Positions 1 through 64,000 of a DNA stretch of 64,000 nucleotides are shown here, piece after piece. The notes beneath the pieces were generated by a model. The model made no database searches. It worked only from the letters and a program-made list of their open reading frames with translations, and was not told where the DNA came from. A program made the position numbers and the translations under genes. Numbering within the stretch: the first letter of the stretch is position 1; every line of letters begins with the position of its first letter. Source of the stretch: Eutreptiella sp. 'Long Island Sound 2002' (taxonomy: Eukaryota; Euglenozoa; Euglenophyceae; Eutreptiales; Eutreptiaceae); assembly GCA_964036045.1 (NCBI GenBank), contig OZ038381.1, forward strand, positions 148,871,596 to 148,935,595. The letters run 5' to 3'.

Positions 1-2354
1 CATCCCCATCCGCCTCAATGTGTGTGCCCTGTCCATAGCACTGCCCCGTCCCCATCCGCCTCAATGTGTGTGCCCTGTGCACAGCACTGCCCCATCCCCA
101 TCCGCCTCAATGCGTGTGCCCTGTGCATAGCACTGCCCCAGCCCCATCCGCCTCAATGCGTGTGCCCTGTGCATAGCACTGCCCCATCCCCATCCGCCTC
201 AATGTGTGTGCTCTGTGCACAGCACTGCCCCATCCCCATCCGCCTCAATGCGTGTGCCCCGTGCACAGCACTGCCCCATCCCCATCCGCCTCAATGCGTG
301 TGCCCTGTGCACAGCACTGCCCCAGCCCCATCCGCCTCAATGCGTGTTTCCTGTGCATAGCACTGCCCCATCCCCATCCGCCTCAATGCGTGTGCCCTGT
401 CCATAGCACTGCCCCATCCCCATCCGCCTCAATGCGTGTGCCCTGTGCATAGCACTGCCCCAGCCCCATCCGCCTCAATGTGTGTGCCCTGTGCACAGCA
501 CTGCCCCAGCCCCATCCGCCTCAATGCGTGTGCCCTGTGCATAGCACTGCCCCATCCCCATCCGCCTCAATGCGTGTGCCCTGTCCATAGCACTGCCCCA
601 TCCCCATCCGCCTCAATGCGTGTGCCCTGTCCATAGCACTGCCCCAGCCCCATCCGCCTCAATGCGTGTGCCCTGTCCATAGCACTGCCCCAGCCCCATC
701 CGCCTCAATGCGTGTGCCCTGTGCATAGCACTGCCCCAGCCCCATCCGCCTCAATGTGTGTGCCGTGTGCACAGCACTGCCCCATCCCCATCCGCCTCAA
801 TGCGTGTGCCCTGTGCATAGCACTGCCCCAACCCCATCCGCCTCAATGCGTGTGCCCTGTGCATAGCACTGCCCCAGCCCCATCCGCCTCAATGCGTGTG
901 CCCTGTCCATAGCACTGCCCCATCCCCATCCGCCTCAATGCGTGTGCCCTGTGCATAGCACTGCCCCATCCCCATCCGCCTCAATGTGTGTGCCCTGTGC
1001 ATAGCACTGCCCCAGCCCCATCCGCCTCAATGCGTGTGCCCTGTGCATAGCACTGCCCCATCCCCATCCGCCTCAATGCGTGTGCCCTGTCCATAGCACT
1101 GCCCTAGCCCCATCCGCCTCAATGCGTGTGCCCTGTCCATAGCACTGCCCCAGCCCCATCCGCCTCAATGCGTGTGCCCTGTCCATAGCACTGCCCCAGC
1201 CCCATCCGCCTCAATGCGTGTGCCCTGTGCATAGCACTGCCCCAGCCCCATCCGCCTCAATGTGTGTGCCCTGTGCACAGCACTGCCCCATCCCCATCCG
1301 CCTCAATGCGTGTGCCCTGTGCATAGCACTGCCCCAACCCCATCCGCCTCAATGCGTGTGCCCTGTGCATAGCACTGCCCCAGCCCCATCCGCCTCAATG
1401 CGTGTGCCCTGTCCATAGCACTGTCCCAGCCCCATCCGCCTCAATGCGTGTGCCCTGTGCATAGCACTGCCCCAGCCCCATCCGCCTCAATGCGTGTGCC
1501 CTGTGCATAGCACTGCCCCAGCCCCATCCGCCTCAATGTGTGTGCCCTCTGCACAGCACTGCCCCATCCCCATCCCCCTCAATGTGTGTGCCCTGTGCAT
1601 AGCACTGCCCCCCCCCCCATCCGCCTCAATGCGTGTGCCCTGTGCACAGCACTGCCCCAGCCCCATCCGCCTCAATGCGTGTGCCCTGTGTACAGCACTG
1701 CCCCATCCCCATCCGCCTCAATGCGTGTGCCCTGTCCATAGCACTGCCCCATCCCCATCCGCCTCAATGCGTGTGCCCTGTGCATAGCACTGCCCCATCC
1801 CCATCCGCCTCAATGTGTGTGCCCTGTGCACAGCACTGCCCCATCCCGATCCGCCTCAATGCGTGTGCCCTGTGCATAGCACTGCCCCAGCCCCATCCGC
1901 CTCAATGCGTGTGCCCTGTGCATAGCACTGCCCCATCCCCATCCGCCTCAATGCGTGTGCCCTGTCCATAGCACTGCCCCAGCCCCATCCGCCTCAATGC
2001 GTGTGCCCTGTGCATAGCACTGCCCCAGCCCCATCCGCCTCAATGCGTGTGCCCTGTCCATAGCACTGCCCCAGCCCCATCCGCCTCAATGTGTGTGCCC
2101 TGTGCATAGCACTGCCCCATCCCCATCCGCCTCAATGTGTGTGCCCTGTGCATAGCACTGCCCCAGCCCCATCCGCCTCAATGCGTGTGCCCTGTGCATA
2201 GCACTGCCCCAGCCCCATCCGCCTCAATGTGTCTGCCCTGTGCACAGCACTGCCCCAGCCCCATCCGCCTCAATGCGTGTGCCCTGTGCATAGCACTGCC
2301 CCATCCCCATCCGCCTCAATGCGTGTGCCCTGTCCATAGCACTGCCCCAGCCCC

Positions 2355-5206
2355 ATCAGCCTCAATGCTTGTGCCCTGTGCATAGCACTGCCCCAGCCCC
2401 ATCCGCCTCAATGCGTGTGCCCTGTCCATAGCACTGCCCCAGCCCCATCCGCCTCAATGCGTGTGCCCTGTGCATAGCACTGCCCCATCCCCATCCGCCT
2501 CAATGCGTGTGCCCTGTCCATAGCACTGCCCCATCCCCATCCGCCTCAATGCGTGTGCCCTGTCCATAGCACTGCCCCAGCCCCATCCGCCTCAATGCGT
2601 GTGCCCTGTCCATAGCACTGCCCCATCCCCATCCGCCTGAATGCGTGTGCCCTGTGCATAGCACTGCCCCAGCCCCATCCGCCTCAATGTGTGTGCCCTG
2701 TGCACAGCACTGCCCCATCCCCATCCGCCTCAATGCGTGTGCCCTGTGCATAGCACTGCCCCATCCCCATCCGCCTCAATGCGTGTGCCCTGTCCATAGC
2801 ACTGCCCCAGCCCCATCCGCCTCAATGCGTGTGCCCTGTGCATAGCACTGCCCCAGCCTTATCCGCCTCAATGCGTGTGCCCTGTGCATAGCACTGCCCC
2901 AGCCCCATCCGCCTCAATGTGTGTGCCCTGTGCACAGCACTGCCCCATCCCCATCCGCCTCAATGCGTGTGCCCTGTGCATAGCACTGCCCCATCCCCAT
3001 CCGCCTCAATGTGTGTGCCCTGTGCACAGCACTGCCCCATCCCCATCTGCCTCAATGCGTGTGCCCTGTGCATAGCACTGCCCCAGCCCCATCCGCCTCA
3101 ATGCGTGTGCCCTGTGCATAGCACTGCCCCATCCCCATCCGCCTCAATGTGTGTGCCCTGTGCACAGCACTGCCCCATCCCCATCCGCCTCAATGCGTGT
3201 GCCCTGTGCACAGCACTGCCCCAGCCCCATCCGCCTCAATGCGTGTGCCCTGTGTACAGCACTGCCCCATCCCCATCCGCCTCAATGCGTGTGCCCTGTG
3301 CATAGCACTGCCCCAGCCCCATCCGCCTCAATGTGTGTGCCCTGTGCACAGCACTGCCCCATCCCGATCCGCCTCAATGCGTGTGCCCTATGCATAGCAC
3401 TGCCCCATCCCCATCCGCCTCAATGCGTGTGCCCTGTCCATAGCACTGCCCCAGCCCCATCCGCCTCAATGCGTGTGCCCTGTGCATAGCACTGCCCCAG
3501 CCCCATCCGCCTCAATGCGTGTGCCCTGTCCATAGCACTGCCCCAGCCCCATCCGCCTCAATGTGTGTGCCCTGTGCATAGCACTGCCCCATCCCCATCC
3601 GCCTCAATGTGTGTGCCCTGTGCATAGCACTGCCCCAGCCCCATCCGCCTCAATGCGTGTGCCCTGTGCATAGCACTGCCCCAGCCCCATCCGCCTCAAT
3701 GCGTGTGCCCTGTGCATAGCACTGCCCCAGCCCCATCCGCCTCAATGCGTGTGCCCTGTCCATAGCACTGCCCCAGCCCCATCAGCCTCAATGCTTGTGC
3801 CCTGTGCATAGCACTGCCCCAGCCCCATCCGCCTCAATGCGTGTGCCCTGTCCATAGCACTGCCCCAGCCCCATCCGCCTCAATGCGTGTGCCCTGTGCA
3901 TAGCACTGCCCCATCCCCATCCGCCTCAATGCGTGTGCCCTGTCCATAGCACTGCCCCATCCCCATCCGCCTCAATGCGTGTGCCCTGTCCATAGCACTG
4001 CCCCAGCCCCATCCGCCTCAATGCGTGTGCCCTGTCCATAGCACTGCCCCAGCCCCATCCGCCTCAATGCGTGTGCCCTGTGCATAGCACTGCCCCAGCC
4101 CCATCCGCCTCAATGTGTGTGCCCTGTGCACAGCACTGCCCCATCCCCATCCGCCTCAATGCGTGTGCCCTGTGCATAGCACTGCCCCATCCCCATCCGC
4201 CTCAATGCGTGTGCCCTGTCCATAGCACTGCCCCAGCCCCATCCGCCTCAATGCGTGTGCCCTGTGCATAGCACTGCCCCAGCCCCATCCGCCTCAATGC
4301 GTGTGCCCTGTGCATAGCACTGCCCCAGCCCCATCCGCCTCAATGTGTGTGCCCTGTGCACAGCACTGCCCCATCCCCATCCGCCTCAATGCGTGTGCCC
4401 TGTGCATAGCACTGCCCCATCCCCATCCGCCTCAATGTGTGTGCCCTGTGCACAGCACTGCCCCATCCCCATCTGCCTCAATGCGTGTGCCCTGTGCATA
4501 GCACTGCCCCAGCCCCATCCGCCTCAATGCGTGTGCCCTGTGCATAGCACTGCCCCATCCCCATCCGCCTCAATGTGTGTGCCCTGTGCACAGCACTGCC
4601 CCATCCCCATCCGCCTCAATGCGTGTGCCCCGTGCATAGCACTGCCCCATCCCCATCCGCCTCAATGCGTGTGCCCTGTGCACAGCACTGCCCCAGCCCC
4701 ATCCGCCTCAATGCGTGTGCCCTGTGTACAGCACTGCCCCATCCCCATCCGCCTCAATGCGTGTGCCCTGTGCATAGCACTGCCCCAGCCCCATCCGCCT
4801 CAATGTGTGTGCCCTGTGCACAGCACTGCCCCATCCCGATCCGCCTCAATGCGTGTGCCCTGTGCATAGCACTGCCCCAGCCCCATCCGCCTCAATGCGT
4901 GTGCCCTGTGCATAGCACTGCCCCATCCCCATCCGCCTCAATGCGTGTGCCCTGTCCATAGCACTGCCCCAGCCCCATCCGCCTCAATGCGTGTGCCCTG
5001 TCCATAGCACTGCCCCATCCCCATCCGCCTCAATGCGTGTGCCCTGTCCATAGCACTGCCCCATCCCCATCCGCCTCAATGCGTGTGCCCTGTCCATAGC
5101 ACTGCCCCAGCCCCATCCGCCTCAATGTGTGTGCCCTGTGCACAGCACTGCCCCATCCCGATCCGCCTCAATGCGTGTGCCCTGTGCATAGCACTGCCCC
5201 AGCCCC
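2355..5206 (+). repeat. Higher-order repeat, period 1,426 bp (31 units)
   Basis: The rare variant ATCAGCCTCAATGCTTG occurs at 2,355 and again at 3,781, exactly 1,426 bp (31 x 46) apart. Several long open frames are shifted by the same 1,426 bp (for example those starting at 2,645 and 4,071, 2,875 and 4,301, 2,919 and 4,345). This marks a tandem segmental duplication inside the satellite, with scattered later substitutions. Confidence 0.85.
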
Positions 5207-8200
5207 ATCCGCCTCAATGCGTGTGCCCTGTGCATAGCACTGCCCCATCCCCATCCGCCTCAATGCGTGTGCCCTGTGCATAGCACTGCCCCAGCCCCAT
5301 CCGCCGCAATGCGTGTGCCCTGTCCATAGCACTGCCCCAGCCCCATCCGCCTCAATGCGTGTGCCCTGTGCATAGCACTGCCCCAGCCCCATCCGCCTCA
5401 ATGTGTGTGCCCTGTGCATAGCACTGCCACACCCTCATCCGCCTCAATGTGTGTGCCCTGTGCATAGCACTGCCCCAGCCCCATCCGCCTCAATGCGTGT
5501 GCCCTGTGCATAGCACTGCCCCAGCCCCATCCGCCTCAATGCGTGTGCCCTGTGCATAGCACTGCCCCATCCCCATCCGCCTCAATGCGTGTGCCCTGTC
5601 CATAGCACTGCCCCAGCCCCATCCGCCTCAATGTTTGTGCCCTGTCCATAGCACTGCCCCATCCCCATCCGCCTCAATGCGTGTGCCCTGTCCATAGCAC
5701 TGCCCCAGCCCCATCCGCCTCAATGCGTGTGCCCTGTGCATAGCACTGCCCCAGCCCCATCCGCCTCAATGTTTGTGCCCTGTCCATAGCACTGCCCCAG
5801 CCCCATCCGCCTCAATGTGTGTGCCCTGTGCATAGCACTGCCCCATCCCCATCCGCCTCAATGCGTGTGCCCTGTCCATAGCACTGCCCCAGCCCCATCC
5901 GCCTCAATGTTTGTGCCCTGTCCATAGCACTGCCCCATCCCCATCCGCCTCAATGCGTGTGCCCTGTCCATAGCACTGCCCCAGCCCCATCCGCCTCAAT
6001 GCGTGTGCCCTGTGCATAGCACTGCCCCAGCCCCATCCGCCTCAATGTTTGTGCCCTGTCCATAGCACTGCCCCAGCCCCATCCGCCTCAATGCGTGTGC
6101 CCTGTGCATAGCACTGCCCCATCCCCATCCGCCTCAATGCGTGTGCCCTGTGCATAGCACTGCCCCAGACCCATCCGCCTCAATGCATGTGCCCTGTGCA
6201 CAGCACTGCCCCATCCCCATCCGCCTCAATGCGTGTGCCCCGTGCATAGCACTGCCCCAGCCCCATCCGCCTCAATGCGTCTGCCCTGTGCACAGCACTG
6301 CCCCAGCCCCATCCGCCTCAATGTGTGTGCCCTGTGTACAGCACTGCACCATCCCCATCCGCCTCAATGCGTGTGCCCTGTCCATAGCACTGCCCCAACC
6401 CCATCCGCCTCAATGCGTGTGCCCTGTGCATAGCACTGCCCCATCCCCATCCGCCTCAATGCGTGTGCCCTGTGCATAGCACTGCCCCAGCCCCATCCGC
6501 CTCAATGCGTGTGCCCTGTGCATAGCACTGCCCCATCCCCATCCGCCTCAATGCGTGTGCCCTGTCCATAGCACTGCCCCATCCCCATCCGCCTCAATGC
6601 GTGTGCCCTGTGCATAGCACTGCCCCATCCCCATCCGCCTCAATGCGTGTGCCCTGTCCATAGCACTGCCCCAGCCCCATCCGCCTCAATGCGTGTGCCC
6701 TGTCCATAGCACTGCCCCAGCCCCATCCGCCTCAATGCGTGTGCCCTGTCCATAGCACTGCCCCAGCCCCACCCGCCTCAATGTGTGTGCCCTGTGCATA
6801 GCACTGCCCCATTTCCATCCGCCTCAATGTGTGTGCCCTGTGCATAGCACTGCCCCAGCCCCATCCGCCTCAATGCGTGTGCCCTGTGCATAGCACTGCC
6901 CCAGCCCCATCCGCCTCAATGCGTGTGCCCTGTGCATAGCACTGCCCCAGCCCCATCCGCCTCAATGCGTGTGCCCTGTGCATAGCACTGCCCCATCCCC
7001 ATCCGCCTCAATGCGTGTGCCCTGTGCATAGCACTGCCCCATCCCCATCCGCCTCAATGCGTGTGCCCTGTCAATAGCACTGCCCCATCCCCATCCGCCT
7101 CAATGCGTGTGCCCTGTCCATAGCAGTGCCCCAGCCCCATCCGCCTCAATGCGTGTGCCCTGTCCATAGCACTGCCCCATCCCCATCCGCCTCAATGCGT
7201 GTGCCCTGTCCATAGCACTGCCGCATCCCCATCCGCCTCAATGTGTGTGCCCTGTCCATAGCACTGCCCCAGCCCCATCCGCCTCAATGCGTGTGCCCTG
7301 TGCATAGCACTGCCCCATCCCCATCCGCCTCAATGCGTGTGCCCTGTGCATAGCACTGCCCCATCCCCATCCGCCTCAATGCGTGTGCCCTGTGCATAGC
7401 ACTGCCCCAGCCCCATCCGCCTCAATGCGTGTGCCCTGTGCATAGCACTGCCCCAGCCCCATCCGCCTCAATGCGTGTGCCCTGTCCATAGCACTGCCCC
7501 ATCCCCATCCGCCTCAATGCGTGTGCCCTGTCCATAGCACTGCCGCATCCCCATCCGCCTCAATGCGTGTGCCCTGTCCATAGCACTGCCCCAGCCCCAT
7601 CCGCCTCAATGCGTGTGCCCTGTCCATAGCACTGCCCCATCCCCATCCGCCTCAATGCGTGTGCCCTGTCCATAGCACTGCCCCAGCCCCATCCGCCTCA
7701 ATGCGTGTGCCCTGTGCATAGCACTGCCGCATCCCCATCCGCCTCAATGCATGTGCCCTGTGTACAGCACTGCCCCAGCCCCATCCGCCTCAATGCGTGT
7801 GCCCTGTCCATAGCACTGCCCCATCCCCATCCGCCTCAATGCGTGTGCCCTGTCCATAGCACTGCCCCAGCCCCATCCGCCTCAATGCGTGTGCCCTGTC
7901 CATAGCACTGCCCCATCCCCATCCGCCTCAATGCGTGTGCCCTGTGTACAGCACTGCCCCATCCCCATCCGCCTCAATGCGTGTGCCCTGTGCCTAGCAC
8001 TGCCCCATCCCCATCCGCCTCAATGTGTGTGCCCTGTGCATAGCACTGCCCCATCCCCACGCGCCTCAATGCGTGTGCCCTGTGCACAGCACTGCCCCAT
8101 CCCCATCCGCCTCAATGTGTGTGCCCTGTGCACAGCACTGCCCCAGCCCCATCCGCCTCAATGCGTGTGCCCTGTGCATAGCACTGCCCCAGCCCCATAC

Positions 8201-9820
8201 GCCTCAATGCGTGTGCCCTGTGCATAGCACTGCCCCAGCTCCATCCGCCTCAATGTGTGTGCCCTGTGCACAGCACTGCCCCATCCCCATCCGCCTCAAT
8301 GCGTGTGCCCTGTGCATAGCACTGCCCCAGCCCCATCCGCCTCAATGCGTGTGCCCTGTGCACAGCACTGCCCCAGCCCCATCCGCCTCAATGCGTGTGC
8401 CCTGTGTACAGCACTGCCCCAGCCCCATCCGCCTCAATGCGTGTGCCCTGTGCATAGCACTGCCCCATCCCCATCCGCCTCAATGTGTGTGCCCTGTGCA
8501 TAGCACTGCCCCATCCCCACGCGCCTCAATGCGTGTGCCCTGTGCACAGCACTGCCCCATCCCCATCCGCCTCAATGTGTGTGCCCTGTGCACAGCACTG
8601 CCCCATCCCCATCCGCCTCAATGCGTGTGCCCTGTGCACAGCACTGCCCCAGCCCCATCCGCCTCAATGCGTGTGCCCTGTGCATAGCACTGCCCCAGCC
8701 CCATACGCCTCAATGCGTGTGCCCTGTGCATAGCACTGCCCCAGCTCCATCCGCCTCAATGTGTGTGCCCTGTGCACAGCACTGCCCCATCCCCATCCGC
8801 CTCAATGCGTGTGCCCTGTGCATAGCACTGCCCCATCCCCATCCGCCTCAATGCGTGTGCCCTGTGCACAGCACTGCCCCAGCCCCATCCGCCTCAATGC
8901 GTGTGCCCTGTGTACAGCACTGCCCCAGCCCCATCCGCCTCAATGCGTGTGCCCTGTGCATAGCACTGCCCCATCCCCATCCGCCTCAATGTGTGTGCCC
9001 TGTGCACAGCACTGCCCCATCCCCATCCGCCTCAATGCGTGTGCCCTGTGCATAGCACTGCCCCATCCCCATCCGCCTCAATGCGTGTGCCCTGTGCATA
9101 GCACTGCCCCAGCCCCATCCGCCTCAATGCGTGTGCCCTGTGCATAGCACTGCCCCATCCCCATCCGCCTCAATGTGTGTGCCCTGTGCACAGCACTGCC
9201 CCATCCCCATCCGCCTCAATGCGTGTGCCCTGTGCATAGCACTGCCCCAGCCCCATCCGCCTCAATGCGTGTGCCCTGTGCACAGCACTGCCCCAGCCCC
9301 ATCCGCCTCAATGCGTGTGCCCTGTCCATAGCACTGCCCCATCCCCATCCGCCTCAATGCGTGTGCCCTGTGCATAGCACTGCCCCAGCCCCATCCGCCT
9401 CAATGCGTGTGCCCTGTCCATAGCACTGCCCCAGCCCCATCCGCCTCAATGCGTGTGCCCTGTGCATAGCACTGCCCCAGCCCCATCCGCCTCAATGCGT
9501 GTGCCCTGTGCATAGCACTGCCCCATCCCCATCCGCCTCAATGCGTGTGCCCTGTGCATAGCACCGCCCCAGCCCCATCCGCCTCAATGCGTGTGCCCTG
9601 TCCATAGCACTGCCCCATCCCCATCCGCCTCAATGCGTGTGCCCTGTCCATAGCACTGCCCCAGCCCCATCCGCCTCAATGCGTGTGCCCTGTGCATAGC
9701 ACTGCCCCATCCCCATCCGCCTCAATGCGTGTGCCCTGTGCATAGCACTGCCCCAGCCCCATCCGCCTCAATGCGTGTGCCCTGTGCATAGCACTGCCCC
9801 AGCCCCATCCGCCTCAATGC

Positions 9821-12800
9821 GTGTGCCCTGGCCATAGCACTGCCCCAGCCCCATCCGCCTCAATGCGTGTGCCCTGTGCATAGCACTGCCCCATCCCCAT
9901 CCGCCTCAATGCGTGTGCCCTGTGCATAGCACTGCCCCATCCCCATCCGCCTCAATGCGTGTGCCCTGTCCATAGCACTGCCCCATCCCCATCCGCCTCA
10001 ATGCGTGTGCCCTGTCCATAGCACTGCCCCATCCCCATCCGCCTCAATGCGTGTGCCCTGTCCATAGCACTGCCCCAGCCCCATCCGCCTCAATGTGTGT
10101 GCCCTGTGCATAGCACTGCCCCATCCCCATCCGCCTCAATGCGTGTGCCCTGTCCATAGCACTGCCCCAGACCCATCCGCCTCAATGCGTGTGCCCTGTG
10201 CACAGCACTGCCCCATCCCCATCCGCCTCAATGCGTGTGCCCTGTGCATAGCACTGCCCCATCCCCATCCGCCTCAATGCGTGTGCCCTGTGCATAGCAC
10301 TGCCCCATCCCCATCCGCCTGAATGCGTGTGCCCTGTCCATAGCACTGCCCCAGCCCCATCCGCCTCAATGCGTGTGCCCTGTGCATAGCACTGCCCCAG
10401 CCCCATCCGCCTCAATGCGTGTGCCCTGTCCATAGCACTGCCCCAGCCCCATCCGCCTCAATGCGTGTGCCCTGTCCATAGCACTGCCCCATCCCCATCC
10501 GCCTCAATGCGTGTGCCCTGTCCATAGCACTGCCGCATCCCCATCCGCCTGAATGCGTGTGCCCTGTCCATAGCACTGCCCCATCCCCATCCGCCTCAAT
10601 GCGTGTGCCCTGTGCATAGCACTGCCCCATCCCCATCCGCCTCAATGCGTGTGCCCTGTCCATAGCACTGCCCCAGCCCCATCCGCCTCAATGCGTGTGC
10701 CCTGTGCATAGCACTGCCCCATCCCCATCCGCCTCAATGCGTGTGCCCTGTCCATAGCACTGCCCCAGCCCCATCCGCCTCAATGCGTGTGCCCTGTCCA
10801 TAGCACTGCCCCAGCCCCATCCGCCTCAATGCGTGTGCCCTGTCCATAGCACTGCCGCATCCCCATCCGCCTCAATGCGTGTGCCCTGTCCATAGCACTG
10901 CCCCATCCCCATCCGCCTCAATGCGTGTGCCCTGTGCATAGCACTGCCCCATCCCCATCCGCCTCAATGCGTGTGCCCTGTCCATAGCACTGCCCCAGCC
11001 CCATCCGCCTCAATGCGTGTGCCCTGTGCATAGCACTGCCCCAGCCCCATCCGCCTCAATGCGTGTGCCCTGTGCATAGCACTGCCCCAGCCCCATCCGC
11101 CTCAATGCGTGTGCCCTGTCCATAGCACTGCCGCATCCCCATCCGCCTCAATGCGTGTGCCCTGTCCATAGCACTGCCCCATCCCCATCCGCCTCAATGC
11201 GTGTGCCCTGTCCATAGCACTGCCCCAGCCTCATCCGCCTCAATGCGTGTGCCCTGTGCATAGCACTGCCCCATCCCCATCCGCCTCAATGCGTGTGCCC
11301 TGTGCATAGCACTGCCCCATCCCCATCCGCCTGAATGCGTGTGCCCTGTCCATAGCACTGCCCCAGCCCCATCCGCCTCAATGCGTGTGCCCTGTGCATA
11401 GCACTGCCCCAGCCCCATCCGCCTCAATGCGTGTGCCCTGTCCATAGCACTGCCCCAGCCCCATCCGCCTCAATGCGTGTGCCCTGTCCATAGCACTGCC
11501 CCATCCCCATCCGCCTCAATGTGTGTGCCCTGTCCATAGCACTGCCCCAGCCCCATCCGCCTCAATGCGTGTGCCCTGTCCATAGCACTGCCCCAGCCCC
11601 ATCCGCCTCAATGCGTGTGCCCTGTCCATAGCACTGCCGCATCCCCATCCGCCTCAATGCGTGTGCCCTGGCCATAGCACTGCCCCAGCCCCATCCGCCT
11701 CAATGCGTGTGCCCTGTGCATAGCACTGCCCCATCCCCATCCGCCTCAATGCGTGTGCCCTGTGCATAGCACTGCCCCATCCCCATCCGCCTCAATGCGT
11801 GTGCCCTGTCCATAGCACTGCCCCATCCCCATCCGCCTCAATGCGTGTGCCCTGTCCATAGCACTGCCCCATCCCCATCCGCCTCAATGCGTGTGCCCTG
11901 TCCATAGCACTGCCCCAGCCCCATCCGCCTCAATGTGTGTGCCCTGTGCATAGCACTGCCCCATCCCCATCCGCCTCAATGCGTGTGCCCTGTCCATAGC
12001 ACTGCCCCAGACCCATCCGCCTCAATGCGTGTGCCCTGTGCACAGCACTGCCCCATCCCCATCCGCCTCAATGCGTGTGCCCTGTGCATAGCACTGCCCC
12101 ATCCCCATCCGCCTCAATGCGTGTGCCCTGTGCATAGCACTGCCCCATCCCCATCCGCCTGAATGCGTGTGCCCTGTCCATAGCACTGCCCCAGCCCCAT
12201 CCGCCTCAATGCGTGTGCCCTGTGCATAGCACTGCCCCAGCCCCATCCGCCTCAATGCGTGTGCCCTGTCCATAGCACTGCCCCAGCCCCATCCGCCTCA
12301 ATGCGTGTGCCCTGTCCATAGCACTGCCCCATCCCCATCCGCCTCAATGCGTGTGCCCTGTCCATAGCACTGCCGCATCCCCATCCGCCTGAATGCGTGT
12401 GCCCTGTCCATAGCACTGCCCCATCCCCATCCGCCTCAATGCGTGTGCCCTGTGCATAGCACTGCCCCATCCCCATCCGCCTCAATGCGTGTGCCCTGTC
12501 CATAGCACTGCCCCAGCCCCATCCGCCTCAATGCGTGTGCCCTGTGCATAGCACTGCCCCATCCCCATCCGCCTCAATGCGTGTGCCCTGTCCATAGCAC
12601 TGCCCCAGCCCCATCCGCCTCAATGCGTGTGCCCTGTCCATAGCACTGCCCCAGCCCCATCCGCCTCAATGCGTGTGCCCTGTCCATAGCACTGCCGCAT
12701 CCCCATCCGCCTCAATGCGTGTGCCCTGTCCATAGCACTGCCCCATCCCCATCCGCCTCAATGCGTGTGCCCTGTGCATAGCACTGCCCCATCCCCATCC

Positions 12801-13508
12801 GCCTCAATGCGTGTGCCCTGTCCATAGCACTGCCCCAGCCCCATCCGCCTCAATGCGTGTGCCCTGTGCATAGCACTGCCCCAGCCCCATCCGCCTCAAT
12901 GCGTGTGCCCTGTGCATAGCACTGCCCCATCCCCATCCGCCTCAATGCGTGTGCCCTGGCCATAGCACTGCCCCATCCCCATCCGCCTCAATGCGTGTGC
13001 CCTGTCCATAGCACTGCCCCATCCCCATCCGCCTCAATGCGTGTGCCCTGTCCATAGCACTGCCCCAGCCTCATCCGCCTCAATGCGTGTGCCCTGTGCA
13101 TAGCACTGCCCCATCCCCATCCGCCTCAATGCGTGTGCCCTGTGCATAGCACTGCCCCATCCCCATCCGCCTGAATGCGTGTGCCCTGTCCATAGCACTG
13201 CCCCAGCCCCATCCGCCTCAATGCGTGTGCCCTGTGCATAGCACTGCCCCAGCCCCATCCGCCTCAATGCGTGTGCCCTGTCCATAGCACTGCCCCAGCC
13301 CCATCCGCCTCAATGCGTGTGCCCTGTCCATAGCACTGCCCCATCCCCATCCGCCTCAATGTGTGTGCCCTGTCCATAGCACTGCCCCAGCCCCATCCGC
13401 CTCAATGCGTGTGCCCTGTCCATAGCACTGCCCCAGCCCCATCCGCCTCAATGCGTGTGCCCTGTCCATAGCACTGCCGCATCCCCATCCGCCTGAATGC
13501 GTGTGCCC
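9821..13508 (+). repeat. Higher-order repeat, period 1,840 bp (40 units)
   Basis: The rare variant CCCTGGCCATAG occurs at about 9,827 and 11,667, exactly 1,840 bp apart. Variant patterns at 10,095-11,445 recur at 11,935-13,285 with the same shift, including rare ATCCGCCTGAATG and CTGCCGCATC units. The two copies lie directly next to each other and differ little, so the duplication is recent relative to the unit-to-unit divergence. Confidence 0.88.
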
Positions 13509-14380
13509 TGTCCATAGCACTGCCCCATCCCCATCCGCCTCAATGCGTGTGCCCTGTGCATAGCACTGCCCCATCCCCATCCGCCTCAATGCGTGTGCCC
13601 TGTCCATAGCACTGCCCCAGCCCCATCCGCCTCAATGCGTGTGCCCTGTGCATAGCACTGCCCCATCCCCATCCGCCTCAATGCGTGTGCCCTGTCCATA
13701 GCACTGCCCCAGCCCCATCCGCCTCAATGCGTGTGCCCTGTCCATAGCACTGCCCCAGCCCCATCCGCCTCAATGCGTGTGCCCTGTCCATAGCACTGCC
13801 GCATCCCCATCCGCCTCAATGCGTGTGCCCTGTCCATAGCACTGCCCCATCCCCATCCGCCTCAATGCGTGTGCCCTGTGCATAGCACTGCCCCAGCCCC
13901 ATCCGCCTCAATGCGTGTGCCCTGTGCATAGCACTGCCCCAGCCCCATCCGCCTCAATGCGTGTGCCCTGTGCATAGCACTGCCCCAGCCCCATCCGCCT
14001 CAATGCGTGTGCCCTGTGCATAGCACTGCCCCATCCCCATCCGCCTCAATGCGTGTGCCCTGGCCATAGCACCGCCCCAGCCCCATCCGCCTCAATGCGT
14101 GTGCCCTGTCCATAGCACTGCCCCATCCCCATCCGCCTCAATGCGTGTGCCCTGTCCATAGCACTGCCCCAGCCCCATCCGCCTCAATGCGTGTGCCCTG
14201 TGCATAGCACTGCCCCATCCCCATCCGCCTCAATGCGTGTGCCCTGTGCATAGCACTGCCCCAGCCCCATCCGCCTCAATGCGTGTGCCCTGTGCATAGC
14301 ACTGCCCCAGCCCCATCCGCCTCAATGCGTGTGCCCTGGCCATGGCACTGCCCCAGCCCCATCCGCCTCAATGCGTGTGC

Positions 14381-16680
14381 CCTGAGCATAGCACTGCCCC
14401 ATCCCCATCCGCCTCAATGCGTGTGCCCTGTGCATAGCACTGCCCCATCCCCATCCGCCTCAATGCGTGTGCCCTGTCCATAGCACTGCCCCATCCCCAT
14501 CCGCCTCAATGCGTGTGCCCTGTCCATAGCACTGCCCCATCCCCATCCGCCTCAATGCGTGTGCCCTGTCCATAGCACTGCCCCAGCCCCATCCGCCTCA
14601 ATGTGTGTGCCCTGTGCATAGCACTGCCCCATCCCCATCCGCCTCAATGCGTGTGCCCTGTCCATAGCACTGCCCCAGACCCATCCGCCTCAATGCGTGT
14701 GCCCTGTGCACAGCACTGCCCCATCTCCATCCGCCTCAATGCGTGTGCCCTGTGCATAGCACTGCCCCATCCCCATCCGCCTCAATGCGTGTGCCCTGTG
14801 CATAGCACTGCCCCATCCCCATCCGCCTGAATGCGTGTGCCCTGTCCATAGCACTGCCCCAGCCCCATCCGCCTCAATGCGTGTGCCCTGTGCATAGCAC
14901 TGCCCCAGCCCCATCAGCCTCAATGCGTGTGCCCTGTCCATAGCACTGCCCCAGCCCCATCCGCCTCAATGCGTGTGCCCTGTCCATAGCACTGCCCCAT
15001 CCCCATCCGCCTCAATGCGTGTGCCCTGTCCATAGCACTGCCGCATCCCCATCCGCCTGAATGCGTGTGCCCTGTCCATAGCACTGCCCCATCCCCATCC
15101 GCCTCAATGCGTGTGCCCTGTGCATAGCACTGCCCCATCCCCATCCGCCTCAATGCGTGTGCCCTGTCCATAGCACTGCCCCAGCGCCATCCGCCTCAAT
15201 GCGTGTGCCCTGTGCATAGCACTGCCCCATCCCCATCCGCCTCAATGCGTGTGCCCTGTCCATAGCACTGCCCCAGCCCCATCCGCCTCAATGCGTGTGC
15301 CCTGTGCATAGCACTGCCCCATCCCCATCCGCCTCAATGCGTGTGCCCTGTCCATAGCACTGCCCCATCCCCATCCGCCTCAATGCGTGTGCCCTGTCCA
15401 TAGCACTGCCCCATCCCCATCCGCCTCAATGCGTGTGCCCTGTCCATAGCACTGCCCCAGCCCCATCCGCCTCAATGCGTGTGCCCTGTGCATAGCACTG
15501 CCCCATCCCCATCCGCCTCAATGCGTGTGCCCTGAGCATAGCACTGCCCCATCCCCATCCGCCTCAATGCGTGTGCCCTGTGCATAGCACTGCCCCATCC
15601 CCATCCGCCTCAATGCGTGTGCCCTGTCCATAGCACTGCCCCATCCCCATCCGCCTCAATGCGTGTGCCCTGTCCATAGCACTGCCCCATCCCCATCCGC
15701 CTCAATGCGTGTGCCCTGTCCATAGCACTGCCCCAGCCCCATCCGCCTCAATGTGTGTGCCCTGTGCATAGCACTGCCCCATCCCCATCCGCCTCAATGC
15801 GTGTGCCCTGTCCATAGCACTGCCCCAGACCCATCCGCCTCAATGCGTGTGCCCTGTGCACAGCACTGCCCCATCTCCATCCGCCTCAATGCGTGTGCCC
15901 TGTGCATAGCACTGCCCCATCCCCATCCGCCTCAATGCGTGTGCCCTGTGCATAGCACTGCCCCATCCCCATCCGCCTGAATGCGTGTGCCCTGTCCATA
16001 GCACTGCCCCAGCCCCATCCGCCTCAATGCGTGTGCCCTGTGCATAGCACTGCCCCAGCCCCATCCGCCTCAATGCGTGTGCCCTGTCCATAGCACTGCC
16101 CCAGCCCCATCCGCCTCAATGCGTGTGCCCTGTCCATAGCACTGCCCCATCCCCATCCGCCTCAATGCGTGTGCCCTGTCCATAGCACTGCCGCATCCCC
16201 ATCCGCCTGAATGCGTGTGCCCTGTCCATAGCACTGCCCCATCCCCATCCGCCTCAATGCGTGTGCCCTGTGCATAGCACTGCCCCATCCCCATCCGCCT
16301 CAATGCGTGTGCCCTGTCCATAGCACTGCCCCAGCCCCATCCGCCTCAATGCGTGTGCCCTGTGCATAGCACTGCCCCATCCCCATCCGCCTCAATGCGT
16401 GTGCCCTGTCCATAGCACTGCCCCAGCCCCATCCGCCTCAATGCGTGTGCCCTGTCCATAGCACTGCCCCAGCCCCATCCGCCTCAATGCGTGTGCCCTG
16501 TCCATAGCACTGCCGCATCCCCATCCGCCTCAATGCGTGTGCCCTGTCCATAGCACTGCCCCATCCCCATCCGCCTCAATGCGTGTGCCCTGTGCATAGC
16601 ACTGCCCCATCCCCATCCGCCTCAATGCGTGTGCCCTGTGCATAGCACTGCCCCATCCCCATCCGCCTCAATGCGTGTGC
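14381..16680 (+). repeat. Higher-order repeat, period 1,150 bp (25 units)
   Basis: The variant CCCTGAGCATAG occurs at about 14,381 and 15,531, and the rare CATCTCCATC unit at about 14,722 and 15,872. Both pairs are 1,150 bp (25 x 46) apart, giving two adjacent copies of a 25-unit block. Part of the block also matches the 40-unit repeat upstream, so duplications are nested. Confidence 0.83.
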
Positions 16681-16899
16681 CCTGTCCATAGCACTGCCCC
16701 AGCCCCATCCGCCTCAATGCGTGTGCCCTGTGCATAGCACTGCCCCATCCCCATCCGCCTCAATGCGTGTGCCCCGTCCATAGCACTGCCCCAGCCCCAT
16801 CCGCCTCAATGCGTGTGCCCTGTGCATAGCACTGCCCCAGCCCCATCCGCCTCAATGCGTGTGCCCTGTGCATAGCACTGCCCCAGCCCCATCCGCCTC

Positions 16900-18900
16900 A
16901 ATGCGTGTACCCTGTGCATAGCACTGCCCCATCCCCATCCGCCTCAATGCGTGTGCCCTGTCCATAGCACTGCCCCAGCCCCATCCGCCTCAATGCGTGT
17001 GCCCTGTGCATAGCACTGCCCCATCCCCATCCGCCTCAATGCGTGTACCCTGTCCATAGCACTGCCCCAGCCCCATCCGCCTCAATGCGTGTGCCCTGTG
17101 CATAGCACTGCCCCAGCCCCATCCGCCTCAATGTGTGTGCCCTGTGCACAGCACTGCCCCAGCCCCATCCGCCTCAATGCGTGTGCCCTGTCCATAGCAC
17201 TGCCCCATCCCCATCCGCCTCAATGCGTGTGCCCTGTCCATAGCACTGCCGCATCCCCATCCGCCTCAATGCGTGTGCCCTGTCCATAGCACTGCCCCAT
17301 CCCCATCCGCCTCAATGCGTGTGCCCTGTGCATAGCACTGCCCCATCCCCATCCGCCTCAATGCGTGTGCCCTGTGCATAGCACTGCCCCAGCCCCATCC
17401 GCCTCAATGCGTGTGCCCTGTGCATAGCACTGCCCCAGCCCCATCCGCCTCAATGCGTGTGCCCTGTGCATAGCACTGCCCCAGCCCCATCCGCCTCAAT
17501 GCGTGTGCCCTGTGCATAGCACTGCCCCATCCCCATCCGCCTCAATGCGTGTGCCCTGTCCATAGCACTGCCGCATCCCCATCCGCCTCAATGCGTGTGC
17601 CCTGTGCATAGCACTGCCCCATCCCCATCCGCCTCAATGCGTGTGCCCTGTGCATAGCACTGCCCCAGCCCCATCCGCCTCAATGCGTGTGCCCTGTGCA
17701 TAGCACTGCCCCAGCCCCATCCGCCTCAATGCGTGTGCCCTGTGCATAGCACTGCCCCATCCCCATCCGCCTCAATGCGTGTGCCCTGTGCATAGCACTG
17801 CCCCATCCCCATCCGCCTCAATGCGTGTGCCCTGTCCATAGCACTGCCCCATCCCCATCCGCCTCAATGCGTGTGCCCTGTCCATAGCACTGCCGCATCC
17901 CCATCCGCCTCAATGCGTGTACCCTGTGCATAGCACTGCCCCATCCCCATCCGCCTCAATGCGTGTGCCCTGTCCATAGCACTGCCCCAGCCCCATCCGC
18001 CTCAATGCGTGTGCCCTGTGCATAGCACTGCCCCATCCCCATCCGCCTCAATGCGTGTACCCTGTCCATAGCACTGCCCCAGCCCCATCCGCCTCAATGC
18101 GTGTGCCCTGTGCATAGCACTGCCCCAGCCCCATCCGCCTCAATGTGTGTGCCCTGTGCACAGCACTGCCCCAGCCCCATCCGCCTCAATGCGTGTGCCC
18201 TGTCCATAGCACTGCCCCATCCCCATCCGCCTCAATGCGTGTGCCCTGTCCATAGCACTGCCGCATCCCCATCCGCCTCAATGCGTGTGCCCTGTCCATA
18301 GCACTGCCCCATCCCCATCCGCCTCAATGCGTGTGCCCTGTGCATAGCACTGCCCCATCCCCATCCGCCTCAATGCGTGTGCCCTGTGCATAGCACTGCC
18401 CCAGCCCCATCCGCCTCAATGCGTGTGCCCTGTGCATAGCACTGCCCCAGCCCCATCCGCCTCAATGCGTGTGCCCTGTGCATAGCACTGCCCCAGCCCC
18501 ATCCGCCTCAATGCGTGTGCCCTGTGCATAGCACTGCCCCATCCCCATCCGCCTCAATGCGTGTGCCCTGTCCATAGCACTGCCGCATCCCCATCCGCCT
18601 CAATGCGTGTGCCCTGTGCATAGCACTGCCCCATCCCCATCCGCCTCAATGCGTGTGCCCTGTGCATAGCACTGCCCCAGCCCCATCCGCCTCAATGCGT
18701 GTGCCCTGTGCATAGCACTGCCCCAGCCCCATCCGCCTCAATGCGTGTGCCCTGTGCATAGCACTGCCCCATCCCCATCCGCCTCAATGCGTGTGCCCTG
18801 TGCATAGCACTGCCCCATCCCCATCCGCCTCAATGCGTGTGCCCTGTCCATAGCACTGCCCCATCCCCATCCGCCTCAATGCGTGTGCCCTGTCCATAGC
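16900..18900 (+). repeat. Higher-order repeat, period 1,012 bp (22 units)
   Basis: The uncommon variant GTGTACCCTG marks units near 16,905, 17,045, 17,917 and 18,057; each member of the first pair recurs 1,012 bp (22 x 46) later. A distinctive open frame at 17,089-17,289 recurs identically at 18,101-18,301. The copies are adjacent. Confidence 0.83.
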
Positions 18901-20299
18901 ACTGCCGCATCCCCATCCGCCTCAATGCGTGTGCTCTGTCCATAGCACTGCCCCATCCCCATCCGCCTCAATGCGTGTGCCCTGTGCATAGCACTGCCCC
19001 ATCCCCATCCGCCTCAATGCGTGTGCCCTGTGCATAGCACTGCCCCAGCTTCATCCGCCTCAATGCGTGTGCCCTGTGCATAGCACTGCCCCAGCCCCAT
19101 CCGCCTCAATGCGTGTGCCCTGTGCATAGCACTGCCCCAGCCCCATCCGCCTCAGTGCGTGTGCCCTGTGTACAGCACTGCCCCAGCCCCATCCGCCTCA
19201 ATGCGTGTGCCCTGTGCATAGCACTGCCCCATCCCCATCCGCCTCAATGCGTGTGCCCTGTCCATAGCACTGCCCCATCCCCATCCGCCTCAATGCGTGT
19301 GCTGTGTCCATAGCACTGCCCCAGCCCCATCCGCCTCAATGCGTGTGCCCTGTGCATGGCACTGCCCCAGCCCCATCCGCCTCAATGCATGTGCCCTGTG
19401 TACAGCACTGCCCCATCCCCATCCGCCTCAATGCGTGCGCCCTGTCCATAGCACTGCCCCATCCCCATCCGCCTCAATGCGTGTGCCCTGTCCATAGCAC
19501 TGCCCCATCCCCATCCGCCTCAATGCGTGTGCCCTGTGCACAGCACTGCCCCATCCCCATCCGCCTGAATGCGTGTGCCCTGTGCATAGCACTGCCCCAT
19601 CCCCATCCGCCTCAATGCGTGTGCCCTGTGTACAGCACTGCCCCATCCCCATCCGCCTCAATGCGTGTGCCCTGTGCACAGCACTGCCCCATCCCCATCC
19701 GCCTCAATGCGTGTGCTCTGTGCACAGCACTGCCCCATCCCCATCCGCCTCAATGCGTGTGCCCTGTGCACAGCACTGCCCCAGCCCCATCCGCCTCAAT
19801 GCGTGTGCCCTGTGCACAGCACTGCCCCATCCCCATCCGCCTCAATGCGTGTGCCCTGTGCATAGCACTGCCCCATCCCCATCCGCCTCAATGTGTGTGC
19901 CCTGTGCACAGCACTGCCCCATCCCCATCCGCCTCAATGTGTGTGCCCTGTGCACAGCACTGCCCCATCCCCATCCGCCTCAATGCGTGTGCCCTGTGCA
20001 TAGCACTGCCCCATCCCCATCCGCCTCAATGCGTGTGCCCTGTGCATAGCACTGCCCCATCCCCATCCGCCTCAATGTGTGTGCCCTGTGCATAGCACTG
20101 CCCCATCCCCATCCGCCTCAATGTGTGTGCTCTGTGCACAGCACTGCCCCATCCCGATCCGCCTCAATGCGTGTGCCCTGTCCATAGCACTGCCCCATCC
20201 CCATCCGCCTCAATGCGTGTGCCCTGTGCATAGCACTGTCCCTTCCCCATCCGCCTCAATGCGTGTGCCCTGTGCACAGCACTGCCCCATCCCGATCCG

Positions 20300-23200
20300 C
20301 CTCAATGCGTGTGCCCTGTGCACAGCACTGCCCCATCCCCGTCCGCCTCAATGCGTGTGCCCTGTGCATGGCACTGCCCCAGCCCCATCCGCCTCAATGC
20401 GTGTGCCCTGTGCATAGCACTGCCCCATCCCCATCCGCCTCAATGCGTGTGCCCTGTCCATAGCACTGCCTCATCCCCATCCGCCTCAATGCGTGTGCCC
20501 TGTGCACAGCACTGCCCCATCCCCATCCGCCTCAATGTGTGTGCCCTGTGCACAGCACTGCCTCATCCCCATCCGCCTCAATGCGTGTGCCCTGTGCACA
20601 GCACTGCCCCATCCCCATCCGCCTCAATGCGTGTGCCCTGTGCACAGCACTGCCCCATCCCCATCCGCCTCAATGCGTGTGCCCTGTGCATAGCACTGCC
20701 CCATCCCCATCCGCCTCAATGTGTGTGCCATGTGCACAGCACTGCCCCATCCCCATCCGCCTCAATGCGTGTGCCCTGTGCATAGCACTGCCCCATCCCC
20801 ATCCGCCTCAATGCGTGTGCCCTGTCTATAGCACTGCCCCAGCCCCATCCGCCTCAATGCGTGTGCCCTGTGCACAGCACTGCCCCAGCCCCATCCGCCT
20901 CAATGCGTGTGCCCTGTGCATAGCACTGCCCCATCCCGATCCGCCTCAATGCGTGTGCCCTGTGCATAGCACTGCCCCATCCCCATCCGCCTCAATGTGT
21001 GTGCCCTGTGCATAGCACTGCCCCAGCCCCATCCGCCTCTATGCGTGTGCCCTGTGCATAGCACTGCCCCAGCCCCATCCGCCTCAATGCGTGTGCCCTG
21101 TGCATAGCACTGCCCCAGCCCCATCCGCCTCAATGCGTGTGCCCTGTGCATAGCACTGCCCCATCCCCATCCGGCTGAATGCGTGTGCCCTGTGCATAGC
21201 ACTGCCCCATCCTCATCCGCCTCAATGCGTGTGCCCTGTGCACAGCACTGCCCCATCCCCATCCGCCTCAATGTGTGTGCCCTGTGCACAGCACTGCCTC
21301 ATCCCCATCCGCCTCAATGCGTGTGCCCTGTGCACAGCACTGCCCCATCCCCATCCGCCTCAATGCGTGTGCCCTGTGCACAGCACTGCCCCATCCCCAT
21401 CCGCCTCAATGCGTGTGCCCTGTGCATAGCACTGCCCCATCCCCATCCGCCTCAATGTGTGTGCCATGTGCACAGCACTGCCCCATCCCCATCCGCCTCA
21501 ATGCGTGTGCCCTGTGCATAGCACTGCCCCATCCCCATCCGCCTCAATGCGTGTGCCCTGTCCATAGCACTGCCCCATCCCATCCGCCTCAATGCGTGTG
21601 CCCTGTGCACAGCACTGCCCCAGCCCCATCCGCCTCAATGCGTGTGCCCTGTGCATAGCACTGCCCCATCCCCATCCGCCTCAATGCGTGTGCCCTGTGC
21701 ATAGCACTGCCCCATCCCCATCCGCCTCAATGTGTGTGCCCTGTGCATAGCACTGCCCCAGCCCCATCCGCCTCAATGTGTGTGCCCTGTGCACAGCACT
21801 GCCCCATCCCCATCCGCCTCAATGCGTGTGCCCTGTGCATAGCACTGCCCCATCCCCATCCGCCTCAATGCGTGTGCCCTGTGCATAGCACTGCCCCATC
21901 CCCATCCGCCTCAATGTGTGTGCCCTGTGCATAGCACTGCCCCATCCCCATCCGCCTCAATGCGTGTGCCCTGTGCATAGCACTGCCCCAGCCCCATCCG
22001 CCTCAATGCGTGTGCCCTGTGCATAGCACTGCCCCAGCCCCATCCGCCTCAATGCGTGTGCCCTGTGCATAGCACTGCCCCATCCCCATCCGGCTGAATG
22101 CGTGTGCCCTGTGCATAGCACTGCCCCATCCTCATCCGCCTCAATGCGTGTGCCCTGTGCACAGCACTGCCCCATCCCCATCCGCCTCAATGTGTGTGCC
22201 CTGTGCACAGCACTGCCTCATCCCCATCCGCCTCAATGCGTGTGCCCTGTGCACAGCACTGCCCCATCCCCATCCGCCTCAATGCGTGTGCCCTGTGCAC
22301 AGCACTGCCCCATCCCCATCCGCCTCAATGTGTGTGCCCTGTGCATAGCACTGCCCCATCCCCATCCGCCTCAATGTGTGTGCCATGTGCACAGCACTGC
22401 CCCATCCCCATCCGCCTCAATGCGTGTGCCCTGTGCATAGCACTGCCCCATCCCCATCCGCCTCAATGCGTGTGCCCTGTCCATAGCACTGCCCCATCCC
22501 ATCCGCCTCAATGCGTGTGCCCTGTGCACAGCACTGCCCCAGCCCCATCCGCCTCAATGCGTGTGCCCTGTGCATAGCACTGCCCCATCCCCATCCGCCT
22601 CAATGCGTGTGCCCTGTGCATAGCACTGCCCCATCCCCATCCGCCTCAATGTGTGTGCCCTGTGCATAGCACTGCCCCAGCCCCATCCGCCTTAATGTGT
22701 GTGCCCTGTGCACAGCACTGCCCCATCCCCATCCGCCTCAATGCGTGTGCCCTGTGCATAGCACTGCCCCATCCCCATCCGCCTCAATGCGTGTGCCCTG
22801 TGCATAGCACTGCCCCATCCCCATCCGCCTCAATGTGTGTGCCCTGTGCATAGCACTGCCCCAGCCCCATCCGCCTCAATGCATGTGCCCTGTGTACAGC
22901 ACTGCCCCATCCCCATCCGCCTCAATGCGTGCGCCCTGTCCATAGCACTGCCCCATCCCCATCCGCCTCAATGCGTGTGCCCTGTCCATAGCACTGCCCC
23001 AGCCCCATCCGCCTCAATGCGTGTGCCCTGTGCACAGCACTGCCCCAGCCCCATCCGCCTCAATGCGTGTGCCCTGTGCATAGCACTGCCCCATCCCCAT
23101 CCGCCTCAATGCGTGTGCCCTGTGCATAGCACTGCCCCATCCCCATCCGCCTCAATGTGTGTGCCCTGTGCACAGCACTGCCCCATCCCCATCCGCCTCA

Positions 23201-24510
23201 ATGCGTGTGCCCTGTGCATAGCACTGCCCCAGCCCCATCCGCCTCAATGCGTGTGCCCTGTGCATAGCACTGCCCCAGCCCCATCCGCCTCAATGCGTGT
23301 GCCCTGTGCATAGCACTGCCCCATCCCCATCCGGCTGAATGCGTGTGCCCTGTGCATAGCACTGCCCCATCCTCATCCGCCTCAATGCGTGTGCCCTGTG
23401 CACAGCACTGCCCCATCCCCATCCGCCTCAATGTGTGTGCCCTGTGCACAGCACTGCCTCATCCCCATCCGCCTCAATGTGTGTGCCCTGTGCACAGCAC
23501 TGCCCCATCCCCATCCGCCTCAATGCGTGTGCCCTGTGCACAGCACTGCCCCATCCCCGTCCGCCTCAATGTGTGTGCCATGTGCACAGCACTGCCCCAT
23601 CCCCATCCGCCTCAATGCGTGTGCCCTGTGCATAGCACTGCCCCATCCCCATCCGCCTCAATGCGTGTGCCCTGTCCATAGCACTGCCCCATCCCATCCG
23701 CCTCAATGCGTGTGCCCTGTGCACAGCACTGCCCCATCCCCATCCGCCTCAATGCGTGTGCCCTGTGCATAGCACTGCCCCATCCCCATCCGCCTCAATG
23801 CGTGTGCCCTGTGCATAGCACTGCCCCATCCCCATCCGCCTCAATGTGTGTGCCCTGTGCATAGCACTGCCCCAGCCCCATCTGCCTCTATGCGTGTGCC
23901 CTGTGCATAGCACTGCCCCATCCCCGTCCGCCTCAATGCGTGTGCCCTGTGCATAGCACTGCCCCAGCCCCATCCGCCTCAATGCGTGTGCCCTGTGCAT
24001 AGCACTGCCCCATCCCCATCCGCCTCAATGCGTGTGCCCTGTCCATAGCACTGCCTCATCCCCATCCGCCTCAATGCGTGTGCCCTGTGCACAGCACTGC
24101 CCCATCCCCATCCGCCTCAATGTGTGTGCCCTGTGCACAGCACTGCCTCATCCCCATCCGCCTCAATGCGTGTGCCCTGTGCACAGCACTGCCCCATCCC
24201 CATCCGCCTCAATGCGTGTGCCCTGTGCACAGCACTGCCCCATCCCCATCCGCCTCAATGCGTGTGCCCTGTGCATAGCACTGCCCCATCCCCATCCGCC
24301 TCAATGTGTGTGCCATGTGCACAGCACTGCCCCATCCCCATCCGCCTCAATGCGTGTGCCCTGTGCATAGCACTGCCCCATCCCCATCCGCCTCAATGCG
24401 TGTGCCCTGTCCATAGCACTGCCCCATCCCATCCGCCTCAATGCGTGTGCCCTGTGCACAGCACTGCCCCAGCCCCATCCGCCTCAATGCGTGTGCCCTG
24501 TGCATAGCAC
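20300..24510 (+). repeat. Complex higher-order repeat zone marked by 45-bp and CCGGCTGAATG units
   Basis: A block combining a CCGGCTGAATG unit, a CCCCATCCTCATCC unit, CTGCCTCATCC units, a GTGCCATGTGCAC unit and a one-base-short unit recurs several times. Its markers lie near 20,570-20,730, 21,170-21,590, 22,090-22,510, 23,330-23,700 and 24,050-24,440. Shifts are about 736, 919 and 1,241 bp: multiples of 46, less one where a 45-bp unit is crossed. The composition (GTGCAC and CATCCC rich) differs from the GTCCAT/CAGCCC-rich region to the left. Confidence 0.75.
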
Positions 24511-27500
24511 TGCCCCATCCCCATCCGCCTCAATGCGTGTGCCCTGTCCATAGCAATGCCCCTTCCCCATCCGCCTCAATGCGTGTGCCCTGTGCACAGC
24601 ACTGCCCCATCCCCATCCGCCTCAATGCGTGTGCCCTGTGCACAGCACTGCCCCATCCCCATCCGCCTCAATGCGTGTGCCCTGTCCATAGCACTGCCCC
24701 ATCCCCATCCGCCTCAATGCGTGTGCCCTGTGCATAGCACTGCCCCAGCCCCATCCGCCTCAATGTGTGTGCCCTGTGCACAGCACTGCCCCATCTCCAT
24801 CCGCCTCAATGCGTGTGCCCTGTGCACAGCACTGCCCCATCCCCATCCGCCTCAATGCGTGTGCCCTGTGCACAGCACTGCCCCATCCCCATCCGCCTCA
24901 ATGTGTGTGCCATGTGCACAGCACTGCCCCATCCCCATCCGCCTCAATGCGTGTGCCCTGTGCATAGCACTGCCCCATCCCCATCCGCCTCAATGCGTGT
25001 GCCCTGTGCATAGCACTGCCCCATCCCCATCCGCCTCAACGCGTGTGCCATGTGCACAGCACTGCCCCATCCCCATCCGCCTCAATGCGTGTGCCCTGTG
25101 CATAGCACTGCCCCAGCCCCATCCGCCTCAATGTGTGTGCCATGTGCATAGCACTGCCCCATCCCCATCCGCCTCAATGCGTGTGCCATGTGCACAGCAC
25201 TGCCCCATCCCCATCCGCCTCAATGTGTGTGCCATGTGCACAGCACTGCCCCATCCCCATCCGCCTCAATGCGTGTGCCCTGTGCATAGCACTGCCCCAT
25301 CCCCATCCGCCTCAATGCGTGTGCCCTGTGCACAGCACTGCCCCATCCCCATCCGCCTCAATGCGTGTCCCCTGTGCACAGCACTGCCCCATCCCGATCC
25401 GCCTCAATGCGTGTGCCCTGTGCATAGCACTGCCCCATCCCCATCCGCCTCAATGCGTGTGCCCTGTCCATAGCACTGCTGCATCCCGATCCGCCTGAAT
25501 GCGTGTGCCCTGTGCATAGCACTGCCCCATCCCCAGCCGCCTCAATGCGTGTGCCCTGTGCATAGCACTGCCCCATCCCCATCCGCCTCAATGCGTGTCC
25601 CCTGTGCATAGCACTGCCCCATCCCCATCCGCCTCAATGCGTGTGCCCTGTGCATAGCACTGCCCCATCCCCATCCGCCTCAATGCGTGTGCCCTGTGCA
25701 CAGCACTGCCCCATCCCCATCCGCCTGAATGCGTGTGCCCTGTCCATAGCACTGTCCCATCCCCATCCGCCTCAATGCGTGTGCCCTGTCCATAGCACTG
25801 CCCCATCCCCATCCGCCTCAATGCGTGTGCCCTGTGCATAGCACTGCCCCATCCCCATCCGCCTCAATGCGTGTGCCCTGTGCACAGCACTGCCCCATCC
25901 CGATCCGCCTCAATGCGTGTGCCCTGTGCATAGCACTGCCCCATCCCCATCCGCCTCAATTCGTGTGCCCTGTGCATAACACTGCCCCATCCCCATCCGC
26001 CTCAATGCGTGTGCCCTGTGCACAGCACTGCCCCATCCCCATCCGCCTCAATGCGTGTGCCCTGTGCATAGCACTGCCCCATCCCCATCCGCCTCAATGC
26101 GTGTGCCCTGTGCATAGCACTGCCCCATCCCCATCCGCCTGAATGTGTGTGCCCTGTGCATAGCACTGCCCCATCCCCATCCGCCTCTATGCGTGTGCTG
26201 TGTGCATAGCACTGCCCCATCCCCATCCGCCTGAATGCGTGTGCCCTGTGCATAGCACTGCCCCCTCCCCATCCGCCTCAATGCGTGTGCCCTGTGCACA
26301 GCACTGCCCCATCCCCATCCGCCTCAATGCGTGTGCCCTGTGCACAGCACTGCCCCAGCCCCATCTGCCTCAATGCGTGTGCCCTGTGCCTAGCACTGCC
26401 CCATCCCCATCCGCCTCAATGCGTGTGCCCTGTCCATAGCACTGCCCCATCCCCATCCGCCTGAATGCGTGTGCCCTGTGCATAGCACTGCCCCATCCCC
26501 ATCCGCCTGAATGCGTGTGCCCTGTGCATAGCACTGCCCCTTCCCCATCCGCCTCAATGTGTGTGCCCTGTGCATAGCACTGCCCCAGCCCCATCCGCCT
26601 CAATGCGTGTGCCCTGTGCATAGCACTGCCCCATCCCCATCCGCCTGAATGCGTGTGCCCTGTGCATAGCACTGCCCCTTCCCCATCCGCCTCAATGCGT
26701 GTGCCCTGTGCACAGCACTGCCCCATCCCCATCCGCCTCAATGCGTGTGCCCTGTGCATAGCACTGCCCCATCGCCATCCACCTCAATGCGTGTGCTGTG
26801 TGCATAGCACTGCCCCATCCCCATCCGCCTGAATGCGTGTGCCCTGTGCATAGCACTGCCCCATCCCCATCCGCCTCAATGCGTGTGCCCTGTGCATAGC
26901 ACTGCCCCAGCCCCATCCGCCTCAATGCGTGTGCCCTGTGCATAGCACTGCCCCATCCCCATCCGCCTCAATGCGTGTGCCCTGTGCATAGCACTGCCCC
27001 ATCCCCATCCGCCTCAATGCGTGTGCCCTGTGCACAGCACTGCCCCATCCCCATCCGCCTCAATTCGTGTGCCCTGTGCATAGCACTGCCCCATCCCCAT
27101 CCGCCTCAATGCGTGTGCCCTGTGCACAGCACTGCCCCATCCCCATCCGCCTCAATGCGTGTGCCCTGTCCATAGCACTGCCCCACCCCCATCCGCCTCA
27201 ATGCGTGTGCCCCGTCCATAGCACTGCCCCATCCCCATCCGCCTGAATGCGTGTGCCCTGTGCATAGCACTGCCCCATCCGCATCCGCCTGAATGCGTGT
27301 GCCCTGTCCATAGCACTGCCCCATCCCCATCCGCCTGAATGCGTGTGCCCTGTGCATAGCACTGCCCCATCCCCATCCGCCTCAATGCGTGTGCCCTGTG
27401 CATAGCACTGCCCCATCCCCATCCGCCTGAATGCGTGTGCCCTGTGCATAGCACTGCCCCATCCCCATCCGCCTCAATGCGTGTGCCCTGTGCATAGCAC

Positions 27501-29494
27501 TGCCCCAGCCCCATCCGCCTGAATGTGTGTGCCCTGTCCATAGCACTGCCCCAGCCCCATCCGCCTCAATGCGTGTGCCCTGTGCACAGCACTGCCCCAT
27601 CCCCATCCGCCTCAATGCGTGTGCCCTGTGCATAGCACTGCCCCATCCCCATCCACCTCAATGCGTGTGCTGTGTGCATAGCACTGCCCCATCCCCATCC
27701 GGCTGAATGCGTGTGCCCTGTGCATAGCACTGCCCCATCCTCATCCGCCTCAATGCGTGTGCCCTGTGCATAGCACTGCCCCTTCCCCATCCGCCTCAAT
27801 GTGTGTGCCCTGTGCACAGCACGGCCCCATCCCCATCCGCCTCAATGCGTGTGCCCTGTGCATAGCACTGCCCCATCCCCATCCGCCTCAATACGTGTGC
27901 CCTGTGCACAGCACTGCCCCATCCCCATCCGCCTGAATGTGTGTGCCCTGTGCATAGCACTGCCTCATCCCGATCCGCCTCAATGCGTGTGTCCTGTGCA
28001 TAGCACTGCCCCATCCCCATCCGCCTCAATGCGTGTGCCCTGTGCATAGCACTGCCCCATCCCCATCCGCCTCAATGCGTGTGCCCTGTGCATAGCACTG
28101 CCCCATCCCCATCCGCCTCAATGCGTGTGCCCTGTGCATAGCACTGCCCCATCCCCATCCGCCTCAATGCGTGTGCCCTGTGCACAGCACTGCCCCATCC
28201 CCATCCGCCTCAATGCGTGTGCCCTGTGCATAGCACTGCCCCATCCCGATCCGCCTCAATGTGTGTGCCCTGTGCATAGCACTGCCCCATCCCGATCCGC
28301 CTCAATGCGTGTGCCCTGTGCATAGCACTCCCCCATCCCCATCCGCCTCAATGCGTGTGCCCTGTCCATAGCACTGCCCCATCCCCATCCGCCTCAATGC
28401 GTGTGCCCTGTGCATAGCACTGCCCCAGCCCCATCCGCCTCAATGCGTGTGCCCTGTCCATAGCACTGCCGCATTTCCATCCGCCTCAATGCGTGTGCCC
28501 TGTGCATAGCACTGCCCCATCCCCATCCACCTCAATGCGTGTGCTGTGTGCATAGCACTGCCCCATCCCCATCCGGCTGAATGCGTGTGCCCTGTGCATA
28601 GCACTGCCCCATCCTCATCCGCCTCAATGCGTGTGTCCTGTGCATAGCACTGCCCCTTCCCCATCCGCCTCAATGCGTGTGCCCTGTGCACAGCACTGCC
28701 CCATCCCCATCCGCCTCAATGCGTGTGCCCTGTTTATAGCACTGCCCCATCCCCATCCGCCTCAATATGTGTGCCCTGTGCATAGCACTGCCCCATCCCC
28801 ATCTGCCTGAATGTGTGTGCCCTGTGCATAGCACTGCCCCATCCCGATCCGCCTCAATGCGTGTGTCCTGTGCATAGCACTGCCCCATCCCCATCCGCCT
28901 CAATGCGTGTGCCCTGTGCATAGCACTGCCCCATCCCCATCCGCCTCAATGCGTGTGCCCTGTGCATAGCACTGCCCCATCCCCATCCGCCTCAATGCGT
29001 GTGCCCTGTGCATAGCACTGCCCCATCCCCATCCGCCTCAATGCGTGTGCCCTGTGCACAGCACTGCCCCGTCCCCATCCGCCTCAATGCGTGTGCCCTG
29101 TGCACAGCACTGCCCCATCCCCATCCGCCTCAATGCGTGTGCCCTGTGCATAGCACTGCCCCATCCCGATCCGCCTCAATGCGTGTGCCCTGTGCATAGC
29201 ACTGCCCCATCCCGATCCGCCTCAATGCGTGTGCCCTGTGCATAGCACTGCCCCATCCCCATCCGCCTCAATGCGTGTGCCCTGTCCATAGCACTGCCCC
29301 ATCCCCATCCGCCTGAATGCGTGTGCCCTGTGCATAGCACTGCCCCAGCCCCATCCGCCTCAATGCGTGTGCCCTGTGCATAGCACTGCCGCATCCCCAT
29401 CTGCCTCAATGCGTGTGCCCTGTGCATAGCACTGCCCCATCCCCATCCGCCTCAATGCGTGGCCCTGTGCATAGCACTGCCCCATCCCCATCCG

Positions 29495-30067
29495 TGAGGG
29501 ACACCCCCTCTGGCCCCCCAGTGTAGTTGCCCTGCTCACCAGGGGTTCTTGGGTTGCACGGCCTGAGGTTGTGGGGACCCTCTTGGGGCTGGGGTCCGTC
29601 AGCGCTTCCCTGCCAGTGGCGGCGGCCATGCACAGCACAGATGTGCCTTGCCAGGGCCTGAGGCCAGGTGCAGTGCACCTGTGGACAGGTGGTCGGCTGG
29701 GCTCCAGGTCCCTGCACCCCTAATGCTCTGCTTCCGTTGGACTGCCAGCATCCGCCGCCACCATCGTCTCCGCCTGAATTTTCAGCTTCTGGCCCGAGGT
29801 CCCCAGCCAAGCTTCCATGAACCAGGATGCTCTGCCCAGTAGTCCATCAACTCATGTGCTCACATTTTCGTTGTGCTCACAGCAAGCATTCGTGAAGACG
29901 TAGTGCTGAAGCATGCTGTGCAGGTCGTTTTGCTGCACATGTCAATCGAGCGCTACGCTACAGTGCACCCCGCTTCGGATGTGTGCACAATGATCCGGGC
30001 AAACTGGGCCGCATTCTTTTCGCGGCAGATGCCGACAACGGTTATCTCCGAACCCTGTTTGTTGCAG
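29495..30067. other. Single-copy spacer between inverted satellite arrays
   Basis: Satellite sequence stops abruptly at about 29,494 and resumes on the opposite strand at about 30,068. The 573 bp between are unique within the window. No RNA gene is apparent. The right third (about 29,880-30,067) is open and coding-like on the plus strand and is listed separately; the left two thirds hold nothing I recognise. Confidence 0.85.
29878..30067 (+). other. Possible exon fragment at the spacer's right end
   Basis: From about 29,878 one plus frame stays open into the inverted satellite and has protein-like composition (for example VVLKHAVQVVLLHMSIERYA, then a stretch ending FSRQMPTTVISEPC). It follows a GTGCTCACAG acceptor-like sequence. 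The opposite strand is also open for part of this span, so the strand is not certain. No family is recognised. A weakly similar pattern (K-x-A-x4-V-x2-H) occurs in the exon-like segment at 31,728-31,868 on the far side of the inverted array, which could mean a duplicated gene piece. Confidence 0.25.
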
Positions 30068-31669
30068 GGCAGACGCATTGAGGCGGATGGGGAAGGGGCA
30101 GTGCTATGCACAGGGCACACGCATTGAGGCGGATGGGGATGGGGCAGTGCTATGCACAGGGCACACGCATTGAGGCGGATGGGGATGGGGCAGTGCTGTG
30201 CACAGGGCACACATATTGAGGCGGATGGGGATGGGGCAGTGCTGTGCACAGAGCACACGCATTGAGGCGGATGGGGATGGGGCAGTGCTATGCACAGAGC
30301 ACACACATTGAGGCGGATGGGAATGGGGCAGTGCTATGCACAGGACACACATATTGAGGCGGATGGGGATGGGGCGGTGCTGTACACAGGGCACACACAT
30401 TAAGGCGGATGGGGATGGGGCAGTGCTATGCACAGGGCACACGCATTGAGGCGGATGGGGATGGGGCAGTGCTGTGCACAGGGCACACATATTGAGGCGG
30501 ATGGGGATGGGGCAGTGCTGTGCACAGAGCACACGCATTGAGGCGGATGGGGAAGGGGCAGTGCTGTGCACAGGGCACACATATTGAGGCGGATGGGGAT
30601 GGGGCAGTGCTATGCACAGGGCACACGCATTGAGGCGGATGGGGATGGGGCAGTGCTGTGCACAGGGCACACACATTGAGGCGGATGGGGCTGGGGCAGT
30701 GCTTTGCACAGGGCCACGCATTGAGGCGGATGGGGATGGGGCAGTGCTATGCACAGGGCACACACATTGAGGCGGATGGGGCTGGGGCAGTGCTATGCAC
30801 AGGGCCACGCATTGAGGCGGATGGGGATGGGGCAGTGCTATGCACAGGGCACACACATTGAGGCGGATGGGGAAGGGGCAGTGCTGTGCACAGGGCACAC
30901 ACATTGAGGCGGATGGGGCTGGGGCAGTGCTATGCACAGGCAGACGCATTGAGGCGGATGGGGCTGGGGCAGTGCTATGCACAGGGCACACACATTGAGG
31001 CGGATGGGGATAGGGCAGTGCTGTGCACAGGGGACACGCATTGAGGCGGATGGGGATGGGGCAGTGCTATGCACAGGCAGACACATTGAGGCGGATGGGG
31101 AAGGGGCAGTGCTATGCACAGCGCACACACATTGAGGCGGATGGGGAAGGGGCAGTGCTATGGACAGGGCACACGCATTGAGGCGGATGGGGATGGGGCA
31201 GTGCTATGCACAGGCAGACGCATTGAGGCGGATGGGGAAGGGGCAGTGCTGTGCACAGGGCACACACATTGAGGCGGATGGGGAAGGGGCAGTGCTATGC
31301 ACAGAGCACACGCATTGAGGCGGATGGGGATGGGGCTGTGCTATGGACAGGGCACACACATTGAGGCGGATGGGGATGGGGCAGTGCTATGCACAGGCAG
31401 GCGCATTGAGGCGGATGGGGAAGGGGCAGTGCTGTGCACAGGGCACACACATTGAGGCGTATGGGGAAGGGGCAGTGCTATGCACAGAGCACACGCATTG
31501 AGGCGGATGGGGATGGGGCAGTGCTGTGCATAGGGCACACACATTGAGGCGGATGGGGATGGGGCAGTGCTATGCACAGGCAGACGCATTGAGGCGAATG
31601 GGGATGGGGCAGTGCTATGCACAGGGCACACATATTGAGGCGGATGGGGATGGTGCAGTGCTATGGACA
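30068..31669 (-). repeat. 46-bp satellite, inverted tandem array
   Basis: The same 46-bp satellite continues here as its reverse complement, about 35 units. Units are more heterogeneous than in the forward array: several have GCACAGGCAGACGCATTG in place of GCACAGGGCACACGCATTG or lack one or two bases, and GGGGAAGGGG is frequent. The array ends at about 31,669 in CTATGGACAC. It is too diverse to be a simple recent flip of the adjacent forward edge. Confidence 0.95.
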
Positions 31670-31727
31670 CTCCTGAGCTGTCCAAGCCCATTGAAGACGG
31701 GCTCATCTGCCCGAGACATTTGTGCAG

Positions 31728-31868
31728 TTGGTTTTCGGACAGGCGTCCAGCAAAGCACCTCCAAGTGCCGCCGAAACGCTAGTAAAGATTGCTGCACGTC
31801 GTGTGGCAGCACATGTGGGCCATCTAGCGCCTCGGTCCTCCATGCCAGGACCTGTTAGCAAGCTTTGA
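31728..31868 (+). other. Possible C-terminal exon of an unidentified gene
   Basis: After an acceptor-like TTTGTGCAG ending at 31,727, one frame runs 46 codons to TGA at 31,866-31,868. Its composition is protein-like (it contains AAETLVKIAARRVAAHVGHL). Upstream of the acceptor lies the inverted satellite, so any 5' exons would lie beyond it or have been lost. The reverse strand is also open across part of this region. I do not recognise the product; it may be a fragment left by rearrangement around the satellite. Confidence 0.3.
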
Positions 31869-32533
31869 GCGCTACTTGCAGCCCTGACAGGGACAACATC
31901 TTTGGTGCTCCATCTTCCTGGCGTTGCACCACGCAGAGGGTAGCGGCACGGATCAGCTCTCCCCCCCCCCTCCCCCGCTTCTGGTCCTGTCAATTCGGGC
32001 TTGGTCAATGCTAGCAGAGCCTCTGCTGGTTGAGGTCTCTCAGACAGGCATGCGCCGCCATTAGCACCAGCCTTGTGGAGGTTGCTCCCCGCCAGGGCAT
32101 TTTTTCATGGTGTCGGGGGTAAGGGGGTGTCTGAGGCCCAACTGGGTGGACAGATCCGGCGACAGGCCCGTCTTGCTCCAGAATCCCCCTTCTAGCTTCT
32201 AGGGGGGGGGGGGGGGCTGACACGAGGCCATGGTGCTGGTTTGTTTGCCGTTGGCGGCGCCTATTAGGGGGGGGAGGGGTGAATTATTTGGGGGTCTGGG
32301 TCCCCTTTGGTCATGTTGTTGGTGAGTGCTTTGACCAAGGTTCGATGTTGTAGGTCATTTGGGACAAATGCTGTGTTTTGTTGGCAGCCTGTATGCAGTG
32401 TAGAAAGTGAAAAATGTGTGGTGCCACAGTGATTTGCACCCTTATTACCGTGCCAACAATCAAATTCACCAATAGTTCAGTCCATTGCGATACCTGTGCA
32501 TTTCTGCTACCCTGCTACCCTGGTGCCTGGGCA
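31869..32533. other. Intergenic, with poly-C and poly-G tracts
   Basis: No convincing gene is seen. The stretch holds a poly-C/T-rich tract at about 31,961-31,978, a long G run at about 32,202-32,217 and a second G-rich patch near 32,265-32,295. A 65-codon plus frame at 32,414-32,611 has no supporting feature. Confidence 0.5.
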
Positions 32534-32990
32534 TCAGGGTCCACATTCCTTGGGTCCCATTCCTTGGGAGCTGGGATAGTATACCCAGCCGTCAGAAGGA
32601 TTGCAAAATGAGGAGGACTGTAGCAGGGGATCACGTGACTTCTTGAGCTGCTTGAGGGATGCATCGACGTTAGGGGTGCTTGCAATCTGTTTGGGTTGCG
32701 TGGGTATGATGGATACAGCAACAGGGAGAAGATCTGATGAGTATGGGACCTTTGAAGCCGGTGCTTGTGCAAGTCGTACACTCTGCATCCATAACCTTGT
32801 ACATCCCATGGAGCAGGGTGACGTCTGGGGCTTCATTCGCATACACATGCTTCTTGCAGTGCCGGCAGACGACGAAGGGACGAGCAAAATCCGTTCCAGG
32901 GGCTCCTGGACCCAGGAAAGCCAATGTTAATGCTTTTGGGGACACGTTCAGATACACTGCACCCAAATGTCCAAATGGTCGGTAACACAC
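32534..32990 (-). pseudogene. Minus-strand gene fragment with paired CxxC motifs
   Basis: On the minus strand a frame from about 32,990 has protein-like composition and two CxxC pairs about 29 residues apart: VVCRHCKKHVYANEAP, then MYKVMDAECTTCTSTGF. This is compatible with a small zinc-binding fold. After TTCAAAG a GT-start and an AG-end fit a short intron, followed by another plausible exon (IASTPNVDASLKQLKKSRD) reaching about 32,590. The spacing and the 'V-x-D-x-x-C-x-x-C' ending loosely recall Yippee/CULT-type zinc folds, but that is a weak impression. No complete gene can be assembled from what is visible, so it is called a fragment. Confidence 0.3.
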
Positions 32991-33135
32991 TTTTCGAGTG
33001 GGCGATGCACTTCCTCCGTAAACTACGCCGGTTTTCTCCCCACCTGCCGCATTTGGGAGTGCCTTTGGGAAAGGCAGTTTTTCAAAGCCAAAAAAGTACT
33101 AACCAATTTAATGAGCCAGTGTTCACCAAGACGCC

Positions 33136-33865
33136 ATGGAAAAATCACAGGAGGCAAATTTTGTGAATTCATATGCATTTTGCAACGAAACTTACACCAG
33201 TTATAAAGAAAGTTCAGTGCAGAAAAGTGCCACCTTCAAAGTGCAGAGAGTTATCCAAAATATGTGGCGGGAGTACCTGATTATCTGCCTTCCATTGTTG
33301 ATCAGCACCCGGGGGCTTGGGGGGCAAAAACAGCCCCTGGACCCACCCACCCACCTCACGTACTGGTACTGCTCACATACTGGTGGTTTTGGGTGATGGC
33401 TCGGTCACTCTACACCAGCAGTCCGTGTATGGTGTATGTGGGCACCAACTTCGGGTCACAGCTCTGTGAGAAAGGGTGCTGCAATACACTGCCATACGCT
33501 GCAACAAGACTGCATACTACTCATTTTGTTGCTGTTGGTCTTTGGACCAGTATAACACGCCAGCACTGCAGCTGCCCTTTTGGTTTTTGGATCGTCTTTT
33601 CCTCCTTTTCTCGCGCTCTACCCGCTTTCTTTCACTTTGTGTATCAGGTCGACAGCTCTGTACGGAAAGTCTTGCAAGATGCAATCAATGTGTTCGAGAA
33701 GTGCACCCGGTGTGCTCTTTTGCATCCAATGCTCCGTGTATACTGGGGCATTACCATTAAGTTGCGTTCTGATCTCCTTCCGTGCAGTAGGGATCTATGC
33801 CCCTGCAGATAAGTATTCATCTCCTCACCCCGTTGGCTGCGTACTGCAACAAAGCAAAAAAGCAC
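33136..33865. other. Coding-like segments, strand unresolved
   Basis: Two stretches look exonic. At 33,136-33,300 a plus frame starts ATG and encodes a polar, Ser/Thr/Gln-rich peptide (MEKSQEANFVNSYAFCNETY). At about 33,649-33,780 the plus strand has an acceptor-like TGTATCAG followed by an open segment containing EKCTRCALLHPMLRVYWG. The minus strand of the same segment is also open, follows an acceptor-like TTTGTTGCAG and contains RGEEMNTYLQGHRSLLHGRR. Because the neighbouring 32.5-33.0 kb fragment reads on the minus strand, I lean slightly to minus for the second segment. No product is recognised. Confidence 0.25.
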
Positions 33866-34095
33866 AAAAGATCAGTTTCGGGTGGGCCATGTGGGACCTG
33901 ATGTGCAATTTCAGGTTGTATCCCGGGGGGGGTACGGTCCACAATCAATCACAATTTTCTGCACTTTCCCGCAATTCCTCTGCAATTCATTTTGCGATGT
34001 CCCGGTGCCGTCTTGGTGCTCAATGGTGCCCAAGGACACTCCCTACCCTTATTGGTTTGCGATATATATACATATATAGCTTTATATACCTATAT

Positions 34096-36148
34096 ATTAC
34101 TTACTCCTCTCCCCTTTTATCTAGCAAGCAACAACAACAACAAACAAGCAAGCACGGCACAGCTCCGTTTTCGAATATCTCTGAGCCAAGGTTCTGGCTC
34201 TGGCCCCGATTTTGTACTTGGTCATTGACAGGTGCCTTTCCCAAATTCAAGGTTTGAGCCCAGAACTCATCGATGGCAGCCTGGGGTATGGGCGCCAAGT
34301 TGGAAGGTGCCCTCCGGAACCCGCCCCATTTTGGGCCAAAACAGGGCATTTTTGGCTCAAAATTGCGCACAGCTCGCCCAAAAAGGCCTCAGCGAGAGAA
34401 ATAAATGTCATACCCTACCACTGTCCTGCCCTGCCAATGAAGGACGTTTCACCCTCTAATGCCACCATACGCCTGAGAAATGACCCAAAAAGGGCCCAAA
34501 ATGGCCAATAATTGCGCAGGTTTGGCTGTGTGGCCCCAACACCAAGAATGGCTTGTATCTCAGGCTATGTGGCTCAAAATTCGATTCTGAGGGCACCTAG
34601 TCCACACACAACCCCCATGTAATAAAGCAGCATGAAGCCAATCTTCTGCAATGACCAGGGGCTGTCCACTGCATTACACTAGCCCAAAGTTTATAGCAAA
34701 ACTATAATTTGAACCTTTCAGCACCAACCACCCAATTCCACCACCTTCTGCCTCCTGCTTCACAGTGATCTAAGTGATAACTTAAAACACCTGCAAAGGC
34801 TTAGGCGAGGCAATGGTATGACAATTTTCCACCCTCTTTCTCAACTTGTCTCTCTGTTGTTTAATAGGGGACAATAAGAAATTTGCCAATAAAGAAAAGA
34901 CCTGCAGACTAGTTTGATGGAAACACATCCCTTCCAAAAAAATAAATTGGTGACTGCAGGTGGGATGAAGCGCAGAGAATTGCATCATCATGAAAATGGC
35001 AAACACAGAGCATGCCGTAGCCTTATAGTGTCACCTGCGATCTGCAACAACATGGTGTATTTATGACCACAAGATCCAGCATGTATCACACTAGATGCGG
35101 TACTTTCAAAAGGAAGGCTTAAACGGGGTCCTCCTTCAGCTGCCGGGTGAGTAATGTGGCCACCAGAATCAACACACACCATAGATGTGGGTACTGGAGC
35201 CCTGTGAGGGGAGAAGCGAGACAACCGGCCCCTGTTGTTTGGCTGCGTGTGGACGACACCCCGTGTACACACCCCGTGAGGTGGGGATCCTAGGGGAATC
35301 TACTCTGATTAGTTGTCCACTTTTTGGTGGTGGTTTCCACCCCTCCAAATCGCCCAAACAGATGCCTAGACCCTGCAGCAGTGCCCACTTGGCTCCCGCA
35401 AGCTGCAAGCTCGAGCCCAAACAGGTGGTGCCAAAATGGGTGCACCGGGGGCACTTGGGGCAACAAAATGACTTTTTTCAAAAATGATCCAAAACCACTT
35501 GGGATGCCAAAACAAGTGGTTTGAGAGAATTTTGAGCCCATTTGGGCTTGTTATGATCCCCCCAAGGTGCCGAAAAGCCTTGGAAATTGGCCATTTTGGG
35601 TCCAAACATGGGTCAAAAATGGGTCACGAACGCATTTTTGCAAAAATGATGTCGACCACTTGGGATGCCCAATTAAGTGGTTAGGGCCCGTTTTGAGCTC
35701 ATTCGGCCTTGTGGTGGCCCACAAAGGGTGCCAAACAGCCTTCAAAATGGGCAATTTTGGGGTCAAAAATGGGTAAAAAAGGTTTTTGCAATACAATCCC
35801 CGGACAGTTTGGGATGCTCAAACAAGTGAGTCAGCCCATTTTTGAGCTTGTTTTGACCCGTTTTGGCCCACCAAAAGTCCCAAAGACCCTTGAAAATGGG
35901 CCCAATTGCTTCAAAAAAAGGGTAAAAAATGGGTCAAAATCATGTCTTTCTTTGTGAAAACAACCAACGCGATTTGAGATGTCTAGAGAAGTGTTTTTAG
36001 CCTGTTTGTGGCCCACTTTGACCTGTTTTGGCCAGCAGAGAGTCCCAAATTACCTTAAAATGTTTCAGAAGGTTTAGAAAAGGCTTGTAAAGGCTTGAAA
36101 GGGAGGGGACCCGGCCGAGCGTTGGGGAGAGTGGTGTAGATTAGGGTA
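34096..36148 (+). mobile_element. Element A, relative of the fold-back element B
   Basis: The left end (TTACTCCTCTCCCC, then a CTAGCAAGCAACAACAAC tract) and the following roughly 500 bp match the left arm of element B (36,156 onward). Shared landmarks are GCGCCAAGTTGGAAGGTGC, a CCAAAACAG/GCCCAAAA block, and a TATCTCAGGC block leading to GAGGGCACCTAG. The right end, near 36,121-36,146, is an inverted terminus (GGAGAGTGGTGTAGATTA). In place of B's right arm, A has an AT-rich interior (about 34,620-35,300) and a decayed tandem repeat. No long open frame is present, so it is probably non-autonomous. Exact boundaries and a target duplication could not be fixed. Confidence 0.5.
35478..36100 (+). 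repeat. Four diverged tandem copies, period about 160 bp
   Basis: Within element A, copies begin near 35,478, 35,641, 35,795 and 35,957. Each carries a dyad of the form CCACTTGGGATGCC...AAGTGG, then a TTTTGAGC...GGCCTTGT-like block, a CCCAAAGACC-like block and an AAAATGGGTC tail. Divergence grows toward the right end. The first copy also aligns with the inner arms of element B near 36,840-36,960 and 37,010-37,080. Confidence 0.6.
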
Positions 36149-36155
36149 TATATGC

Positions 36156-37784
36156 ATTACTACACCCCTTAAATCTAACTAACAAGCAACGACAACAAGC
36201 AACAACAACACGTCTCCTTTCCGTTTTGGCCATCACTCTGTTCCAATGCTTTGGGCTCTACTCTACTCTAGCCATCCTAGAGCCTATGTGGTGGCCTCGC
36301 CAAATCCAAGTTTTTAGCCAAAAACTCACCAATGGTGCCCCGGGGCGCAGGCGTCAAGTCGGGAGGTGCACTCCCAAATCTGCGCAATTTTTGGCCCAAA
36401 ACAGCCGTTTTTTGGCCCGAAACAACCCAGTAACCCATTCAAAACGGCCAAACGAAGGGAAGCAGTTGGTATATGTCATGTGAACCCTGATTTCCTTGTG
36501 TCAAAGAGCCCTTTGGTGCCCTCTAACTCCATGATGTGTTCACGAAACACCCCCAAAGGGCCCCAAAACGCCCGAGAATGTGCGTAGTTTGTCTGCGGCC
36601 AGCCCCAAGCCAAGAGCAGGCCGTATCTTGGGTTGCATGGTTGAAAACGCGGTCCTGAGGGTGCCTAGACCACCCCCAACCCCCCACCTTTTGTGCCCCC
36701 CCCCCCCCCCCAAGGGGACGCCGAAACCCCCTATACCAGTGCACACTCGGCTGTGGCAAGCTGCAAGCTTGAGCCCAAACAAGTGCCTACCAAAATGGGT
36801 CAACGGGGTCCACCTGGGGCAAGAAACTGACTTTGTTCAAAAATGTACCTGGACCACGTGGGATGCCAAAACAAGTGGTTTTAGCGCGGTTTGATTCCAT
36901 GGCGGCCCATTTTAGCCCACCCATTTTTGACTCATTTTTTTGTGGTCCCAAAACAGCCCATTTTCAAGGCATTTTGGTATATTTGGGAGGCCAAGACAGG
37001 CCATCACGGCCTCAAAACAGGCTCAAACCACTTGTTGTGGCATCCCAAGTGGTCCGGGATAATTTTTTGGAAAAAGTCATTTTTGGGCCCCCGCCGGACT
37101 CGTTTGACCCATTTTGGCACTCACCCAGTTTGCGCTCGAGCCCGTTGCTTGCCGGATCCAAGTGGGCACCGTTGCGGGGGTCTAGGTGTGCGTCTGGGCA
37201 ATTTCCAAGGGTGGAGACCACAACAAGTGGAGGGATGTGTGTGGAGTAGGTGCCCTCGGAATCGGATTTTGAGCCACTCAGGCCGAGATATGGCCCATTC
37301 TTGGATTTGGGGTTGCACAGCCCAAACAGCACGGATTTTCGGTCTGTTTTGGCCATTTTTGCTCCCTTTCTCAGACATATTGTGGAGTCATAGGCCACCA
37401 ATTAGCTCTTTGACACAGAGAATCTAAGGTGCTCGCAGCATATGTCATCTTTTTTCCTTTGTTTGGCCATTTGGAATGGGTTCGAGGGCTCTTCTGGGCA
37501 AAAAATGGTTGTTGTTGGCTCACAATTATGCAGATTTGGGAGGGGACCTCCCAACTTGGCGCGTGTGCCGTAGGACACCACCGGTGAGTTCGGGGCTCAA
37601 ATTCTGGATTTGGGTAGGCCATGTGTCAATGCAAAAGACAGCTAGAGTAGAGTAGAGCCCAAAGCGTTGGGATGGAGTAATGGCCAAAACGGAAAGGAGA
37701 AGTGCTTGCTTGCCTGTTGCTTGCTTGTTGCTTGCCTGCTTGTTGGCTAGCTAGCTAGATATAAGGGGAGAGGGGTGTAGTAAT
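36156..37784. mobile_element. Element B, fold-back element with arms of about 750-800 bp
   Basis: The termini are exact inverted copies: ATTACTACACCCC at 36,156-36,168 and GGGGTGTAGTAAT at 37,772-37,784. The inverted similarity then continues inward through nearly the whole element. Matching blocks include CCGTTTTGGCCAT with TGGGCTCTACTCTACTCTAG, the GGAGGTGC/TCCC block, the CAAAGAGC block, GAGGGTGCCTAGAC-type sequence, and finally GGGATGCCAAAACAAGTGGT (left, about 36,862) against its inverted counterpart (right, about 37,030). The unpaired centre is about 36,910-36,985. There is no transposase-like frame, so I infer a non-autonomous fold-back (long-TIR) DNA element. The flanks (TATATGC and ATGTTTG) do not give a clear target duplication. 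Confidence 0.75.
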
Positions 37785-38640
37785 ATGTTTGTCTGAAAAT
37801 TGCCAGACCACAGTTTTCGACCACAATTTTTCGCAACTCTCCCGCTATTTTCCGCAATTGATTCGGGGGGTCCCTGACTGCAACCCCCCCCCCCCCCCGC
37901 CACCATTATATGTGTGCAACAGCAGCTCAAATGCTTCCACGCCCACTCAAATTGTGGCCACAACGATGTTTCATGCCATGTTGTTGCTCTGGCATTCTTT
38001 ACGAAAAAGCGGCCATCCAGTTTGCAGATCAATGTCATGCAGTTCCACCAAAATGCAAAAACAAAGTTGTTGCAGGATTGACGGCTAGTGAGCCATGTCT
38101 TCCCCTGTATCGTTCTATGTCCACTCTGCCATATGGCTCATTGCTGTTTCTGTGGTGCAGCCCACACTCCAAAAGGCCATCAACAATGCCAAGCTTTAGC
38201 TTAAGAAGCAGAGGGGGCCAAGAACATAAATGTTGGGGGAGGAGGCCCAAGCAGCTCTCGTTGTCCAACCCCCCCCGCCGCCTTCTGGAAAGGGACTCTT
38301 TGGGGCGGCTGCCCGAAAGGCTCCTTTTTCCAGTCCTTGTGGCCCCCTTTTGTCAGTGTCAAATTCCGCTCTTTAAATCCGCTTTTTGCTCTGCACTGCA
38401 CTGAAGGTAGAAATGAAGTTTAGCATGGCTCCGGCTGCAACAACTCCCTTAGTCCCCCCCGTTCCTTTCTAAAGAGGGATGCAAGGATGGCTTAATGCTG
38501 CACGCGTTCCCCGGCCAACGTACCCCCCGTGGAGCCTTTCCGGCTTTCTTTTTTGCACTGATGACGCCGGGACCTGGCACAGGGAGACCGCCCAGGCCTT
38601 GCGAGGGGATTTCAGGTATCAAATTAGCGCCTGGGCTTCC
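37785..38640. other. Intergenic; one short coding-like stretch
   Basis: A diverged match to 33,950-34,005 (a CACAATTTT...CCGCAATT-type sequence) lies at about 37,815-37,865, beyond each side of elements A/B. A 15-nt poly-C run is at about 37,885-37,899. From about 37,912 to 38,085 a plus frame contains CFHAHSNCGHNDVSCHVVAL, possibly a gene remnant. Nothing else is recognised. Confidence 0.4.
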
Positions 38641-38644
38641 ACTG

Positions 38645-38705
38645 GGCTTTAGTGGAATCTCAGCATAGAGGCTGCTGGACTCAGCCCCGGTTCGAATCCG
38701 AACCA
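38645..38705 (+). tRNA. tRNA-derived fragment (degenerate, Ser-GGA-like anticodon arm)
   Basis: A perfect box-B sequence GGTTCGAATCC lies at 38,689-38,699. Upstream, GGCTG-CTGGACT-CAGCC forms a 5-bp anticodon-like stem with a 7-nt loop (anticodon GGA), and AGTGGAATCTCAGC resembles a D arm. The acceptor stem does not pair and the T stem pairs over only about 3 bp, so this is a decayed tRNA or the head of a tRNA-derived SINE, not a working tRNA. Confidence 0.35.
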
Positions 38706-39344
38706 ACACCAAAGCGCTGAGGAGGGCACAGACTACCCTTTGTCGTGGGCGGCCAGCCGGTGTGCGCCGTGGATACCCGGGTGGATAAACGATGAACCCC
38801 CCGCAAGAACCCGGAAGGTATGGAAGCCACACAGGAGGCAGCACGGGCGGCCCAGAGGGCCAGCAGCACGGGGCCGAAAATGCGGGCCGTACATGCAGGC
38901 AGCCGCAGAAGCCTGCGCTTTTGGGCACAGCACCTGGGCACGTGATGAGCTGCAAGGGGCTGTGCGCCTGGTAGCAGCAGGGGGCTGTGATTGGGGCGTC
39001 AGAGGGGTATCGAGTGGATGTCATGGGGGTATCAAGGGGGCCGCAGGGGCGATTCTGGGGTATGTTTGTCTAACCTTTCTCAACAAGTTTGTTCAACTTT
39101 TTTTTTAAATAGAAAACAGTCATTTGTACAGCCGTTCACCCACTCACAACCGCTTCCCACCACTCCTTGCTTACATCAATTTTGGCCAACATCAATCTCA
39201 GGGACGCAGTGGGGTCATCCAACAGAAAGCAGGGATGGTAATGTAAAATTGCAGCTGCAGATGCAAACACCCAGCCTCCTTAAGGGCAGTAGTTTTTCGT
39301 TGATGTTCGCTTAGGGACCCCTCTACGTATTTGGCCGCTAGTCG
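38706..39344. other. GC-rich stretch without a recognised gene
   Basis: The sequence from about 38,460 to 39,060 is more GC-rich than its flanks and open on several frames, including a 191-codon minus frame (38,449-39,024) and a 122-codon plus frame (38,740-39,108). None has recognisable domains, and the multi-frame openness is expected from the composition. A T-rich run at 39,099-39,110 could be the tail of a SINE whose head is the tRNA-like fragment just upstream. Confidence 0.35.
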
Positions 39345-39548
39345 GTGGCGGTTGGTGGCTGGCCTGCGGCCGTCAGAGGTTCTACAACACTGATTGCTGG
39401 TTCAGCGATTGTTGATCCCACCTTTATGAAGCTCTGCATGAACGGTCATGTTGCAAACCGAAATCAACCACGAGAAGAGCAGCAGAGAGAAAATAATGAA
39501 CCGATTGTTTTACGGGACTCTGTCAAGCAAACAGTCACCATCTTTTGA
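39345..39548 (+). other. Short coding-like frame, unknown product
   Basis: A 67-codon plus frame has protein-like composition in its second half: GSAIVDPTFMKLCMNGHVAN, then a Glu/Gln/Arg-rich helix (PREEQQRENNEPI) and a stop. It lies just beyond the stop codon of the minus-strand pseudogene at 39,650-40,653, so the two would be convergent. No start context, family or splice partner is identified. It could be an exon remnant. Confidence 0.25.
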
Positions 39549-39649
39549 ACAAGGACCATCAATTTGGTCGGCACTTTGTTGGCAGAGAAAGCAATGTCGG
39601 AAGTTTGTGTGTGTATCATACTGTCTGCTGAGCAGGCATTGTTGGTTTT

Positions 39650-40653
39650 TTAACGCCATTTCAAGAAATGCTTGTTCATCACTGTGCTCTCACGTTGGAT
39701 GGAAGCCCCCGTATCTGCTGTGTTGTGGAGGCATTCTATGGCGGCATTCAAATCCCCAATTGTTATGTGTCCACATTTCGTGCATGCACATTTTGGGATG
39801 TAATGCCCACTGTATGGCACTCAGGGCTGTAAATTTTCTCTTGCAGGAATCAATGGAAGTTGAAAGATCCTGTGTTGCATTTCCCTCACCATTCGCATGA
39901 AGTTTTGGATTTTGAAAGGAAGCTGCAGGTCTGCGAAACTTGTCATTCAGGCATCGTTTTTGTGTTCCAGATTCTCCAAGTACAGACGTAAGTTTTGCTG
40001 AAAAATGAGCTTGATGTCAGCACAGAATGCTTTGTTTTAGGGAATTGGCTGAAACACCACCTGGACAGGATTCACCAGGGCAATACAGAGCAGGCTATGA
40101 AGAGACCACCACACAAGGTTTGTCAACACAACGATAAAAGCATTATTTCTTTACAACCTTTGTAGCTGTACTGTCGCAAAGTTGAGCCAATTATTGGCAT
40201 GCCGATTTGCTTTTGTTACTAATTCCTCCCGCTTTTGTGGAAACAGTCACACACATACCAACATCATATGTGGCATCCTTTCGTAGTCTTTGGACGTCAC
40301 CTACCCTAGAGTCCTGTAATCCTTGTTTTCGCCATTCGCAGTGTGTGTCTTGCTCAGTCTGTCGCAAACAGCCCAAGCATATAGAGTCGATTATTCTGGG
40401 GTGTGTCTTCCAGTTTTTCAGCGCACGATTGGAAGCAATCCTCTTGGTGTGTGATACCCACAATATGGTGTACAACACAATAGCGCAGCCATACCCATTC
40501 GCATCAAGGCTGACTTTTGCGCAGTTTCTTTGAATTGTTGCTTCACAGCGTTTGTGTGCCTTTTCAAGAAATGATACATGCTTGTCATGTTTTCACATCT
40601 GACGCAAGGGCAACGTGTTTTATGTTTCTCCTGTGTCCGACAGATCCGCTGCA
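39650..40653 (-). pseudogene. Decayed minus-strand gene with Cys-cluster motifs
   Basis: Reading on the minus strand, a consistent protein can be followed in pieces. At about 40,653-40,450 is a segment with KTRCPCVRCENMTSMYHFLK after an acceptor-like ATTGCAG. At about 40,430-40,191 comes a segment with SICLGCLRQTEQDTHCEWRK and DATYDVGMCVTVSTKAGG. A likely GT-AG intron follows at about 40,150-40,095. A last exon at 40,094-39,650 contains LYCPGESCPGGVSANSLKQS, QQNLRLYLENLEHKND, YIPKCACTKCGHITIGDL and ends NKHFLKWR-stop (TTA at 39,650-39,652). In-frame TAA and two TGA codons and at least one frameshift break it, so it is a pseudogene unless the code is unusual. 'CPCVRC' plus a following His-rich helix loosely recalls transposase-associated zinc regions. 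Confidence 0.45.
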
Positions 40654-41236
40654 ATGAGTGCACGGGCGCCAGGCGGTTCGGTTCTCTGTTAGCATGGTTG
40701 CAACATGCCGTTGACGGGAAGCACGTGGATGAAGAGACTGCCGTGCACCTTCAGGCAGGAAACTGCCCACTGTGTGCTCTCGTCAAGGATTCTTCAAAAT
40801 TGTCAGCAATCATTCATTTCGCGAAAATGCACGCCGAAAAAGTGTGGGATCTAATCAATTCAGGTTTGTGAATTTGAATTTTGTAGTATTGTTGTTCCTT
40901 TTTGTGATGCAGTGTCCATGTGGTGAGGATGGGCATGGGGGCAGGGATGAGCATGCGGGCCAGCATGCCGATGGCAAAGTAACTCCCGACGGCGATTTTG
41001 AAGGTTATTTGATGCGAATGGCGTCTGTGAGGGATTTGGATCGGGACACAGAGATATTGATGCTGATGGAGACTGATGGAGACGCTGATGGTGATGGAGA
41101 CGGCGGTGCAAACTCAAAGACGGCTTCAAGGTCACAAGCTAGCGTAAATATGGTGAAAATGGTCTCCTTCGCGTTTGTATGGACTTCACCAACGCCCACC
41201 ACGCAATGGGGACGGCACTCTGGTCGGGTGCCCTGA
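40644..41236 (+). pseudogene. Plus-strand gene fragment: CxxC/H zinc-finger-like exon and acidic exon
   Basis: After an acceptor-like CTGTGTCCGACAG ending at 40,643, an open segment encodes IRCNECTGARRFGSLLAWLQ, then GNCPLCALVKDSSKLSAIIH, giving C-x2-C-x12-H-x4-H. A likely 3' splice site (GTGATGCAG) ends at 40,912, and a second open segment begins CPCGEDGHGG and continues into an Asp/Gly-rich acidic stretch around 41,040-41,110 before a stop at 41,236. The obvious donor at 40,864 does not join the two in frame, so the model is uncertain or the gene is broken. The finger pattern resembles that in the gene at 54,059-55,291. Its first bases overlap the oppositely oriented pseudogene. Confidence 0.4.
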
Positions 41237-41570
41237 CCACATGGATGATATCTCTAGTCTGCTTCCTCACTGTGGAGAAACATTTAGATCTCTTATGCCA
41301 TGATACAGGTACGGGGTCATAATTAGGCTTTGGATATCCGAGTGGCGAAAAATCGAAAATGATATTCAGTTGGCCTACGTAAGGGTTGATTTGCACTCCT
41401 CCCCCCCCGCTCCGTTGATCCTCAGTGGTACATTTGTGTAAATGCACCAAAAGACAAAACATCAACACTGATGTTCATTGGGCCTATATTACGGTTGGTT
41501 TGCATTCCATCACTTTACTCAGTGTTTCTTGTCTGTAAATGCACAGCAGGACGCATTTGTATGATTGCAG

Positions 41571-41660
41571 GTGGTGGCAGAGCGGAAGGAATGGCCTCAA
41601 GTCGACGCAGAGCAGATGGTGGCGGAACTGTAGAAACGGGTAAGGGAGCTGGAGGTATGA
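41571..41660 (+). pseudogene. Coiled-coil exon remnant, copy 1
   Basis: Directly after an acceptor-like GATTGCAG, the frame VVAERKEWPQVDAEQMVAEL is followed by TAG and then KRVRELEV and TGA. The charge pattern suits a coiled coil. Copy 2 of the tandem duplication (42,147-42,248) shares the same frame and the same internal TAG. Another plus frame (41,471-41,794) is longer but low-complexity (Gly/Ala/Arg). Confidence 0.35.
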
Positions 41661-41710
41661 AACGGATGTGTATGGCCTCAGGGGGTCCAATGCAATTCAT
41701 ATTGTCCACA

Positions 41711-42301
41711 CGTGTGTGTGTATGTGTGTGTGTGTGTGTGTATGGTCGTTGGACCTGGAGTTCTATTGTCATATTTCCGCAGTTGGTGGCCTGACAGGAA
41801 GATGTTAGCACCCTGAGGATCCTTTGCAAACCACCCCGTAGGATGTTGGAGTACTTCAAAGTGCCGACATGGTCTCTACAAACAAATTTTGTTGCAACTG
41901 TGGTGGGATGCCCTGACCACATGGATGATATCTCTAGTCTGCTTCCTCACTGTGGAGAAAAATTTAGATCTCTTCTGCCATGACAAAGGTAAGGGGTCAT
42001 AAGTAGGCTTTGGATATCCGAGTGGCAGAAAATCGACACTGATATTCAGTTGGCCTACGTTAGGGTTGATTTGCACCCCCCCCCCCGTCGATCCTCAGTG
42101 GTACATTTGTGTAAATGCACAGCAGGACGCATTGGTATGATTGCAGGTGGCGGTAGAGCGGAAGATATGGCCTCAAGTCGACGGAGAGCAGATGGTGGCG
42201 GAACTGGAGAGGATGGTGACAGAACTGTAGAAACGGCTGGAGGTATGAAACGGGTGCGTATGGCCTCAGGGGGTCCAATGCAATCCATATTGTCCACGTG
42301 T

Positions 42302-42345
<44 letters not shown>

Positions 42346-42686
42346 TCACGCGGCTACGCGTGGTCAATGCCGATGGGCTTTGCAACTCCTCCCTTCCAAC
42401 GCCTGTTGTATGTGCCCCACCCCTGCCAATTGACCAGGAGCATGTAAGTAGTGCTGCAAGGTATACAACGTCCTCCTCTCCTCAGTGCTTGGGACAATGG
42501 TCAGGGGGTACTGATATGACTCTGCACGGTGGAAGAACACTGTACGCCTCCGGTCACTCTGTTTCTCCGAAAGGCGCCTAGCCTCAATGACAACCATGTT
42601 TTCTGTTGTGGCCTGACGAGTTGTTTTGAGCAGTGCCTGCCCGTCTGCAATCTTCAGTGAGTTCGGTGTTCTTGGTCTCCTTCACG

Positions 42687-42722
<36 letters not shown>
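41711..42722 (+). repeat. (TG)n microsatellites in three places
   Basis: TG runs lie at about 41,711-41,741, 42,297-42,344 and 42,689-42,722. The first is inside copy 1 of the 680-bp repeat; the other two bracket the extra 345 bp in copy 2. Confidence 0.9.
42147..42248 (+). pseudogene. Coiled-coil exon remnant, copy 2
   Basis: This is the paralogue of 41,571-41,660. Relative to copy 1 it has one extra heptad (7 codons, ERMVTEL in the added region) and lacks three codons further on, so both indels preserve the frame. The in-frame TAG before KRLEV is shared with copy 1, which puts the stop, or a codon read through, before the duplication. Confidence 0.35.
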
Positions 42723-42887
42723 TCGTTGGACCTGGAGTTCTATTGTCATACTTCCGCAGTTGGTGGCCTGACAGGAAGATATTGGCACCTTGAGGATCCT
42801 TTGCAAACCACCCCGTAGGATGTTGGAGTACTTCAAAGTGCCGACATGGTCTCTACAAACAAATTTGGTTGCCACTGCAAGTTGCCC

Positions 42888-43800
42888 AGATTGTCGCCAC
42901 ACAACAACGTGAGCTCACATGGCGCACTCTGATGCGCGCGAAATTTTCACACGAACAGTTGGTCTGCTGCCGACAGCAAGCACCACATTGAATGCTCCAA
43001 GGGCAGCCACTGGCATAAGTATTACCCGCACTGTGATCATGTTTATCACCAGTTGGTATGGAATGCCCGACTTCTCATTTTGGGAGACGTTTTTTGCGGT
43101 GGATGTCACCTACATCGTTATATGGTACCCTATGCCGGTCGCTCAAGACACACACAATGGTTTTTTGCAATAAGGTCCATCCGTACGACCGGTCCTAACG
43201 GCTAACACCATCTGCGTTGACATTATGGATTGCATCGGTGGCGCCAGTCTGGGATGCACGTCGCTCTCTGTGGAGGTTCATGTTGGATTGGAAGTATGGC
43301 GTGCGTACGTTGCCCTTGCTGCCGCTTGGTTACATTAACGACCTTCACCCGCAGGATCTGCAGCGCAGTGCGCATGTTGTCTACAGAATGATCAAAGCAA
43401 GCCAGTTGGAACCTTCGGTGGGTCTTGTGATTTTGCTCGTCATCGTTTGGGGACAGGAACCCATGACCGTTGGTTGGCAAGTCCAGGCGTTTAAGCACGA
43501 GACTGCACTCTGCGAAAATTGTCGGATTTCAATAAGCCTCCGCCTTTGGCCCCAATTTTCGACATGTGAGCCATGTTATTTGCACAAGAGGGTGTCAAGT
43601 CAATGGGTGAAGGGGGTTTCCTTTGGGTCGCCCATATGTTGGAGCAAAATGTCACAGAATGGGTCAAAATGGTTCTGGACCAATGTTTTCAAAACTGACC
43701 AGGGGACACTTGGGAGGGCAAAAAGTGTGTTTGAGCACTGAAAAAGACATAAGCCTGTTGTCGGGCACCCACACCCTGTTTCGGGGAGGCGGCTATGATC
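42888..43800. other. Unassigned region with open frames on both strands
   Basis: Plus frames at 42,919-43,173 (hydrophobic centre) and 43,217-43,741, and a minus frame at 43,223-43,498, are open, but none shows a family signature. At about 43,340-43,420 a CACCCGCAG acceptor-like site precedes a coding-like segment (DLQRSAHVVYRMIKASQLEP). From about 43,540 the sequence contains AAAATGGGTC-type motifs like those of elements A and B, suggesting an eroded relative. Confidence 0.35.
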
Positions 43801-43839
43801 GGGGAGGGAGGGGCCAGAGTTTGCACACGCCATGTATGT

Positions 43840-43841
<2 letters not shown>

Positions 43842-43872
<31 letters not shown>
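43842..43872 (+). repeat. (AC)n microsatellite
   Basis: A pure AC run. Just upstream, at 43,815-43,840, is an inverted, diverged copy of the terminal sequence of element D (AACTCTG/ATGG block). Confidence 0.9.
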
Positions 43873-43876
<4 letters not shown>

Positions 43877-44226
43877 ACCATGCCCGCAAGGGCCTGCACG
43901 TATCTCTACGGGTCTGCTGAGGTCCCCACACCAACCCCCCACCCCTCCAGCCCCCAAACGCAGGAGGCCGAAAACACCCCCCCCTCCGTCCCCACCAGCC
44001 CCAGTTCCACGGGGGCTGGAGGAGACCGTGGCCGAGGATGTCGCACGCCCGCTTTTCGTGACGAGGCACGGGAGAGCAAACACTCTGGATACCTAGCCAG
44101 CAAAATACAGAGGTTCTGATTCCGCAGAAGGGAGGGAAACAACGTCACAAAGAGGCCTCAGCAGACCTGAGCCAAATGAGGCGTCCAGCCCAACGCTACA
44201 CAAGGATCCACCTCTAAAAGTACAGA

Positions 44227-44229
<3 letters not shown>

Positions 44230-44261
<32 letters not shown>
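44230..44261 (+). repeat. (AC)n microsatellite
   Basis: A pure AC run that abuts the truncated inner edge of the element-B-type arm starting at 44,262. Confidence 0.9.
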
Positions 44262-44263
<2 letters not shown>

Positions 44264-44882
44264 TTGGGGCTCGAGCTTGCAGCGTGCAGTAGCTTAGTGG
44301 GCCCAGGTACGGGGTTCTAGGCGTCCGTTTGGGCAATTCTGAGGGGTGGAAACCACAAGAAGTGGGGGGTTGCGGGTGGACTAGGCGCCCTCGGAATCGC
44401 GTTTTGAGCCGCCTAGCCCAAGATACGACCTGTTTTTGGTTTGGGGCTGTCGGCCACCTATCTGCGCAGATTTTGGGGCTTTTTGGCGCCTTTTTTGGGC
44501 ATTTCTCCAGCATATTGTGGAGTTAGAGCGCACCAAAGGGCTCTCTGACACGAGGAAGCCAAGGCGCACGTGGAGTGTAGCAACCGTTTCCCTTCGTTTC
44601 ACTGGTTTGAATGGGTTCTAGGGCTGTTTTGGGCAAAAAATGGCTGTTTTTGGCCCAAAACTGCGCAGATTTGGGAGGGCACCTCCCGACTTGGCGCCTA
44701 CGCCCCGGGCAGCCATTGGTGAATTTTTGGCTCAAAACCTGGATTTGGCAAGGCCACCACCTAGGCTCTAGGATGGCAAGACTAGCAAAGACCACGAAGC
44801 GTTGGGACAGAGTGCTGGCCAAAACGGAATGATGCCGTGTTGTTGTTGTTGTTGCTGCTTGTTGTTAGCTAGATTTAATTAC
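44262..44882 (-). mobile_element. Solo right arm of the element A/B family
   Basis: This stretch aligns in order with the right arm of element B. It has GGGGCTCGAGCTTGCAG, the TTCTAGGCGTCCGTTTGGGC block, a GGGTGGAAACCACAAGAAG block, GCGCCCTCGGAATC, CATATTGTGGAGTTAGAG, GGGAGGGCACCTCCC, CTTGGCGCC, then GGCCAAAACGGAATG and a GTT-rich tail ending near TAGCTAGATTTAATTA. The inner side is cut off at the AC microsatellite, so only one arm remains. Confidence 0.6.
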
Positions 44883-45770
44883 ACACACATATATATGGTA
44901 TATGCGAACTCTGCCCCCCCCCCCCCCCCGTCTGCACCCCCAGGGTCCGGAGGACCGGAGGACCCCAAAGGCCCCCAATATGCAAGAATATGCACATTTT
45001 ACACCGAATGCTACTCCGTTTACCCGTATACCCCTTCCGTTTACCCGTGGATCATAGGAATTGCGGTCTGTAGTCCGTAGACACTGTCTACCACACAAGG
45101 CGGTGCACACACCAGGCGGCGCACACACAAGGCGGTCTATGGCCACCGCAAGTGTCTTGTTATTTAAGGGGGGTGCGGGGGCTGGCCCCTGCATCGAGCG
45201 CAGCGAGCCGTGGCGTGGTAAGGGTTGGCAGTGCACACACAAGGCGGTGTATACACAAGGCGGTGCACACACAAGGCGGTGTACACAGAAGGCGGTTTGT
45301 AGCCACCGCAGGTGTTTTGTTGTTGAAGGGGGGTGCGGGGGCTTGCCCCCGCGTCGAGCGTAGCAAGCCGTAGCGTGGGAGGGATTCGTGGTGCGCACAC
45401 AAGGCGGTGCATACATGTGCACACCCGTGCACACGGGCATAGTGGTTTGTAGGGTGTAGACGCAGTTTGCCCTCGGTAGACGCGGTCTGCCCTAGGTAGA
45501 CACTGTCTGCTGCGGGTCAACGCAGAGTACCAATATTTTGGGGAAGGGGGACGAAGCGGGGGGGGGGGGGGGTTATACGGGTAAATTCTACGGGTAAACG
45601 GAGTGGCATTCAGTGTAAAATGTGCATATTCTTGCATATTGGGGGCCTCTGGACCCACATGGGGCGCTACGCGCCCATTCCGCGGGGTCCTCTAGACCCC
45701 TAGGGGGGGTGTAGACAGGGGGGGGGGAAGAGCTCGCATAAGCCACACACACACACACACACATATATGT
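44883..45770. mobile_element. Element D, inverted-repeat element of about 0.9 kb
   Basis: The left end (ATATATATGGTATATGCGAA, a C run, then GGCCCCCAATATGCAAGAAT at about 44,970) is mirrored on the right: GGGTAAACGGAGTGGCATTC at 45,592-45,611, CTTGCATATTGGGGGCC at 45,631-45,647, a G run, then a GCATAAGCC block before a CA microsatellite. The best-conserved inverted segment is about 60 bp (44,970-45,029 against 45,589-45,647) with only a few mismatches. The centre holds two copies of a 160-bp sequence and no convincing gene, so it is probably a non-autonomous element. Confidence 0.65.
45123..45400 (+). repeat. Two 160-bp direct repeats inside element D
   Basis: Copies begin near 45,123 and 45,281. 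Each has an ACACAAGGCGGT or ACAGAAGGCGGT lead, GCCACCGCA, a TTGTT block, GGGGGGTGCGGGGGCT and a GAGCGNAGCNAGCCGTNGCGTGG block. The second contains GCGGGGGC-TT-GCCCCCGC, an 8-bp-stem hairpin at about 45,337-45,354. ACACAAGGCGGT recurs several times between and after the copies. Confidence 0.75.
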
Positions 45771-45843
45771 ATATGTATATGTAATATCCTCTAATCTACA
45801 CCCCTCTCCAAAACTCTAGGTTGCTCGAATGTAGAGGTTTGTA

Positions 45844-46321
45844 ATGAGATGGTGCAAGTTTGATTGGGCAAGGCTCGTGCACAATGCTGTTGGGAAGCAT
45901 TCAGCCATTGGGAACAGAATACCATTGTGTGCTTGTGGGTACACTGGCAACAATACTACAGGAGAATGGATTACAGAGAAGAAATGTGCAAATTGTTTTG
46001 AAGTCATAGTACCCGGATACTGGAACACATTCCTGGCATTGATCGCTTGTTCATGACGGGTCAAGCGGCACACAAGAACCTGACGGAAATCGGTTAGAAA
46101 GAGTTGTTGTGTAAAAGGGCGTGGTGGGGAGCGACGCAAAGGCACGTGCAATTGGGTAAAAAAAAATTGCGAAAAGACCCAGCGCGTGCAGAAGGTTGCA
46201 TGATGGATGCCTTGAGCCAGCTTGGCGGGTGTATGCAAGTAACGCCGTTGAGTTGGATAGCCAAGTAGAAAAGCACCTAAAAGAAAAACAAGACAACACC
46301 GGATGGACATGGAAAGCATGA
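45844..46321 (+). pseudogene. Broken plus-strand gene remnant with CxC/CxxC motifs
   Basis: Three consecutive coding-like pieces run on the plus strand. The first (45,844-46,056) begins MRWCKFDWARLVHNAVGKHS and contains IPLCACGYTG and EKKCANCFE, a possible zinc-binding pair. The second, in another frame, reads DRLFMTGQAAHKNLTEIG then a stop. The third (about 46,165-46,321) contains LEPAWRVYASNAVELDSQVE then KHLKEKQDNTGWTWKA and a stop. The frame changes and internal stops mark it as decayed, or as exons I cannot join. No family is recognised. Confidence 0.4.
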
Positions 46322-46399
46322 GAAGGTAACCCCATTAAGGGTCCACCTATACTCCAAGTCCAACTGGTGAAACAAAGAGCAACATTGGAACTCCCCAGT

Positions 46400-46452
46400 G
46401 TATGGGGGTCTGGGTGTGCGCGTCGGCGATTTTGAGGGGTGGAAAGCACAAA
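46400..46452 (-). mobile_element. Truncated fragment of an element A/B arm at the satellite border
   Basis: GGGGGTCTGGGTGTGCG...GGCGATTTTGAGGGGTGGAAAGCACAA matches the same block of the right arms at about 37,177-37,220 and 44,312-44,358. The match stops where family-2 satellite begins. Confidence 0.55.
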
Positions 46453-49400
46453 AATTTCTGATTCTTGGCCCCGCGCTGAGCGTTGGAGACCCCGAAGACG
46501 GCAGGGGTGATGGAGCCACTTTGCCCACATGTGTGCCACGTAGCCGTTTCCAGGTTTTGTCCCCGCGCTAAGCGTTGCGGACCCCAAGACAGCGTTGGGG
46601 ACCCCCAAGATAGCAGGGGTGATGTAGCCACTTTGCCCACATGTGGGCAACATAGCCATTTCTGATTTTTGTCCTCGCGCTAGGCGTTGGGGACCCCCAA
46701 GACGGCAGGGGTGATGTAGCCACTTTGCCCACATGTCGGCCACGTAGCCATTTCTGATTTTTGGCCCCGCGCGAAGCGTTGGGAATCCCCGAGATGGTAG
46801 GGGTGATGGAGGCACTTTGCCCACATGTGACCCACGTAGCCGTTTCTACGTTTTGTCCCCGCGCTAAGCGTTGCGGACCCCAAGACACCGTTGGGGACCC
46901 CAAGATAGCAGGGGTGATGTAGCCACTTTGCCCACATGTGGGCAACATAGCCATTTCTGATTTTTGTCCTCGCGCTGAGCGTTGGAGACCCCCAAGACGG
47001 CAGGGGTGATGTAGCCACTTGGCCCACATGTGGGCCACGTAGCCATTTCCAATATTTGTCCCATCGCCGAGCATTGGGCACCCCAGAAGACGGTGGTGAT
47101 GACCCCGCGCTAAGCGTTGGGGACCCGCAAGATGACAGGGGTGATGTAGCCACCTTGCCCCGCTGTGAGCCACATAGCCATTTCTTATTTTTGTCCTCGC
47201 GCTGGGCGTTGGGGACCTCTAAGACGGTAGGGGTGATGTAGCCACTTTGCCCCCATGTGGGCCACATAGCTATTTCTGATTTTTGTCCCCCCGCTAAGCA
47301 TTGGAGACCCCCAAGACGGTAGGGGTGACCGAGCCACTTTGCCCACATGTGACCCACGTAGCCATTTCTGCGTTTTTTCCCCGCGCTAAGCGTTGCGGAC
47401 CCCAAGACAGCGTTGGGGACCCCCCAGATTGCAGGGGTGATGTAGCCACTTTGCCCACCTGTGGGCAACATGGCCTTTTCTGATTTTTGGCCCCGCGCGA
47501 AGCGTTGGGGATCCCCAAGATGGCGGGGGTGATGGAGCCACTTTGCCCACATGTGACCCACGTAGCCGTTTCTAGGTTTTGTCCCCGCGCTAAGTGTTGC
47601 GGACCCCAAGACAGCGTTGGGGACCCCCAAGATGCCAAGGGTGATGTACCCACTTTGCCCACATGTGGGCCACGTCGCTATTTCTCATTTTTGTCCCCGT
47701 GCTGGGCGTTGGGCACCTCCAAGAGGGCAGGGGTGACGTAGCCACTTTGCCCACATGTGGGGCACGCCTCCATGTCCAATATTTGTCACCCCGCTGAGCA
47801 TTGGGCACCCCAGAAGACGGTGGTGATGACCCCGCGCTAAGCGTTGGGGACCCGCAAGATGACAGGGGTGATGTGGCCACTTTGCCCCCATGTGAGCCAC
47901 ATCGCCATTTTTGATTTTTGTCCTCGCGCTGGGCGTTGGGGACACCTAAGACGGCAGGGGTGATGTAGCCACTTTGCCCACATGCGGGCCACTTAGCTAT
48001 TTCTGATTTTTGTCCCCGCGCTAAGCGTTCGGGATCCCCAAGACGGCGGTGGTGATGGAGCCACTTTGCCCACATGTGACCCACGTAGCCTTTTCTAAGT
48101 TTTGTCCCCTGGCTAAGCGTTGCGGACCCCAAGACAGCGGTGGGGACCTCCAAAATGACATGGGTGATGTAGCCACCTTACCCCCATGTGAGCCACTTCG
48201 CCATTTCTGATTTTTGTCCCCCCGCTGAGCGTTGGGGATCCCCAAGACGGTAGCGGTGATGGAGCCACTTTGCCCACATGTGACCCACGTAGCCCTTTCT
48301 ATGTTTTGTCCCCGCGCTAAGCGTTGCGGGCCCCAAGACAGCGTTGGGGACCCCAAAGATAGCAGGGGTGATGTAGCCACTTTGCCCACATGTGGGCAAC
48401 ATAGCCATTTCTGACTTTTTTTCCTCGGTCTTAGCGTTGGAGACCCCCAAGACGGCAGGGGTGATGTAGCCACTTTGCCCACATGTGGGCCACGTAGCCA
48501 TTTCTGATTTTTGTCCTCGCGCTGAGCGTTGGAGATCCCCAAGACGGCAGGGGTGATCGGGCCACTTTGCCCACATGTGACCCACGTTGCCGTTTCTAGG
48601 ATTTGTCCCCGGGCTAAGAGTTGCGGACCCCAAGACAGCGTTGGGGACCCCCAAGATAGCAAGGGTGATGTAGCCAATTTGCCCACATGTGGGCAACATA
48701 GCCATTTTTGATTTTTGTCCCCGCGCTGAGCGTTGGAGATCCCCAAGACGGCAGGGGTGATGTAGCCACTTTGCCCACATGTGGCCAACATAGCCATTTC
48801 TGATTTTTGTCCTCGCGCTGAGCGTTGGAGACGCCGAAGACGGCAGGGGTGATGCAGCCATCTTGCCCACATGTGACCCACGTAGCCGTTTCTAGGTTTT
48901 GTCCCCGCGCTAAGCGTTGCGGACCCCAAGACAGCGTTGGGGACCCCCAAGACGGCAAGGGTGATGTAGCCACTTTGTCCACATGTGGGCCACCTAGCCA
49001 TTTCTGATTTTTTGCCCCGGGCTAAGCGTTGGAGATCCCCAAGATAGCAGGGGTGATGTAGCCACTTTGCCCACATGTGGCCAACATAGCCATTTCTGAT
49101 TTTTGTCCTCGCGCTGGGCGTTGGGGACCCCCAAGACGGCAGGGGTGATGTAGCCACTTTGCCCACATGTGACCCACGTAGCCGTTTCTAGGTTTTGTTC
49201 CCGCGCTAAGAGTTGCGGACCCCAAGACAGCGTTGGGGACCCCTAAGATAGCAAGGGTGATGTAGCTACTTTGCCCACATGTGGGCCACGTAGCCATTTT
49301 GATTTTTGTCCTCGCGCTAAGCGTTGGGGATCCCCAAGATGGGAGGGGTGATGGAGCCACTTTGCCCACATGTGACCCACGTAGCCAAATCTGCTTTTTG

Positions 49401-49498
49401 TCCCCGTGCGGAGCGTTGGGGACCCCCAAGACGGCAGGGCTGATGTCTTTGCTCTGAGCGCCGGGGACCACCAAGACGTTAGCGGTGGTGTAGCCACT
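46453..49498 (+). repeat. Family-2 satellite, left part
   Basis: Tandem modules of two sizes. The about 92-bp module reads (T)TTTTGTCCTCGCGCTGAGC, GTTGGAGACCCCCAAGACGG, CAGGGGTGATGTAGCC, ACTTTGCCCACATGTGGGCC, then ACGTAGCCATTTCTGA. The about 112-bp module has an extra 20 bp that partly duplicates the GCGTTGCGGACCCCAAGACA block. The two often alternate, giving 204- and 296-bp higher-order spacing. Each module contains a perfect palindrome GCCCACATGTGGGC and an imperfect one TTGGGGAC-CCCCAA. Open frames of up to 381 codons on the minus strand reflect module lengths and lack of stops, and are not treated as genes. Confidence 0.93.
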
Positions 49499-49506
49499 TT
49501 GCCCAC
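49499..49506. repeat. Target-site duplication, left copy (TTGCCCAC)
   Basis: The 8 bp TTGCCCAC immediately precede the CACGGGGGG terminus. The identical 8 bp follow the other terminus at 55,871-55,878. In uninterrupted satellite units the octamer occurs once and is followed by ATGTGGGCC. Confidence 0.85.
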
Positions 49507-49548
49507 CACGGGGGGGGCGCCGGGACCGGACCCTTTACGCCGACTCCC
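49507..49548 (+). repeat. Left terminal inverted repeat of the 6.36-kb element
   Basis: CACGGGGGGGGCGCCGGG starts the element and ACGCCGACTCCC closes the repeat. It pairs with 55,834-55,870; the middle differs by several bases and the left copy is 5 bp longer. Confidence 0.75.
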
Positions 49549-49569
49549 CCCCCTCCCCCCCTCCCTGGA

Positions 49570-49585
49570 AATTGGCTGGAAAGTG
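49570..49585 (+). repeat. Subterminal direct repeat, left (16 bp)
   Basis: AATTGGCTGGAAAGTG here recurs exactly at 55,815-55,830 in the same orientation, although the flanking terminal repeats are inverted. Confidence 0.85.
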
Positions 49586-49772
49586 CCGCACCATGGGCGC
49601 CGAAGGCGCCCTAAGCAAATTTTGATTGAGTTAGTAGAGGGTGAAAAAATGGGTTTCCGCCCCATGTGTCTATACTCAAAATGCTCAGTTTTTTTAGGAG
49701 AACCCAATAGTGGATCAAAACCAAATTGGGCAAAATATGAATACCACCCCTGTGCAGAAGTATGTCAGATCT

Positions 49773-49841
49773 GGGCCATACCCTAGTGGTAAAGCAGTGC
49801 CTCTGCAATTGGAGGTCCCTCGTTCAAACACCAGTGGGGGC
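49773..49841 (+). tRNA. tRNA-Cys(GCA)-derived fragment
   Basis: Three blocks resemble eukaryotic tRNA-Cys: a D-arm block AGTGGTAAAGCA, an anticodon loop CTGCAAT (anticodon GCA), and GGAGGTCCCTCGTTCAAAC, which covers the variable region and box B. The anticodon stem has mismatches (TGCCT against TGGAG), the T stem is weak and the acceptor stem pairs poorly. It is therefore a tRNA pseudogene or the head of a tRNA-derived SINE. A T-rich stretch at 49,887-49,918 could be its tail. It could still act as an internal Pol III promoter. Confidence 0.6.
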
Positions 49842-49917
49842 AATGTGCAGGGCTGTAGGTAGGATCAGGTACACCATGGGACAGTTTTTATTTTTGCTTT
49901 CTTTGCTTTTTTTTTGC

Positions 49918-52562
49918 TTTGACTTTGTCCCCTTTGTTGGGGATCCCCCAGAATGCAAGGTTGATGTAGCATTTCTGCCCACTTGTGGGCCTCCCAGAAG
50001 GCAAGGGTTAGGCATCCAATTCTGATTTTGTCCCCCTTTCTTTGGGGATCCCCGAGAATGCAGGGGTGATGTAGCATTTCCGCCCACTTGTGGGCCTCCC
50101 AAAAGGCACGGGTTAGGCATCCAATTCTGATTTTGTTCCCCTTTCATTGGGGACCCCCGAGAATGCAGGGGTGATGTAGCATTTCCGCCCACTTGTGGGC
50201 CCACTTTGATTTTGTCCCCTTTGTTGGGGACCCCCGAGAATGCAGGGGTGATGTAGCATTTCTGCCCACTTGTGGGCCCCACCAATTCTGATTTTGTCCC
50301 CATTTCTTTGGGGATCCCCGAGAATGCAGGGGTGATGTAGCATTTCCGCCCACTTGTGGGCCTCCCAAAAGGCACGGGTTAGGCATCCAATTCTGACTTT
50401 GTCCCCCTTTCATTGGGGATCCCCTAGAATGCAGGGGTGATGTAGCATTTGCGCCCACTTGTGGGCCCACTTTGATTTTGTCCCCTTTGTTGGGTACCCC
50501 CGAGAATGCAGGGGTGATGTAGCATTTCTGCCCACTTGTGGGCCCCACCAATTGTGATTTTGTCCCGATTTCTTTGGGGACCCCCGAGAATGCAGGGGTG
50601 ATGTAGCATTTCCGCCCACTTGTGGGCCTCCCAAAAGGCACGGGTCAGGCATCCAATTCTGATTTTGTCCCCCTTTCATTGGGGATCCCCGAGAATGCAG
50701 GGGTGATGTAGCATTTCCGCCCACTTTGATTTTGTCCCCTTTGTTGGGGACCCCCGAGAATGCAGGGGTGATGTAGCATTTCCGCCCACTTGTGGGCCCC
50801 ACCAATTCTGATTTTGTCCCCCCTCTCTTTGGGGATCCCCTAGAATGCAGGGGTGATGTAGCATTTTTGCCCACTTGTGGGCCCCGCCAATTCTGATTTT
50901 GTCCCCATTTCATTGGGGACCCCCGAGAATGCAGGGGTGATGTAGCATTTCCGTCCACTTGTGGGCCCCGCCAATTCTGATTTTGTCCCCATTTCATTGG
51001 GGACCCCCGAGAATGCAGGGGTGATGTAGCATTTCCGCCCACTTGTGGGCCCACTTTGATTTTGTCCCCTTTGTTGGGGACCCCCGAGAATGCAGGGGTG
51101 ATGTAGCATTTCTGCCCACTTGTGGGCCCCACCAATTCTGATTTTGTCCCCATTTCTTTGGGGACCCCCGAGAATGCAGGGGTGATGTAGCATTTCCGCC
51201 CACTAGTGGGCCTCCCAAAAGGCAGGGGTTAGGCATCCAATTCTCATTTTGTCCCCCTTTCATTGGGGATCCCCGAGAATGCAGGGGTGATGTAGCATTT
51301 TTGCCCACTTGTGGGCCCCGCCAATTCTGATTTTGTCCCCATTTCATTGGGGACCCCCGAGAATGCAGGGGTGATGTAGCATTTCCGCCCACTTGTGGGC
51401 CCACTTTGATTTTGTCCCCTTTGTTGGGGACCCCCGAGAATGCAGGGGTGATGTAGCATTTCTGCCCACTTGTGGGCCCCACCAATTCTGATTTTGTCCC
51501 CATTTCTTTGGGGACCCCCGAGAATGCAGGGTTGATGTAGCATTTCCGCCCACTAGTGGGCCTCCCAAAAGGCACGGGTTAGGCATCCAATTCTCATTTT
51601 GTCCCCCTTTCATTGGGGATCCCCGAGAATGCAGGGGTGATGTAGCATTTCCGCCCACTTGTGGGCCCATTTTGATTTTGTCCCCTTTGTTGGGGACCCC
51701 CGAGAATGCAGGGGTGATGTAGCATTTCGGCCCACTTGTGGGCCCCACCAATTCTGATTTTGTCCCCCCTCTCTTTGGGGTTCCCCGAGAATGCAGGGGT
51801 GATGTAGCATTTTTGCCCACTTGTGGGCTTCCCAAAAGGCACGGGTTAGGCATCCAATTCTGATTTTGTCCCCCTTTCATTGGGGATCCCCGAGAATGCA
51901 GGGGTGATGTAGCATTTCCGCCCACTTGTGGGCCCACTTTGATTTTGTCCCCTTTGTTGGGGACCCCCAAGAATGCAGGGGTGATGTAGCATTTCTGCCC
52001 ACTTGTGGGCCCCACCAATTCTGATTTTGTCCCCCCTCTCTTTGGGGTTCCCCGAGAATGCAGGGGTGATGTAGCATTTTTGCCCACTTGTGGGCCCCGC
52101 CAATTCTGATTTTGTCCCCATTTCATTGGGGACCGCCGAGAATGCAGGGGTGATGTAGCATTTCCGCCCACTTGTGGGCCCACTTTGATTTTGTCCCCTT
52201 TGTTGGGGACCCCCGAGAATGCAGGGGTGATGTAGCATTTCCGCCCACTTGTGGGCCCACTTTGATTTTGTCCCCTTTGTTGGGGACCCCCGAGAATGCA
52301 GGGGTGATGTAGCATTTCCGACCACTTGTGGGCCCCACCAATTCTGATTTTGTCCCCATTTCTTTGGGGACCCCGGAGAATGCAGGGGTGATGTAGCATT
52401 TCCGCCCACTTGTGGGCCCACTTTGATTTTGTCTCCTTTGTTGGGGACCCCCGAGACTGCAGGGGTGATGTAGCATTTTTGCCCCTTGTGGGCCCCGCCA
52501 ATTCTGATTTTGGGCACCCTAGAAGGTAGGGGCCATGCGACCAATTCTGTTTTTGTCCCTCT
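49918..52562 (+). repeat. Family-3 satellite inside the transposon
   Basis: About 30 tandem modules of about 77, 84 and 105 bp. All share GATTTTGTCCCC, a TTGGGGA(C/T)CCCC block, GAGAATGCAGGGGTGATGTAGCATTT and GCCCACTTGTGGGC. They differ in the linker: a short CACTTT form, a CACCAATTCT form, and a long form with CTCCCAAAAGGCACGGGTTAGGCATCC. The core is clearly homologous to family 2 (same CAGGGGTGATGTAGC, same order of the two dyads). The last modules (after about 52,490) are degenerate. Confidence 0.93.
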
Positions 52563-52625
52563 TCCACTCCTGAACAAGCCATTAATGCATATTGCCATGC
52601 TTGCTACCTTGCTCTTTAGCGCGCA

Positions 52626-54110
52626 ATGGCATATGTATTAAGAAATCGGCCACAACGAGTCCCTTCGGCAAGGATGACACCCTATTGTAATACACTTGCA
52701 TGCAAGTCGGAGGTGGTGCACTCTTTTGTCAACCATGATCTTCGGGCTTTTGGAGCAAATGGTGCTTGCCACGGTCTTTGTGGACACCCAACGGCAGTTT
52801 CTGGGTTGTGTGGTTGTACGCCACAACAATGCGGTTGCGGGCATCACTTCAACGACATTGTAGCTGCCGCGGAGCGGCGGCAACACTTTGAATTGTCCAA
52901 GAAGCACAAAACTTGGATAACTCCTACTGCCCCAGTTCAATCACTACCCAAAGCCGGGCCTATGGATCGCTTCGTCAATGTCTTCTCCCCCGAGCCGCCT
53001 TCGGAGGACACCCCAATGTTGTGCCCTGCGCCGCCGCCACCTGCCACATCCATTCCCGCCAATCTTGACATGCCCTCTGAGGCCGGACCCGAACACATGT
53101 ACAAATGCAGTGGGACTCTACTCGGGCGAGCTCGTGGTTGGCTCATAGCCAACTACCCCCACCTTCGTTACGCGGAACGTCATCTTCACCGATGGAGGCG
53201 TGACATGGAGTGCTTGGAGCATGTGGACTGTTCGGGCAAGGCTGAGGAGGAGGGAGGTCAATACAACAAATGCGCGGAGCTTGAGGATTGGAAGCCATTG
53301 TTTCGGATGCTGGAGGTTTCGTCATCACCGAAGCCGCGCACCCCAATGCAGCATCGCGGCATGCAGGCAATGTGCAACGCCCTTGAGGAACAACGTGAAG
53401 CACGGGGAAAGGAGTTCATGAGAGTTCGGAACCTCCAACGGCAAATGGCACCTCTCTGGGAACGTGTTTCTTTGTACGAACGTTTGGTTGACGCCGTTGC
53501 CAGCCGGGATGTGCAACGCATTGCTTCCATTATCCACACAGCACGCCGTCGGGGTTTTGGGCTCAAGCGGATGGTGGGACTCCTTGAGGATGCAGCACGG
53601 GCAAACCGGACACGGTACACAGAGCGAGAGTGTGCAACGGCGGTCTTATTATATGGACTGGCGAGGGCTGAACGAGAACTCGGCATAGTTTTTGAAGTGA
53701 AGGAGGGATTTGGGTTGTTCTCCCCGCATGGGACCATCCTTGAAGTGGACAACAAGGATTTGCAAGAGGAGGACCGCATCGATTCCGACGAGGATGACGA
53801 GGATTCGGATGAGAGTTCTGTAGAAGGAGCAGATGAAGCCGAACAAGCTTTTCCGGAGACATCCGCCATCGCGTACAACGGCGCCATTGTTGGCAAACAA
53901 CATGTCTTGAACGACTTGATCAACAATTCCTTAGGGAAGTTAGGCCACGACCGGTTGGCTGCCGCCCTCAGCCAACCGCGGCCCAGTCACGTTCTTGATG
54001 TTCCCACGCAGGCACATTGTGAAAACATGCCAATTGCTGGGGACCTCGTGGCCAGGCAATGTGCTACGGTACCGTCATCTCTCTGGCCATCTTGTATGTG
54101 CGAACGGTGA
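52626..54110 (+). CDS. Cys/His-rich acidic protein of the transposon (5' frame)
   Basis: A 494-codon frame begins at ATG 52,626, 64 bp beyond the family-3 array. Residues 48-74 are a dense Cys/His cluster (C48, H49, C52, H54, C62, C64, C69, C71, H73, H74), likely zinc-binding. Residues about 98-155 are Pro-rich. Residues about 235-355 are basic and helical, including RRRGFGLKRMVGLLEDAARA and YTERECATAVLLYGLARAER. Residues about 374-410 are strongly acidic (DSDEDDEDSDESS). The basic helical block followed by YTERE recalls, from memory, uncharacterised proteins expanded in mushroom-forming fungi; I have not verified this. No DDE-type catalytic motif is seen. It overlaps the next frame by 52 bp in a different phase, so the two are probably exons of one gene. 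The last residues here may then be intronic. Confidence 0.65.
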   Translation: MAYVLRNRPQRVPSARMTPYCNTLACKSEVVHSFVNHDLRAFGANGACHGLCGHPTAVSGLCGCTPQQCGCGHHFNDIVAAAERRQHFELSKKHKTWITPTAPVQSLPKAGPMDRFVNVFSPEPPSEDTPMLCPAPPPPATSIPANLDMPSEAGPEHMYKCSGTLLGRARGWLIANYPHLRYAERHLHRWRRDMECLEHVDCSGKAEEEGGQYNKCAELEDWKPLFRMLEVSSSPKPRTPMQHRGMQAMCNALEEQREARGKEFMRVRNLQRQMAPLWERVSLYERLVDAVASRDVQRIASIIHTARRRGFGLKRMVGLLEDAARANRTRYTERECATAVLLYGLARAERELGIVFEVKEGFGLFSPHGTILEVDNKDLQEEDRIDSDEDDEDSDESSVEGADEAEQAFPETSAIAYNGAIVGKQHVLNDLINNSLGKLGHDRLAAALSQPRPSHVLDVPTQAHCENMPIAGDLVARQCATVPSSLWPSCMCER

Positions 54111-55291
54111 CGGACGCTAGTGGCCGCCCAGCTATGGACCATAGCTACGACGTCATTGAGTCGTCAAACAACCTCATCGTCCACGGCCAACTAATGCCAT
54201 TTGAGCATTGCCCGGGCCCCGATTTGCATGTTTGGAATGGCATGCTGAATCCCCGGATTGTGCAAGTGCGCAGCGAGCATTGCCAATTTGTGACCCTTGA
54301 CAGCAACGTGGAGAATAGGTGGTACCAACAAACCGGCACTTTGAAGGCATTGGCGGAGTGGTGCATTCATTGTGCTCCCTCTGTAGTGCCCACTGTTCCA
54401 AGGGATCCCTATCCCTGCATGCCCACTGCCCCTACTAATGATAAGGTGGCATCAGAAAGTGGCCCGAACAGTGTGAGTTGCCAGATTTGCCAAGAGAACG
54501 TGCCACATCGAGTGCCGCGCACGCACATTGGGCAACACATTCTACGTGGTCACCACGTTGAAGGACAGGCGGCCCGGTCATGCGCCAATATTTCTGGTTT
54601 TTGTGGAGCACGGGATGAGTGCACAATCCGCTTGCCGTTGCAATCCCGGTCTACACGGAATCGCATGGTGGTGGCGGTCAGCTCTTGCCCATCGCAGCCA
54701 TCGCCAATCTCTTGGGTCCGAATGTCAACGGCAAGCAAGGCCAACCCTTGCATCAACCGACCAGTGAATTGCCCCCAATGCACAACCACGGTTTGGTTGT
54801 ACAGTATGGCCGCCCATTTTGCCGCCCTCCATCCCAACGATCCCATTCCACATGGCCTTCGTGTCACCGAGGAGGAGGAAGCATCCGTTCGCGGATGGAA
54901 CGTTGGTGCCCTCAAGAACGGGCCGAAGAGGCAAAAAGTGGCTGGTGATACACCCACTCCTTCCATCACACCTTTCACCACCGCCAACAACAATAGCTCC
55001 TCTTCCTCCTCGTCCTCGTCCTCGTCGTCGTCCTCCTCCTCCTCCTCCACTACAACTCCCCCGATGCCACCAACAACATCTCACACTCCACCCTTGCCAC
55101 CCTCTGAATCGGAGGCCACTGCAGAGGGGGGTTGTCGGACACGCCCATTGAAGTCCACCGGGAAGCGGGCAAGAGACAAGAAGCGCCTTGACGCACTCCT
55201 CGAGGCCAAAAAGCAGAGGGCCCGGGAAGCAACCGATTCGTCTAGTGACGACGAGGACTACTTTGATCATCCGGTGGACAAGCGCTCTTAG
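54059..55291 (+). CDS. Zinc-finger protein of the transposon (3' frame)
   Basis: A 410-codon open frame; the true coding start is probably not the first ATG but near 54,132, after a splice. It has two finger-like motifs, C141-x2-C144-x11-H156-x3-H160 and C238-x2-C241-x11-H253-x4-H258 (CPQCTTTVWLYSMAAHFAAL). Between them are further cysteines (C175, C182, C188, C210, C231). The C-terminal third is low-complexity: a serine run of about 18-20 near residue 313, Thr/Pro-rich sequence, basic nuclear-signal-like patches (KNGPKRQKV, GKRARDKKR) and an acidic tail (SSSDDEDYFD). This suggests a nuclear nucleic-acid-binding protein. The finger pair with a CPxC...W.Y.M..H block resembles a family I associate with agaricomycete fungi (recall only). 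It lies inside the transposon in the same orientation as the first frame. Confidence 0.65.
   Translation: MCYGTVISLAILYVRTVTDASGRPAMDHSYDVIESSNNLIVHGQLMPFEHCPGPDLHVWNGMLNPRIVQVRSEHCQFVTLDSNVENRWYQQTGTLKALAEWCIHCAPSVVPTVPRDPYPCMPTAPTNDKVASESGPNSVSCQICQENVPHRVPRTHIGQHILRGHHVEGQAARSCANISGFCGARDECTIRLPLQSRSTRNRMVVAVSSCPSQPSPISWVRMSTASKANPCINRPVNCPQCTTTVWLYSMAAHFAALHPNDPIPHGLRVTEEEEASVRGWNVGALKNGPKRQKVAGDTPTPSITPFTTANNNSSSSSSSSSSSSSSSSSSTTTPPMPPTTSHTPPLPPSESEATAEGGCRTRPLKSTGKRARDKKRLDALLEAKKQRAREATDSSSDDEDYFDHPVDKRS
54061..54131 (+). other. Candidate intron joining the two transposon frames
   Basis: A GT at 54,061 and an AG ending CCGCCCAG at 54,131 bound 71 bp. Removing them shifts the phase by exactly the amount needed to pass from the first frame to the second (71 is 2 modulo 3), giving ...ARQ-S-MDHSYDV. 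Other GT/AG pairs tested nearby (52, 60, 63, 73 and 84 bp) do not restore the frame. A frameshift mutation or programmed frameshift are alternatives. Confidence 0.35.
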
Positions 55292-55833
55292 CGCCCCTTC
55301 CATCACCTTCCTCAACTCCACCACTCCAATCACCCATTTTTTGAGGCCCCAAGGAGCAGAACCCCATGACGGGCACGCAGAGTGTTGGTGCACATGATGT
55401 ACAACCGGTGTGCGGGCATAGTACGTGCACACGTTGTGGGCACGTAGTGCGCGGAGAGAACTTTTTTTTTAAAAAAAACGTATTGCGCGCGTTGCAAACC
55501 CTTCCCCCCCTCTCCTCCAAAGGGTTTCGAAACATACATCAACTCCTTCTTCACACCACGCATGGTTCGGCCCGGGTGGGGCGCCACTGGCAACAGTGGC
55601 CGGGAATTGACTCGGGTGTGCTATGCCCTTAAACACAAGTACCACCTACCATGCCCCCCCCCCCCTCTTGCAGTTTTTTTTTGCCAACATACATACCGCA
55701 AAAATGTCTACCGCGATGAGGGGGTCATTTTAAGCCATATATGTTGGGGTCCGGGTGGCCCCCTCCCCTTCAGCCGGCCCCAGACCCCCCCCGACCCCCC
55801 CCCCCCCGCCCCGTAATTGGCTGGAAAGTGGGA
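55292..55833 (+). other. 3' region of the transposon gene and subterminal DNA
   Basis: After the stop at 55,289-55,291 there is no long conserved frame. Notable items are a T9/A8 block at about 55,462-55,478, a CCCCCCCCCCTCTTGCAG acceptor-like tract ending at about 55,671, and a C-rich stretch at 55,785-55,810 just inside the right terminus. A further small exon is possible but not supported. Confidence 0.4.
55815..55830 (+). repeat. Subterminal direct repeat, right (16 bp)
   Basis: AATTGGCTGGAAAGTG, identical and in the same orientation as 49,570-49,585. Confidence 0.85.
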
Positions 55834-55870
55834 GGGAGTCGGCGTATGGCCCGTTTCTACGCCCCCCGTG
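55834..55870 (-). repeat. Right terminal inverted repeat of the 6.36-kb element
   Basis: GGGAGTCGGCGT at the inner side and CGCCCCCCGTG at the outer side are the inverted counterpart of 49,507-49,548. Confidence 0.75.
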
Positions 55871-55878
55871 TTGCCCAC
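55871..55878. repeat. Target-site duplication, right copy (TTGCCCAC)
   Basis: This octamer directly follows CCCCCCGTG and runs on into ATGTGGGCCACGTAGCC, the second half of the interrupted family-2 unit. Confidence 0.85.
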
Positions 55879-58800
55879 ATGTGGGCCACGTAGCCATTTC
55901 TGATTTTTGTCCCCCCCAAGACGGCAGGGGTGATGTCCCTGCTCTGAACGTTGGGGACCACCAAGACTTTAGGGGTGATGCAGCCACTTTGCCCACATGT
56001 GGGCCGCGCAGACATTCCTTTTTGTCCCCGCGCTTGGCAATGTGGACCCCCAAGACGGCAGGGGTGATGTAGCCATTTTGCCCACATGTGGGCCACGTAG
56101 CAATTTCTGATTTCTGTCCCCACACTGGGCGTTCGGGACCCCCAAGACGGCAGAGGTGATGAAGCCATTTTGCCCACATGTGGGCCACATAGCTATTTCT
56201 GATTTTTGTCCCGCGCTAAGCGTTGTGGATCCCCAAGACGGCAGGGGTGATGTAGCCACTTTGCCCACATGTGACCCACGTAGCCGTTTCTAGGTTTTGT
56301 CCCCGCGCTAAGCGTTGCGGAGCCCAAGACGGCGTTGGGGACCTCCAAGATGACAGGGGTAATGTAGCCACCTTACCCCCACGTGAGCCACATCGCCATA
56401 TCTGATTTTTGTCCCCGCGCTGGGCGTTGGGGACCCCCAAAACGGTAGGGGTAATATTGCCACTTTGCCCACATGTGGGCCACATAGCCAATCCTGTGTT
56501 CGGGCCCCGCGCTGGGCGTTGGGGATCCCCAAGACGGCAGGGCTGATGTAGCCACTTTGCCACATGTGGGCCACATAGCTATTTCTGATTTTTGTCCTCC
56601 CGCTAAGCATTGGGGATCCCCAAGACGGTAGGGGTGATGGAGCCACTTTGGACACATGTGACCCACGTAGCCGTTTCTAGGTTTTGTCCCCGCGCTAAGC
56701 GTTGCAGACCTCAAGACAGCGTTGGGGACCCCCAAGATTGCAGGGGTGATGTAGCCACTTTGCCCACATGTGGGCAACATAGCCATTTCTGATTTTTGTC
56801 CCCGCGCCGAGGGTTGGAGACCCCCAAGACGGCAGGGGTGATGTAGCCACTTTGCCCACATGAGGGCCACGTAGCCATTTCGAATTTTTGTCCTCGCGCT
56901 GAGCGTTGGAGACCCCCAAGACGGCAGGGGTGATGTAGTCACTTTGCCCACATGTGGGCCACATCGCAAATTCTGATTTTTGTCCCCACGCTGGGTGTTG
57001 GGGACCCCCAAAGACGGCAGGGGTAATGTTGCCACTTTGCCCACATGTGGGCCACATAGCCATTTCTGATTATTGGCCCCGCTCTGGGCGTTGGGGACCC
57101 CCAAGACGGCAGGGGTGATGTAGCCACTTTGCCCACATGTGGGCCACATAGCTATTTCTGATTTTTGTCCCACCGCTAAGCGTTGGGGTTCCCCAAGACG
57201 GCAGGGGTGATGGAGCCACTTTGCCCACATGTGACCCACGTAGCCGTTTCTAGGCCCGTGCTAAGCGTTGCGGACCCCAAGACAGCGTTGGGGACCCCCA
57301 CGATAGCAAGGGTGATATAGCCACTTTGCCCACATGTGGGCCATGTAGCCATTTCTGATTTTTGGCCTCGCGCTGAGCGTTGGAGACCCCCAAGACGGCA
57401 GGGGTGATGGAGCCACTTTGCCCACATGTGGGCCACATAGCCATTTCTGATTATTGGCCCCGCGCTGGGCGTTGGGGACCCCCAAGACGGCAGGGGTGAT
57501 GTAGCCATTTTGCCCACATGTGACCCACGTAGCCGTTTCTAGGCTTTGTCCCCGTGCTAAGCGTTGTGGACCCCAAGACAGCGTTGGGGACCCCCAAGAT
57601 AGCAGGGGTGATGTAGCCACGTTGCCCACATGTGGGCAACATAGCCATTTCTGATTTTTGTCCTCGCGCGGAGCGTTGGAGACCCCCAAGACGGTAGGGA
57701 TGATGGAGCCACTTTGCCCACATGTGACCCACGTAGCCGTTTCGAGGTTTTGTCCCCGCCCTAAGCGTTGCGGACCCCAAGACAGCGTTGGGGACCCCCA
57801 AGACGGCAGGGCTGATGTAGCCACTTTGTCCACGTGTGGGCCACCTAGCCATTTCTGATTTTTTGCCCCGGGCTAAGCGTTGGAGATCCCCAAGATGGCA
57901 GGGGTGATGTAGCCACTTTGCCCACATGTGGCCAACATAGCCATTTCTGATTTTTGTCCTCGCGCTGAGCGTTGGGGACCCCCAAGACGGCAGGGGTGAT
58001 GTAGCCACTTTGCCCACATGTGACCCACGTAGCCGTTTGGAGGTTTTGTCCCCGCGCTAAGCGTTGCGGACCCAAAGACAAAGTTGGGGACCCCCAAGAC
58101 GGCAGGGGTGATGTAGCCACTTTGTCCACATTTGGGCCACCTAGCCATTTCTGATTTTTGGTTCCGGGCTAAGCGTTGGAGATCCCCAAGATGGCAGGGG
58201 TGATGTAGCCACTTTGCCCACATGTGGCCAACATAGCCATTTCTGATTTTTGTCCTCGCGCTGAGCTTTGGAGACCCCCAAGACGGCAGGGGTGATGGGG
58301 CCACTTTGCCCACATGTGACCCACGTAGCCGTTTCTAGGTTTTGTCCTCGTGCTAAGCGTTGCGGACCCCAAGACAGCGTTGGGGACCCCCAAGATAGCA
58401 GGGGTGATGTAGCCACGTTGCCCACATGTGACCCACGTAGCCGTTTCTAGGTTTTGTCCCCGCGCTAAGCATTGCGGACCCCAAGACAGCGTTGGGGACC
58501 CCCAAGACGGGAGGGGTGATATAGCCACTTTGCCCACATGTGGGCCACCGAGCCATTTCTGATTTTTGGCCCCGGGCTAAGCGTTGGAGATCCCCAAGAT
58601 GGCAGGGGTGATGTAGCCACTTTGCCCACATGTGGCCAACATAGCCATCTCTGATTTTTGTCCTCGCGCTGGGCGTTGGGGACCCCCAAGACGGCAGGGG
58701 TGATGTAGCCACTTTGCCCACATGTGACCCACGTAGCCGTTTCTAGGTTTTGTCCCCGCGCTAAGAGGTGCGGACCCCAAGACAACGTTGGGGACCTCCA

Positions 58801-59031
58801 AGATGGCACGGGTGATGTAGCTACTTTGCACACATGTGGGCCACGTAGCCATTTCTGATTTTTATCCTCGCGCTAAGCGTTGGGGATCCCCAAGATGGGA
58901 GGGGTGATGGAGCCACTTTGCCCACATGTGACCCACGTAACCAAATCCGCTTTTGGTCTCCGTGCTGAGCGTTGGGGACCCCCAAGAAGGCAGGGCTGAT
59001 GTCCCTGCTCTGAGCGCTGCGGACCACCAAG

Positions 59032-59100
59032 ACGTTAGGGGTGATGTAGCCACTTTGCCCACATGTGGGCCACATAGCCATTTCTGATTTTTGTCCCCCC
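59032..59100 (+). repeat. Paralogous uninterrupted copy of the transposon target site
   Basis: GACGTTAGGGGTGATG, then TAGCCACTTTGCCCACATGT, then GGGCCACATAGCCATTTC and TTTTTGTCCCCCCC matches the left flank (ending at 49,506) joined directly to the right flank (from 55,879). It carries a single TTGCCCAC (59,055-59,062). Confidence 0.8.
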
Positions 59101-60639
59101 CAAGACGGCAGGGGTGATGGGGACCACGAAGACGTTAGGGGTGATGCAGCCACTTTGCCCACATGTGGGCCGCGCAGACATTGCTTTTTGTCCCCGCGCT
59201 TGGCGATGAGGACCCCCAAGACGGCAGGGGTGATGTAGCCATTTTGCCCACATGTGGGCCACGTAGCAATTTCTGATTTCCGTCCCCACACTGGGCGTTT
59301 GGGACCCTCAAGACGGCAGAGGTGATGTAGCCATTTTGCCCACATGTGGGCCACATAGCTATTTCTGATTTTTGTCCCCGCGCTAAGCGTTGGGGATCCC
59401 CAAGACGGCAGTGGTGATGGAGTCACGTAGCCGTTTCTAGGTTTTGTCCCCGCGCTGAGCGTTGCGGAGCCCAAGACAGCGTTGGGGACCTCCAAGATGA
59501 CAGGGGTAATGGAGCCACCTTACCCCCACGTGAGCCACATCGCCATATCTGATTTTTGTCCCCGCGCTGGGCGTAGGGGACCCCCAAGACGGTAGGGGTA
59601 ATGTTGCCACTTTGGCTACATGTGGGCCACATAGCCATTTCTGTTTTGTGGCCCCGCGCTGGGCGTTGGGGATCCCCAAGACGGCAGGGGTGATGTAGCC
59701 ACTTTGCCCACATGTTCGCCACATAGCTCTTTCTTATTTTTGTCCCCCCTCTAAGCATTGGGGATCCCCAAGACGGCAGGGGTGATGGAGCCACTTTGCC
59801 CACATGTGACCCACGTAGCCGTTTCTAGGGTTTGTCCCCGCGCTAAGCGTTGCAGACCTCAAGACAGCGTTGGGGACCCCCAAAATAGCAGGGGTGATGT
59901 AGCCACTTTGCCCACATGTGGGCAACATAGCCATTTCTGATTTTTGTCCCCGCGCTGAGCGTTGGAGACCCCCCAGACGGCAGGGGTGATGTAGCCACTT
60001 TGCCCACATGAGGGCCACGTAGCCATTTCTGATTTTTGTCGTCGCGCTGAGCGTTGGAGATCCCCAAGACGGCAGGGGTGATGGAGCCACTTTGCCCACA
60101 TGTGACCCGAGTAGCCGTTTCTAGGTTTTGTCCCCGCACTAAGCGTTGCGGACCCCAAGACAGCGTTCTGGACCCCCAAGACGGCAGGGGTGATGTACCC
60201 ACTTTGTCCACATGTGGGCCACCTAGCCATTTCTGATTGTCCTCGCGCTGGGCGTTGGGGACCCCCAAGACGGCAGGGGTGATGTAGCCACTTTGCCCTC
60301 ATGTGACCCCTGTAGCCGTTTCTAAGTTTTGTCCCCGCGCTAAGAGTTGCGGACTACAAGACAGCGTTGGGGACCCCTAAGATAGCAAGGGTGATGTACC
60401 TACTTTGCCAACATGTGGGCCACGTAGCCATTTCTGATTTTTGTCCTCGCGTTAAGCGTTGGGGATCCCCAAGATGGGAGGGGTGATGGAGCCACTTTGC
60501 CCACATGTGACCCACGTAGCCAAATCTACTTTTTGTCCCCGTGCTGAGCGTTGGGGACCCCCAAGACGGCAGGGATGATGTCCCTGCTTTGAGCGCTGGG
60601 GACCACCAAGACATTAGGGGTGATGTAGCCACTTTGCCC

Positions 60640-62230
60640 ACATGTGGGCCGCGCAGACATTGCTGATTTTTGTCCCCGCGGTTGGCGATGGGGACCCCCA
60701 AGACGGCAGGGGTGATGTAGCCATTTTCCCCACATGTGGGCCACGTAGCAATTTCTGATTTCTGACCCCACACTCCGCGTTGGGGACCCCCAACACAGCA
60801 GAGATCATGTTGGCCACGTGGCCATTTCCAATTTTTGTCCCCGTGCTGGGCGTTGGGCACCCCCAAGAGGGCAGGGGTGACGTAGCCACTTTGCCCACAT
60901 GTGGGCCACGCAGCCATTTCCAAAATTTGTCCCCGCGAACAGCATTGGGCGCCCCAGAAGGCGGTAGCGGTGATGACCCCGCGCTAAGCGTTGGGGACCC
61001 GCAAATTGAGTGATGTAGCCTCCTTGCCCCAATGTGAGCCACATCGCCATTTCTTATTTTTGTCCTCGCGCTGGGCGTTGGGGACCCCTAAGACGGCAGG
61101 GGTGATTTAGCTAGTTTGCCCACATGTGGGCCACATAGCTATTTCTGATTTTTGTCCCCCCGCTAAGCATTGAGGATCCCCAAGACGGCAGGGGTGATGG
61201 AGCCACTTTCCCCACATGTGACCCACGTAGCCGTTTCTAGGTTTTGTCCCCGCGCTAAGCGTTGCAGACCTCAAGACAGCGTTGGGGACCCCCAAGATAG
61301 CAGGGGATATGTAGCCACTTTGCCCACATGAGGGCGACATAGCCATTTCTAATTTTTGTCCTCGCGCTGAGCGTTGCGGACCCCCAAGATAGCAGGGGTG
61401 ATGTAGCCACTTTGCCCGCATGTGGGCCACATCGCCATTTCTGATTTTTGTCCCCACAATGGGCGTTGGGGACCCCAAAGACGGCACGGGTAATGTTGCC
61501 ACCTCTCCAAAAGTTGGGCCACCTAGCCATTTCTGATTTTTGGCCCCGCGCTGGGCGTTGGGGACCCCCAAGACGGCAGGGGTGATGTAGCCACTTTGCC
61601 CACATGTGGGCCACATAGGTATTTCTGATTTTTGTCCCCGCGCTAAGCGTTGGAGACCCCCAAGATGGGAGGGCGTGATGGGGCCACTTTGCCCACATTT
61701 GGGCCACGTAGACGATTCTAGGTTTTGTCCCCGCGCTAAGCGTTGCGGACCACCAAGACGTTAGGGGTGATGTAGCCACTTTGCCCACATGTGGGCCCGG
61801 CAGACATTGCTGATTTTTGTCCCCGCGCTTGGCGATGGGGACCCCGAAATTGGCAGCGGTGATGTAGCCATTTTGCCCACATGTGGGCCACGTAGCAATT
61901 TCTGATTTCTGTCCCCACACTCCGCGTTGGGGACCTCCAAGACAACAGAGATGATGTAGCCACTTTGTCCACATGTGGGCCACGTGGCCATTTCCAATTT
62001 TTGTCCCCGTGCTGGGCGTTGGGCACCCCCAAGAGGGCAGGGGTGACGTAGCCACTTTGCCCACATGTGGGCCACGCAGCCATTTCCAAAATTTGTCCCC
62101 GCGAACAGCATTGGGCGCCCCAGAAGACGGTAGCGGTGATGACCCCGCGCTAAGCGTTGGGGACCCGCAAATTGAGTGATGTAGCCACCTTGCCCAAATG
62201 TGAGCCACATCGCCATTTCTTATTTTTGTC
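60640..62230 (+). repeat. Family-2 higher-order duplication, period about 1,166 bp
   Basis: The block at about 60,690-61,050 is repeated at about 61,860-62,216. It includes GGGCACCCCCAAGAGGGCAG, the GCGAACAGCATTGGGCGCCC module and a GACCCGCAAATTGAGTGATG deletion junction. Frames ending at 61,013 and 62,179 differ by 1,166 bp. Confidence 0.75.
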
Positions 62231-64000
62231 CTCGCGCTGGGCGTTTGGGACCTCTAAGGCGGCAGGGGTGATGTAGCCAGTTTGCCCACATCTGGGCCAC
62301 ATAGCTATTTCTGATTTTTGTCCCCGCGCTAAGTGTTGGAGATCCCAAAGACGGCAGTGGTGATGGAGCCACTTTGCCCACATGTGACCAACCAAGCCGT
62401 TTCTAGGTTTTGTCCCCGCGCTAAGCGTTGCGGACCCCAAGACAGCGTTGGGAACCCCCAAGATAGCAGGGGTGATGTAGCCACTTTGCCCACATGTGCG
62501 CCACATAGCCCTTTCTGATTTTTGTCCTCGCGCGGAGCGTTGCAGACCCCCAAGACGGCAGGGGTGATGTAGCCACTTTGCCCACATGTGACCCACGCAG
62601 CCGTTTCTAGGTTTTGTCCCCGCACTAAGCGTTGCGGACCCTAAGACAGCGTCGGGGACCCCCAAGATAGCAGGGATGATGTAGCCCCTTTGCCCACATG
62701 CGGGCAACATAGCCATTTCTGATTTTTGTCCTCGCGCTGGGCGTTGGTGACCCCCAAGACGGTAGGGGTGATGTAGCCCCTTGGCCCACATGTGGGCCAC
62801 GTAGCCATTTATGATTTTTGTCCTCGCGCTGAGGGTTGGAGACCCCCAAGACGGCAGGGGTGATGGAGCCACTTTGCCCACATGTGACCCACATAGCCGT
62901 TTCTCTGTTTTGTCCCCGCGCTAAGCGTTGCGGACCCCAAGACAGCGTTGGGGACCCCCAAGACGGCAGGGGTGATGTAGCCACTTCGCCCACATGTGGG
63001 CCACCTAGCCATTTCTGATTTTTGGGCCCGCACTAAGCGTTGGGCATCCCCAAGATGGCAGGGGTGATGGAGCCACTTTGCCCACATGTGACCCACATAG
63101 CCGTTTCTAGGTTTTGTCCCCGTGCTAAGCGTTGCGGACCCCAAGACAGCGTTGGGGACCCCCAAGATGCCAGGGGTGACGTAGCCACTTTGCCCACATG
63201 TGGGCCACACAAACATTTCCAATATTTGTTACCACGCGGAGCATCGGGCACCCCAGAAGACGGTAGGGGTCATGACCCCGCGCTAAGCGTTGGGGACCCG
63301 CAAGATGACAGGGGTGACTTAGCCACCTTGCCCCCATGTGAGCCACATCGCCATTTCTGATTTTTTGTGCTCGCGCTGGGCGTTGGGGACCCCCAAGACG
63401 GCAGGCGTGATGTAGCCACTTTGCCCACATGTGGGCCACATAGCTATTTCTGATTTTTGTTGCCGCTCTAAGCTTTCGGGATCCCCAAGACGGCAGTGGT
63501 GATGGAGCCACTTTGCCCACATGTAACCCACGTAGCCTTTGCTAGTTTTGTCCCCGCGCTAAGCGTTTCCGACGCCAAGACATCGTTGGGGACCTCCAAG
63601 ATGACAGGCGTGATGTACCCACCCTACTTGCGTGTGAGCTGCATCGCCATTTCTGATTTTTGTCCCCGCGCTGGGCGTTGGGGACCCCCAAGACGGCAGG
63701 GGTGGTGTGGCCACTTTGCCCTCATGTGGGCCACATAGCTCTTTCTTATTTTCGTCACCCCGCTAAGCGTTGGGGATCCCCAAGACGGTAGGGGTGAACT
63801 AGCCACTTTGCCCACATGTGACCCACGTAGCCGTTTCTAGGTTTTGTCCCCGCGCTAAGCGTTGCGGACCGCAAGACAGCGTTGGGGACCCCCAAGATAG
63901 CAGGGGTGCTGTACCCACTTTGCCCACATGTGGGCCACGTAGCCATTTCTGATTTTTGGCCCCGCGCGAAGCATTTGGGATCCCCAAGACGACAGGGGTG

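Follow-up and report, generated by a model that had tools for sequence, protein, structure and literature searches.

The window, a stretch of 64,000 nucleotides from contig OZ038381.1 of Eutreptiella sp. 'Long Island Sound 2002' (contig C4 in our numbering of the 2.28-Gb host genome), holds a DNA transposon inserted in satellite DNA. The features of the locus, numbered from the first nucleotide of the window, are as follows.

46454 to 49498, + strand: left-hand part of the host satellite, with units mostly 92 and 112 bp apart and with homology to the internal array.
49499 to 49506, no strand: left 8-bp target site duplication, TTGCCCAC (read directly, with an exact-length check).
49507 to 55870, + strand: transposon, non-autonomous copy, 6,364 bp, with termini common to 18 other copies.
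49507 to 49548, + strand: left terminal repeat, CACGGGGGG ... ACGCCGACTCCC (sequence comparison).
49570 to 49585, + strand: subterminal direct repeat AATTGGCTGGAAAGTG, left copy.
49920 to 52512, + strand: internal tandem array, in which roughly 30 units follow one another at intervals of mostly 77, 84 and 105 bp and 26 CCCAC..GTGGG dyads were counted.
52626 to 54062, + strand: ORF1, N-terminal and middle part of the predicted transposase, core deleted.
53652 to 53657, + strand: in-frame deletion junction (LLY/G LARAERELGI), at which P0002 has 459 more residues (comparison with P0002).
54053 to 54067, + strand: break in the reading frame separating ORF1 from ORF2; P0001, L030 and L034 read through here without interruption.
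54065 to 55291, + strand: ORF2, C-terminal part of the predicted transposase, with zinc-finger-like Cys/His motifs, ending in a stop.
55815 to 55830, + strand: subterminal direct repeat AATTGGCTGGAAAGTG, right copy.
55831 to 55870, − strand: right terminal repeat, ending in CCCCCCGTG, with inverted ACGCCGACTCCC at 55834-55845 (sequence comparison).
55871 to 55878, no strand: right 8-bp target site duplication, TTGCCCAC (read directly, with an exact-length check).
55879 to 64000, + strand: right-hand part of the host satellite, reaching the end of the window.
58943 to 59164, + strand: empty-site paralogue, with TTGCCCAC at 59055-59062.

The two copies of TTGCCCAC adjoin CACGGGGGG (at 49507) and CCCCCCGTG (at 55870) on the outer side, and the direct repeat is exactly 8 bp long (lengths of 5-7 and 9-11 bp fail). 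Thus the 8-bp duplication that an earlier, sequence-only reading had claimed is present on both sides, at 49499-49506 and 55871-55878, and so are the internal inverted repeats that it had described, ACGCCGACTCCC being found at 49537-49548 on the + strand and at 55834-55845 on the − strand; these make two matches against a mean of 0.11 in shuffled sequence (2 of 100 shuffles also gave two). Of note, the orientation of AATTGGCTGGAAAGTG at the two element ends is direct, not inverted. With 85 occurrences of TTGCCCAC in the window, 81 of them in the outer satellite and four inside the element, the duplication by itself proves nothing. Nor is the similarity of the terminal inverted repeats (TIRs) of this copy decisive, because C-runs let random pairs score as high, as 19 of 2,000 random segment pairs did.

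An uninterrupted paralogue of the insertion site had been claimed at about 59,035-59,100. When joined, the flanks of the element (240 bp) aligned unbroken to 58943-59164 (86.7%, 18 gap positions, 301 bits), which was the top-scoring place, the next best non-self place scoring 220 bits; TTGCCCAC stands there at 59055-59062, so the claim is borne out. Taken alone, the right flank had its closest match in the stretch from 59063, and the left flank was slightly closer to 60484-60633 (93.3%) than to 58905-59054 (92.0%).

When the genome was searched with the rightmost 130 bp of the element, 40 of 1188 first-look candidates were scored, and these 40 matched at 88-100% identity; the right end represents a high-copy family in the host genome (family 1). 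We examined the 20 next best copies after the window's own, adding extra flanks for seven. Both ends were found in 18 of these, all of which start with CACGGG and end with CCCCCCGTG; in the remaining two, the right terminus was broken (L011) or the left end was not found (L024). The duplication was an exact 8 bp in 16 of the 18 two-ended copies and agreed at seven of eight bases in the other two (L012 and L015). L026 and L027 have a common duplication and common flanks and were counted as one insertion, leaving 17 distinct insertions. The 18 copies measure 537-5,380 bp, compared with 6,364 bp for the window copy. In a control in which the right flank was shifted by 1-30 bases, at least seven matches were obtained at 8 of 884 offsets (15 elements, one in a GT repeat). 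Moreover, residues 226-245 of P0001, a homologous protein described below, match the left terminus (85% of 20 amino acids, E 7.5e-7) and derive from an independent copy; beyond the terminal GTG one of two residues matches. No copy of the window's own family proved to be both full-length and intact; its nearest relatives in the genome are fragments or carry stops.

It might be argued that the flanking match is a satellite coincidence with no transposon behind it, given the 85 occurrences of TTGCCCAC in the window and the unstriking TIR similarity within this copy. The sequence-only reading had itself proposed a genome search for other copies as the test that could refute it. The outcome, that 18 further copies share these ends and have duplications of their own, excludes a coincidence, because the duplications differ between insertions, and we give that explanation practically no weight. 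Since the joined flanks match one empty site and other copies share the ends with different 8-bp duplications, the matter is settled: the sequence at 49507-55870 is confirmed as a real cut-and-paste DNA transposon, whose transposition we infer from its ends and duplications.

The sequence-only reading had reported that the element lacks an obvious DDE transposase. ORF1 and ORF2 overlap, with a frame disruption near 54060, and their read-through, used as a protein query, gave P0001 and P0002; P0002, used in turn, gave P0003-P0005 (about 8000 candidates were scored in each search, which is shallow for distant relatives). P0002 is located in the same genome, at C24:31293883-31295559 (100%). We compared the window frame with P0002 and P0003 in respect of a core deletion. 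In P0002, 'VVLY' and 'GWARAERKLGI' are separated by 459 residues, and the window frame goes straight from LLY to GLARAERELGI. By this comparison the window copy is without about 460 codons of the predicted transposase core, in frame, and has one frame disruption besides. The deletion and the disruption explain why no transposase was recognised in the window, and they make the window copy non-autonomous; the element that had been called complete is therefore intact at both ends but not in its gene. (The Cys/His motifs of ORF2 resemble zinc fingers by eye, with no Pfam match above the cut-off.)

With P0002 as query, a translated genome search yielded at least 81 matches, 78 of the 522 candidates having been scored; identity was 35-45% for many of them, and several lie in open frames of more than 1,000 amino acids. 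Two relatives were traced to both ends; each has a long open frame with a tandem array upstream of it, termini with G/C runs and a duplication of 8 bp. The first, family 2 (protein P0006, locus L038), is an element of 6,175 bp with an open frame of 1,376 amino acids, CCCGGG at its start and end and the target duplication GGGCCAAT; the other, family 3 (P0007, L044), is an element of 5,454 bp with an open frame of 1,338 amino acids, the termini CACGGGGGG..CCCCCCGTG and the duplication CAGCACCC. As translated from the first Met, P0006 has 1,354 residues and P0007 1,307. Each 8-bp duplication comes from one copy of the family; in a second family-2 copy (L043), the right end was not found in the stretch examined. 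Families 2 and 3 share an overall plan of G/C-run TIRs, a non-coding upstream array, one transposase of about 1,300-1,350 amino acids and an 8-bp duplication.

Four divergent proteins (P0006, P0007, the L037 frame and P0002) have 126 invariant columns in common, 12 of them D or E, and the invariant acidic residues include D425, D537, D539, D747 and E750 in P0006 numbering. We infer from this conservation alone that D425, D537 and E750 are a candidate catalytic triad, with spacings of 112 and 213 (D-112-D-213-E). The P0002 residues aligned with it (117, 228 and 441) lie within the 459 residues absent from the window.

Profile searches of the encoded proteins, which the sequence-only reading had recommended, returned no Pfam transposase model for P0001-P0007, the window ORFs or the L037 frame at a limit of E 10 (HMMER filters drop most weak matches); among the models without a match at that limit were the THAP domain and P-transposase profiles, the hAT transposase and dimerisation profiles, and the KDZ transposase profile. 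No credible family emerged when the window ORFs and their relatives were scanned against Pfam and NCBIfam; PDB sequence and profile searches found no chain beyond noise, and scans of viral and prokaryote contigs nothing related. P0006 had no relative at E 1 among 7999 candidates scored, a depth that is shallow for distant relatives. Rfam gave only matches below gathering scores in 32000-64000 and 49507-50000, and ARAGORN no tRNA in the window or 13 loci. No title or abstract opening in our literature searches fits this combination of features. As judged from its predicted proteins, the group matches no curated protein family that we searched.

We did not find a preference for tandem repeats as targets, which accounted for 4 of 16 tested insertions as against 12 of 65 local control points (with L043 judged from the left side only, L026 and L027 taken as one insertion, and six later-completed copies left out). 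With no clear enrichment, the landing of the element in a satellite needs no special explanation. (The L021 insertion likewise lies inside a degenerate related satellite.) For the bases of the duplications we used 20 cases, namely 18 distinct family-1 insertions including the window together with families 2 and 3. Complementarity within single duplications was not raised (14 of 80 pairs, compared with a shuffle mean of 17.5). The target consensus of the P element is GTCCGGAC, and hAT-like targets have T at position 2 and A at position 7. The duplications agree with GTCCGGAC at 66 of 160 positions, rearrangements of it giving a mean of 45, in a comparison made post hoc; the consensus itself is one of 4 among the 1120 orderings of its letters that score this high, as do 36 of all 65536 8-mers. 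The base preference is weak and resembles the P-element consensus, and it leaves the superfamily undecided because hAT-type targets would fit too and the comparison was post hoc.

The internal array was compared with the surrounding satellite. The array unit and the satellite consensus are identical at 72 of 81 aligned positions, with 12 gap positions, and their local score of 81 stands against at most 21 in 200 shuffles; in fixed windows that include flanking spacer, identity is 58% between the two arrays and about 79-80% within each. The blocks common to both are GTTGGGGACCCCC, GCAGGGGTGATGTAGC and GCCCAC[A/T]TGTGGGC, and conservation within each array is likewise better at the common columns. 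The distance from the left end to the first counted unit is 448-556 bp in the window and in five other listed copies (L009, L012, L014, L017 and L028). Unit numbers range from 0 to 7 in the 18 other family-1 copies, two of which (L018 and L020) have no counted unit, compared with about 30 in the window. In nine family-1 copies, the units score 70-168 (mean best) against the window's internal array and 44-73 against a sample of 40 of the 108 satellite units; family-1 units are thus closer to the internal array than to the satellite, and the array was therefore not acquired from the present insertion site. These alignments indicate that the array belongs to the family itself and is a homologue of the satellite around the insertion. 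The embedded array, which had been singled out as a non-standard feature, is accordingly there, with its roughly 30 units, but is no captured oddity of the window copy.

Family 2 has units of the same kind upstream of its gene, and family 3 has a repeated but, by eye, different unit in that position. Counts of the CCCAC...GTGGG dyad were 26 for the internal array, 10 for the satellite block on the left, four for the family 2 array and three for that of family 3; three coding stretches tested had none, dinucleotide shuffles there giving means of 0.07-0.33 and at most two. Note that the motif was chosen after being seen, and that dyads within one array are copies of each other and so make few independent cases. 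On these counts, the dyad is what the arrays of the three families share. By analogy with known systems, the array is probably transposase-binding DNA, a role that we regard as putative.

Taken together, our reading is that the window copy is a non-autonomous, internally deleted member of a high-copy cut-and-paste family, to which we assign, along with its trans-mobilisation, DDE and array-binding components, a probability of roughly 0.85. The window copy would be mobilised in trans by an intact transposase, encoded either by its own family or by a sister family, and cut-and-paste would proceed by a DDE-type enzyme with 8-bp staggered insertion. D425, D537 and E750 of P0006 would together constitute an RNase-H-like active site in which an insertion domain separates the second D from the E, and the N- and C-terminal Cys/His motifs would be DNA-binding zinc fingers. 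The CCCAC...GTGGG dyads of the upstream arrays may be extra transposase-binding sites that help to assemble the transposition complex, by analogy with what is described of Galileo in part of PMC3688188. The arrays would be able to lengthen (about 30 units here as against 0-7 in the 18 other family-1 copies) and are probably of common ancestry with the larger satellites of the genome. The locus thereby offers a case for the origin of satellite DNA, in that one genome has the same kind of repeat as a short transposon array and as a long satellite, and the transposon sits in the very satellite related to its own array.

A different origin for the array, that of a captured host satellite without a role in transposition, would agree with the homology of its unit to the flanking satellite (72 of 81 consensus positions), with the related degenerate arrays beside another copy (L021) and with the two family-1 copies in which no unit was counted. 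We nonetheless consider it doubtful, given that the family-1 units form a type of their own, that arrays lie upstream of the gene in all three families, and that the unit of family 3 is different yet keeps the CCCAC...GTGGG dyad.

The superfamily rank of the lineage is tentative. The kind of element is known, a cut-and-paste DNA transposon, and its DDE-type lineage may, judging by the sequence comparisons, be undescribed; that this is an undescribed element type, as had been suggested, is plausible. Slightly short of an even chance, in our estimation, is that it is a divergent member of a known 8-bp superfamily (P or hAT, less likely KDZ), too diverged for profiles. The base frequencies of the duplications, which agree with the P-element consensus GTCCGGAC and would also suit hAT-like T2 and A7, would fit such a placement, as would the 8-bp duplications themselves and the D-112-D-213-E layout, which is not far from the P element triad D230-D303-E531 (given in part of PMC7776569). 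The same passages report internally deleted copies for P (PMC7776569), and those of PMC3688188 internal-repeat binding sites for Galileo. Against it stand the lack of any Pfam transposase model at E 10, with filters that drop most weak matches, and of any PDB chain matching a profile beyond noise. That the lineage has already been described, for instance among fungal or protist transposons in Repbase, we think rather unlikely: it draws only on the C-terminal CGFCG...CTNRP..CP.C motif, which resembles proteins of mushroom-forming fungi, and it is opposed by the literature searches and by the want of a relative of P0006 in the shallow protein search mentioned above. The boldest version of our own reading, an undescribed DDE superfamily whose upstream dyad arrays are bound by its own zinc-finger transposase and seed satellites that serve as landing and decoy sites, strikes us as quite unlikely; if it were true, the superfamily would have expanded in one 2.3-Gb genome, its arrays seeding large satellite blocks genome-wide.

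Among known systems, class II elements are recognised by TIRs and a fixed-length duplication at many sites, and these were found in 18 of the 20 copies, the duplication also being 8 bp in families 2 and 3. A duplication of this length fits the P superfamily, the hAT superfamily and KDZ (7 or 8 bp) alike. The element resembles P and zebrafish P-like elements, which in the passages of PMC7776569 concerned have 8-bp duplications and internally deleted copies, in these respects and in its TIRs, and it resembles Galileo, for which part of PMC3688188 describes transposase-binding sites in internal tandem repeats. It differs from the P superfamily in giving no THAP or P-transposase profile match, in its predicted protein of about 1,300-1,350 amino acids with N- and C-terminal Cys/His motifs, and in the one-sided placement of its array, which precedes the gene.

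In hAT transposases a long insertion separates the second D from the E, as it would in the candidate triad here, whereas the element has no match to the hAT dimerisation or any other hAT model. Usually, hAT duplications are also of 8 bp, according to a portion of PMC12730594. That portion likewise gives 8-bp duplications for Zisupton-1_PGr of the Dileera lineage, as in our element, and CA..TG termini for Kyakuja, which the element shares; Kyakuja differs there in its 7-bp duplications and lack of TIRs (PMC12730594), and the element matches no KDZ model. With the CMCT group (EnSpm/CACTA, Plavaka) there is a likeness in the CA..TG ends, which only families 1 and 3 have, as CAC..GTG (family 2 starts and ends with CCCGGG), but the group has 2-5 bp duplications in that account (PMC12730594), compared with 8 bp in all three of our families.

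VANDAL elements carry tandem-repeated non-coding motifs recognised by the element-encoded VANC, an anti-silencing protein, in the part of PMC5735166 that concerns them. By analogy with those motifs (PMC5735166), an anti-silencing role for the array is possible, although we saw no second gene in the element. Tetris, a foldback element of Drosophila virilis, has 8-9 bp duplications in its complete copies and internal repeats related to larger satellites, and differs in having no conserved ORFs and in carrying its repeats within long TIRs, as passages of PMC4079207 describe it; its authors argue there that the element seeded the satellite (PMC4079207).

The left arm of the element at 49507-55870, ahead of its internal tandem array (49920-52512), carries at about 49773-49842 a stretch with an A-box and a B-box that resembles a tRNA (TAGTGGTAAAGC ... 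GTTCAAAC). The alignment shows this stretch in L009 and L028 as well, two further family-1 copies, and in variant form in a third, L020. ARAGORN reported no tRNA in the window or in the 13 loci scanned.

Two other repeat regions were noted in the window:

1-29494 and 30065-31669: satellite built from about 641 copies of a 46-bp unit; after it comes a block in which that unit runs in the opposite direction
45093-45415: 160-bp tandem repeat, two copies, rich in ACACAAGGCGGTGC

Elsewhere in the genome, the family-1 copy at L021 lies inside degenerate DNA akin to the window's satellite (the left 600 bp and the right flank). At L043, a second family-2 copy with an open frame of 1,369 aa, the left end sits within a 31-bp tandem repeat; the right end was sought in the fetched stretch and not found. 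The family-3 element at L044 (782-6235), which contains a long open transposase frame, occupies a 64-bp tandem repeat and is flanked by the target site duplication CAGCACCC. About 155 bp to the left of the family-1 element at L017, an isolated left-end fragment, CACGGGGGGCTCGCC, adjoins a telomere-like repeat, CCTAACCCTAACCC.
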